A program made the position numbers and the translations under genes. Below the pieces are notes generated by a model. It ran no database searches. It had not been told where the DNA came from and saw only the letters and a program-made list of their open reading frames with translations. From Bolinopsis microptera (lineage: Eukaryota > Ctenophora > Tentaculata > Lobata > Bolinopsidae), in NCBI RefSeq assembly GCF_026151205.1, contig NC_087075.1, forward strand, positions 4,376,359-4,440,358: a stretch of 64,000 nt of DNA. The letters are read 5' to 3'. Below are positions 1-64,000 of this stretch, in pieces; the stretch's first letter is position 1; every line of letters begins with the position of its first letter.

Positions 1-3000
1 CAGTGTGGGAGCTTGGGAGTAACTCTTAGAGGGAATATCAGATATCTTCGATCAGATTTGCAAGGGTTTTGCTTAATACCGTCCTTTTTCCAGTTCCCGC
101 TCTCATTAGCGATTCATCAAGAGCGCTTTTTCCATGGGATTTATTTTCGTTGACTTACATATTGCGTAGTCTGAACTCTGATATCATTGTGGTAATTTAA
201 TTTCCCGCCGAAGCTGCAAGATTTTGCAGTTTTCAATTCCCGGGTGCATATAATTATTAATTATATAGACTTAAAATAGAATTAAAGTCGATGTACCAAG
301 CGCTTAAGGTTGTTGCAATCTATAAATCAATTTTATATTGGAGAAAATCTTTAGTCTCGTCTAATAGACAATGTCCTTGGCAACACGATTTACCGTAATA
401 ACTAATATATTATGTAGAGGGTGGAACAAGTTTGTAATGTTGGCGGGGACTAGCTCATGAACTATGTTGTTGAGTGCCATAATTTCGTTGACTTTTTCCG
501 CAAAGTGCCCCTTGAAAACATAATATACTAGTAAAGTTTTCTGTGCCTCCGGCAGACCAAGGAAAACCTTTCCGCCGTTAACTTACGGCACAATAAAGTT
601 CTCATAGTTGTCATATTCTTGATAAAAAGTTCGAATTTTTGAAAAAAGTTCAACGGACTTTAACTTGGACGGACCTTCAATGAACGGACTTTATTTGAAC
701 GGACATTAAAATGAACGTTAAGGCCTCCAGCGTTTAATTAATGTCCGTCCAAATAAGGTCCGATAAGGTATGTGAACGACCCCTCATATCAGTACTCCAG
801 AAATCTATATCAATTGGTGGGCCAGATTAAACTTCACAACTTTGCGATGTGACATTTACTGTAAACCAAAGGTTTGTTGAGCTCGTCAAAATATTCTGTC
901 ATGCATACCCAAGTTGATCTCCTTTCTCCAATCAGAAGTGGAGATATGTGGGTTTGGATATCGCAAAAGCACCAAAAAATGGCGAGGTCAATTGCGCAAA
1001 ACTGCCCCATATTCAGAAAGTCTACCCTAGCCAAATTTGTTTCTGATGGGTCCCTTGAGCCGTTCCAGGTCTCAAACCTTGGGGCGAAAGAGTAAAGACG
1101 TGTCTACGGTAATATTTTCAAACACATGACTTATAGTTTATACCTTTGAACATCCTCGATTTGCTTGAATCTCAATAATGGTGATCTGGAGTCCAGTCTT
1201 ACACTAAGTATCAGAGCTACTTCAGTTATTGAGTTATGCCCAATTGAAGGGTAACACTGGATAAGGAGGAATTATTTTAGGGCCTACGAAATAATTTCTA
1301 CGGATATTTTGTCGAGGTGAACATCCTGCACCCTTTGAACATCCTTGATTTGCTTGAATCTCAAAAATGGTGATCTGGAGGCCTGTCTTACCTAGGTTCT
1401 AATCGGACTTATCAGAGCGACTTCAGCTATTGAGTTATGTCCAATTGAAGAGTAAGACTGGATCTGGATTCTGGAGGAGTAATTTTAGGGCCTACGAAAT
1501 AATTTCTACCGGTATTTTGTCGAGCTGAACATCCTATCCTGCACCCTTTGAACATCCTCGATTTGCTCGAATCTCAAAAATGGCGAGCTTGAGGCCAGTC
1601 TTACAGGTTCCCACCGGACGTATCAGAGCTAATTCAGATTGACAGGCTGAGCGCTGCCCAATAAATTCATGAATAGCTAGTTCATTAGTTTTTAACTATC
1701 ATAGAGAAAGACATACCATCTCGTGACCCCTTATTCTTAACAAGCTCAAAAACGCTACTGACGTATTTTCCGTGAAAAGCACAATATCGTGAGTTGCTTT
1801 TGTTGAGGTGCCTCGAAAGTAATCTTCAACGATTCCATGTTCAATTTTGGTAGTAGAATACCAACTTATTGCTGCAGAATCAAGCTAGTTACATACATAT
1901 TTCATACAGGTCTATCAAATTGGATGGGCTTTCGATGGAGATACAACCTGCGCCAACCATAAAAACCAAAGACACCTGACAAATTACGGGCGAGTGAAAT
2001 GATATGAGCTGTACAGTTACAATTTTAAGCACACTTCTTATCGACTTCAAATCATACAATTTTAGCACTGGTACAAACATTTCAAGAATTTTGAACAAAT
2101 AAAACACAGCAGATGATAATTTAGCTTTAAACATAACAGTTTCAAATAATGTATGAGCTATATTGGATTTCTCAGATCAGAACCAACTAAAGACTCTACA
2201 ACTCTGATAAAGATGGGCGTGACACAACCACCATCTTTCAAAATGTCAGTCAGGCCAAATTTTATTGTCGACGACAATTATGGCCGAAAATGGTCGTTGT
2301 GTTTTCCCGTACAGTGTATCTGTATTCTTTTAAATATTAGCTAAAATTACTGATCGGTTATTTTACCCATCAGTTGACTCTACTGATTGACCAATTACTT
2401 AATTAACTAACTAATTACTTATTTAATTAGTTAATTAATTAACAAATCGTAGCCTGATCTGTAAACCTTCCACATTAAATACTTAACATTCAAAAATGGA
2501 AAAAAAAACTTCAAAAACTAAGCTTCACTCTAAAAATATTCAAGCAACGCTTTCTTAATATTTTTTCAACAGTCAGCTTATCTATTTCCAAGTTAATTCA
2601 CTTTAATATTTAAATTTGCTGCGTGACAAATCATCGGTAAAACGTATCAATGACCTGAGCGCATAAAAACAAAAAAAGAATAACGGTTTCGGAACATATA
2701 AATTGGATGAAAAATCAGAGTTGGACAAAATAAAAATGTTGTAACGTGTTACGGTGAAGATGAGTAATATAATAATATATTTAATATATCTATTAATAGA
2801 TAAACTATATGAAACGCAATAAACATTGAATTATATAAATCATGTCGATGAGTCTATATATTATGGTATAAATAAAAACGTTGTAAAAATCAAACAAAAA
2901 TAAAGTGAGACTTTCGGTTGTATAAAACCAAACATCTCGGCGAACTACACGGTACCTTCCTAGAGATTAGAAGCGGGATTTGGTCATGCTAAAATTGTCG

Positions 3001-4063
3001 ACCAAATTTTTTAGATGGTTCCTCTCTGCGAGGACAAAACATAAACTCTTACCAAAATGGTGGTTTTCGGAAGGATCATGTATTTCGCTACTGTTTTGAA
3101 TGGCGCTAATAATATGACTCTGTGAAAATCTTTACATTTACAAATTCGTCTATATAAGCGACCGTTTCAGACCCTAAATCCATAATAACCCCCTTATTAT
3201 TCATGAATTAGAAGGAAAAACACTAAACGAAGGAATGTTCGTTCGGAAATGGCCGCTTTGTCTAGTTGAAGAGACGGCAACAATCTTAGTTTTTAAAACG
3301 TTGCCAAATATAATATAGATAATCTAATTAAATCTAAGGTTTTCGTTAAAATCAATCACCTAAATGAATACATCACCTAATGTACAATGTACATCGCCTA
3401 ATGTATGTATATTACAGTTACCATATCAATATATCAAATATTTGAACCTATCTATGCAAAAGTGTTCCCTAAAAATCGTTCCTATTTAACATAACGTATT
3501 TGCTATATCACTTGATAAATTATATATTGCTTAAAAGGTTGTTTGAATCCCAAACGCAACGAGTCAGTATATTTTGCGAAAGTTTGTAAAATCAAAATTG
3601 AAAGGGGAAATTCATCAAAAAAACAATCAAATTCCAAGCCCTTGAACACGAGGAATAGAAACAAAGAAGCAAAATTAACGATAGATATTAATACAGTTTC
3701 TGCAAATAAATCTGCACAGCAGTCTAAATTAACTCCAATCACGTGATCGCGTCGCATGTCAGTGTGTTGAGGGAGGGAGGTGCGACCTCTGCCACACAAC
3801 TCAATCTCTCAAACGATTAGAATCTTTTTTCATCTCAGCACTTCTTAAATCACCTCGGACACGTGACGGGCACGTGAAGGACACGTACTGCAGTCACTTC
3901 ATCAGTTTTTATGTGGATCTAATCTCTTGCACACACAAACATTATCTCTCTCTCTTGCTCAGGGTGAGAGCTGCGCTATCTGATCTTACCTCGGAGTGCA
4001 CATCTCTAAAAACAAAACAAATCTCACTCAGCAGGGGAGAACTCGCCTCCCGCCACCTAGTTC
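1..4063. other. Downstream flank of the Eph gene, no gene seen
   Basis: This AT-rich stretch lies 3' of the Eph stop codon on the minus strand. All open frames are short (under 100 codons) and lack recognisable motifs. It must contain the 3' UTR, but I see no convincing minus-strand AATAAA close to the stop, so the polyadenylation site is not placed. It holds a three-copy repeat near 1143..1640 and a TTAA-rich patch near 2390..2445. CACGTG occurs twice near 3860..3875. Confidence 0.6.
1143..1640. repeat. Three imperfect tandem copies of a ~200-bp unit
   Basis: Copies start at about 1143, 1333 and 1545, each opening with CCTTTGAACATCCT or a close variant, followed by a shared block around ATTTGCTTGAATCTCAA. 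The offsets are about 190 and 212 bases, and the third copy is truncated. The copies differ by scattered substitutions and small indels, so the duplication is not recent. No reading frame is kept across all copies. Confidence 0.85.
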
Positions 4064-4308
4064 CTACGTCATAGTCCCAAAGCGCGGCGCTGGTAAGCAG
4101 GGTGACGAGAGCGAGGGGGGCAGCGTGTTGCACCGCGGAAGCGACCCCTCCGGGGTCATGCTCAGGAAATTGTGATGGCTGGATTTGGTGCTGGACTTCA
4201 TGAAGTCGATGGCAGTTTTGATCTTCTTTTGGTGACCAGCAAGTGTGATGCCGATTTTGTGGAGATCTTCGTCCTCCATCAGAACAACTCTGTCGATAGT
4301 GTCCCATC
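4064..4308 (-). CDS. Eph: Eph receptor, last coding exon: second half of SAM domain, C-terminal tail, stop
   Basis: This exon encodes the second half of the SAM domain, a helical bundle that in Eph receptors helps clustering and adaptor binding in the cytoplasm. The frame reads WDTIDRVVLMEDEDLHKIGI then TLAGHQKKIKTAIDFMKSS, which matches the Eph SAM pattern of an acidic DLxxIGI stretch followed by GHQ/KKI. About 40 residues of Ser/Pro-rich tail follow, ending in FGTMT and a TAG at 4064..4066. The acceptor is CACCACAG|GATGG. Two bases complete the Gly codon begun in the exon at 4482..4597, so the phase fits. The C-terminus lacks the final hydrophobic residue of the PDZ-binding motif found on many vertebrate Eph receptors. 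The stop is clear; the 3' UTR extent is unknown. Confidence 0.93.
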
Positions 4309-4481
4309 CTGTGGTGTTTCCCGGTGAAAATGAGATTTAAGTTTGAAATTTAATGCGTGTAATTTTCAGTTTTAACCACCTGCATACCACAGAAAACCAA
4401 AAAAAATTATTCGCAGCAGCCGCCCAATTCCAACACTTCTGAAAAAATGGAATATTGTAAATTAAGTAAAAGAGGAAATAC
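4309..4481 (-). other. Intron inside the SAM domain
   Basis: A short intron of 173 bases splits the SAM domain after the Asn-Thr of HFMNT. It begins GTATTT and ends CACAG. No other feature is seen. Confidence 0.85.
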
Positions 4482-4597
4482 CTGTGTTCATAAAGTGGGA
4501 CTCATATTGAGCCAGCCCCATCCCATGTAACCACTCAGATACGGACATCAGCCGATCTTCAGTGTTTGCATACTGCTTCATTAGGTTAGGAAAACCA
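4482..4597 (-). CDS. Eph: Eph receptor exon: start of SAM domain
   Basis: The 38 full codons read from GFPNLMKQYANTEDRLMSVS into EWLHGMGLAQYESHFMNT. The VSEWLxxxxLxxYxxxF pattern is the N-terminal half of an Eph SAM domain. The exon has one base of a split Ser codon at its start and one base of a split Gly codon at its end, matching both neighbours. The acceptor is TTTTCAG|TGG and the donor ACAG|GTATTT. The segment before VSEW is the linker from kinase to SAM and contains one tyrosine (MKQYAN). Vertebrate Eph receptors carry a conserved tyrosine within the SAM domain; here the candidate is in LAQYES. Confidence 0.93.
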
Positions 4598-5716
4598 CTG
4601 AAAATTTTTTAGCTTAATTTCATGAAACCAAATTGACACTTTTAATTTTTTAGTTGTTTTTGAACTACCTGTAAGAATTAATTATGTCATGAGATGAGCT
4701 GATTTTGACCTGTTGATAAAGTTTTTAGTCGCATAGAATTAAACTGTGTAATGTGGTTTAAGACGCTATACCAGGACTTATAATCGAGCAACTACACAAG
4801 GTATACAATTAACTTATTTGTAGAGTACATATTTACTCGCTTCACATTTTACTAATCGTTGTGTCATTTTCTAAAAATTACTCGATCAGATTAACACTAT
4901 TAACACGGACTTACGACAATAAGTGAAACTAGCGGTAGTTGCCACTCTTTCTCACGTTATATTAATGTACTTCATTTTTCAAAACATTGCAGTGTTGCAG
5001 ACCTAATTTGAACCAAATTGTGGCATCCTTGTTTTGCCAGAGACGACCTGTAAACCATACAACTAATAATGTACAATAGAAGTGCAATCGAGGATTGTCT
5101 ACATGAATCTAAGGTCTGAAGTGCCGCAGCATTTCCGGCCTCTTTGATCCAGCGAGTTTAACGTCAGTTCAACGTGCTGAAAAGCCCAATTTTCTAGACA
5201 GCGCGCAATAAGAACGCGCGTGCAACTGTGCCAAAATCTACAAAAAGTATGACCGCGTCCTCCAGAGATTCCTTTAGCTAAAACCGCAGCGTCACACTCC
5301 GATGGAGTAAAATAAACATTATTGTCAATTAATCAAGCTCACCTGGCTTTGAAACCAACGCAAATAGACATCAAAATTTTACCATATGCATACTTTTGAA
5401 AATATCACGTGACCAAAAAGTTTCCGCTGGTTGGTTGGGAAGCAATCAGCTCTATCACCGCCCTCAATAAGGGCCAAGAAAATTGACTAAAGTATTCAAG
5501 TTATTACAAACGCGCGTGTATTACATACCATCATCAAGTATCAGATTTTTGTTTACTTTTCTATTTCACACGACAATCGATTAGTTTTCAGCTCTCCACA
5601 ATACATCTTATAAGTACATACTATAAGTACATACTAAAGGTGTCAGAACAAGATCAGATGAGTCACCAGTTTTTAGTTATAGAATATATAGATGATATTA
5701 TGGTGTTGAGTAAACA

Positions 5717-5773
5717 TTATTGTATAAAGTGTGTAATACACTTATACACTGTATAATACACTTTATACAATAA
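5717..5773. repeat. Inverted repeat with 16-bp arms
   Basis: The arms are TTATTGTATAAAGTGT at 5717..5732 and its reverse complement at 5758..5773, with a 25-base spacer that itself contains TACACTT-type repeats. It would form an AT-rich hairpin in the intron RNA. No function is implied. Confidence 0.75.
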
Positions 5774-6206
5774 AAGCCCGATTTAACTCTTCCCTCTTCC
5801 ACAAAGTTAGGGAAAATGTCCACATTTTTAGTTTGCTATCACGTGATCCTTCAAAATACGGCATATAAGTCAATATATATATATATAAGTCAATAAGTGG
5901 GTCCCTGATGTCAAACGAGCTTGTTAGGCTCGTTGCTGATTATTACCCCTTATTTGAGTGCTTGTTATCCATAACCCATAATTGGGAACCAGTACTGGGC
6001 GGGGACTGTCATCCGACGGGGGCTAAAAGGTCAAAACACCCCGAATTACCGTATTATTTTCCTTTCCTCCAAATTGTGCGGTAAATCAGGGTTTTACTGT
6101 AGCTGTATTTTAAGAATGATGTGTTTTTAGTCACGTGCCAAAAGTCAGTAAACATACGTTGGGTCTTTTAACCTAACATATATATGTACTGACTTTGCCC
6201 CCCCCT

Positions 6207-6409
6207 GTAGCATGACACGTGCTATATTAGCATGTCACGTGCTATATTAGCTTGGCACGTGCTATATTAGCATGACACGTGCTATATTAGCTTGACACGT
6301 GCTATATTAGCATGTCACGTGCTATATTAGCATGACACGTGCTATATAAGCATGACACGTGCTATATTAGCATGACACGTGCTATATTGCATGTCACGTG
6401 CTATATTAG
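6207..6409. repeat. 20-bp minisatellite with CACGTG in each unit, ~10 copies
   Basis: The unit is close to AGCATGACACGTGCTATATT. Copies vary mainly at TGACAC versus TGTCAC or TGGCAC just before the CACGTG core, and one copy has lost a base. The CACGTG hexamer is kept in every copy while neighbouring bases vary. It lies in the intron between the kinase and SAM exons. Confidence 0.92.
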
Positions 6410-6772
6410 TAGGATAGGCATGAGAGGTATGCAGATTATTCCTAATGGGGTAAAAGTTTACATTTTAATGGACCACCCATGGAGGTCCGGTATTGAGTAT
6501 TGGCTCCGAGTCAAGATTCTAGAATTTGAGATATGGATCCTACAATGGGTATTTACCATGAGATATGGGTCCTAAAAAAGATTATTCTTGTCAGGATTGT
6601 TTCTAGTATTGGTTTGTATAGAAAATGATGATCCGGGTTAAGATTATAGTATTACAAGAGATGTTCAGATGGATCGAATATAGATGTGTTCAGATTAATT
6701 AAAAGATAGATTACCTCAGATTCCCATCATTTTTGTAAAGAAATATTTTTTAAAAACGAGCAAAGCACGAAC

Positions 6773-6942
6773 CTGTTTCTGTCAATGGAAGAGAGGATAA
6801 GTTTATCAAACTCAGAGTGTAGCTGGTGGAAAGTGGGCCTCTTGGTGTAGTCCAGCCAGCAGGTTAACATAATGTTGTAAACCACGTCCGGGCAAGCCTC
6901 TGGTTTAGGCAGCTTTATGTTGTCTTTAAGGTACTTTAGAAC
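6773..6942 (-). CDS. Eph: Eph receptor exon: C-terminal lobe end of the tyrosine kinase
   Basis: The 56 codons begin VLKYLKDNIKLPKPEACPDV and continue through VYNIMLTCWLDYTKRPTFHQ to DKLILSSIDRN. This is kinase subdomains X and XI: the ExYRLP-like stretch (here DNIKLP), the CW of the tyrosine kinase motif M-x-x-CW, and the RP-T/K-F segment that ends the catalytic domain. Acceptor CCCGCAG|GTT, donor AACAG|GTTCG. It starts in phase 0, directly continuing NVSNDM of the exon at 15151..15300, and ends with two bases of a Ser codon completed in the SAM exon. The surface arginine of the RPTF motif, which stabilises the C-lobe, is present. Confidence 0.95.
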
Positions 6943-8309
6943 CTGCGGGATAGTGTGTTTTAGTTACGTGTTGCGTGTTTTAGTCACGTGTTGTGTTTGG
7001 ACAGTTTTTATTCAGGTTATAAAGTGTGATTAAAGTTAATTGCTGTCAAGTGTCAGAAATAAAATAACACAAATTACACGTCCCCACCAGTTACTGTAGA
7101 CCAAAGATCTACTGCCTGAATAGTTACAATTGTTGTGGATAAGATTAGTAGCAATATCCCGACAGTACCCTAACCAAAGTTTTACAATTACAGGTAAAAC
7201 CTTAACGTCACATCCCATACTATATTATATAATATTTATCCTCACATACCAGAAATACGATCATTATCAACGACTGCTTTAGTGAATTTTAAAATGTGGG
7301 TAGACATAAAAAGCTGATCGTAACGTCATAAGCTTCATAGCATGTACTGTAGTGGTATGTCTCATAATTTTGGGTTCATTCAAAGTGTTTTAAATTAAAA
7401 TAGGGTTTGATAACTGACGCGACATAAAGTCATACTACGTGACAGGAAGTCTGTAGACGATACAGCGTTGTTTTGACAGGGAATTAAGAATTTGATAGGT
7501 CGCTGCAGCAAGCTTGACGTGATGGAGGTTATTCCTGCACAGCAAAGCAAATTGTACAATTTCTGCATAAGCTCTAGTCAACGGTATTGGAGCTATTTTA
7601 CACAGCATTACAGACAATCATAATGAACATTGTGTTTGTCTTTGAAGACTCAGAATCTGTCCAATCAAATGCGACATAATAATAAATCTCGCTGGCAGAA
7701 AGGCAGACCGGGAATATGCTGAGTTTCTGTATTTGTATTTGAAAGTGTGTCAAATCTGGGATTACCCTAATCAGCAAACGCAGCAGAGAATACTCAGTAT
7801 TCTAAATACTGACATATCATTATTATATATCAAGTATTGACCAATAAAGCTCCAGAATCACTGTCGCGTGCTCCAACTCCCCGCAAGAATCCAAAACTAC
7901 AATTACTAGCAATATTATCAAGCTGGACAATATATTATGAACTAGCAGCCTTCTTCTAAAGCTGTAAGGAAGAGGAAGGAAGGGTCTAAAACTTCCAACA
8001 TTTATAATAAAAATAAATGTAATAACTTAATAATATGTGAATTGTTCTTCAAGTAAGTTCATTAACAAGATAAGATGTAGGGTTACATAGACTTAATCTT
8101 ATTGCAGTAATATTATCTAGACTACAAATTATTTATTGAGGAACACTATAATTTATAATTTACGCTTATAAAAAAGATAACATGTTGTTTTATACAGAGG
8201 AGTTGAACAAATCTCCGACTCAAAAACCTGCAACCCCCAAACCTGCGACCCATAACCTTTACAACTCAAGTCAGTAATAATCCTGGGAGTGTTTATCTCA
8301 AAGTTCCGT

Positions 8310-8510
8310 ACATTCCAAGAGCACCCCTCCCTTACATAAACACGAGCCTTGGTGATGCGTTACAAATATAGAAATATATGTCAAATGTTTGTAAAATGTG
8401 TGTAAAATATGTGTAAGATATCGTGTAAGATACATGTAATATTTCCAGAAGTTCCAGAAGTCTTCTAAAATATTCCAAAAGCACCGCTCGCGCTCTCTCC
8501 TACACACACA

Positions 8511-8581
<71 letters not shown>

Positions 8582-8612
8582 ACACGAGTCTTGATGATGC
8601 GTTACAAATATG
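8310..8612. repeat. Duplicated segment, one copy expanded by (CA)n
   Basis: A block starting ATTCCAAGAGCACC and ending GATGCGTTACAAATAT is present at about 8310..8370 and again at about 8471..8612. In the first copy the middle reads ACATAAACACGAG; in the second the same place holds about 83 bases of nearly pure CA (8502..8584). The dinucleotide tract has therefore grown inside one duplicate. Confidence 0.85.
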
Positions 8613-8898
8613 TGTAAAATTTCAACAATTTAGGGCTAACTTAAAGAAGTTGCAACTCGTTAACTACCACAAATTCCAGGTACAAAATATATTTATGAAG
8701 GAGCACTATCCACTCCGAATACCGCACCAATCAATCACTGCTCCGAAATAGAATGCCTTCCACTCACTTCAATGCTGCACACAACATACCGATTATACAC
8801 TGCTACATTACATATTACAATATAGATCACTGTATTTCCATTAATAGCACTATATAATATAATTTCAAGCTTCTTCCACCGCCTGAGATAAAGACCGA

Positions 8899-8920
8899 AA
8901 ATATATATATATATATATAT
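8899..8920. repeat. (AT)n microsatellite
   Basis: A run of about 11 AT dinucleotides within the kinase intron. Confidence 0.9.
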
Positions 8921-9053
8921 TGTCCTGTTAAAGAGCGGTGAGTAGGTATAGTATTACAGAGATAATCTCATTTCAAACTACGGTATATTGAGTTATGTAC
9001 ATTTGGGCTGTACGGGGCTGGGTTTGGGGACCGGGGAGAAGTCTATTATAATA

Positions 9054-9374
9054 TGACGTCACACCACGTGACATGACGTCACACCACGTGACATGACGTC
9101 ACACCACGTGACATGACGTCACACCACGTGACATGACGTCACACCACGTGACATGACGTCACACCACGTGACATGACGTCACACCACGTGACATGACGTC
9201 ACACCACGTGACATGACGTCACACCACGTGACATGACGTCACACCACGTGACATGACGTCACACCACGTGACATGACGTCACACCACGTGACATGACGTC
9301 ACACCACGTGATATGACGTCACACCACGTGACATGACGTCACACCACGTGACATGACGTCACACCACGTGACAT
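9054..9374. repeat. Near-perfect 20-bp satellite, 16 copies, with TGACGTCA and CACGTG in every unit
   Basis: The unit read from the CACGTG side is CCACGTGACATGACGTCACA. About 16 head-to-tail copies show only one visible substitution (a GTGATATG variant near 9310), so the array is young or kept homogeneous. TGACGTCA is the CRE palindrome bound by CREB/ATF proteins, and CACGTG is an E-box bound by bHLH-zip proteins such as USF and MITF; binding here is inference. Confidence 0.95.
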
Positions 9375-10390
9375 GATATTATAGTCGCACAGTATTGATC
9401 AGTAGAAAAATGGTGTTTTAACTCATTGATAAGGTTTATTTTCAAGGTTCATTTGTATTGGTAAATCCATTACTTACGATTATTACATTTTATAATTTCT
9501 CTTACTGATACACAAAAGGTAATATAATTAAATCTTTAATGTTATGTAAATAAAGACAGAGGTGTATGAATGCAGGCCCGGGCATAACAGGAAATCATAG
9601 TTAATACTGCTTGTTTGCGATATCTTGGGAATATCAGGGATACGTCCTCGTTATACAATATTATATTCTTACAACTTTAACCTCAGATAACTGATCGGTT
9701 TTGAGTTTTGATGATTTATCAGAGCAGTTTAGAATCTACTGGACAGTTATTAAGATGTTATGAGTTCACTGTTTAATAGCGCATTTCTGGTCATTGTTAA
9801 TTCCTGGTCAATTGTAAATTGGCCGGGGCCGGGAAAAATGCCTCCCACGGCCACGTGTAGTTTCGTTTTATTGGCTGAGATCGGTTTGATCAATAAAAAC
9901 TAAACCTAATTTCCGCTTTGAACTCTTTGATCAAAACTCCTTCTCTTAGGAATGTAAAGAGAAATGTAACGATATTACAATCCCTACGCCCTACATGGGA
10001 CTTTATGGCTCTGAAAACTATAATCAACAGATTAAACCTAGTTTGACGATCACTCTGTAACATTACAGACTTGTCAGATATAATATAGCTGGTATAGTTG
10101 AACTAAACACAGAGTCCTGACTCCTGAGTACACATAATATGTAGCCACGCTATGTGTGGAGTCTGGAGGGTATCCCAGGTATTTGCAGCCTAATGCTCAG
10201 ATGCATTGTTTAGTCTGAAGTTTTCATACGGGAAAACGGGCGCTTTTACGTTCAAATTGGGAGAAGTTATATATTAAAATATGCTATTCAGTCCAAGGGT
10301 ATTTACGGGTAATATCTAATCGAATGTTGGGGTATTAATTACTGGAATTAAATCAGTTGAGTGAGTGTGTGTGTATGATATGCCCTGCCT

Positions 10391-10423
<33 letters not shown>

Positions 10424-10545
10424 TAAAATGGCATAAAATGGAGACTTTTTTCTATGGAGAAAATGGAAAAACCCTTGAGTAATTCTCCTATCTGCACAAA
10501 ATGTGTGTTGTTTGCACACTTAAAGTTTCTCAAGGTATGGTAATG
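10391..10545. repeat. G-run plus copy of a dispersed repeat
   Basis: A pure G run of about 31 bases (10391..10421) is followed by a block with TCTATGGAGAAAATGGAAA, then CCTATCTGCACAAAATGTG and TTTCTCAAGG. Related blocks occur at 31225..31425, 43095..43245 and 53645..53740, so this is one member of a dispersed family. Confidence 0.75.
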
Positions 10546-11699
10546 TAGATAGTATTAGCTTCTTGGGTCTGAGTTAATGACATTAAGACCATTTAATCTT
10601 ATTGAATCCGGATGGGAGCCCAATATAAATTCGTTTAGGTCGGAAATAAGTATGTGTATCTGATGGTGATTATGACTCTAGACTTTGTAGACATTTATTG
10701 TTATATTATATAATTATGTAATATATTATGCATAGTATATATTATGTATAATATATTATGTATAATATAATATTATGTTTATATTGAGTAAAATGTTAAA
10801 TGAATGTGATGATGACATTAACTATAATATCACAAGACAAGAATTTAGTTCCACAGAATTTAACGCACAGTTACGCAATAAATATTACAGCTATTTTAAG
10901 AATTAAAAGTATTAACAACATTCCACAAATATGGAAAAGCCCCAGCTCTAATATGTGAAATGCTAATAAAAAAACGAAAGTTTCCGAATTTTCAGTGAGG
11001 TTCTGGAACAAAGGTGAAAGTACAGTTTGGGCAATATTTTTATTTTTAAATGTTAATGGTTAGACTAATTACTGATAAATGGCAAGAAAACTATTTCAAT
11101 TATTCTAAATTACTGTATCAATCAAAAAAGTTTTAAATTTCCTCCCAGTCCAATATCTCTCCCCCTTAAGATTCACAAATCCTAAATTTATGTAAAAACG
11201 TAAAACATGGGTCGGTGAAATTCCCATGTAAGGAGAAGAACTTGACCGGAAATACCTCATCAAACTATTAATAGCGATAACTTCAAAATTTATACCGACA
11301 CCAGAGTCCAGACCCCTTTTTTTGGCAGACAATAACTCGATAAGTAGAGTAAAGATATCGTAATGTACCTTCGTACACTCAAATATAAATATCAATTCAA
11401 TCAATCAACATGAGATCCGATTGCTGGTTGAATATTTGTTTTAAATTATTTTATTACCGCCAGAAAGGCTGGTCCTAGGAATTAGGATTAGGGTTCCGCC
11501 TTTGAGAAATTAGTTATTTTTCAGCCACACAGCGAATTAATCATTTATAGAAGTAATTATATTATCTTTTTCAGTATTAAGTTGGTAATTATGTCTAGAT
11601 CTGTATTAATGTTAGGTATGTTATGTATGTGAGATTATGATCAAGAGGAACATTACCTCAAAATGCATCTCTCTATTATAATTCAGAGAATTCTTTTTG

Positions 11700-11830
11700 T
11701 ACACTGTACGACCGCCCACGTGAAAATCAAACGAAAAATATGAAAATGCGTAGTAACCATGGTAACGAGGGTTATTACACGCACGTGCACGTGCAATGAT
11801 TCTTTTAACGTCATTTTGATCGGGTTTGTT
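11700..11830. promoter_or_regulatory. Candidate regulatory cluster: X-box palindrome and CACGTG sites
   Basis: GTAACCATGGTAAC at 11753..11766 fits the RFX X-box consensus (GTNRCC, 0-3 N, RGYAAC) and is close to a palindrome. Within 60 bases lie CCCACGTGAA upstream and GCACGTGCACGTGCAAT downstream. The cluster sits in the kinase intron. Whether it acts as an enhancer or a start site for another transcript cannot be told from sequence. Confidence 0.4.
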
Positions 11831-12340
11831 GATATTACGCTGTGTTTAGTACGAGCAACATTTTAATTGGCTGTATCTTCGGTAGTGTAGGATATTTTTT
11901 GACGCGATTTAAATTTACTAACAAAAAATACTATTAGCTTCCTCCCTGTGACCACGGGTTTTCTAGTATTGATATAATTTAGTTTTAAACTAATTACAAC
12001 GTCACAAATCTATCACATTTATTGAGTAGTATGTAATGGGATGGAAATGTTGTAACCATGAGTAGTTAGTCCACACCCTGGCTCCACAATTTGAAGAATT
12101 CGTTTCACTTCTAGATGAAAAGCTCTAATAGGTAGGTAAGGAAGTAACCTGGAAATTAATCTGTTGGAAGAACGTTTTATGACTGTGCGGATGATATTCG
12201 TATAGCATATTTGGCTACATCACAGTAAACACAGATTTAATTCGTGTAATTTATTTTACTGAAAAAGTCAAACGTTTACCTCTTAATTACCTTTAATAGT
12301 TTAATGTAACTAAAAATGTTACCCTGAATTAAAGAATACA

Positions 12341-12771
12341 AGTTATCTTATCTTTATAAAGGACCACGAGAGTTTAGTAGTTATATTATCTTTATAAAGG
12401 ACCACGAGAGTTTAGTAGTTATCTTATCTTTATAAAAGAGCACGAGAGTTTAGTAGTTATCTTATCTTTAAAAAGGAGCACGAGAGTTTAGTAGTTATCT
12501 TATCTTTATAAAGGAGCACGAGGGTTTAGTAGTTATCTTATCTTTATAAAGGAGCACGAGAGTTTAGTAGTTATCTTATCTTTATAAAGGAGAACGAGAG
12601 TTTAGTAGTTATCTTATCTTTATAAAGGAGCACGAGAGTTTAGTAGTTATCTTATCTTTATAAAGGAGCACGAGAGTTTAGTAATTATCTTATCTTTATA
12701 AAGGAGCACGAGAGTTTAGTAGTTATCTTATCTTTATAAAGGAGCACGAGAGTTTAGTAGTTATCTTATCT
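12341..12771. repeat. 38-bp minisatellite, about 11 copies
   Basis: The unit contains GAGTTTAGTAGTTATCTTAT followed by CTTTATAAAGGAGCACGA. Most copies differ by single bases (for example GACCACG or GAGAACG for GAGCACG). It contains repeated TTATCT/TATCTTT, which are GATA-type motifs on the opposite strand. It lies in the kinase intron. Confidence 0.93.
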
Positions 12772-13323
12772 GTATACACTAGAGTGTTCAGTGAATGACG
12801 AGCTAGGTCGGCCCAATCACCACATGTAAGGGTCTTACACGATTAAACAGCGATTTATTTTCTAAGGACGTTCACAAATTCAAAATCGCAAATTGATACA
12901 GTACAATATGACCAATGCCAACCTCTCTCAGTCCTCAATATTGCTTAACTTCAAAACTTATCATAGGGTCGTATTATGATCAATCTAATTTATTATAATT
13001 TGATACAACTCATGTGGATACTATATCTCGTAACATAACTCCCACCCAATGCGTTCCAACACGTATAAATCCCTAAACCGCACAGTCATATTCATGCAAA
13101 ATATGTGAATTATGCGGTGCAAAATATGTGAATTATGCGGTGACGAATGGCGGGTTGGCAGAGAGCGCTACCTTAATGACAGCCTCATGTCACAAGATAA
13201 CCTCGGATGACAACTAGTTACTGGGAGCTGGCGGAGAGGGTTATATTCCCTGGGGAGTACACATAGTACGCATTCTTTATACGTGTACACGTTTGTGTGT
13301 GCTGGTGTGTGATGAGGGAGGTT

Positions 13324-13337
13324 GTCGCCATAGCGAC
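13324..13337. promoter_or_regulatory. X-box-like palindrome
   Basis: GTCGCCATAGCGAC resembles an RFX X-box with one departure from the RGYAAC half. It follows GAGGGAGGTT and sits about 60 bases after an ACGTGTACACGT palindrome. Confidence 0.3.
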
Positions 13338-14802
13338 CATTCACAAATTCCTGGACGGAGATTCCTACATTTTACTAAAAATTCCTGGTTTTCCTAAAAT
13401 TGATTTAATACACGACGGGAAAGGGGATGTGGGTAGTTCGGGTTACAGGCTATGTTAAATATAGTTTCTAATATAGTTTCATTAAATTAAAAGTTTCATC
13501 AGATCACCTGTTTCATCGAATTATTTATTTTATTAAATCATTTGTTTCATTAACAACACACCTCAAACAGATCCCGTAAAACAATAATAATAAATAATGA
13601 AGTTAATAACAACACTTAGCAGATAAAACTTATACTCACTTATGCAGTGTTATGTTATGGCCTATAATTTTAAAACTTTTGTTAAACCGAGAAATTTAAG
13701 TGGAATTTAAGGGTAACTGGTGGTTAACAGTAACACAACGACAGCTCCTTTATAATACTTTTACAATACTCAACTTTGTAACAAAATAGTTACTAGAGTG
13801 TTTTACAAATACAGTGTATTCTAAAGCGTATTTTTAAGACAGCTGGCGGTAGACAGCTGCAGTTAAAACCCCCTACTTAATTTGTATCTAACATACAATT
13901 AGGTATGGTACTATAATGTCTTGTAATGAATTATGATAATATGTATTAACGTATTATGTCTTGTTCTCTTTCTTTTCAAGGTCGATTAATAATTAGGTTA
14001 AAAACCATGGATTATATTTATATACCTATAGCATGGTCTACAGTTTATTCAAGCTAAGCTAAACTCTCAAGTTATATATATAATATAAGTACATACTAAA
14101 AGCCAAAATTATGTACGCTCAAAACTCTAGGATTGGTAATAATAATCGTTGGAGCCGGCTGACAACTTTAAAAAGGTTGGCGAGCCTTTGATATGTTTTA
14201 AATTTACGTTATCTACGTCGCATGCAAATTTCAGTAGGCAAACCCAAATATTTTTAGGGTTTTAAAGTCACTCAAAAAATAATTATTGCGACATTTAAAA
14301 ATAAAGCGTCTTTCGTCTGCCGAAACATAATATAAAGATATTATATTTATCCAAACCACGGCTCCCTCATAAACTATCCAATTACGCAGTTTTAAAACAT
14401 TTCCTTCCTCCAGTAAACACTCCTAGTTAGTACCTACCGTTTTGAGGGATAAATGCAAAACTATTTTTCAGATCCCTTCTAAAACAACTCTTTTCCCTTC
14501 ATTTTCAAATAAGTTTCTTATTTTTTAATTAGGTTATATTATTGGAACACTCCTCACAAAACCCGAAATTCAGCAAACAGCACGCTTAACAAGAAAAGGA
14601 AAAATCAGCCGTGTACTGTAATTAAGTAATTAATTATCAATTATCTCGCTCAGAATGTATCACGTGGTGGTGGTTAATCGATCTTTCCTAATTTCCTGCC
14701 AGGTTTGCAGTGCTACTCTTATATAACTATTTAACTACGTGGTAGTTCCTATCTTGTAAATTTGTACTTTTTAATACAATGTAGAGCCAAATTAAAGCGG
14801 CC

Positions 14803-14880
14803 CGGGGGGGGGGGGGGGGGGGGTCAAAGCGGGGGGGGGGGGGGAGCTGGAGGGGGTAATGATTATAATTATTGAGGCTT
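14803..14880. repeat. Two G runs followed by a segment shared with 26845..26890
   Basis: Two long G runs are separated by TCAAAGC. The second leads into GGAGCTGGAGGGGGTAATGA. A very similar junction, GGGGAGCTGGAGGGGTAAT, appears near 26857, suggesting two copies of one element. Confidence 0.7.
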
Positions 14881-14986
14881 ATTTGAAGATAACTGATAAT
14901 ATCACAGAGAATAGAACTGGTAAGCACACATAATAAAACATGTTCTCAATTAAACATGTTGATGATTCCAAATTGTTATGTAAGAT

Positions 14987-15015
14987 CTGATGTTTATCAT
15001 GATTATAAACATCAG
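14987..15015. repeat. Small hairpin, 11-bp arms
   Basis: CTGATGTTTAT at 14987..14997 is repeated in inverse at 15005..15015 with a 7-base loop. Confidence 0.7.
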
Positions 15016-15150
15016 CAAACAATGTGTGAAAACAGACCTAAGACCCCCACCCGCCACCGTAACATGAAAAGTTTAGATGGATGAAAAACAAGTAGTACAG
15101 TATAAAAGTTCACCCCCTGGCCCCGGTTGCTACTATAGTAACGAACTCAC

Positions 15151-15300
15151 CATATCATTAGAAACGTTGCCCCAGGGCTCTGCTCCCCATGTGAAGATCT
15201 CCCATAAGACCACGCCCATGCTATACACATCACTGTAATGTGTGTACATCCAGTGTGTTATAGCTTCTGGTGCAGTCCATCTCACTGGGATTTTACCGCC
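15151..15300 (-). CDS. Eph: Eph receptor exon: kinase activation-loop end and subdomains VIII-IX
   Basis: Exactly 50 codons in phase 0, starting GGKIPVRWTAPEAITHWMYT and continuing HYSDVYSMGVVLWEIFTWG to EPWGNVSNDM. The GGKIPVRWTAPEA stretch is the Eph/tyrosine-kinase P+1 loop and APE motif. The SDVYSMGVVLWE stretch carries the invariant Asp of subdomain IX (SDVWSxG in most Eph receptors; here Tyr replaces Trp). Acceptor CTATCAG|GGC, donor GATATG|GTGAGT. The exon joins the activation-loop exon upstream and VLKYLK downstream without phase change. Confidence 0.96.
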
Positions 15301-15657
15301 CTGATAGGTAGAGAAGTGTGGTTAGAGGTGAGAAAAGAGGGAAAAAGGGGAAATAACTGGGGCAAACAGATTGAGAAGAGTATGAAACTAAGTTCCTCAT
15401 AGCTCAAAATAGACCGTTCTCAAAATTAATCACGCATTCAATGCTTTTTAAATTAGGTGCAACAATAATATTATAGTATCATCAAAGTACGTGGTTAGAA
15501 TGTGGTTAGTAACCAAAGCGTGGTTGCTATACACACTAACCACTGGTTACAGTAGCTGGTTACCACTGGTTACAGTAGCTGGTTACCACTGGTGGTTACC
15601 ACTGGTTACAGTAGCTGGTTACCTGCACTGGTTACCACTGGTTACAGTAGCACTTAC
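15301..15657 (-). other. Short intron with a GGTTACC-rich repeat
   Basis: This 357-base intron within the activation loop contains an imperfect array around CTGGTTACAGTAGCTGGTTA at about 15535..15655. The array runs up to the donor of the upstream exon. Confidence 0.85.
15535..15655. repeat. Imperfect 19-23-bp repeat, TGGTTACCACTGGTTACAG type
   Basis: Several copies of a CACTGGTTACAGTAGC block interleave with short GGTTACC units. The last copy abuts the splice donor at 15657. Confidence 0.8.
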
Positions 15658-15768
15658 CAAATGTGGCTTATAATACTGAGAATCTTCTTCCAACATGCGG
15701 GACAACCCAAAGTCGGACACTTTGCAAACACCGAACTCGTCCACTAGGATGTTCCGAGCTGCGAGGTC
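15658..15768 (-). CDS. Eph: Eph receptor exon: catalytic loop and activation loop
   Basis: The 37 codons read [20 protein letters not shown] then [23 protein letters not shown] completes the HRDLAARN catalytic loop begun in the preceding exon, with Asp as catalytic base and Asn as Mg ligand. VSDFGLSR is the DFG motif typical of Eph kinases. The activation loop has two adjacent tyrosines (QYYK), candidates for autophosphorylation. All residues needed for catalysis in this segment are present. Acceptor CCTCAG|GAC, donor CATTTG|GTAAGT; phase 0 at both ends. Confidence 0.96.
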
Positions 15769-16941
15769 CTGAGGTAGTGGGAACTGTGAGTTTTAAATAG
15801 ATTAACTAATTTGAGGTTAATTTTAACTAATTCGAGGTTAATTTTAATTAATTTTAGGTTAATGTTAATTAATTTGAGGAAACTGTGAGAAGATCAAAAT
15901 GGTGAGGTTGATTTGGAATTATTTCAGATCTGAAATTAAACAGTGTAGTCAGGATAAATTAATACCGAGCCCTTAACCCGCTATTTAAAATTTTCTATTT
16001 TTAGTGTCCAGATACCTTGCACAATGATTCACTATAAATTAACTTATAACAATTGGTAGAGCTGGCATTAATGTTTTCTGGCCGACAAACTCAATAGAGT
16101 TAATTTACATCGTTTTGGGTGATTTGCAATTGTTGTTTCAATCATTTATATTACCTGGTATATTATTTACATCTAATTATATCATTTACTTCTCAGTATA
16201 ATCAAGAAGTAAATGATATGATAAGAACATAATATAAATTATGTATTCCAATTGTATCATTAAATTTAATAACTTCTTATGATATTCGTAATATTGCTAG
16301 AATCTAGATAATTACAGTCCCGGACAATTTTACCTACAAAAGCTCTGGACAAATTTTCCAAGTGCGCTTGGATTAACTTATAGATCCGTTAAATAATTGA
16401 ATGGGTAATTTTAGCAGACTAGCAGATACCATACCGGGAATTCCAGTGAAGCAGGAGATTTAAAACATTAACTGCAATATCTGTGAAATCGTAAACTATT
16501 GCAATTTTGTTGTTATTCTTGAGAACAGTGTATAATATGAGTCGAGTACTAATTCGAATTAGAAATTTAGACACATTAATACAGTAATTGTTTTAGTAAG
16601 GTAATTGTTTTAGTAAGGTAGACTACCCATAGCTCTGAAATGAAATAAGGGCTGGTTACTGAATACCGAACGTACCAAAAGTGAACTAAATCACGCACCT
16701 TAACATGGTCTTCTTTTAAAATTAAATTGAAGTTCAAGACTTAAACATTTAAACATAGTTATGTTAACGAGCAAATCTACGAGATTCCGCAGATAGATTT
16801 AGTGACAGGCACTGCCATGACGGTAAAGCTGGTAAGGGCACGGTACCAACTTCAAAATATCTGGAATTCCATACGATCAAAATTCCAGGGATTTCATGTT
16901 TGAAATTCTTAAAAATGTGTGGAAGTTTTGATGAAACTTAC
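15769..16941 (-). other. Intron in the catalytic loop
   Basis: This 1.2-kb AT-rich intron splits HR from DLAARN. Short imperfect repeats of TTAATTTGAGGTTAA type occur near 15805..15875. Otherwise nothing is recognised. Confidence 0.8.
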
Positions 16942-17040
16942 CCGATGAACAAAATTCATCTCACTGAGGTATTTCATCCCTGATACTATCCCTCGAGCCA
17001 TGGATAGCAGTTCTATTACTGTCCTTAAACATTTAACTTC
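16942..17040 (-). CDS. Eph: Eph receptor exon: kinase helix D/E to catalytic-loop His-Arg
   Basis: The 33 codons read EVKCLRTVIELLSMARGIVS then GMKYLSEMNFVHR. The pattern TVIxLLxMxRGIxxGMKYLSxMNxVHR is strongly diagnostic of Eph kinases. Length fits with no gap when joined to SLKEYLK of the upstream exon. Acceptor TTTTCAG|GAA, donor CATCGG|GTAAGT, phase 0 both sides. Confidence 0.96.
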
Positions 17041-18021
17041 CTGAAAATATAAACAAATTAAATAAATTAATTCTAACATTTAATCGTGACTAATAATATT
17101 CAACGTTACATTTTCATTTATTATGTTATTTAAAACAATGTTACAGGTATCTAAATATTATAATGTAAAATAATCCAATCTCTGTCATTTCATGATTAAG
17201 TATGAAAGTGTTCTCATTAAATGCGGTGTGATGACCAACGAACTTTGTTGCAAAATTCGTTTCTGCGACATTTTACTATATAATGTATAATAATAGATAA
17301 TAATAATAATCGACTGTGCGTTGGGAACAGCTGCTCTAGAGAATTGAAACTTGATTTGGATCCAGTTTATTAGATCAGCATTTTATTGCACACGTACATG
17401 TAATGGTCCCAAAGAATGTAATTATTTCATGCCTAAAGATGTGAAATGAGGTTGAATCTGAGTTTCTTCTTCACCACAAATTCGATCAATTTCTACCAAT
17501 TTAAATTCAGGGCGGATTCGCTTTCAACGAATAATAGCCATAGTCTTATACAAATCAAATTTATAACCCTAATGAACTTTTAGCAACCGATAATTGGTAA
17601 CAACTACTCAAGTACTGATTGTTTTCTGACGAATGAACTGAAGTCCAGTCAGAAATCAGATGTTTTCAATAACGTTTTCTCAAATTAAAGTACTAACTAC
17701 TACATTAGTTCAGATATAAGTTACGGTATAGTACCAACTACCTTACCCTAGCCTAGGTAAAACACTGTTTCAGCCCTTTCAAACCTAGCTTTATCCGACA
17801 TAACAACAGCTGAGATAGTGAAGCTACTTAACTTTATTGTTTACATGTGTAGTCTAGAAGCAGTCAGATCATTACATTGTTCGGAAGTAGAGTATAAGGA
17901 AAGTAGCAAAGATACACAAACAGACACGTCGTCTTCTTCAAAGGCCATTGGGCCTGCATGTGAATTAGAACAATGTTCAATGGAGCGTGAAGAGTTAAAT
18001 GACGTAGACATACTTAGCGCC

Positions 18022-18052
18022 TGTCACGTGATGTGACGTCATACAACGTGGT
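18022..18052. repeat. Single fragment of the CACGTG/TGACGTCA satellite
   Basis: GTCACGTGATGTGACGTCAT matches the reverse-orientation monomer found at 23320..23412, with a second degenerate unit (ACAACGTGG) after it. Confidence 0.6.
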
Positions 18053-18520
18053 TTTACATACTTAGCGGTGTGGTTTATTCTTGCAGACGTGCTAAAACAT
18101 ATTTTGGTCTACAGTAAACTTGTTTAAGATTGGGAGCAGGATCTGTTTTGCATAGTATGATATTTGAACTTTTGAAGCCAACAGAATATAGATTAAAATT
18201 TAACATTCGAGCATGTATTTTGATCGGAGGAATTTGCACTGAGGAATTCAAAGAAATGAAAAAGTTCCAGGTATGAAAATACCGGAGGAATTTTAACAAG
18301 TTTCATATATATATTAAACGTGTTAAATTCATTTAGTTGAACTAAAGACGCGCATCAAGTTCATTGTATAACACTGTAGAGTGTAGAAACTTTCCCTCAC
18401 ATGGCTAATTATCAGTTAATTAGTTAACTTATAGGTTAATTAGCTTACTAAATACCAATAAGCTACCAAAATATGCTCCTTCAAACCGAGATTCATTGAT
18501 CCACCTCTATTAATAGCAAG

Positions 18521-18589
18521 ATGGCTTCTGTTCTTCTTCTGGGTTTCCTATTCAAAATAGCAGCCAGCGACTTTTCCTTGTGGTCGTAA
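18521..18589 (+). other. Short plus-strand frame resembling a signal-peptide exon
   Basis: ATG at 18521 in good context (A at -3, G at +4) opens MASVLLLGFLFKIAASDFSL, then TrpSer, followed at once by GTAAGG, a good splice-donor match overlapping a stop. The hydrophobic core LLLGFLF and small residues AAS look like a secretory signal. No second exon was recognised, so this may be chance. Confidence 0.15.
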
Positions 18590-18947
18590 GGGAGTGTCAA
18601 TCTCAGGTCTATTAGTTGATAATCTCTATTGTTATCACCATCATGGTAGAGTCCTTGAGGAAAGCTGGCACAAGGTCCTCTCAGGGACACGATCAACCTT
18701 GAAAAGGCTTGCTGCCAATATCTGACCTACTGGAGGCATCATACCAGACACAAGAATAGTAAATAGGAGGAGAGGAGGAGAGGGTTAAAATCTACCTTAA
18801 ATTACTATAAATATCCGCCCTGTCTTACTACATGACCACAGCTTACAATATAACTTTTATAAAACCGTTCTACACTTTATTTAAAGTACTAAAACGAACC
18901 TGGCGGATTTTACACTTCGGAAAACGGCGACAATTAACCCTTGTAAG

Positions 18948-18977
18948 GTAATCTACCTTTAAATATTCTTTAAGATT
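18948..18977 (-). repeat. Duplicate of the kinase exon-donor junction
   Basis: Thirty bases match 19238..19267 with four differences. The source segment is the last ~20 coding bases (SLKEYLK) and the first ~10 intron bases of the exon at 19248..19361. The copy keeps an AAAG|GTAGAT donor-like site. Confidence 0.75.
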
Positions 18978-19009
18978 TTGTGATATTATGCTGCACTGTG
19001 GAATCAAGT

Positions 19010-19212
19010 GGTGTGATGTCACGTGATTTGATGTCACGTTAGGTGGTGTGACGTCATGTCACGGGGTGTGATGTCATGTCACGAGGTGTGACGTCATGTC
19101 ACGTGGTGTGACGTCATGTCACGTGGTGTGATGTCATGTCACGTGGTGTGATGTCATGTCACGTGATGTGATGTCATGTCACGTGGTGTGATGTTATGTC
19201 ACGTGGTGTAAC
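19010..19212. repeat. 20-bp CACGTG/GATGTCA satellite, ~10 copies, reverse orientation
   Basis: The unit is TGTGATGTCATGTCACGTGG. Its reverse complement differs from the 9054..9374 unit by a single base (CATCA for CGTCA); some copies here carry the original TGACGTCA. Copies are less uniform than at 9054..9374. It ends about 35 bases from the splice donor of the exon at 19248. Confidence 0.92.
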
Positions 19213-19247
19213 GAGAATAAAGAATTTCATTGTCATTTGTGATTTAC

Positions 19248-19361
19248 CTTTAAATACTCTTTAAGACTACCGTTTTTCATAAATTCTGTTACTATCATGA
19301 ATTTATCCGTCCGCGTTACAACTCCAATTAGTTCGATAACATTTGGATCTTCAAATTGTAC
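19248..19361 (-). CDS. Eph: Eph receptor exon: kinase beta4-beta5 and hinge
   Basis: The 38 codons read VQFEDPNVIELIGVVTRTDK then FMIVTEFMKNGSLKEYLK. HPNIIxLEGVVT and MIxTEFMxNGxLxxxL are Eph kinase hallmarks; here the His is Asp, and the hinge is VTEFM with a Thr gatekeeper, as in many Eph receptors. Acceptor TTTCAG|GTA, donor TTAAAG|GTAAAT, phase 0 at both ends. The donor region is duplicated 290 bases further into the intron. Confidence 0.96.
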
Positions 19362-19959
19362 CTGAAAGTAAATAAAATGATTAGAAAATATAACATAATA
19401 TCCAGTGTAGGATACGTAACTTTTACATTAGTCGTCATCTTTTGACAGAACAAATTATGCACTGTCAAAAAATAATGACAAATCATCACGCATCCTTGAT
19501 GTGACGATCTCCAACTGTAACAATACACCAGAGCTTAAATATTTACAGAACTAATCACAAACACGCTGCATCGTCACGATCCTCATAACTCCGAAAGTTG
19601 TTACCATTACTGTCAGTAAGCCTCAACACCACAGCAATTTAAAAGCGAACTCCACGAGCTCCATTCTAAACATACCACCACGTTACAAATAGCTCTGCTG
19701 ACAAGTCATCGTCACATTCCGATACAACTTCACTGTGGTAGTCACGTGACTTCACTCTAAATATCACGTGGGCGGCGCGCGTGACAGCCTTGTTTTAACA
19801 CGACGCGTGAAAAAAGCTCAACAACTGCGGACTAATACGAGCATATACCAACTGTATCGGGATCGATACCGACCCTTAAAAATGCACTGAATCATAAAAA
19901 TGCACTGAAAGAAGCACATTGTGACCTTGCTAATGATAAACGAGCTGACATATTTTTAC
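19362..19959 (-). other. Intron between alpha-C and beta4
   Basis: This 598-base intron contains several CACGTGAC-type sites (near 19741 and 19765) but no array or recognisable coding segment. Confidence 0.8.
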
Positions 19960-20093
19960 CATGATTGCGGCTTCGGCAAGGAATTCTCGTTTCTGATCGA
20001 GAAGTGTGCTATCTTTGAGTATTTTGGCAGCGATCTCCTTGGGCTTGCAGCCTGGCAGTGTAAACGTACCCTTCCAGACGTCTCCAAACTGAC
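19960..20093 (-). CDS. Eph: Eph receptor exon: glycine loop, catalytic lysine, alpha-C
   Basis: After two bases completing a Gly codon, the 44 codons read QFGDVWKGTFTLPGCKPKEI then AAKILKDSTLLDQKREFLAE and AAIM. QFGDV follows GQG of the previous exon to make the GxGxFGxV nucleotide loop. AAKILK holds the beta3 lysine (VAVK in most kinases; here IAAK). FLAEAAIM carries the alpha-C glutamate that pairs with it. Acceptor GTTCAG|GTC, donor ATCATG|GTAAAA. All N-lobe catalytic residues are present, so the kinase looks active. Confidence 0.96.
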
Positions 20094-21242
20094 CTGAACG
20101 TGAACATATTAAATAGTTTATTTAATTTATAAATAACTATAAGAACACGCTGTCTGGCCCTGTAGTACATTGCTTACTACTCCTAACTCCTAGGCATAAT
20201 ATTACGGAATAGTCTTCGAACATGATTGGATCATATCCGATGAACTTTATAGTTTAATTAGATTGGTTTAAAAGACGCGGGAAATACGGGATATTGACGG
20301 TGTGTGCGAATAGGAAAAGTAGGAGCATGTAACGTGCCACTCTGTAGTCTGTATCGGCACAATATAGTATAGATAGATCATTATAGATATTCACGGGTTG
20401 GGTCCGATAATTGATTAATATATAGATATTATGATAATATTACATTATAATATTATAACGAATATAATATATTATATTACATATTATTATGTTATATTTA
20501 TGTTATACTTTATTATTACACATAAATTTAAGTAAACTATTGTCATATTCGGGCTGGTCTTTACACGGGATACAATGTCTTTCGAACTAAACTCTCAGGT
20601 TAACTCAATGTATCTTATTAAAGTGTCGTATTTTATTTAATTATAACGAGTTAATTAGTTAATTAGTTAATTGGAACAGAGGAACAGAGAAAATGGGGCA
20701 ATTCAACTGATCAGGACTAAAACATTACAGTGTTAACACGTCACAGTGTAAATCAAATGAGAAAAGAAAAAAACGTTTGGTTAAACTTGTTATCATGTAA
20801 CACGTTTTAATATTCAAGGCCAAAGCATCCGCCTTTACATACCTCGCTAAGTTGAATCAACTTTTCTAGTTTAAAATCTAATAAAGCTTATTTTAATACG
20901 ATCGTAAATTTTGTTGAATTACAATTAGCTGTTATAGCTGTAATAAATATTATATAATATATAAAGTTCTAACGTTATATAGAAGCTATGGGATTAGGTA
21001 TTATATTATTGAGGTTTGTGATCGAGCGATAAATAAAAGTCTAGAGTTCAAAGCATCATCTTATTTTAATATATTTTTTAATATAACTTGTTAAATTAAT
21101 GAATTGATCAGTTAAACAGTTAATTAGGTTATAATTAAATGAAATCAGGTTATTGATTAATGAAATTAAGTTACTAATTAAAAAAATTAGGTTATTTATA
21201 ATCAATGAAATTAGGTTATTAATTAATGAAAGTTAAACTCAC
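20094..21242 (-). other. Intron in the glycine loop
   Basis: This 1.1-kb very AT-rich intron has TTAATTAG-type short repeats near 20640..20675 and ATTAGGTTA repeats near 21115..21235. No coding segment is seen. Confidence 0.8.
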
Positions 21243-21312
21243 CCTGGCCGCAGACCTTGTCCAGCTGAATATGATTTGGGTCAAGGTTTCTCGCCATCTT
21301 GCACAGCGCGTC
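21243..21312 (-). CDS. Eph: Eph receptor exon: juxtamembrane end and start of kinase
   Basis: The 23 codons read DALCKMARNLDPNHIQLDKV then CGQ, plus one base of a Gly codon. In Eph receptors the juxtamembrane YEDP motif is followed by an AVxEFAKEID stretch, I-x-IE-x-VIG and the glycine loop; here the same order appears as ALCKMARNLD, HIQLDKVCGQG. Acceptor ATTTCAG|GAC, donor CCAGG|GTGAGT. Its ends match the phases of both neighbours. Confidence 0.94.
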
Positions 21313-21519
21313 CTGAAATAAGGGGAAACTTTAAATTCATGTGCATGACTGTAACAATGTGAAAACGAGCACTGATCATCTTAGTGCAACAGATGTTCTT
21401 AACTTACAAACTTCTACTTGAACTACATGCAGTAATGTTATGAACTAATTGGTGAAGGTGGAGTTGAACCAATCGGTAAGCGGACCGAATCGTTAAGGAT
21501 TAATAACTTCCAGTAGGGA

Positions 21520-21842
21520 TGGGGTTTGGGATGAGGTTAGGGATGGGGTTAAGGATGAGGTTAGGGATGGGGTTAGGGATGGGGTTAGGGATGGGGTTAG
21601 GGATGAGGTTAGGGATGGGGTTAGGGATGGGGTTAGGGATGGGGTTAGGGATAGGGTTAGGGATGGGGTTAGGGATGGGGTTAGGGATGAGGTTAGGGAT
21701 GGGGTTAGGGATGGGGTTAGGGATGGGGTTAGGGATGGGGTTAGGGATGGGGTTAGGGATGGGGTTAGGGATGGGGTTAGGGATGAGGTTAGGGATGGGG
21801 TTAGGGATGGGGTTAGGGATGGGGTTAGGGATGGGGTTAGGG
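21520..21842. repeat. 12-bp G-rich array containing TTAGGG, ~27 copies
   Basis: The unit is GGTTAGGGATGG, with scattered GGATGAGG variants. Each unit contains the TTAGGG hexamer used at animal telomeres, but the 12-base spacing and GGATGG filler show it is not a plain telomere tract. The G-rich strand is the plus strand, the template for the Eph gene, and has dense G tracts able to form quadruplexes. Confidence 0.95.
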
Positions 21843-22796
21843 TAATGATTCTGTGTCCACCTACCCAACCATTCTACCAGAAATATGTGAAATTATTACT
21901 AAAGCAGATTTTTATTTTGCATCTCGAGAGCCTAAATTTAATCAACACAATTTCAGAACAATATGAATATGACGTTGTATGTCGTAACGTAATCTACTTA
22001 TCTTTATTACAACATGAGTCTATTCAGAAAAAAGCAGAAATTTGAAGGAGTAATTCAACTTAACAAATCACATAATCTGAATTCCTCAACGGCTCTAACA
22101 TTGATTTTCTCTCAAATTTAAGACCCACCTAGTACCTAAAATACCTTACGTGATTAGTGGCTTGCTCCTCGAATAATGAAATGTGGCACAGATTTCTGGC
22201 AGAATGGTCGTAAAATGTTAGTTAAAATTAGCAATATTTCTGCCAATTATCCCTAAAAAAATGAGAATAATTAAAAGGCTATATTCCAGAAATAATTCTC
22301 GACAGCTATTAACCAACCGGCTTCGAGAATTTACCAATGACAACTTAGAATGGCTGTCACGTGTCAAAACAAGTATCCAGAGCTATATATCACCCCTCGG
22401 CCCTCTTCCCGCTGGTGCTATTAAGACGGTGTTGATTACAATAAGGATTTAGGCCTGTTCGTTACACCAGGTAACATGATAAGTTGATAGTTATAATCGA
22501 GGGTGGGAAAATCCACGACACAATAAAAAATACTATAGATGCTACAGATGTTTTGAAGTGTCAATTTTCGAGTCAGATGTGAGTTATGATAGAGGATACT
22601 CTCGGAGAGATTTTGTGAACAGTTTAACACAATCCGGCACAAGAATGGAGAGAAATGTTCGGACCGTTTTCAGGCAAGAATACTGGTTATTTCTGAGGAA
22701 GTCTGAATTTGTTCGACCTTGGAGAGCTAGAGGTCCCAAAAAATTATTGTTCAGCCCTCTGCTATGAAATGCAGGTGAACATCTCATTTCTGAGAT

Positions 22797-22852
22797 GTTG
22801 TGATGTCATGTCACGTGAAGGGACGTCACAACAGGTGACATGACGTCACACC
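22797..22852. repeat. Degenerate satellite fragment
   Basis: GTGATGTCATGTCACGTGAA is followed by GGACGTCACAACAGGTGACA and TGACGTCACACCC. The first unit is in one orientation and the next two in the other, so this short patch holds both orientations of the 20-bp family. Confidence 0.7.
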
Positions 22853-23319
22853 CTTTACTATAAAATGCAGGTGAACAGCTCATGTCTTGCATATTTTAAG
22901 TATTTATACTGACCAGACAATAACAAGCTATCCACGCTCGACTATTTTGTTAGAACTCAAGGTACCATTTTGTGCATTAATATGATTTGGATATTATGTA
23001 AAATTCGAGTACGTGAGCACACATCCGCTTATCGCCTATTTAACAACAGATAACAGATAGGGCCTGTCGACCTGTCCTTGATCAAATAAGTTCCACGACA
23101 GGCCCTACATAACAAAGTTTACAAATTGTAAACATAACACAAACTGGTTTTAACTGGTTAGTATGAGTACCGACGGTAAAATGTAAATAGAATTAAAATT
23201 TAAGATTAAGAAGTTAAAATTAAGAAGTTAAAAGCCGGAACGGAAAGAAACTACGACATTAACTTAAACCACGCGGAGTGTTAAAGTTAAGGCAAAAACA
23301 AACCCGCCCATGTTGCGTG

Positions 23320-23412
23320 TTGTAACGTCATATAGCGTGTTGTGACGTCATGTCACGCGGTGTGACATCACGTCACGTGTTGTGACGTCATGTCACGTGG
23401 TGTGACGTCACC
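23320..23412. repeat. 20-bp CACGTG/TGACGTCA satellite, ~4 copies, reverse orientation
   Basis: The best unit, TGTGACGTCATGTCACGTGG, is the exact reverse complement of the monomer at 9054..9374. Outer copies have decayed (for example GCGTGTTGTAACGTCATATA). Confidence 0.88.
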
Positions 23413-23435
23413 CCAACAAACACAAATAAACAAAC

Positions 23436-23589
23436 CTGAGGATCAGCGTATTTGGTAATAGGAACGTAAGTTCTGCGGTTGTACTGTAGTGACCCACTCC
23501 GGGTAGATATTGTTCCCAGCTTGCCATGTTCCAACATTGGGTCCCTGGCGTCCCCAAAGTTACCAAACCGTCTCTTTCTCTCTTTCTTT
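23436..23589 (-). CDS. Eph: Eph receptor exon: cytoplasmic juxtamembrane segment
   Basis: One base completes a Lys codon, then 51 codons begin KKERKRRFGNFGDARDPMLE and end SGSLQYNRRTYVPITKYADPQ. The basic run at the start follows the membrane helix, as expected of a stop-transfer signal. TYVPITKYADP aligns with the TYVDPxTYEDP motif of Eph juxtamembrane regions, with two tyrosines six residues apart; in known Eph receptors their phosphorylation relieves autoinhibition and recruits SH2 proteins. Acceptor CACCCTCAG|AAAG, donor CCTCAG|GTTTGT. The linker is longer than in many vertebrate Eph receptors. Confidence 0.93.
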
Positions 23590-23945
23590 CTGAGGGTGGA
23601 CGCGGTTAGGCTCAACTTACCGTTATATCTTTAGAAATGTTTGACAAAGAAACAAACCTAAATTTATGTTCTTTTGAGTTTTTTTATAGCCTGAAATACG
23701 TAACTGGTCTAGGGAATTTGTTTGAATTATTCCAATTTGGTTATACAGATAGAACATAATAACATCAATAATAATGATTAATGACAATAGTTAAAATTGG
23801 TTCATTATTTATATGTTGTAAAAGTATATTATCATTGAAATGTTTCAAGCTTGTGAAAACTTATTTAAAAAATATAATAATAAGCTACCGATATAACATA
23901 CTCGTCGTTTTAGAATGATATACTGATAATTGTTAGATTACGAAT

Positions 23946-24055
<110 letters not shown>

Positions 24056-25233
24056 TCCGTAAGGAGGTTCACCAGAAGTTACAATTAAGCCGGGGTGAGG
24101 AGGAACAGTAAAATGTAACTATTGATGAGCATTATACAGCTGATGCACCTTAATAATAATGAGATATTCTCCACACATAGTTGCTGGAAGAGACCCAAAA
24201 AATAAAAGTGTAACAACATTACAGTTATCCAGATCACATCATCACATCCGGTGTAGACTCTATTAATGGGGGCAGGATTAGAGCTGGATTAGTATTCAGT
24301 TAGCTATTACTTATAAGTTATAATTTATTTGTGAGTGTGTTCGTCTGTTTTTAACCTGTGCTTAATGTTATTTACAGATGACGTGTAGTCTGCATAATCT
24401 ATTATAATTTACTAGCTCTGTTTTGGCACAAAGAATTTTATTGGTTATTGGGACTTTAAATTAGGAGATCTGTATATTATGAAAATCCTACAAAGCTACG
24501 ATTATTAATACAACTATCTGTGTTAAAGTTCTGTAGTAAATGTTGAGCAGTGCTGGATAATATGCAGACTAGATTGAGATTAAATGGTATACTCAAGATG
24601 TAGACATACTCAATTCACTATTTAAACTACAACCATTGCTACTAGTTCTTACCTGGGATCTGAAATGGATGTATCTTTCATAGTTCTGAATCCATGAACA
24701 CTTGAACATAACTTATATATTTGACTGCCAAAGCGTCTATCCCTGAGTACCTTATCATATTATGTATAATATAACATCTATGTTGCTTCAGGTTCAACTA
24801 AGACGTAGGCTGTAGGCAGGTGGTGCTCATTTTGACTATTATTATAAGAGCACAGTAATTGACTTATATTCTTATATTGGTTTAAACCGTGAGCTATTTT
24901 TAGACCAAATAGCTCATACCGCTCTCTCTATGATGACTTAATTTAAACCCTACTTTTTATGGTGGTTGTTAACTGTTAACTGGCTAAGACGTGTGCAAGT
25001 TAACAAGCTTATAACCGATATAAATGTCTTGTTTACCAACGAACATCTGGATCAAGCAACCAATCTGAACTGTTCCAAATTTCACAATTCCTGTAATTAA
25101 CTAATCAAATAATTATCAAATCAATTAGCCCCGCTGACTTGACGCCAAGCCAAGCCACACCACTGAAATTATCACAGCACCACTAGTACAGTACCGGCCG
25201 TGCTGTGTTGCACTCTGTTTACTGTGCTCTATT

Positions 25234-25331
25234 ATGACGTGGTATACCACGTGACATCATACCACGTGACGTCATACCACGTGACGTCATACCACGTGAC
25301 ATCATACCACGTGACGTCATACCACGTGACA
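25234..25331. repeat. 15-bp variant of the CACGTG/TGACGTCA satellite, ~6 copies
   Basis: The unit is ACCACGTGACGTCAT, alternating with ACCACGTGACATCAT. Compared with the 20-bp monomer, five bases (the CATGA spacer region) are missing, so CACGTG and TGACGTCA overlap. It opens with a palindromic ACGTGGTATACCACGT. Confidence 0.9.
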
Positions 25332-26844
25332 TGAGCTCATCTTCACAGTTCCAACAGTACGGAACAGTGTTTACTATACTCCATTATCTCGTCACACATA
25401 TATTATGTTATTATAAATCTTTCTTTTCCCTCTCGGTTATAACAGATGTGATGGCCCTGATAAACTGAACATAAGTGACATTTCTAACTGCTGACTCGAT
25501 CTTACTGCTACTTTTCCAGACATGACTAGTAGATACAGTTACTAGAAGGTATGCAGTGCACGTACAACTATAACGCAACATTACCCAAGTTAACACAATA
25601 TGTGTTTACCATGCTCGGTTACCACGTGAGAGGGTAAGCGATATACACCAGGTACCCCACCTCTCTCTCTCTCCCATCAGTCCACAATTGTGCGCTCTAA
25701 CTTTGAGATGCACCTCCAAATATAGGGGTGGATGAGGGTTTAGTGTGTGGGATTGTTATTGGGATAATAATAGATGTTGAAGATGTGGAAGTGCCACTTT
25801 TTGGAGCTGTGATTTGTCAAAGCTGAACAGCAAATCACTGACAAGATTAGTGATTTAGATTCCGGAGGTTTAACTAAGCGTACTTACATTAAATACGTAT
25901 TATTTGTAAAAGAATTTAATTGCCGGACCTCATGAAGTTCAGGCACATTTGCTAATGGTATGGTATGGAATTTGTAATTCAACTGTTACAGTTATACATC
26001 TGTACATAAGTGGTCCGACCCAATAAAATTCAGTAAAACTGAGTTCGGAGCTTAACCAGGTAAATATTACCTGTACTTCAAGTAGAAATACCAGCAGACT
26101 TACTCAACCATCACAATACTGTGCAACTGTTGCACAAATGCAGCTCTAAGCCTGAATAACAATAACAATACTCACAGAACTGTCTGCTATTATTCGCAAT
26201 CACAAAGCTCAATCCGTCACGTGACCAGCCAACCAAACCATGTGACAGCTTATTATAAAGCATTACATATTATTATTATTCAATGCATAATGAGGTGCAG
26301 AGACACAGAGTGGAATGCACGTTTTATGAACACCGCGCAATTGTTACAGTGCACTAATTGTTTCAGTTGATTAGACCGATTGTTTTCATTAAAACGGTTA
26401 CTATTGAACTATTATATTGATTTTGTAAGTTGTAACACTGATTGTCTCACTCAGAAAGATCTATTAATCAATACGACAATTTTCAGGAAATTAGCGCGTA
26501 ATTTGAAATAAAGTCCATAATATGGGAGAAGTTATAGTGAGGTCTAGATGGTGCTCTACAGGAGTATCATGTGCTGAGACTTGAGAGAGTTTTCCAAATT
26601 AAACACACTTATTATTTAGTACACATTCCAGCTGACGTGTTTATCAGCTCCCTCAACTAAGAAACATTAATAGGTCCCTAACAAGGGCTCAACAGTGCAC
26701 CTCACAACGTCACAAGTGAGACCCATATAATATATACTATAGCCCTGTGTTACAGACAGTTCACCACGTCTCTTGTCCTTTCATCACCTCATCTTCATGA
26801 AATGTTTTTCTGCTTAAGAGTCATATGTCATATTATAATATCGA

Positions 26845-26890
26845 GGGAGGGAGGGGGGAGGGGGAGCTGGAGGGGTAATATCATAACTTC
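26845..26890. repeat. G-rich tract, copy of the element at 14803
   Basis: GGGAGG repeats lead into GGGGAGCTGGAGGGGTAAT, shared with 14840..14860. Confidence 0.65.
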
Positions 26891-28954
26891 ATAATCAAAC
26901 AAACAAGATCACATAATCAAGAGGCAACTAAAGAACTAAACAGCATACTTCTAATGAAACCCCTACAGATCCATTGCCTCACTCTTCAGTCCCCACCACC
27001 ACTACTACTACTAGTCCCTAATGAGAGTTATAGAAGCCCATTACAGCATTAACCTCCAATGCTCCAGTCCCTAACGAAATCACCACAAGTAACTAAAAAT
27101 ACACGGTGGTCAGAATCACCACAACCAGACAATTGTGGTGAAGAGAATCCTCATTAGGCAACCAATTGCGGTAATTAATGGTAATTAGATGCGGTTAATT
27201 GCGGTGATGACCGTGTTAATTACACTGTAAATAGTTAAAGTGAACGTGAAGAGCCTAGACTATGGATCCTTACATGGTAAATCTCAGATTGTCTGTGTGT
27301 GTGTATGCTTGATGTTCGTTTTGTGGGGAAATTTGCGGGAAGACTTATTCTTGTTTGGAACACACCGTGCAACCACACAGTGTACAACGCCGTGTTTTAT
27401 GAAGGAGTACAATGTCATGATAATTTAATAATGAGATTCTTGGATGTGGGTTGTTTTTTGGAAACTGGACTAACTGGAGACAGTTTGACTGGTTAGCAGG
27501 TTAACTTTAAGTAGGTATTTTAAAAGGTTAAGTTGGTATTTACTGTGAGATTCTGTGGGAATTGTATGGTAATGGACACTGTAGAGTTAGACAAACATTA
27601 CAGTGTCCAGTAGCAATGAACTAAGTGAACATTTCCGAGTTGACGTAGTTGAACCATCCTTGGCATGTAACCTAAAATTTTATCATGATTTCAACCTTAA
27701 CGTGACTCTCAAACTCCGATACAGTATCACAATTGAAAAACCCCATTTATTTTTAGCATTTTTAAAATTCTAGTGAGCTAAGTGAACAATGTTGATCTGC
27801 TTGGTTTGTCCTATATTTACTGCAATAACTATCCATGGTCGACCAAAAATATATCCTGCTCAGTTTAAATTCGCGACAGGTTTAAAACCACATTATAGAC
27901 GATTTTGATATACGATCGCCATCAAATCATTTAAAACAGTCTAGATATTATGTTAGACATTCCTTAACTAAATAAAGTTTTACGTAGACGGAAGGAAGGC
28001 TTCCTGAGTCTCTCACAGGGCAAGGACAGACGGAGGGAGACGGAGGGAGCCAAACTGAGTGTTTAAACTTTTAAAGGCCAAGAAACTAACATTGAATAGA
28101 AATTATATAAAGTTAGTTAGTGGCACACAAATACATTTCATTTTTCTCCACTTAATTAATTTAATCAGATAAGGAAAGGACGGAGAACTACCCACGTTTT
28201 TGCCAGAAAATGTTTCTGGGAACTCCCCGATATCAGATAACCCAAAATAGCTTTATAATATCACGAGCCACGGAGATATTCTAGTATCTGTAATTAGTAC
28301 CCCCCTTTTTATACCCTGATTTTCACAGTACTATTTTAATATACTCAAGAACACTCCCAACATTACTCACATTACTCCCTTATTCTACTTAAATACATTA
28401 AACAGCAGCTGATTTGATTTCAAGTTATTGGAATGGTTCAAGAAATATGCCTCTTGAACTCTAAAGTATGTTGAGGCCCAGATTAAATTCCTGGGAGAAG
28501 GTATGGGCGAGGAAATGTATAAAATATGAACTAATAAAAAGATGGATCACTAAATGACATGCCCGGTTTAACAGGTACGACGTACGTGTAATACATATCA
28601 TATATACATATAATACATGTCATAGTTACTACTTTACGTGTGCCAAAACACATTTCAGGAATTTCAGGATTCAAAGATTTCAAGAATTTCGTGAAGAGAT
28701 TTTAGGAATTTTGTCAAGTAGAAATATTGTAAGATACGCGTTGACAGGATAATTTATTTACTTAAGTTGTTTAAAACTAAAAGCATAATTATACAATGGA
28801 CAACATAAACTTGTCTTGACACGTGACAGTGATCTGTGATTCTGGTTTTTGATTGGTCAATGCTGGAAGCTGATTGGTTAATACCTGTCACGTGTTATAC
28901 AAAATATGTTTCACCTCCTCACCAGTATCCAGATCTATTGAAACTAATGGTATC

Positions 28955-29060
28955 TAATATACTAACTAATAGTTTTATGAAGGAGTAATACTAACACCCA
29001 CATTAACAACTAATAGTTTTATGAAGGAGTTGTACACATTAACAACTAATAGTTTTAAGA
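28955..29060. repeat. Three copies of an AACTAATAGTTTTATGAAGG unit
   Basis: The unit recurs three times with spacers of about 45 and 30 bases; AACTATTAGTT-type symmetry gives each copy weak hairpin potential. The third copy is truncated. Confidence 0.75.
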
Positions 29061-30140
29061 GATAGCCCCATGATGAAGTATATATATGCTTGCTATTTCT
29101 CAGACTTTCTTATACCTAAACACCGAAATACTTATTAAGAGAGGCATACCACCAGACATTTCTAAAATACTTCAGCCAGAACAAATTGTCATGCATATTT
29201 AGCATACTTACTTAACATTATATTTATATTTACTTACATGCCTACGTAACATCATGTTATGTCACTGTACCGTTACGTAGAGGAGATATTCTTGGGAGTG
29301 TATATCATACATTTAGTTGCTTTTATTGGATACTCTCTTTAAATTTAAGAAACAAGTTTCCTAAGTTTTTAAAGTTTTCTGAGTCTATGAAAATTCTATT
29401 GCATTGCGTGGAGGGGACAGAATATGACAAGTTTTGGAAACTTGACGAATACCAAATTTAGCATAATATTGTATACAAACGATGGAATTCGATGTGGAAA
29501 GCAAACAGAAACAGAAGTCATCTTTGGTGGAAGAAGTTGCCATGCATATTTAGCATATTTAGCATATTTAGCATGTACTTACTTTAGCATACTTATTACT
29601 TACATGCCTACTTTACGTTGTACCAGAACAAAGAGAAGATTGTGAGTACCATAAATACTGTGTACATGTTCTGAGACATTTTAAGCATCGAACTTCTTGG
29701 ATGAAGATAATTTTAAACAAAATGGTCAAGGAATTCTACCAGACATCCTGATGGAGATGTACCAGGATAATTACGTATAATATCATACTCAAACTTGCTT
29801 GTGTACTGAGTGTGTTTTATTACACGCTCCACTTCAGCAGCGATATAAAGCGTTTCAGTGTCAAGCACGCTCAGCACATTATATATTAGAAATATGTGGT
29901 AATATGTGGTAATATGTGGTAATAAAGTGGTAATTGTAACACATATTATTTTCAATATGTATCTTCATTAACCCGGTCAATTTACCATGGTCTCGTAGAA
30001 ATATAACAGAGAATGTGAAATATGTTGTTATATTATGACGTGTAAAAGTGTTGTAGACGAGCGAAGGGCAAATAGCGTTAGAAAAAGTGAAATTCGGGAG
30101 GATTCAGTGATAATGTGATGCATTTGCACGTGCAGATACG

Positions 30141-30375
30141 TATCTTACATATCTTACATATCTTACATATCTTACATATCTTACATATCTTACATATCTT
30201 ACATATCTTACATATCTTACATATCTTACATATCTTACATATTATCTTACATATCTTACCTATCTTACATATCTTACATATCTTACATATCTTACATATC
30301 TTACATATCTTACATATCTTACATATCTTACATATATCTTACATATCTTACATATCTTACATATCTTACATATCT
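30141..30375. repeat. (ATCTTACAT)n 9-bp array, ~26 units
   Basis: The array is nearly perfect, with small interruptions near 30240 and 30335. As 9 is a multiple of 3, it yields spurious open frames (Ile-Leu-His on plus; Tyr-Val-Arg and Ile-Cys-Lys on minus). Confidence 0.97.
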
Positions 30376-30514
30376 TGTCACTTCCGACCCTATCCGGATA
30401 CACTCCCAAGCACACACACCATGTAAATATACACGCTATTTCCAAAGTAGCTTTCCGGGGCCTCTCTCTGACTGAGCGTGTAAAACTGTTTGCATGTGCT
30501 CCGTTATCTGCTGG

Positions 30515-30620
30515 AAACTGTCACGTGGGTTGTCACAACAACCAATGAGAGCCCAGGAAACGCGCACGTGACAGGTATCCACCAATAAGGTGGGAGGTTG
30601 AGGCGGGAGAGGTGAAGGTG
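30515..30620. promoter_or_regulatory. Candidate intronic promoter-like cluster: CACGTG plus CCAAT
   Basis: Within about 100 bases are CTGTCACGTGGG, CAACCAATGAGAG, CGCGCACGTGACAGG and CCACCAATAAGG, in locally GC-richer sequence. Paired CACGTGAC and CCAAT sites are typical of promoters regulated by bHLH-zip proteins and NF-Y. It lies in the 25-kb intron; a transcript starting here is not shown. Confidence 0.35.
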
Positions 30621-31224
30621 AGAGTGTGTGTGTTTTACATGTACGAGTATACTTACGATGATGCCGTATGTTTTGCCACGGGTAATCTGCAGCAGAAACA
30701 TCAGGAAGTTGCAAAATGGCAAAATGGCAAAATGGTCTGATCTAGAAATCCGCATTATTCGCCAGTGGTGTTAATTAAGACCGGTGGCTTCTTCTTCATA
30801 GACCAAAGAAAACTCAACAGTCATGAAGTTCTGGATTTGGGACTTCGAACTACTTAGTGCTTTAGTGGTCGGAAGAATCTTGCTGTAAGTTATTACATAT
30901 TACATATACTTGAGTTATAGGCGGGGGGATTATACACTTAGTACCATATTTTCTTCCAAAACACAGTTAGTATTTTTTTGTAGTAAAGTTAGTACCCGGC
31001 GCGGGGGTGGGTGGGTCTTTTTTGTAAATTCCAAAATTACACTTAGTCGACGTCACGTACAGAACTTAGTATCTGATCCCCCACCGTTATAGGGCAGCTG
31101 TGTTAAAGATGTTTTTAACCAGAGTTTAAGTTTCCAAGTTTAAAAAGTGCTAATATTTGAATAGTCGACATGACGTATTGAAAGTTAATGTTACAGTGTA
31201 TTACATTATAATGTTAATTTCGTC

Positions 31225-31425
31225 ATGAGTAGAAAAGACCTTAACCTGGTAACTTGATAACCTGGTAACTTGGTAACTTGGTAACCTGGTAACCTTGTTG
31301 CCTACACAAGAGCAATTCTAACTGAATAACCGCACATCCACATTTTATGCGAACAAACTGATATGAATCCTATCTGTACAAATTGTATGTTGTCTGCATA
31401 CTAACCTTTCTCAAGGCATGAATTT
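31225..31425. repeat. Dispersed repeat copy with GGTAACTTGGTAACCT array
   Basis: After several GGTAACTT/GGTAACCT units comes CACAAGAGCAATTCTAACTG, CACATCCACATTTT, ACAAACTGATATGAATC and TTGTCTGCATA. The same series of blocks occurs at 43095..43245, and its last part at 10480..10545. Confidence 0.85.
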
Positions 31426-31433
31426 CGTTATAA

Positions 31434-31525
31434 TCATGGTTATTAATTATGGTTATTAATTATGGTTATTAATTATGGTTATTAATTATGTCGTTATTAA
31501 TTATGTAGTTATTAATTATGTCGTT
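31434..31525. repeat. (GGTTATTAATTAT)n array
   Basis: About seven units of 13 to 15 bases, the later ones with TCG or TAG insertions. Confidence 0.85.
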
Positions 31526-33127
31526 TATTGCACTTGAATATTCCAGGGTCATTAATATTACAGTTTTATGAGTTATGAAATATTGATCATATTTTAATTC
31601 GCGACTCAACACATCCGGGAATTATAATGATATGTACGGGGAAACTGCATTCACTGGTCCGGTGATCGCTTATTATTATATTAAATGCCATGCTGGTCGA
31701 TAAATATTTGGCTTACTGCCAAACTGGTCCCGATAACAGATTCGTTAGAGTTGTTAGTTTGGTTCGGAGTCCCAACACAGATAGCGATCTTCAACAGTCT
31801 GATCGATGGCATTTTATAATTCCATGAGATGAAACCCCTTTTATCAGCTCGTAAAACGTAATGGGTAGTGTGGCGGTGTTGGATCTAACCGGTCACCATT
31901 CCTCCGTCGTCTCAACGTCTACCTTCCCTTTATCGATAACAATTCAATCGCAACCCGAATAAAATCTGATTAAAAATACACTCAACAGCTGAAGTATATA
32001 TTGTATGGATTGGTTAATTAATAGGCCAGTTTAACAGCTGGTTGCAATCCAAATTAAATAGTAAATTTCACGAGCCTGTCAGGAAACGTTTAGCAGTCTC
32101 GCGAATAAAATAAGAAAATAAATTCCAGTTACCACAGGAATTTAACTAAACAACTAAAAACAACAACGCTTGTAAATAGCGCAGGACGTGGTGATTTAAG
32201 TACTTTGTTAACCAACGGCGGCTCACTTTAACGAGTTAATGAAAACAGCGATAAATAACATGACGATTCATCTCTTAAGGGGAGATAAGAAGTAAATATG
32301 AGAAATATGTCTAACAGTATAACATATTATATAATACGATTCCTTTCCCACCCCTATAATAGGAATTTGAGATAATATATTTCCGGCACATTTCCGGTCA
32401 AATGTTTTTATATCATGTCAAGTTCAGGTTAAAGTGTTAAAAAAGGCAGCCCGGCCCTACATATTGAAACATCATGGCCTAATGACGTGGTTACTTCATT
32501 AGAACCCTTATCTCTGCCGCTTTCTGACAAATGTGACAAAAAAGACAATTTTTTGAAAATGGGGGATCTTTTGCCCAGATTTATTTTTTGACTCAAAAAC
32601 TATCCCTAAAACTATCATTAGAATCAATCCCCCAAAAACCTTCTTTTGGGACCCGCTTAAAAGCCGAAATTGGTCAAAAATGTGCAAGAATTTGCAGGTT
32701 AGGAGCAGATCATGTGCATACATGACTGAAAAATTAATGAAAATAACTTAAAATACGTTTTATTCCGGATGTTCCTGCTGAGGAAATATTATTGGCAGAT
32801 AAGACTTTTGGAGCCGAATCATTGATGGCCGGAGCTTTAGGCAAAATTCCTCGGAATTCCTTGAAAATATCAGCGCTTCTGAACAGGATTTGCAAAATAA
32901 ATTTATGATACCTTAGAATCAGGAATTTAATCTGTGATCAAAATTTTCGATCTTTCGATAGATCCAGAGCCTCTGTCTGAAAGTCAGCTTTTAATAAAAG
33001 TTGGAGGCTTTTGATTGGGCTTCAGAGTTTACTAGATGACTCAAGAGCAGTTTTGCAGCTGTAGTAATATGTACATATTATATATATATATTATTTACAC
33101 TGTACTACATAGACCATAGTGTAAATT

Positions 33128-33238
33128 CTGATATCTGGATATTATCCGGTTGGAAGAGACAAGGACAAGTGAAGGACTCCTAACTTCCTTGTTTCACTTG
33201 TCCTTGTCTCTTCCAACCGGATAATATCCAGATATCAG
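33128..33238. repeat. 46-bp perfect inverted repeat (hairpin)
   Basis: Arms 33128..33173 and 33193..33238 are exact reverse complements over 46 bases, with a 19-base loop. The outer ends read CTGATATCTGG and CCAGATATCAG. Perfect identity means recent origin or gene conversion. I see no target-site duplication or coding capacity. The RNA would form a long perfect duplex. Confidence 0.97.
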
Positions 33239-34327
33239 TATTTCAATCATGAGACTAATAAACAGCGAACTACTCCGTTATTTGATAGTGTAAATTAATC
33301 AAGTAAGGTTGGTCTACAGAATTTGAGGGCGTAATGAATATATTGACAAATTTAAAGTTAGATTTAATTTATACAGTTTGAGTTATGCTATGTTTGAATA
33401 ATATGTTTACCCCGTGAATTAAATAAAGTTATTTTAATCTTCGGCAGCACACAGTGCATCGTAAATGAACCAAACAGATTCTAAGACTGAAATATTCTGG
33501 TAAAAACAGATCGGAGCTTGAATTTCAATGTACGAAGAAATTGAAAATAAACGATCTTTTGGTGTCACATCGTAGACCGTACTATGATCATGTTTTTAAA
33601 ATATTCTAACTTCATATATATTTTTATATAATTTGAAATACAAATAACCTTGTTTTTCTAATTAATTTAACCTTTACCATATGAATTTGTAAACCACCCT
33701 ACTCATTATCGCTTTCTACTGATTACCACACTTACAGACAGGCCAAATAACGAGATTAACAACGTATGGCTTTACGAGATAATATCGTTAAAGTGGTACC
33801 GGATATAACAAGGTATCTGTTGTCACGGTGATTATCACTGTGGTCACAAAACCTCTTTCTGGTTCACACTTAAAATACCCTACATTCTAGTACCAATCTG
33901 AGGAATTTCTCTCCCCTCTCCATGGGTCAATGACTTCACCATCACATTCAAATACCTTTCACCCATTACATTATCTGTATATTCTCATACCTATGTCACT
34001 GGATGAAAATAAATAGCGTTACACTGTTACGTATATAACACAAGCACAGCAAGATGTAGCTATTTTTGCAGACAGGAATTCAGTGGCACAACACTGGAAC
34101 CTGCCAAGCGGGGAGCTGATCGGGACAAATGTAACAAGTTATAATATCGAGTTAGATGAGGGGGGATCTGACAGCTACACCGCATTCCCCACCTTGTTGC
34201 CACTTACAATTAAACTAACTCCCCGCAAACCTCCCCCATTTTATCATGTTTAACATTTTTACTACTTAAATGTTTTATAAAATCTCTATATAATGACCCG
34301 CTGTGATACTAGATATTATATATAATA

Positions 34328-34385
34328 ATGAACGTCTCTCTCTCTCTCCCTCTCTTTCTCTTTCTCGTTCTCTCTCTTTCTCTCT
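34328..34385. repeat. Pyrimidine-rich (TC)n tract
   Basis: Imperfect CTCTCT run about 55 bases long. Confidence 0.85.
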
Positions 34386-35544
34386 GCCGCGCCGGTGTGT
34401 GATCCAGGACTACATACTATACACACTCTTCCTCTGAGAAATCTGATAAATTAATTAAATCCAATATACTGACCCCAATACTGTCCCCCTAATACAGTCC
34501 CCCTAATACTGTCCCCCTCGCCCCAATGAGCCAATGTGATGATGCCTAATCTGTAACTGTATACATTTGTCTATTTGTCCGGACTGAGTTCTATTCATCC
34601 CCTCTAAGTCTAATAGACCACTTAATGAACTGTATTAAATGTCACGTGATACAAATTAACCAATCATGTTACCGGAGCGGTGAGATTATAAAAACTCACT
34701 TTTGAATCTCTTGAATTTTGACAAATCCATGATTTTGGCTATCACTTTTTTCGAGCACGCCTTCCGGAAAATGGACATTTTCGTATATACGAGTATTATT
34801 TTTCTCGCATTTTATCGTGTATTATGATAAGAAAGAGGATATAATAAAATATTAGGATTGGTAACCATGAAGAGATAGCACTACATTAACTCTACTTTTG
34901 ATTGGCCAATATTCAGATATCTTGAATTTAGTTGGCTAGAATTGATTAAATCACTCACTTTTGATTGGTCAGAACTGATCGCCCATCTCGCATCCTATTG
35001 GCTACAATAAATAAGATATCTCGCGTATCATTAGCTTGTATATTTCGCATAATATCTTTGCTAGAATTGCCCAGAAGTCTCTCTTATGATTGATCAGCCC
35101 CGCCCACATTCTAGTAAATACTTACAGTACGATAATAATCTTACAGCTCCTGGCAATATACTAATTACTTAACTCATGATATCAACAATTTCAACAATAT
35201 ATTACCGGAACGGTATCAGAACTCAAAATCAGATTAAAATTCCCAGAAACTTCTCCCAGAAAGTCAGATACAATAAAGGGGCAGCCGATAATAAAGACCG
35301 GGCAATAAAAGCCAAAGGTGCAGCCGATGAATGTGGACATGAAACTAGTAAGAAAAGGAATGCACGTGGCATGACAACACGTGTCAGAATGACAGAGTTG
35401 ATCTGGGGTTTCGCACGTGAGCCGTTCTTCTAAATATTATCAGCTCACTCTAAAAAGGCCAAGGGAGCAATGGTTCTGGAATATTCGGAGATACTGACGC
35501 TTGATGAGTGGACCGTATTTATCTTATCTTTATCTTGTTAATCT

Positions 35545-35586
35545 GCTGAAAGTCTACATTACGAAGGCGTAATGTAGACTTTCAGC
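35545..35586. repeat. Perfect 19-bp inverted repeat with 4-base loop
   Basis: GCTGAAAGTCTACATTACG at 35545..35563 faces its reverse complement at 35568..35586 across AAGG. A short direct repeat (TTTTCAGGTCCAC) follows immediately. Confidence 0.95.
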
Positions 35587-35867
35587 TTTTCAGGTCCACT
35601 TTCACTTTTCAGGTCCACCAAAACATTTCACGCCGTAGAGTCAGGACCCTCAGAATAATTCATGCTAAATCTACCTCATTAGCCGATAATGAAGCATGCT
35701 CATATTGGACTATATTTGGGCTTCTTCCCGACGATGAAGATTGTTTCATCGGTTGATATGAACTATTTTGTCGGACTGCAGTTGACTGTCTTGTTATATT
35801 TGAATTAGGCCAGACGATCAGCAATGTAATCTTCAGTTCGGCTAATTTCACTGCAGTTACACGCTCT

Positions 35868-36309
35868 ACACTGAGTACACACTCTGGGATTATAGTGTCA
35901 GGAGCAACAGGAGCAATACACTGAGTACACACTCAGGAGCAATACACTGAGTACACACTCGGGGATTATAGTGTCAGGAGCAACAGGAGCAATACACTGA
36001 GTACTACACACTCGGGGATTATAGTGTCAGGAGCAACAGGAGCAATACACTGAGTACAACACACTTGGGGATTATAGTGTCAGGAGCAACAGGAGCAATA
36101 CACTGAGTACTACACACTCGGGGATTATAGTGTCAGGAGCAACAGGAGCAATACACTGAGTACACACTCGGGGATTATAGTGTCAGGAGCAACAGGAGCA
36201 ATACACTGAGTACTACACACTCGGGGATTATAGTGTCAGGAGCAACAGGAGCAATACACTGAGTACACACTCGGGGATTATAGTGTCAGGAGCAACAGGA
36301 GTAATACAC
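35868..36309. repeat. ~50-60-bp tandem array, about 8 copies
   Basis: Each unit contains GGAGCAATACACTGAGTAC, ACACTCGGGGATTATAGTG and TCAGGAGCAACA. Units differ by a TAC trinucleotide insertion after GAGTAC and by one truncated copy near 35930. Confidence 0.93.
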
Positions 36310-37735
36310 TACACGGTTGAGAAGTTTACACTAAACATATAGGTTACAGTAAACTTGTAGTAAATATTATAGTGGTTTATTCTAATAGAGAGAATTTCAA
36401 ATATTCTGATCTTCTGATGTAGAGAAGTTGACAATTTATTGGAGCTATTTTCGCATTTTCGTAGGAAAAATTTTTTCGTAGGAAAAATTTGACTGATTAC
36501 TAATTATATCTGTAATCTGACTTGATCCCTGATCATTTAGTGTAATACTAATAATGAGGTCCAGGCTTAATCTCGGATAATACCCCCGGATACTCCCATA
36601 ATCTTTAGTTTCCTCATAACAAATCAACCTAGATACTAACAGTGATCTCCAACCAGTTACAAATCAACCAGTTACCATCAACCCTTACAATGTCGCCCAA
36701 TCAGCGCGTCTGTCCACCAATTATCACGGAAAAACATCCTTCTCATCACCCAACAGCGGCAGCAATTGAGCACTTATCACTTAATTAATTGGGTAATTAG
36801 GTAATTGGCCGATAATTACAGGTGTAGAGTGACAAGATGAGGTGATCAAATTAAAGGGGTGCATGTTGGAGTGAGGAGTGTTGTTAATCTGTAATGGTTT
36901 AAGACTGTCATAACAACGTATTGTTCAGGTCATAAGGGATTATTGATCTCTTAAATTATCACTAGATTTTTATATGGGAGACTGAATGTATTAGACAATA
37001 GACAAGATATAATTATAATAATGTCAGTAATTTCTGCATTAAAATTTTTAATGGGCATTGTTAGACGTTTCACTTAGATACCAACCCAAAAATACAGTTA
37101 CCGCCCAACTTTTGTAATTTACTACTCCGACCGCAATAAGCCACCAAGGCCCGCAACCGCTCTTTTCGTCGCATATTTTGTATCATAGCGTGACCGAAAG
37201 TTTAATTCAGCATTAACATTTTTGACGGGCTTTAGAGGGTTCAACAGTAATCAAATTGCCATGGCTATCCAATAGATTATAACCTGAAAATACATTAATA
37301 ACCCAACAATTTGTAGTTTAAAACTCTAACAATTTTATTGTTTTATTTATTTTTGTTGTCTGGCCTATTAGTGAGCGTTTAGGAAACCTGACTTCTGTCA
37401 ACATTCATTTAATTTTATGGTGTTCGTGGGAAATAGGGCATTCTGGGGGTGTTTGTAAGTACTGGTCTTTTAGTTTCTGTAATTGTAAAGAATTAAGTTA
37501 AAGAATGGTCTGGGAGAAAAGTAAGGTTTTTTTTTTACATATTTGATAGATTTACAGATCTGGCTTGACAAAAATTTTCAGAAAAAATCATGTTCGCGGG
37601 AAGCAAAAATCCGATGAGTTTTTTAGGGGGGAGGGGTAGGGGGTTGAGGGGGGTTGGAAAGGGTTGTCACATGACGAGAAATTTTTTGCAAAAATTAAAC
37701 AATCTTTATTTGTTGATATTATTCACCCCTGTTGC
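36310..37735. other. Unique AT-rich intron sequence
   Basis: No repeat array or coding motif is seen apart from a short AAAAATTTTTTCGTAGG duplication near 36455..36485 and a G-rich patch at 37624..37665. Confidence 0.6.
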
Positions 37736-40682
37736 CTAGAGTGGTGGGTCTGCACTTGAGAAGAGTGGGTCTGGCCGCTAGAATGGTGGGTCTGCAATCT
37801 AGAAGTGGGTCTGCAATCTAGAAGTGGGTCTGGCAACCAGAATGGTGGGTCTACAATCTAGAAGTGGGTCTGGGAACCAGAATGATGGGTCTGTACCCTT
37901 AAAGAGTGGTCTGACAACCAGAGTGGTGGGTGTGCACTTGAGAATAGTGGGTCTGGCAGCTAGAATGGTGGGTATGCAATCTAGAAGTGGGTCTGTTAAC
38001 CAGAATTGTGGGTCTACACCCTTGAAGAGTGGGTCTGACAACCAGAATGGTGGGTCTGCACTTGAGAAGAGTGGTTCTTGCGGCTGGAATGGTGGGTCTG
38101 CAATCTAGAAGTTGGTCTAGCAACAGAATTGTGGATCTGCATTCGAGAATAATGAGTCTTCACTCTAGAAGAGTGGGTCCGGCAACCAGAGTGGTGGGTC
38201 TGCACTTGAGAAGCGTGGGTCTGGCCGCTAAATGGTGAGTCTGCACCCTTTAAGAGTGGGTCTGACAACCAGAGTGGTGGGTCTGGACTTGAGAAGAGTG
38301 GGTCTGGCAGCTGGAATGGTGGGTCTGCAATCTAGAAGTTGGTCTTGCAACCAGAATGGTGGGTGTACGTACACCCTTGAAGAGTGGGTCTGACAACCCG
38401 AGTGGTGGGTCTGGACTTAAGAAGAGTGGGTCTGGCAGCTGGAATGGTGGGTCTGCAATCTAGAAGTGGGTCCGGCAACCAGAATGGTGGGTGTACGTAC
38501 ACCCTTGAAGAGTGGGTCTGACAACCAGAGTGGTGGGTCTGCACCCTTGAAGAGTGGGTCTGACAACCAGGGTGGTGGGTCTACACTTGAGAAGAGTTGG
38601 TCTGGCAGCTATAATGGTGGGTCTGCGATCTAAAAGTGGGTCTTGCAACCAGAATGGTGGGTTTGCATTCTTGAAGAGTGGGTCTGACAACCAGTGTGGT
38701 GGGTCTGCACTTGAGGAGAGTGGGTCTGGCAGCTAGAATGGTGGGTCTGCAATCTAGAAGTGGGTCTGGCAGTTAGAATGGTGGGTCTGCAATCTAGACG
38801 TGGGTCTGGCAACATGAATGGTGGGTCTGCACCCTTCAGGCTTAAAGAGTGGGTCTGACAACCAGAGTGGTAGATCTGCACTTGAGAAGTGTGGGTCTGG
38901 CAGCTGGAATGGTGGGTCTGCAATCTAGAAGTTGGTCTGACAACCAGAGTGGTGGGTCTGCACTTGAGAAGAGTGGGTCTGGCAGCTAGAATGTTAGGTC
39001 TGCAATCTATAAGTGGGTCTGGCAACCAGAACGGTGGGTCTGCAGTCTGCACCCTTAAAGAGTGGGTCTGACAACCAGAGTGGTAGATCTGCACTTGAGA
39101 AGAGTGGGTCTGGCAGCTGGAATGGTGGGTCTGCAATCTAGAAGTTGGTCTGGCAACCAGAATGGTGGGTGTACGTACACCCTTGAAGAGTGGGTCTGAC
39201 AACCCGAGTGGTGGGTCTGGACTTGAGAAGAGTGGGTCTGGCAGCTGGAATGGTGGGTCTGCAATCTAGAAGTTGGTCTGGCAACCAGAATGGTGGGTGT
39301 ACGTACACCCTTGAAGAGTGGGTCTGACAACCAGAGTGGTAGATCTGCACTTGAGAAGAGTGGGTCTGGCAGCTGGAACGGTGGGTCTGCAATCTAGAAG
39401 TTGGTCTGGCAACCAGAATGGTGGGTGTACGTACACCCTTGAAGAGTGAGTCTGACAACCCGAGTGGTGGGTCTACACTTGAGAAGAGTTGGTCTGGCGG
39501 CTAGAATGGTAGGTCTGCGATCTAAAAGTGGGTCTTGCAGCCAGAATGGTGGATCTGCACTTGAGAAGAGTGAGTCTGTCAGCTGGAATGGTGGGTCTGC
39601 AATCTATAAGTGAGTCTGGCAGCTAGAATAGTGGGTCTGAAATCTAGAAGTGGGTTTTGCAACATGAATGTGGGTCTGCACCCTTGAAGAGTGGGTCTGG
39701 CAATCAGAATGTTACGTCTACACTCTAGAAGAGTGGGTCTGGCAACCAGAATGGTGGATTTTCGTCCTAGAAGGGTGAGTCTGGAAACCAGAAAGGTGGG
39801 TCTACAATCTGGAATAGTGGGTCTGGCTACCAGAATTGTGGGTTTGGACAACTAGAATAATAGGTCTGGTGGGTCTACACTTTAGAAGAGTGGGTCTGCC
39901 GGTCTGGCAACTAGATTGGTGTGTCTGCAATCTATAAGAGTGGGTCTGGCAACCAGAATAGTGGGTCTGCAATCAAGGGAATCAAGATGAGTGAGTCTGG
40001 CAATCAGAATGGTGGGTCTGCACCTTAGGGTAGTGGGTCTGGAAACAAGAATGGTGGGTCAGAATTCTTGAATAGTGGGTCTTCACTCTAGCTAAGAGTG
40101 GGTCTGGCAACAAGAATGGAGGGTAAGAATTCTAGAATAGTGGGTCTTCACTCTAGAAGAGTGGGTCTGGCAACCAGAATGGTAAGTCTACACTCTGTCA
40201 AGTGTCAACCAGAATTGGGGGTCTAAACTAGAATATAGGATATATGGCAACCAGAATTGTGCGTCTGGAGTCTAGAGTCTAGAATAGTGGGTCCGGCAAC
40301 CCGAAAGGTGGGTCTTCACTCAAGAATAGTGGGTCTGGCAATCGGAATGGTGCGTCTACACTCTAGAAGAGTGGGGCTGGCAACCAGAATGGTAGGTCTT
40401 CGCCTTAGAAGAGTGGATCTGGCAACCAGAATGGTGGGTCTGCATTTTAGAATAGTGGGTCTTGACTCTATACCTACTAGAAGAGTGGGTCTCCTCTCTA
40501 GAAGAGTGAATCTGGCAACCAGAATGGTAATTCTTCACTCTGTCAACCAGAATTGGGGGTCTATGAACTAGAATATAGGAGATATGACAACCAGAATTGT
40601 GGGTCTGGACTCTAGAATAGTGGGTCTGGCAACCAAAATGTTGAGTCTGCACTCTAATAGAGTGGGTCTGGCAACTAGAATG
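37736..40682. repeat. 3-kb hierarchical minisatellite, GTGGGTCTG-based
   Basis: The basic subunit is about 18-21 bases, GTGGGTCTG followed by a variable tail: CAATCTAGAA, GCAACCAGAATG, CACTTGAGAAGA or GCAGCTGGAATG. Four subunit types alternate to form higher-order units of roughly 80 and 140 bases; one larger block containing GTACGTACACCCTTGAAGAG recurs nearly unchanged between 38350 and 39450. The right third (39600 on) is more diverged. Long minus-strand frames rich in THHSGCQTHSS arise from it and are not taken as genes. Confidence 0.95.
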
Positions 40683-40684
40683 CA

Positions 40685-42050
40685 GACACGTAGCCAAGGG
40701 GAAGACCCCCGGAAAAAAATTGAACCCCAAAAAAAATAAGCCCCCTAGTCCCCATGGTCGCCTGGTAAGTGGGCTGTGTTTATGACTGTTTGATTAAACG
40801 ACACGACAGGCAATCGACTTTAGCATTTCGTAAATTATTCCCAAATCCCACTATACAATATGTACTTATTCCATTCAATGTGACAAGTACTGAGTTCCCC
40901 CTAGCCCCCAACTTTGTATTATTGTGATGTCTGAAATTACAAATTTCTAATGCCAAATGTCGTCTGAAACACCCTATTTCTCAAAAATTTTCCGGGGGCT
41001 GCACCCCCAACTTTGTATTATCGCCGTCCTACAAATTTCTTTAATGCCTAATGTCGTCTAAAACAAATAATTTCTAAAATTTTTCTTGGGGGCTGCGGGC
41101 CACCAACTTTGTATTATTGTAATGTCTGATTATTGCTGTCCCACAAATGTCGTCTGGAACACCCTATTTCTCAAAATTTTTCCAGGGGCCAGGGCTGCGC
41201 CCCCCCCCCCCCCAGCCCACCAACCTTGTATTATTGTGATGTCTGATTATAATTACTGTCCTTCAAATTTCTTTAATGCCAAATGTCGTCTAAAACACAT
41301 AATTTCTCAAAAATTTTCTGATTGGCTGCGCCCCCCCCTCCCTAGCCAACCAACTTTATATTATTGTGATGTCTGATTATTACTGCCCTACTAATTTCTT
41401 TAATGCCTAATGTCGTCTCAATCACCCTATTTCTCAAAAATTTTCCGGGGGGGTGCGCCCCCCTAGCCTCTTAACTTAGTATTATTGTGATGTCTGATTA
41501 TTACTGTCCTACAAATTTCTTTAATGCCAAATGTTGTCTAAAACACATTATTTCTCAAAAATTTTCTGGGGGGCTGCGCCCCCCCGGCCCCCCAACTTTA
41601 TATTATTGTGATGTCTGATTATTAATGTCCAACAAATGTCGTCTGGAACACCCTATTTCTCAAAAAGTTTCCGAAGGCCAGGGCTGCGCCCCCCCCCCCC
41701 CCCCCCCCAGCCCACCAACCTTGTATTATTGTAATGTCTGATTACTGCTGTCCCACAAATGTCGTCTGGAACACCCTATTTCTCAAAAATTTTCCGAAGG
41801 CCAGGGCTGCGCCCCCCCCCCCCCAGCCCACCAACCTTGTATTATTGTAATGTCTGATTATTGCTGTCCCACAAATGTCGTCTGGAACACCCTATTTCTC
41901 AAAAATTTTCCGAAGGCCAGGGCTGCGCCCCCCCCCCCCCCCCCCCCAGCCCACCAACTTTGTATTATTGTAATGTCTGATTATTGCTGTCCCACAAATG
42001 TCGTCTGGAACACCCTATTTCTCAAAAAGTTTCCGAAGGCCAGGGCTGCG

Positions 42051-42083
<33 letters not shown>

Positions 42084-42717
42084 AGCCCACCAACCTTGTA
42101 TTATTGTAATGTCTGATTATAATTACTGTCCTTCAAATTTCTTTAATGCCAAATGTCGTCTAAAACACATAATTTCTCAAAAATTTTCTGATTGGCTGCC
42201 CCCCCTCCCTAGCCAACCAACTTTATATTATTGTGATGTCTGATTATTACTGCCCTACTAATTTCTTTAATGCCTAATGTCGTCTTAATCACCCTATTTC
42301 TCAAAAATTTTCCGGGGGGTGCGCCCCCCTAGCCTCTTAACTTAGTATTATTGTGATGTTTGATTATTACTGTCCCCAAATTTCTTTAATGCCAAATGCC
42401 GTTTTAATCACCCTATTTCTCGGGGGTTGCGCCCCCCAGCCCACCAACCTTGTATTATTGTAATGTCTGATTATTGCTGTCCTACAAATGTCGTCTGGAA
42501 CACCCTATTTCTCAAAAATTTTCCAAAGGCCAGGGCTGCGCCCCCCTAGCCCCCCAACTTTGTATCATTGTGATGTCTGATTATTACTGTCCTACAAATT
42601 TCTTTAACGCCAAATGTCGTCTTAAACACATAATTTCTCAAAAATTTTCTGGGGGGCTGCGCCTTCTTCCCCTACCCTCCCTAGCCAACCAAAGGAGCTT
42701 CGCCCCGGCTACGTGTC
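40685..42717. repeat. 2-kb tandem array flanked by 11-bp inverted ends
   Basis: Roughly 14 units of about 95-125 bases. Each has TTGTATTATTGTGATGTCTG, ATTACTGTCC, an optional TTTCTTTAATGCC segment, ATGTCGTCT, CTATTTCTCAAAAATTTTCC and GGGGGCTGCGCCCCC with a C run of 5 to ~31 bases. The ends are GACACGTAGCC (40685..40695) and GGCTACGTGTC (42707..42717), exact reverse complements. This suggests a non-autonomous mobile element whose interior expanded, but no transposase or clear target duplication is seen. Confidence 0.8.
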
Positions 42718-43094
42718 GTGTCGGGCTACGTGCCCAGAATCGAAAAAACTTAATCTTTAAATGAATAACGGAACCTTTATTATGGAGTTACGAGATGATA
42801 ATATAATTGGGAGGCAAAGTGGGTATCGGGCTTGGGGCTCATAATGCGCAAAATTTGGCCGCTGTCGAGTGGGTCTGCCTAAAATTCACAGATCTAGCTA
42901 TGGGTCTGAGACATTTGTAAAAAAAAAACCTTAGAGAAAAGGTCGGAGTTGTTTACTTTCAGTCTCAGATAATTGACACGTGACAGACGTCCTGTGTTTT
43001 ACTTTTCAATATTGGAATCTGATGGGCCTACATCCAGAAAAACAGCAGATATTTTTATCAAATTTCGATAATAATTTTGATCATGTGTGCATGG

Positions 43095-43245
43095 GTAGAA
43101 AAAACCTTAAAACCTGGCAACCTTGTTTGCCTGCACAAGAGCAATTCTAACTGCACATCCACATTTTTGTGAACAAACTGATATGAATCTTATCTCCACG
43201 AAATTGATGTTGTCTGCACAGTGCACACTTAACTTTTTATAGATG
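43095..43245. repeat. Dispersed repeat copy
   Basis: Shares CACAAGAGCAATTCTAACTG, CACATCCACATTTT and ACAAACTGATATGAATC in the same order as 31225..31425, without the GGTAACTT expansion. Confidence 0.85.
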
Positions 43246-43249
43246 AAAT

Positions 43250-46200
43250 TTTGATTTAATTTAGATAAGTAAGATTATTTAATACGTTCTGACTGCTGGT
43301 AACTTGAAAATATGAGAGCGATAACACGGCTTAATTTAACACAGAAAAGTGTATTACTTTCTTACATTTTTATTAACTTAAGCCTACTACGATTACATAT
43401 CATAATGTTATTCGAATATTCAATATCATGAAATTTATATTGCTATGTGCTGGAATGCGGTATATTGTTTAATGTATTAACATTTCTAATTCAAATCAAA
43501 TTTCGGGATGATCGGTATTTCCATTTCAAAATAAAGTACACCGGTCACGATATACCTGGGAAATAACAAACAAGGAATTAAAGATAATATCACATAAGTT
43601 TACACACAGTGTGTGATACATAATTTAGTGTGCTATATAACTTAATTACGGCTCATTAATTTAATCATATTAAAAGGGACACATAAAGCTCTAACAAAAC
43701 TCTCTCACATTAATGAAACCTATCCATGATTTACCACCCTATCTATTTGATGTTCATATTATGCTCTTAGCAGGGATCTGCAACTACCGTACTCATACAC
43801 CGGTGTTCAGTCAACCAGATCCCTCTATTCGCCCACGTGACCCTTTATTCGCCCACGTGACATGTTATCAACCAATCTAACCTCCCTATTCGCCCACGTA
43901 CTATTCATCGAGGGGAAATATACTTTAAACTGATCACGTGACACTACAATTATTGTAAATAAGATATTTAACACGTAAACTAAAACATATCTTTAACTTG
44001 CTGTGACCCAGATTCTCGTTTTCTTTTACCGAAGGAAATATCAGAAAGGTTGCAAAAATACCGTACAAACAAACCCCCGATTGATGGTGATACATGGAAA
44101 AAAGTATGGGCAGTTGACTGGAACTTTAATTAAATCATGAATCACAGTGCAGTAGATGATACTTCAACGATTAATAATGTAAAGTTAATATTGAACTGAG
44201 CTGCACTGCGGTTTTTTAATCACGTTGTTGGTTTGTCATGGTGAGCACTTAAACTTGACTTATATTAAATTTTCCAACTTATATTAAATTATCGGACTCC
44301 CGGAATTTTATTAAGGAAATTATTGGAGCACAACCATACGGTGTTAAGTTGGGGATTTAACGGTAATGATGGATATATTTTGTCAGTATTTTAGCTTTGT
44401 TAGAAAAAATTATGACGTAATGGTATTTAATATTAATATCTAAATAACTTAATTTAATGATAATATCATTATTCAACCCATACCAGGATGGACCATGTAA
44501 TATCATACATTGTGCCGCCTGGTTCGAATCATGTTTACATAGTCGTTAGAAAAGTTTAGCTGACAAAATTGAGTTCTAAAATTTTACATCTATGATACAG
44601 GAAATAGTTAAGTCCGAGGATTCAATTGAGTAGGAACTATAATAATTTGTTTGACCCGTGACAGTGGTTAATCTCTGTAACTTTAAGATTGTCTTCCTAC
44701 CAGTATATTTATAATGACGAAGTACGAAATGTTAGAATTTATTTATTTATTAATTATAGTATCCCGATCTGTTGTTTATTTAATTAAGGAGGATTAACGT
44801 CTTAATCATACCTTCCTGGACTCCGAAGAGTCAATATTGAATGAGGTGCATCATCTTATCGTCACAGGGCACAATTTTAATTTTCAGGCGAAAAGTTTTC
44901 CAGTGTGCTCCTCAAAATACACAGCAAAGAAATTGGAGAAGATTCAAAGAGAGAAAGAGAATACTTCATACGGTTCTCTGGAATTGGAAAATGGGATATA
45001 AAATAGATTAGCACTCGATAGGAGTCTTCACCAAACCACTGTATTAATCTCAATACATGTGTCTGTGAAGTGAGCATAGAGCGCGTAATCCCCTCCCCCT
45101 CTCCCAGTAACACTTTTCAGAGATAAGGAATCTTTTGCCACTTTGCAGCAATGGTGCAGTTGTAAATCATAGATCTAGCTGTTTCAATGAGCTCCGTGAT
45201 CTATGTTTCAGCACAAAGCGTTATAATTGGAGTCCCACCCCCATGATGCTTCTATTATGTTATCTATCTGCGGAACAATAGCTACGACGCTCGCACCTCA
45301 CCACACCCTCAAGTGCATCTCAGACAAAAGACAATCAATCAGGCAACATCGCACTATATCAGAGTATCAGATTTAAAATAGAGTAAGTTCTAATACCACC
45401 CACCACAACAAGTAGCATTAGTCAGTTTGTATTGAGATATTCAGCCAACGCAACTAATTACAGTTCTGAACACTACAAGTGACCGGGATATTAGTTATCT
45501 AGTGTTGGCCAGGTTCATATCTTAACGGAGATTACTTTGCGTACTTAGCTTGCTGATATTGATTCAGATAATTTACAGATCCCCTCTTGAACATGTTGGT
45601 TATATTCGAGCTTTTCGTCTAGAAGTGAAACAGATTCTTCAGGGTGTGGACTGGATAAGCCTGGTTGAAAAGTTTCCATCCCATAACACAATTATTCTTA
45701 ATAAATGTATTTAATTGTAGTTGTGATAATACATTTTAAAGTTCCAAATAATAATTCTTAATAACGACTGTTTTACAAGACGTACAAACTATTGCCCACA
45801 ATGAATATTTAGAATAATTTTGGGCTATTTTGTGGAATTTTGGGGTATTATGTGGGACTCTATTATGATTTATGTGGGATTTCCAAAATCCATTAAGGCA
45901 TTTCCCAAAATACCCCAAAATACCCCTTGGCTTTCCCCCCTACATAGTGCGCGTCATTACGAGGCATTTCGACACACTATCAATATTTTAGTAGTAATTA
46001 CTTAGAGTGGAGCATTGATTTCAAAATTTGAAGATGTTACAGAAATGTCACAATGTTTGTATGTTTCCCCTTTTGGCATGTACCACATGAACGAAATTAT
46101 AAAGAGAACCTGAAGGACTTAATGGTCATGGAAAATTATGTACTTTTAATTGGCTTACCCTCTAAAATCGAATTTAACGAAATTTGAAACTATTATCCTT

Positions 46201-48100
46201 TTAATGACCACAGTTTACACTTGCTCACAGTATCCATGTTTTAGGATACTTTTCTAGAATTTATATGTCAACTAAAATTAGTAACATTTATCATTCTTAT
46301 TGCATCATTATCACAATGTCATGAGCCGAGGGCCGTATCAGGACAACAGTAAGCTTTGTAAAGGAGCAGTAAGCTTTGTAAAGGAGCAGTAAGCTTTGTA
46401 AAGGAATGTGCACGTACTAATCACATTCCTGTAAAAGCTGGCTCAGGACTCTGGCGACTCCCAGTTTCAGTAGAGTTTGTGCTCCTTACTTCCTTACAGT
46501 TTCACAGCTCACATAGCAGTTAGAGCATGCACCTCCACCCTCCACAGTCAAGTGACACGCCTAACAACAAATCACGTGAACTTCCGGACACTATTTCCAC
46601 TTTTCCCAGCCCTGGACCCTTGTTGACACGTCACACCACCGAGCTGGGTATTCATTAATCCGGGCCAGGTAACAGCGAGATAGATGTGTCAGCAGTAATA
46701 AACCTGCCTCACACTGTGTCACTGCTCACTGCTAATTGTAGTTACTTACTACTTACTGCTAACTATCGTCTCGTATCTTCTGTAAACTCTTTATAAGTTA
46801 ACGTCTATAATCCTTATACTCCAGTTTCACAATCAGAAATAAACTGAGATGTTGACACAGGATCATGGAGTGAGGTTGATATATCAGCTACATAATATTC
46901 TCCTGACGGCATACTACATACCGTATAACATACCGTATAACATACTACATACCGTATAACATAATATCCCCGCATATCGCGTCCAAGTGTCACAATGCTC
47001 TTAACTGAAGTAGGGAGTGGCTAAATTGTCCAGGAACACCCCCGGAGGTTACCGTAACAAAGGAACAAGGCGTGGCTCGCTACATAGGCACCCCAAATTA
47101 AACTCCTGCTTTCCTTACCACTGTTTCCTTAGCACGGAATTGATTTTGGAGCGCTGGCAAATGTCAAAGGAATTTTATAATCGGTATTACAACATTACGT
47201 AGCAATATCACCGTTACTCAACCCAACAGTCACGGTTATAGTATGTGTGGTATTTACTGGGAGTCGGGAGCCTAATTTTTAAAATAAGTAACTTTTTATA
47301 ATTATTGATGGACGTGATCAATACCAAGCTATGCACTGAGGTAGTAGAGTCTGGACGATGGCTGATAACTGTAAGTTATTGCAACATAATTCTGCTACGA
47401 GGTATTAGTATTATCAACTACGGTATTATTTTATCAATTGCTAGATACTGCAGCTCTAGATAATGGACGGTTTGCAATGATCGATCATGCAGTTTGGAGG
47501 ACAATTGATGATGTTATTTCTATCTCGTATGCTAGTTTTGTCCCAGAGTCTTTTTGTTATCTGCAACTGCAGAAAAGCACAATGATTGCTGGTAAGCGTG
47601 GCTGGCTGCCAGTTATATACAATATTAAATGTTCCGTAAAAACAATTTATTTCCACCTTTTGATAATATTTTGATTCCATTAAGTCTGAACTGATTTAAA
47701 GTGCATAATTTTATTATTTCAACACTTAGTCTCGCTTGAATGACTTAAGAATATGTTTTTTATGGCGAAGCGTGTAATAAATGTTAGAATTTACCTATTT
47801 ATTTATTCATATCATATAATACACTAGAAACCCGCTAGTCGAAAGCTTTGTTCGAGGAAATTTAAAAAATCATTTATGTTTAAATTTGTCTAATCTCTGA
47901 TCATCTAGCTCTAAGCTCTGTACTGTAGAAAGTATGGATTTTATTTGACAATGACGACACAGTTGTATGTATTCAGATTCTCTAAACGATACTTTCTACC
48001 GCATTGAAAAATATCAATCACAACCAAAATTATAAATAGTGATATCGTGAGCATAAATGTGAGCTAGTTATGACGTATCAAATACAGTATAAAATATCAG
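43250..48100. other. Remaining left-over intron sequence
   Basis: Mostly unique AT-rich DNA. Small repeats are GCCCACGTGACC-type units near 43830..43900, three AGTAAGCTTTGTAAAGGAGC units (46349..46405) and CATACCGTATAA units (46905..46965). Open frames (for example 47438..47674) show no motifs. Confidence 0.6.
46349..46405. repeat. Three copies of AGTAAGCTTTGTAAAGGAGC
   Basis: Perfect 20-bp tandem units except for the end of the third. Confidence 0.92.
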
Positions 48101-48185
48101 TATAAAGCATGGCAACGCGCGTTGCTAATCTGTTCTTTCTCGCGCACGTGCAATCTCTTGATGTTGCTAAGTAACGACGCAGTGA
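48100..48185. promoter_or_regulatory. X-box and CACGTG cluster in the large intron
   Basis: GTTGCTAAGTAAC at 48163..48175 matches the RFX X-box pattern. GCAACGCGCGTTGC at 48112..48125 is a perfect palindrome, and GCGCACGTGCAAT lies between them. The same GCACGTGCAAT string occurs beside the X-box at 11753. It lies about 370 bases downstream of the transmembrane exon. Confidence 0.4.
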
Positions 48186-48470
48186 ACCTTTGCTAAAATA
48201 AAGCCATTATTCTAACGTTAATTTTACCTCACTTTCGACGTTAATTATAAAAAATCTAAAGTCTTAATCAAAATTCTAAGAATGCTATATTCTATTCCTA
48301 TCCTTTTTAACAACCCAGCTGAAAATTGCGAGGTTCCAACTCCATTTGCGACAACAAATTTGATACAACTTAACCAGGATCTACATGTAAAACGTACGCT
48401 GTGGATACAGAACAACTGACAGACAAACCAAGACAAAAACAGAGCGAGTCAAACAACAGAATGTCTGAAA

Positions 48471-48576
48471 AACACACCAGGAATAACTTACTTGCGATTA
48501 CAGAAGACAGCGATAGCAATGATAACACACCAGGAATAACTTACTTGCGATTACAGAAGACAGCGATAGCAATGAT
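48471..48576. repeat. 53-bp tandem duplication across the transmembrane-exon splice donor
   Basis: Bases 48471..48523 and 48524..48576 are essentially identical. Each copy holds the last ~32 coding bases of the transmembrane exon and the GTAAGTTATTCC donor. The exon copy in frame with the rest of the protein is the one at 48524 and above. Confidence 0.97.
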
Positions 48577-48740
48577 AACGATGAGGAATACAAGCCCCAC
48601 CAAACATGCAATGATGATGAGGTACATGTTCATGAAGGGACCATCTGATTGGGTCGTCACATAGAACACCTCAGAGACACTCTCAACGGAGCCGTTACAT
48701 ACTTTGAAGGAGATAATGTAGTCTTCATCTGGATCTAGAT
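48545..48740 (-). CDS. Eph: Eph receptor exon: end of fibronectin III domain and transmembrane helix
   Basis: After two bases completing an Asp codon, 64 codons run from LDPDEDYIISFKVCNGSVES and VSEVFYVTTQ through NMYLIIIACLVGLVFLIVII to AIAVFCNR. The first part has the L-x-P-x-x-x-Y-x-x-x-V pattern of the F strand and the closing T of a fibronectin III domain; the second is a 25-residue hydrophobic helix with a GLVF core like that of Eph receptors. A split Lys joins it to the basic juxtamembrane exon. Acceptor ACTTCTCAG|AT; donor CGCAA|GTAAGT. The donor is duplicated 53 bases downstream; reading past the first donor meets TAA at once. Confidence 0.93.
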
Positions 48741-48744
48741 CTGA

Positions 48745-49330
48745 GAAGTGTGGAGTGTTGGGTGTTTGTTTGTTCTGAGAAGAGTGGGTGTTTGTTTGTT
48801 CTGGGGTAGGGGGATGTTGGGTGTTTGTTTGTTTTGGGGTGGGGGATGTTGGGTGTTTGTTTGTTCTGGGGTGGGGGATGTTGGGTGTTTGCTTGCTCTG
48901 AGAAGAGTGGGTGTTTGTTTGTTCTGGGGTGGGGGATGTTGGGTGTTTGTTTGTTCTGGGGTGGGGGATGTTGGGTGTTTGTTTGTTCTGGGGTGGGGAT
49001 GTTGGGTGTTTGTTTGTTCTGGGGTGGGGGATGTTGGGTGTTTGTTTGTTCTGGGGTGGGGGATGTTGGGTGTTTGTTTGTTCTGGGGTGGGGGATGTTG
49101 GGTGTTTGTTTGTTCTGGGGTGGGGGATGTTGGGTGTTTGTTTGTTCTGGGGTGGGGGATGTTGGGTGTTTGTTTGTTCTGGGGTGGGGGATGTTGGGTG
49201 TTTGTTTGTTCTGGGGTGGGGGATGTTGGGAGTTTGTTTGTTCTGGGGTGGGCGGATGTTGGGTGTTTGTTTGTTCTGGGGTGGGGGATGTTGGGTGTTC
49301 TGTTTGTTCTGGGGTGGGGGGATGTTGGGT
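48745..49330. repeat. 32-bp array, ~18 copies, next to a splice acceptor
   Basis: The unit contains GTGTTTGTTTGTTCTGGGGT and GGGGGATGTTGG. Read on the minus (RNA) strand each unit offers CCCCACCCCAG|AAC, a pyrimidine-CAG sequence like a 3' splice site. A variant with CTGAGAAGAGTG appears at about 48776 and 48898 and resembles the real acceptor of the exon at 48740 (CTGAGAAGTGTG). Long frames on both strands here are repeat artefacts. Confidence 0.95.
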
Positions 49331-49807
49331 ACAATGAAACATTTTAAGTCATCCAGACCATTTTGTAACGTTTTGAATGCTGAATTTTAAAAGGGATTTC
49401 TTTTTTTACCGCTTATGTTTTAGAACTTTAGAATATACTGGCTGATCATACAAGATAAAAACTAAACTATCTTATTTTTAGCTCACCTTAATACTTAAAC
49501 ATTAGTTTATCTCAATTAAGCTATGAGTATCACTACTTATCACCTACTGAAACAACAGACAAATTCTGGACTTTTTGACACATTACTTTAAGTTGCAAGG
49601 CTCTGCCGCAAGTTAAAGCAGTTAGAGCTGTTAGTGACTAATATTTGACTAACAAATGCGCCGACACTCTCTTTGTCACATGCGGTGGTGTAACAAGGAT
49701 TGTTACGTATGCGAACATTTCTGTTAGATGATATTCCATACTGAATAGAGAGTACTTGAATGCTTATTAATAACAGCAGCAAAGTAGAAGTAGTAGTTAC
49801 TCCTCGG

Positions 49808-50836
49808 GCTAACTTAAATAATGCTCATACATGTTAACTTAAATAATGCTCATGTTAACTTAAATAATGCTCATGTTAACTTAAATAATGCTCATATTAA
49901 CTTAAATAATACTCATGTTAACTTAAATAATGCTCATGTTAATTTAAATAATGCTCATATTAACTTAAATAATGCTCATGTTAACTTAAATAATGCTCAT
50001 ATTAACTTATTTAAATAATGCTCATATTAACTTAAATAATGCTCAATGCTCATGTTAACTTAAATAATGCTCATGTTAACTTAAATAATGCTCATATTAA
50101 CTTATTTAAATAATGCTCATATTAACTTAAATAATGCTCATGTTAACTTAAATAATGCCAATATTAACTTAAATAATGCTCATGTTAACTTAAATAATGC
50201 TCATATTAACTTAAATAATGCTCATGTTAACTTAAATAATGCTCATATTAACTTAAATCATGCTCATGTTAACTTAAATAATGCTCATATTAACTTAAAT
50301 AATGCTCATGTTAACTTATTTAAATAATGCTCATGCTAACTTAAATAATGCTCATGCTAACTTAAATAATGCTCATGTTAACTTAAATAATGCTCATATT
50401 AACTTATTTAAATAATGCTCATATTAACTTAAATAATGCTCATGCTAACTTAAATAATGCTCATGCTAACTTAAATAATGCTCATATTAACTTATTTAAA
50501 TAATGCTCATGCTAACTTAAATAATGCTCATGTTAACTTAAATAATGCTCATATTAACTTAAATAATGCTCATGTTAACTTATTTAAATAATGCTCATGC
50601 TAACTTAAATAATGCTCATGCTAACTTAAATAATGCTCATATTAACTTAAATAATGCTCATATTAACTTATTTAAATAATGCTCATATTAACTTAAATAA
50701 TGCTCATGCTAACTTAAATAATGCTCATGCTAACTTAAATAATGCTCATATTAACTTAAATAATGCTCATATTAACTTAAATAATGCTCATGCTAACTTA
50801 AATAATGCTCATGTTAACTTAAATAATGCTCATATT
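49808..50836. repeat. 21-bp array, ~48 copies
   Basis: The unit core is AACTTAAATAATGCTCAT followed by GTT, ATT or GCT. Some units carry an extra TTAT (AACTTATTTAAATAATG), and these recur at intervals, giving a higher-order pattern. Plus-strand frames spelling Leu-Asn-Asn-Ala-His repeats are spurious. Confidence 0.95.
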
Positions 50837-51356
50837 ATTATCATGTGCTTGATTCGGATCTAGTAACTTTACAAGGATATTAGTTGCAAAGGAAGCTCTT
50901 AACCGATTCGAGCATAACATAATATTATAATAACTTTCTTGAATTTGGAGTCGAGCAATATCAGGTACTATTTACCTACGCGTACGTTTGACATTATACT
51001 AGGCCGCATTACTTGGTATCCATCAAGATGGTAATATAAGTATCATACTAGTCTGAACTAGTATATTCGCAGAAAACCACAGAAGATAAACAGATATTAA
51101 GCTAAACCAGACGAATTATAATATTAATATGATTGCTATAATATCAGTGCAGCTGACACACCTATAAACGTTGCAGACAAAATGCACGTGGAAGTGACAA
51201 ATGTCTGCTATCAGACTGCAACATATCAAAGAATGCAACTGACAATTATAAATACTATAATATTATGGTATTTTATCATTACTTATCAGTCGACCACATA
51301 AAATAATAACCAGTAGTTTTACCTACAATACAAATGATCAAGTGACATGGTTTTAC

Positions 51357-51545
51357 CTGCAATCGAGACCTGGTTAATCTCCATCTCAATCTCCCGTTCT
51401 ATATCATAAACATTGCCCGTAGTTTTATCCTTCCTAGATATCCGGATCTGATATCTAAGTTCGGGAGCGATCTCCGGAACTTGGTAGATAAGAGAGGTCG
51501 GGCTATTGGTCAGCAGGACGATCCCACTTGGTGGGTCCGGGGGTT
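51357..51545 (-). CDS. Eph: Eph receptor exon: membrane-proximal fibronectin III domain
   Basis: Two bases complete a codon, then 62 codons begin PPDPPSGIVLLTNSPTSLIY and pass through QVPEIAPELRYQIRISRKD to REIEMEINQVSIA, with one base of an Asp codon. The start PPDPPSGI and the Y-x-I-x-x-x alternation are typical of fibronectin III A to E strands; the domain finishes in the next exon. In Eph receptors this second fibronectin domain lies against the membrane. The usual Trp of strand B is absent (SLIYQVP). Acceptor CCCTCAG|AAC, donor TTGCAG|GTAAAA. Confidence 0.9.
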
Positions 51546-53498
51546 CTGAGGGAAAATTAGGTTAAATGAGGGTTAATGAGGTTAAATGAGGGTATAAAGT
51601 AAGAAAGTTTTTTAGGTATTCACGTTCCAATTTTGTGGAATTGATGATCTTTTTGTTGTTGTTTCAGATTTTATAATTAATCCCAACATTATATAGTTTG
51701 TCTAACTCTAAGTTACGATAATTAGGATGTTCCCGATTAAATTGTAAGATAGTTATGAGATATTTGGGCGTTGACCGGACATTCCTTCCCAACTGTCTCA
51801 TAATTCAGACAGCTGTAATCTCACTCACTTCACCCCATATTCACACAGTGACACAGGTATGACACAGGTGTGACACAGGTATGACACAGGTATGACACAG
51901 GTGTGACACAGGTATGACACAGGCATGACACAGGTATGACACAGGTACGACACAGGTATGACACTCCAAACCCCCACAGTCAACACCCACAGTAAACTAT
52001 ATTCGTTCAGCTAATACCGGACTTTCTCCAAAATTACACGAATTAAAGCGGGCTAGCAGCGCAACCCAACCAAAGCCAATCCAAGACCTTACTCAAGCCC
52101 GTGTGTTTTGTAACACGCCAATTAATAAATTACTCGTGTACTAAAACCCTGCCAGTGCATTCAGACTTTCAGAGCATGCTTTCGTGTGCATCATGACGAA
52201 TATTCATACCATGCTAGCCTTAAAATCATCAGAATTCTTCAGGGTCTGTAGTTAAAACCATTACCACTCACTTACACAATATGATAAAGAGCTAATTACT
52301 AATTACGCTACTAATTACACTACAACTCCAGCTCTCTCGTCAGATATAGACCAATTCTCAGCTCCCCCATGTAATTATTTCCAATATATAATTGTTGGAA
52401 CTCGTTGCAACTTAATGAGTATTTCCGCGGCTCAAAGTATAGGCGAGGGAGAATACTGGACGCTGATTGGCTGAGCAGGGGTGAGGGAGGGCTGTGGTTG
52501 GTGGGGGTAGGAGTTTGGTATTGTGTAAGTTGTGTAGTACATTGGGGGGAATGTACCTCACACTTCACCGGCTGATATTTTCAAGACTTTACTTTTTATA
52601 ACTTTTATAACTTTATATATTTTAATACTTTTAAATATGTTTATATTGTTTTTAGCATAATATTATCATGTAACCTTTATCTGTAAATTATACGAAGAGT
52701 TACAACTTATATAATATTTTGTAGTGTGAGTTAAGTTTTAACTAACTCTCACTTCAATCTTGAAGTTTATATTTTCAGAACAAAAGATTACTTTTTTATA
52801 ACCATATTATAAGATAATAAACATGTTTAAATAACTTTTTAAGCATAATATTATCATCGTTGAAGTTTTATCTGATAATCAGCTTAAATCAAAACTGGTG
52901 TTAGTTACTGGTTAAAAAGTTCACCATGTTCATTAGATTTACAGGTCAAAAAGCTTCATGGCTTGGTTTCAAAAAGGTTTCATGGCCTTGTTAAAAAGTT
53001 ACACGGCCCCATGGGCCTTGGTTAAATTTACAGGTTCTTTTGTTACGCACTTTCTGTCTGATCATATTAAATGTATGTAAAATCCGGATTGGAATATTAT
53101 TTATGAGTAGCACAGCTGAAGTGTTTTCTTGGGTAAATTTCTATTGATCCCGTGTGATGCGATGTAAGGAAAAGGCTCTTATCAGAAAAGGAATTATTCA
53201 ACGTTTCAATGTGACAACATCGTATTCATGATCTCAAATTATTTGTTATAATATAGTAGTGTTGAAAGTATTAAAAATGTAGCTTACTTGTCAGAAATAA
53301 TATAGCGGGTAACTAAAGCCTTTGTAAATATAACAAGGGCCATGAAACTTTTAACCAGTAAATCTAATGAACATGTTGACCTTAACTCCTTAAAAACACT
53401 ATAAACCAGTAACTTGAACCTGTTTTAACTTGAACCCTACACCTTCAGCTCAAGAGAATTTAAGAAAATCCCAACATCTCCTCAGAATTTGTACTCAC
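51546..53498 (-). other. Intron or exon gap upstream of the fibronectin exon
   Basis: A 2-kb stretch with a TGACACAGGTA array (51849..51965). A minus-strand frame at 52320..52568 is Pro/Ser-rich without a motif. If a full first fibronectin domain exists, its missing strands could lie here as a short exon I could not identify. Confidence 0.6.
51849..51965. repeat. 11-bp TGACACAGGTA array, ~10 copies
   Basis: Near-perfect units with GTG, GCA and ACG variants at the last triplet. Confidence 0.93.
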
Positions 53499-53607
53499 TG
53501 CCTTTAATATTGTCCCGGCTACATTCGCCAATACAATTATCAGAATACAGATGACATATGATCTGAGAGTCTGCTAGTTGAACCTCAATCAGCCCCCCAT
53601 CATTAGT
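53499..53607 (-). CDS. Eph: Probable Eph receptor exon: fragment of first fibronectin III domain
   Basis: With acceptor CTCTAG|ACT the frame reads TNDGGLIEVQLADSQIICHL then YSDNCIGECSRDNIKG and one base, donor GGCA|GTGAGT. The GG...IIC....C..EC order recalls the first fibronectin domain of Eph receptors, where GGR-x-D-x-x-Y-x-IIC-x-x-C precedes a second Cys pair. The end phase joins the fibronectin exon at 51357..51545. The start phase does not fit the Cys-rich exon directly: either a short exon intervenes (see 53868..53896), or the acceptor is an inner TAG at 53574, giving 53499..53573 with a fitting phase. Confidence 0.55.
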
Positions 53608-53644
53608 CTAGAGCTGCAGTAGGTGGTAACATTCACCGTCAGGA

Positions 53645-53740
53645 GAATGGGGGGGGGGGTGGCAATGGTATTAAATGGAGATAATTTCTATGGAGAAAAT
53701 GGAAACACCTTTGGGCAATTATCCATTTTATGCCAAAACA
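53645..53740. repeat. G-run and dispersed repeat copy
   Basis: A 12-base G run is followed by TTTCTATGGAGAAAATGGAAA, shared with 10391..10545. Confidence 0.75.
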
Positions 53741-54164
53741 ATTACGGTCTTAACGATCGCAGCCTGTGTCTGGTAGTAAGCTGATACTGAGGCCGGGTTT
53801 TTATCTACTTTTAGAGGTGTAGAGGTGGTTAATGTTGCGAGTCAGTCGACTAAAGAGTTGGTCTTACCAGCCTTGACATTAGTTTCCGGTCATTTCCTGG
53901 GCCCATTGTTATCATTACCAAATAATTATCAAGACTTATGACTCACTGGTAACATTTATTGGGACGATAAGGTGCGATAAATTTATACGTAATTTTAGTC
54001 ATTAAATTATGGCATGCAGTCGCCACAATAATACAATACCATGATAAGGTAACTAGAAATAAAGATATGATTTCACTCAACATTCCAAGGGTCAACATGG
54101 ACCGCCAAGAAACGATTAAGAATTATTTTTACGGCACCAATTTTAAGGTTGTCTACAAAACTGA

Positions 54165-54202
54165 TTAATTAGTTAATTAGTTAATTAGTTAATTAGTTAA
54201 TT
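54165..54202. repeat. (TTAATTAG)n run
   Basis: About five perfect 8-base units 50 bases from the donor of the Cys-rich exon. Confidence 0.9.
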
Positions 54203-54253
54203 GCATAACCGGTCGATTACCATAATGAATAAATTAATTAAGAAGAAACTCAC

Positions 54254-54412
54254 CAATACAAGCTTCATCCAAGTTGGAAGCGTTAGCTCTCTGATAGTCT
54301 CTCTGACACTCACACTTATAGGTGAAGCCAGGCATGGAGAAGGAGTTAGGGGGACACTTTTGACACGTGTCAATGTTTCCAGGACTTTTCTTGTAGTACC
54401 CTGACTCGCACT
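54254..54412 (-). CDS. Eph: Eph receptor exon: second half of Cys-rich (EGF-like) region
   Basis: Two bases complete a Glu codon, then 52 codons begin CESGYYKKSPGNIDTCQKCP and pass through PNSFSMPGFTYKCECQRDYQ to NLDEACI. The spacing C-x(n)-GYYK-x(n)-C-x-x-CP-x-x-S-x-S-x-x-G-x-x-x-C-x-C-x-x-x-Y-x-R matches the tyrosine-kinase-receptor Cys-rich repeat of Eph receptors (GTFKA..C..CP..S....G...C.C..GY.RA). Acceptor CTTCCAG|AGT, donor ATTG|GTGAGT. The phase with the upstream exon is exact. Confidence 0.93.
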
Positions 54413-55346
54413 CTGGAAGACAGAGATAAGGAATTGGTTATTTGAAAATCAAGTTTTTAAAGGTGGCGGTGGGTTTGTACTTTGTAGGTGCTTTGTGAGA
54501 GGGGATTTTATGATAAAGATTGATTTTAGACTGAGATTTTGTGTGTAATCGGGTAAAAACTAACAAAGGGCTAATTTGTTACTTTGATAGACGAGCAATT
54601 CATTTGTAAAAATTTTTAGGTTTTAAATATTTAACTTAATCAAGATAACAAAATTATGCATATTGAAAATTACTTTACATTTGAAAAATAATCTCATACC
54701 AGTCTTTGAGAATTGTAAGTCATATAATTGAGGATGATTTAACTTAGGTTACAATATAATATAATACCATTTTGTACACTCTGGACGGTCTTAGCACTGT
54801 AACTTGGAAAGGTAGACATTTTATGATAATGTCATTATAAAATGAGGACATAATTATTATCTTGTCCTTAGTTATCAACGGATTGCAGAATATCTTAATC
54901 ATATCCTAATCGACCACAGCCATTGCATCGTTTTGTTACTAAACATTACAAACTTCTTTGAAATTCTCCGTAAACACCGCAATCCAACCTTTCTAATCTC
55001 ATCATACAATCTAACTAAAAATTACCGACATTAACTCTATTTAGGGAGGTCATTTTTACTGCATGATGTTTCATAGAACTACTATTAATTATTCGTGGCA
55101 TTCCAATTAGGAACAAAAATGTATATTTTTGGCGGCAAACCAAAAAATGAAGCCAAAATAACCGGACCCAACGACATCATAATTCATATTCGATTTGCGG
55201 AGTTGAAGTCATCACGTTTATATCTAAAACTATTATCAATATAATATAATATTGATTTCTTCAAAACTAATTACTATCTCCAAATTCCAGATGGTAAACA
55301 TCTATCCCATCCGTACGTGATGGTATAACTAGATCTAAGTACATAC
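54413..55346 (-). other. Intron in the Cys-rich region
   Basis: This 934-base AT-rich intron holds no array or coding motif that I can see. Confidence 0.8.
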
Positions 55347-55475
55347 CTTCGCAAACGTTGTTGCTCAGCCAAAAGCCTCGGTCGCAGTAACAACCAGACT
55401 TCTGGAAGCTGTCGTACCAGTATCCTGGTACTGCGTTACTATCAGCTGATGTCTTGCAGAGTGTTATAGGGGGTC
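55347..55475 (-). CDS. Eph: Eph receptor exon: first half of Cys-rich region
   Basis: After two bases of a split codon, 42 codons begin PPITLCKTSADSNAVPGYWY and pass through DSFQKSGCYCDRGFWLSNNV to CE. It corresponds to the part of Eph receptors where a Cys is followed by a W/Y-rich strand and then the NCLCxxGF motif (here GCYCDRGF), just before the C-x-A/E-C junction. Acceptor CCTCCAG|GAC, donor GCGAAG|GTATGT; the end phase makes Glu with the next exon. The upstream partner exon is less certain. Confidence 0.88.
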
Positions 55476-57379
55476 CTGGAGGTGATTAGCTCATTAGTTA
55501 AACAGCTAATTAGAAGATTGGTTATTTCACTTAAATATTGACTTGGTAAGTGAACTTATCAATATGTACAATTATATTCTTTCCTAATTGGATTTGGCTA
55601 GTTACATTAGGAATACATATCAAACTAATATCATGTTTTTCTATGGGCAGGATTTCTCTTTTTCTTCGTAGCTGGGGCTGGGATCAAGATGACTACTATA
55701 AGATAGAACATTGAAGTCCTGTACTTATGAAGGATTTTTGTCCAGGAATAACTGAATTTACATCCCAGTGCAAGTTACAATACCAAACTTCTCCGTCGTT
55801 TTTTGGTCGCAAGTTATCCATTTCATTTAGGATGTAAACCTGAAGATTAACACTTCCGAATAATACCTATTGCCTGGGTAGCGGATAAACATGTCTACGA
55901 TAATTTAATTGTAGCAGAACAATTAATTCTGTGAGTATTCCTAATTCGTTTCGTGAGAAAAATGTTTTATAAGTTTATATTTCAAAAACATTTTATATTT
56001 AGAAAACGTTGTCAATTGATTAAGAGATTAAGTGTAAAAATAACGAAACCATACTAACTAGGAACCTGTCTCAATAGGGTTATCTCAATTACATGACAAA
56101 ATACCTCTTTTCTAGATAGTTGGCTGATTACTCCATTAAATACCCCACAAATTGCCGCATAACTCCATCTTTTCCCACGCACCAACACTCATATACCCCA
56201 TAAATATCATAATTATTCTCTGAACTGTCAGCCCAAATAATACGATCTCCAACATTATAACAGGACTCATACTTACAATTAAGAAGAACTACAACACATA
56301 AAATACATTTAATTAATTAGTAATTACACCTCCCCTCAACTAGAGCACATAAAATACATAATTAATTAGTAATTACACCTCCCCCTAACTACAGCGACAA
56401 ATCCCCTCAATGTTACGCACCACCAACATCACGTGACCACTAAAGAGACGTCGCCACGTCACCACTACTACGCACTGCAGTGGTGTTGAAATGTTATGAT
56501 CCGGTGCTCACACTTTTATTTCTAAAATTACATATCCACTCTATTTTTAATAGTAGCTGCAGGGTGAGGTCGGTGAATTCCCCAGTCGCTAAACTACACA
56601 TTTTCAATAGACCACCAATTACTTTCTGACTGTTTCTTCTATTGTAATCCATCACTATACCTATAAAATCAGGATAAAACCGGTTTATAATCTCTTGATC
56701 TCCTAAGTGAGGTGTTGAAATCCAGTTACGATATTTTACAGGTGCACACTTGGTAGTTTTACTATGGGGCACACGACCCAGGCTGCATTACAGTGATCCG
56801 TGTCATATTACAGCCATTCTTTAGGGTATATCAACACTGGACTTTTTAGTCAACCCAAAATATAATCAATGGGTTGGTAGTCAGGTTTTGAGGTAATTTA
56901 AGTAACCATGGAAGTAAGCAAAACATGAACGTTTCCCTTTCTTATCACTACCCTTAAAACTGTGGGTAGTTAAAACATAACTAATTATCTTTAGATTCTA
57001 CTGGAGTTTGACTTTAACTGATTAATTACATGAAGGAAGCCACGTAATACTTTACTTATAGATTTTAACTACATAATGAAAGGGAACTAACCATTAAATC
57101 TATGTTTAGAACCATTAAAACCACTGATTCCAACAATTACATCCTTTTACATTTTCATATTAACTACTTAAAAGTTAAAGTAGAACGTTATTCAGTCTAT
57201 TGGATTATCAAGACTAACGGTCTGCTTACGTTTCCGGAATAATCAAATATTTTTATAAAAAATGTATAAATGTAAAGAAGGACTACGGTCTGTAACACCC
57301 ATTGATGGCATTTCATTAAGGTAAACACTAAACATCTTTCCTTATTAAATATGATACAAATCTCGTTACAATAAGTAGC

Positions 57380-57396
57380 TGGGGGGGGGGGGGGGG
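57380..57396. repeat. G homopolymer run (~17)
   Basis: A pure run of G, one of several long G runs in the window. Confidence 0.95.
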
Positions 57397-60355
57397 TCCC
57401 CTCGCTACTCAACCGAAAATACCGTTGATTACAAAACGGAAAGTCATAAGAGGCGTCAGAAAATGAAGAGAACATACCCTGTTACGTCCATGAACAAGGA
57501 AACTAATGACTTTACCGTGAATCCTAGCATCTTTAGTCTATTATTACTAGTATCTTTCGTCTGTAAGCGGGCAGTATGTGAAACCTGCTAGCGGGTTTTT
57601 GTAAGTGGTATATACCGTCATTGCGAAAACGAGCTGTATCTCAAAATATATCATAAACTATGTAACGAAATTATGTGATTATAAAAAGATTTTGCAACAA
57701 AATATGCCGTATGTGAATAATTATTGCCGTATATGATTATAATAATATGATTATTGTAATTAGTATAGAGGCACGGCTTGCCCCGATTAAAAATAACGGA
57801 TAATTAATAGTTTCTGGGGAAGGGGCGGAATTTTCTTTAGGAATTTTTCTTTCGATTATGTGATTATTATTGGACTTTTCCGTCCGGCTAATATGGTATT
57901 TTTAGAAAAGAGAGATTGTATTTGTGATTCTAGACCTGCGATAAGGGACGTTAAAGCAATATCAGTAATATTATATTAGAAATAATATATTACAAATTAA
58001 AATATAGCCCCTGCTGATTAAAAATTCATGAAATAGACGGGCAAACGAAATCTCTCTAGGTCGGCAAAAGATTTCCAGGTCGGTAAGAATTTACAATCAG
58101 TTTAGAGAACTAGCATGGATTGCTTGCGGAGGCATTGGCCGTATCAACAAAGCTGCTAGAATAAAGCAATGATAATTTAAATAAATAATAAACAATTTGT
58201 GTGTTTGTTTCCGCGGAATAATGCTCTGCTGTGTTTATATGAAGGAGTATGTTTGTTTATTCTTTTTGTTTATTCTCCAGATAAGAAGTAGCTATAATAT
58301 CAGCAGGAAAGTACGGGACTGCAGTACCTATGCCGGACTACTCACTACAGAACTGTGCCAGAGGTTTGAATGAAGGAGCATGTTTAGCATTGTTTACATA
58401 TTTTGTGAAGGTGCAATGCACCTGGTGCATGTTTACTTTTGTGTGAAGTGCAGGCGTGCCGGTACGTGGCTGGAGCTCTCAAGGCCAATATTTGTAAAAA
58501 TTAGATTGCAATGAAGTTAATCTGTGAAATATTTAATTTTTGGTTTAATAATATTTTGATGTATTGTATTGATGTACTGCATATATTTTGAAGTCATTAT
58601 GACTATAATTTTCCTCCTTGATCTAATGAATGATAATGTTTTGGATTGGGGACTAGTTTGGATTGGAAACTATCGTCATAGAATCATCCGTAAATACTAA
58701 ATGAGCTGAACAGTATAACTATCATACTCGGAGTTATTTATCCTGATGCAATGTAAGCAAGACCCTCAATGTTGGAGTGTATAATATTTTGCAAAGCATC
58801 TATTTCCAAAACCGAATGTTCATGCCATCTTCTCTGTTTGAAGAGTATTGTAGACTGTATTATATATATTAAATTATATTTCATGTGTATCATGCAAACA
58901 TGCATCTAAAAATGGTTTACAACTCTCTAAAACCAACACCACAGGTAAGTACACCTAACTTAACCTCCAAACACGTTAAAACATCATCTGCTGCGGAGAA
59001 GCTTGTATAATATAATAGCATATTTAATATTATATAATATAATAGCATATTTAATTAATTAATATAATATTATTTAATATTATGATAGTTTTCAATAAAG
59101 TATCCAATTAATTCACTACATAGAAAGAGTGTATGAAGCCCAACAAGGCTGTGAACAGTGTTGGTACTGTAAAGGGAGGGGCTCATTTGGTGTCCTCACT
59201 TCAGCAGACAGGTGCTCTACTTATCTTATCTTCTCTTATCTTATCTACTATTCTACTATTCTACTACTAATTGTTGTGCAGTACAAGCTGGGATGATAAC
59301 ATGTAGACAGAGTTTAGTTTCAAGAGATAATATGTTACTTACTATCACTCACGGTAGAGATACATTAGATCAGAAACAATTGTGTATATAATAAGGGTCA
59401 TTGGGTTTGTAACTTGGATTTTCGATTATTAACTGTTGTTTCACAAAACTATCTATATCCAAATAATCTCACATTGTAACTCAGACTTCTCCCATCTCCG
59501 AAACATAGTGTGTTCTCCAAACAATAACGAGGGTACAATCATTGAATAGGATCTTACTTCATGGATACCAAATACCAATGTCATTGTACTTTATTTCTAC
59601 AAGATACACTACAATTGGTGAGCACTGGAAAGTAAATCAGAGCTGTATACAAGTCACGTGACCCTTACTAAACCCCACTAAATTGATCACGTGATCTCTC
59701 TTAACCCCATTTTATTGGACGAAGAGAAACTACAACTCAGTGTTTTGTTATGTTAGATATGTCTGATATCTTGTGTGTGTGTGTGTACTTATTACTTAAT
59801 GAGTCCAGTACTATGTCAGAGGTCGTGTTCCTGGGTTTATAATTAAAGATATCTTTACTGGGAACCTCAGTTTATTAAGTAAACTTTACAGGGTAGTTCT
59901 AATAATTAACGCATAATTGCACAGACCTTACCCCTGATTTACTGGTTGCCTTTTGTTTATTCGAGACGAAGTTATGCAATGTAAAGGCCAAATCTATTTC
60001 CGTACCAAACTAAAATTAAGTTTTAAAAATTTAATCCTCTATTTGAGAAGTACAACAAATGCACTGAATTCCTGGATATATCTGTATAATTATGGACCAC
60101 AAATACTTTAGTATCCCTAGTCAATGTGAAAATCAATCTAATAGGTACAACCCTTTCGTTCAAAGAAGAAATTATGTCATGCAAAAAATCTATTTTTACA
60201 TACCGAACTAAAATAATATTTCATAAGTTTAATAAATTCTAAATTTGAAAAGACCAGCTATTTGGTGTGAATCTAATTTCGTCTAGACTTTATCACGGCC
60301 TGTGTAGCTTGTAACTGTGACTGAGTGTACGTTGTGATATTGTGATAGAGCAGAT

Positions 60356-60457
60356 TTGGACTGTGTTCTGGTATTTTGGACTGTGTTCTGGTATTTTGGA
60401 CTGTGTTCTGGTATTTTGGACTGTGCTCTGGTATTTTGGATTGTGTTCTGGTATTTT
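60356..60457. repeat. 20-bp array, 5 copies, abutting the ephrin-binding exon
   Basis: The unit is GGACTGTGTTCTGGTATTTT. It starts right where the similarity of the adjacent exon to Eph receptors ends. A minus-strand frame continues through it (IPEHSPKYQNTVQ), which I take as read-through. Confidence 0.95.
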
Positions 60458-60463
60458 CTAGAC

Positions 60464-60639
60464 TAATCTCACACGTCAAACTTTCCTTATCTTCACAGTT
60501 CATACATGATATTGATGGAGGATATTTAACATAATTATGACATGTTGTCAGGAAAACAACAGAATAATATACCCACGTACCCCAACCCTGCAACTCAATG
60601 TAAAGCGTTACTTTGGAACTGAACCAGCTATACACCAAA
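60464..60639 (-). CDS. Eph: Probable Eph receptor exon: end of ephrin-binding domain
   Basis: The frame contains FSSKVTLYIELQGWGTWVYY followed by SVVFLTTCHNYVKYPPSISC. In Eph receptors the ephrin-binding domain closes with GFYLAFQD-x-G-x-C-x-x-L-x-x-x-V-x-x-YYKKC and then a short F-P-x-T-I stretch; the order of aromatic strand, glutamine-glycine turn, hydrophobic strand, Cys and YPPSI fits that pattern. Edges are uncertain: TTGCTAG at 60640 is one possible acceptor, and no strong donor gives the right phase for 55347..55475, so a further exon may lie between. Known ephrin-contact residues lie in earlier, unfound exons. Confidence 0.5.
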
Positions 60640-60990
60640 CTAGCAACAACAACAACAACTACGGACCTAAACCATGAGGTCCAAGTTTCACTGCTCGTCA
60701 CAAAGTCAGGGACCTTCTTAACAAGACATTGACGGACCTGGCAGAAGCTTCTTTACATTATTCTGCAGAACAGATGCTGACCCCACTTAATACCATGCCC
60801 AGTGCCTTCATCTGCTCTAGCACTGATAGCTCCTTCTTTTCATTATATATCATGTACACTGTACAGGTACGTCATAGTACGTTTATATCCCAGATTGAGA
60901 GGAGCTAGTTTACAATTCTGCAGAACGGATGATAACATTAGACCCACTATTATTATACCCACCAGCCTCATTACAGTAATCACATTATGG

Positions 60991-61275
60991 ATACTGTAGA
61001 ATTGTAGAAACAGAGCAGGTACCTCCGCAAGTAATCCTCGCACAGCTCGTATATTACAGTACTAAATATTATTACAGTACTAAATATTATTTATATTCCA
61101 CATTCCACATGCTATTAACAGAATAGTTTAGGTTTTGATTTAAACTTTTAAATCATGTTTTCTCTACTTAGGAGCGCAAAAATGAAAAATATTTAAATTG
61201 CAACTAGTCTCTCAAAGTGGAAACTGTAGAAACAGAGCAGGTACCTCCGCAAGCAATTCTCGCTTGGTACTATAC
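60991..61275. repeat. Short block duplicated 230 bases apart
   Basis: GTAGAAACAGAGCAGGTACC then TCCGCAAG is present near 61004 and near 61228. On the minus strand each copy ends CTTGCGGAG|GTACCTG, a donor-like site, so an exon-end duplication is possible; no family match was seen. Confidence 0.8.
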
Positions 61276-62785
61276 TACCTGATGTACCTTCTTGTCCAAT
61301 ATATTACATCGGAGAAGAAGAAACAGTTTTTATTGTGTTAAACCCTACTGTAAGTGTCAAGGAGAAATAACGTTTTGAAGAGGACAATGGTTAGTAACTA
61401 ACAGCTGAAGATGATATGTATTTTGAAAGCTCCTGCTACAACAAACCTTTCGTATCACTTGTTTTAAACAAATACCCTCCTATCCATGGTTAGTAATTCT
61501 TTTAATGTGTGAGGATATTATTAGTATAACTGTCAGGCATGGCTCCACTGTGTAGGTGCGGGTGGGTGCGCACCGACCCAAAGGATGTTGCACCCACTTA
61601 GTTTGGACTTGCGTCTTGCACCCACCCAAACGATTTTAAAATTTTTACACCAAAATTGTCCAATTTTGTATAAATTACGGGTCAAATATAATATACATTA
61701 TTTTATATTCTTATGTCTAATCTGTTAATTTGTTTGATTACTTTCTTCTGACTTCTACTCAATTGAGACTGTTTTGAGAGATATTGAAATACGTTTAGGA
61801 GGGTAAAATTCCGGGGTGCTTTACGGCTAGTTACGCTTAGTTACTATCAGTTCCACTATTTGATGATACTTAATACTTAATAACACATACATATGTATAC
61901 TCCACTAAGTTACACGTTGTACATTATATTATCTAGATAGTAATAACAGGACATTAGGACCATTAGACACACTTAACAGTTAAATTAAGCAGACATAATC
62001 GTAGTGTTTATATTTATAAACAGCACTGTTTATATTATAAAGATACAAGTCCAGCTCTCTAGTACATTTCACAGAGTGTATGCTGTGTGGGTAAAAACTT
62101 TACTTAACTGAAAAGCAGACGTTAAATAACTTTAACTTATTTAACTTACTTAACTGAAAAGCAGACGTTAAATAACTTAAACTTATCTAACTTACTTAAA
62201 AGACAGGAATGTAGATTGTAGGGAGTTATTAACTGTCCGCAGCCAGTTATGTAGTTATGTTAAGCAGAATTTGTAGTTTAGTCAAGTCTCAAGCCATTTC
62301 TTTAAATCAAACCATTTCATAATGTGAAAAATCTGAGCAAATCTGAGCAAATCTGAGCAAATCTGAGAAACTTGCCCAGAGCTGTCCCTTTACTCGCCGT
62401 GAGAACCTAACCCTTCCTTAAAACCGATAATGACACATTATCACATTAGCCCCATAACTTAACCCCAGCTCCTATATATAACATACATACCCCTTACAGT
62501 ACCCAATATATAGGGCACTATCACGTGACCTCTATATAAACAGACCCCTTATAATACCCAATATATAGGGCACTTTCACCACGCTTCACTTCATTCAGAA
62601 GAAAATGTGATAATGAGTTTAAACGGAGATAAGAGATACAATACCGTATCTAATATCTTCTAGGGTCTGTCTGTAGAAAGATATTATACACGAGTCAAGT
62701 GATATGGATTATTGGCAGGGTTGCTATCAGGGGATATATTTAGATGTATCGTGTGAAACCCTGATTTACCGCGGATTTTGGGGGA

Positions 62786-62936
62786 GGAAACAGCTGTGGT
62801 AAGAGTTAAGAGGAAACAGCTGTGGTAAGAGTTAAGAGGAAACAGCTGTGGTAAGAGTTAAGAGGAAACAGCTGTGGTAAGAGTTAAGAGGAAACAGCTG
62901 TGGTAAGAGTTAAGAGGAAACAGCTGTGGTAAGACG
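62786..62936. repeat. 26-bp array, 6 copies, with CAGCTG
   Basis: Each unit contains AGGAAACAGCTGTGGTAAGA then GTTAAG, essentially perfect over six copies. CAGCTG is an E-box and TGTGGT a Runx-type core; regulation is only a possibility. Confidence 0.95.
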
Positions 62937-63927
62937 GTTTTACTGTGATATCAATCTCGTCTTTGATACGTCTTGGCAATGAAGTGTGTGGTTAAGTTAT
63001 CTGAATATTGCATGAATGATATTATAAGAGAAGAAGAATACATGTTAAGACTGGCCGGGAACTGAGGAGATAATTAAAATTTAAATAATAATCTGGCTAG
63101 CTTCCAAGGGCCTTAATTTACTAAAAATCCGTTTCTAAGCTGAAGAGAGTACTGTGCAATTTGAATAATTCTACAGTATGTGGAACTAGTACATACCACG
63201 TTAATTAGGACCTTCTTTTCTTCTTATTGACTGAATGCTTTGTGAAATTCTAGTCACTGATAAAGGATGTGTTTAACTTTTGGGCTTACCGGGCCGCGAA
63301 CTTGGGGAAGTACCTCTTATACTAAGCAAGGACTGGATACTTAAATACTTGAAAAGATATTATCTGTAATACTGCACTGGTGTATAGTATGGAAGCAAGT
63401 AATTAAGGGCCTATCACGTCCAGTTATGACTAAAATAGCTTATCGATACGTTTTCTCAAGTTCGTGAAGGGACAGTTAAAATAGGAACGTTTTTAAAAGA
63501 GCTTTAAAAATTCTAGAGATTGAGCTGATGAGATGGTAACAGGAAGAGCTGGAAGACGATCTTACAAGGCCATATTGTGGTAAATGATCAAACAATAAAA
63601 ATGGTCAGAATATTTTCAAATTTGTTGAATAATGGATCCGTCATATTATTTAGATTGGAAGTGTAAAAGAACTGGTTAGTAGCAATTGAATTGTACTGGA
63701 ATTTATTATTAAGCTATATCATCTTTAAGCTATTGATATCACCTTAGCAGCAAGTTTTAATATATTATATAATATTAAATCCCTTTAATCTCAACTTTAG
63801 TGACTTAATTCATTGTAATCTGGATAGCTCTATATCCAGTAATTGAATCGGAATCTAAACTTAAGACTCTCTTTAACGGACCTCAATGAAATTGCTTTGA
63901 TAAAATTAATGACCCGTATCAACAAGG

Positions 63928-63973
63928 CTATGGTAACTAACTATGGTAACTAGCTATGGTAACTATGGTAACA
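63928..63973. repeat. CTATGGTAACTA units, 4-5 copies
   Basis: Short tandem units near the window end, each containing an X-box half-site (GGTAAC). Confidence 0.85.
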
Positions 63974-64000
63974 TGGCTATTATAATTAATGATAAAACAG

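Follow-up and report, generated by a model that had tools for sequence, protein, structure and literature searches.

A perfect tandem duplication of the transmembrane-exon splice donor in an Eph receptor gene of Bolinopsis microptera

An Eph receptor gene on the minus strand

The window (the whole stretch of DNA analysed, 64,000 nt of the B. microptera contig NC_087075.1) carries on its minus strand the ligand-binding, Cys-rich, kinase and SAM pieces of one gene, in that order, from about 72.9 kb (outside the window) to about 4.1 kb. These were located by tblastn, using a human EPHA4 protein as query against the window and its flanks. A partial model of 14 exons runs from 71224 to 6773 (minus strand); the SAM exons and the earliest ligand-binding exons are not part of it. 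All 14 exons are preceded by AG and followed by GT, and the translation is free of stops when the upstream of two donors at the transmembrane exon (48545) is used. In 4-kb steps, the GC content of the window ranges from 34.6 to 45.3%. The features of the gene are:

54254..55475, minus strand: two Cys-rich exons, span including the intron (EPHA4 match, exon model)
51357..51545, minus strand: exon preceding the transmembrane exon, phase 1 at either end, recognised by eye as FN3-like, without a Pfam match (exon model)
48545..48740, minus strand: transmembrane exon in its upstream-donor form, 196 nt, encoding the end of the FN3-like unit, the helix and CNRK (exon model, EphA2_TM match)
23590..48544, minus strand: phase-2 intron after the upstream donor, 24,955 nt (exon model)
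23436..23589, minus strand: juxtamembrane exon, KKERKRR...RRTYVPITKYADPQ (exon model, Pfam)
6773..21312, minus strand: seven kinase exons, K1-K7, span including introns (exon model, Pfam, PDB comparison)
4060..4551, minus strand: SAM domain exons, approximate span (Pfam, EPHA4 match)

Judged by its predicted domains, the host gene of the duplicated donor is a genuine Eph receptor. The kinase of the spliced model is matched by PF07714 (E = 5.3e-84), with HRDLAARN and DFG both present, and the SAM domain by PF00536 (33.7 bits, E = 4.8e-8, cut-off 23). The ligand-binding domain is matched by PF01404 (51.4 bits, E = 1.8e-13, cut-off 27). It was joined from two pieces, the first of which holds the best-matching stretch; their phases differ, so an exon is probably missing between them. 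The match to EphA2_TM (PF14575, 32.2 bits, E = 1.8e-7, cut-off 28.9) straddles the join of transmembrane and juxtamembrane exons made by the upstream donor, which supports this as the original junction. These four Pfam matches bear out the Eph identity proposed in an earlier, sequence-only reading of the window. The Cys-rich region shows 42% identity to the EPHA4 query (tblastn, E = 0.001) and scores 16.9 bits against PF25599 (Ephrin_CRD), under the cut-off of 27. FN3 domains gave no Pfam match in the translated window or the spliced model, and one unit was recognised by eye. Bilaterian Ephs have two FN3 domains; between the Cys-rich region and the helix (54254-48740), the partial model holds one FN3-like unit by eye, and a missed phase 1-1 exon is a possible reason for the shortfall.

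Comparison with solved structures (PDB) matched 953 sequences, and the best 60 of the 953 include 43 Eph receptors and 16 Abl or Src/Abl chains. The top match is an EGFR chain, with a score that sums two kinase domains (181.6 + 182.4 bits), while EphA3 reaches 300.0 bits from one. A search of the whole assembly (264,652,675 bases, 232 contigs) for Ephrin_lbd gave one match (40.9 bits, 8.7 kb outside the window), whose reported frame contains one TGA. The Eph ligand-binding exon was thus detected once, and it belongs to the gene with the duplicated donor; a second, divergent Eph gene could be missed by such a search. The kinase exons match 19 other places at 32-58% identity (21 rows, two of them the Eph gene itself), as expected of other tyrosine kinases.

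Several repeats occur within and around the gene. A minisatellite (48745-49344), whose best stretch has a period of 32, immediately precedes the transmembrane exon acceptor on the minus strand. CCCCAG-like acceptors occur in its units, and it is crossed by long open frames in all three minus-strand frames. Arrays of 15-20-bp units at 9053-9376, 19008-19209, 23309-23411 and 25244-25332 contain many TGACGTCA-like motifs (CRE type) and CACGTG motifs (E-box type), and one such array directly adjoins the juxtamembrane exon. Large tandem arrays, with unit sizes that include about 42, 121 and 128 bp, occupy about 5 kb (37736-42761) of the 24,955-nt intron. The same intron holds, near the duplicated donor, a dispersed repeat (48240-48352) with at least 39 further matches at 90-92% identity. 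The 39 other rows of a 501-base search with the locus were ruled out as second copies of it, as they represent this dispersed repeat only.

The duplicated donor and its two reading frames

The end of the transmembrane exon and the start of the following intron form a perfect tandem repeat (48471-48579, minus strand), in which both copies carry the donor CAA/GTAAGT (the slash marks the splice site). The relevant features are:

48524..48576, minus strand: first 53-bp copy, with the upstream donor, last exonic base 48545, GT at 48544-48543 (self-comparison and exon model)
48471..48523, minus strand: second 53-bp copy, with the downstream donor, last exonic base 48492, GT at 48491-48490 (self-comparison and exon model)
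48541..48543, minus strand: in-frame TAA, reached if the upstream donor is unused (translation)

By self-comparison, 48471-48526 and 48524-48579 are identical at all 56 bases, at an offset of 53 (2.06 copies). An exact match of this length is beyond chance. Control offsets of 50, 51, 52 and 54 near the duplication gave longest runs of 4, 4, 7 and 5. Each 53-bp unit consists of the last 32 exon bases and 21 intron bases. The match exceeds the period by three bases, so that the breakpoints of the duplication have three bases in common, which would fit microhomology or slippage repair. The sequence-only reading had described a 53-bp tandem copy of the exon end together with its GTAAGT donor, and had placed the last exonic bases at 48545 and 48492; the exact repeat confirms the former and the positions of the two GTs the latter.

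With the upstream donor, the transmembrane exon (48740-48545) joins the juxtamembrane exon (23589-23436) in phase 2, giving ...AVFCNRKKKERKRRFGNF... in an open model, as had been proposed. With the downstream donor, the exon lengthens from 196 to 249 nt and its frame ends ...AVFCNRK-stop; as had also been read, translation past the first donor adds one Lys and then stops (AAG TAA, within GTAAGT). An in-frame stop after the helix, reached by alternative splice choice, is therefore present at the sequence level, and the predicted downstream-donor product would keep the ectodomain and helix and lack the kinase, in agreement with the earlier claim. The argument that an insert of 53 bp makes a switch by not being divisible by three does not hold. 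The TAA comes into frame through the phase-2 position of an intron that begins GTAA. This stop belongs to the intron itself and would be met whatever the size of the insert, so the length of 53 bp is irrelevant. The length argument was rejected also in view of intron retention, which would yield the identical truncated protein without any duplication.

Two further outcomes were considered. An 80-nt mini-intron from the upstream donor to TTTTTCAG, just beyond the repeat, has been possible only since the duplication and would lead to an early stop (KHSVV-stop), but its use is unlikely. The 24,955-nt intron contains 28 AATAAA motifs as candidate signals for intronic polyadenylation, the first of them 600 nt in, a count that is not distinctive in AT-rich DNA.

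Tandem pairs in the genome and the origin of the duplication

Small two-copy duplications are not exceptional in the genome as sampled. Isolated two-copy tandem pairs (period 30-150, at least 88% identity) numbered 22 in 313,900 bases, made up of the window, five flanks and a 20-locus sample; 114,000 of these bases are Eph gene neighbourhood (100 overlap bases counted twice), and several of the 22 pairs sit within larger minisatellites. At least three perfect pairs are present, two from the filter and one 74-bp pair that it missed (L030:1459-1623). The three perfect units total 193 bases, or 0.06% of the sample. If a genome is assumed to hold 100,000 donors, then some tens would be expected to fall within such units without selection. 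The Eph gene has a second perfect pair in one of its introns (L011:931-1066, approximately window positions 64872-65007), with a 66-bp unit and 70/70 matches. Two of the three perfect pairs thus fall inside this one gene, a clustering that may reflect chance or a local assembly problem. A literature search with narrow terms, which prove little, found no earlier reports of duplicated splice donors.

The explanation preferred, with moderate confidence, is that of a young tandem duplication that is near-neutral, with the upstream donor mainly used and the downstream-donor mRNA mostly degraded. The 53 bp would probably have been duplicated in this ctenophore Eph gene by microhomology-mediated or slippage repair. 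The spliceosome would then meet two identical donors and mainly use the upstream one, giving an unchanged full-length Eph, so that the duplication would be near-neutral. Whenever the downstream donor was chosen, the mRNA would carry the stop just past the helix and would mostly be degraded, although a small amount of kinase-less membrane Eph might arise.

It is also conceivable, though unlikely, that the second copy arose when the consensus was built, gaps were closed or haplotypes were merged, and that the animal itself lacks it. The published B. microptera genome came from a single adult out of a captive F3 population and was assembled by wtdbg, followed by gap closing, haplotig purging and polishing (PMC10232365), steps that could leave short duplications. 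The concentration of perfect isolated pairs in the Eph gene is consistent with such an error, and the exon occurs once in the assembly, so haplotypes cannot be compared: no unduplicated haplotype was found among the best 40 of 395 candidates scored in the 501-base DNA search, where the duplicated exon appeared once. Against an artefact, the identities of the sampled pairs spread continuously from 0.889 to 1.000, with no pile-up at 1, as ongoing turnover of tandem pairs would give, and another perfect pair exists elsewhere, at L030.

Donor choice, mRNA fate and comparison with known systems

The upstream donor was judged likelier to be used than the downstream one. The two copies are identical, so the splice sites themselves cannot decide between them. 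In a designed human library derived from 81 native contexts in which tandem donors are spaced 2-77 nt apart, pairs of equal strength mostly favoured the first donor (PMC6783452). By another rule, competition between two comparable donors favours the intron-proximal one (PMC6002489, citing Roca 2013), in which case the truncated form would dominate; SRSF1 can likewise move the choice in DOK7 towards an intron-proximal donor (PMC5585400). These preference rules all come from human cells. The predicted accessibility of the donor 9-mer was higher for the upstream donor in all three window sizes (0.0551 against 0.00241, 0.00983 against 0.00151 and 0.00676 against 0.00205), a weak hint that points to the upstream donor. 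By calculated U1 pairing, CAA/GTAAGT is the weakest of the 16 donors scored in the gene (-5.1 kcal/mol), so that leaky recognition would be possible, whereas by consensus count (8/9, joint highest) it is among the two best of the 16; the two measures disagree, and donor strength therefore permits no conclusion.

If the downstream donor is used, its stop precedes nine modelled junctions, its own junction being 49 nt away and the next eight modelled exon ends 203, 273, 407, 521, 620, 731, 881 and 1051 nt away. In mammals, a stop upstream of such exon junctions makes an mRNA a target of nonsense-mediated decay. Matches to the UPF1 and UPF3 genes were found in the assembly and, together with the nine junctions, make decay the default forecast for this mRNA. 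A function for the downstream donor is possible, but the default forecast speaks against it.

More doubtful than an assembly artefact is a damaging allele, in which the downstream donor wins, most of the mRNA decays and Eph function is reduced, the allele surviving as heterozygous or mild. The intron-proximal preference (PMC6002489) and the early stop ahead of nine modelled junctions would both produce this outcome, but the dominance of the first donor at equal strength (PMC6783452) argues against it, and with one Eph ligand-binding exon detected, a strong loss should be costly.

Least probable is a regulated isoform switch, in which some cells deliberately use the downstream donor to make a kinase-less membrane decoy. 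The reading frames fit, EphA7-T1 is a regulated, dominant-negative vertebrate analogue (PMC7717530), and kinase-less Eph architectures are described in cnidarians, sponges and ctenophores, although the same paper notes that many gene models of basal groups are partial (PMC6485061). Set against these are the predicted decay of the mRNA, the identity of the copies, which shows no divergence pointing to separate regulation, and intron retention, which yields the same protein without the duplication. Of the decoy suggested in the sequence-only reading, the resemblance to the vertebrate form stands as an analogy; a stable decoy is disfavoured by the nine junctions and the presence of UPF1 and UPF3. 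There is only a slim chance that a very recent duplication acts as a switchable donor, giving receptor and decoy from the only Eph gene detected; a kinase-less Eph would then have originated independently, and been caught at birth, in a very early-splitting animal lineage. If the second donor is used, it would offer a clean natural test of competition between identical tandem donors, and a kinase-less Eph form would have arisen anew through one small duplication.

Alternatively spliced kinase-less forms are known for many Ephs (PMC6993872). EphA7-T1 has the identical ectodomain and helix plus 11 unique residues (PMC7717530); the predicted downstream-donor product likewise retains the ectodomain and helix, and loses kinase and SAM. 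EphA7-T1 is an observed, developmentally regulated transcript, whereas the form described here is a prediction from sequence; in the latter, the unspliced tail would contribute one Lys, and the exon junctions further downstream would remain in the mRNA. The arrangement shares with human tandem 5′ splice sites the presence of two donors on one exon, and its 53-nt spacing is within the 2-77 nt range (PMC6783452); it differs from those contexts in that 56 bases around both sites are identical, as in a recent duplication. Krishnan et al. (PMC6485061) surveyed 11 species and recorded 9 ctenophore Ephs, 3 of them full-length. The present gene shares with these the ligand-binding, putative Cys-rich, transmembrane, kinase and SAM regions in the usual order, and differs in having one FN3-like unit in its partial model and a duplicated donor, a feature that the available parts of that survey do not mention.
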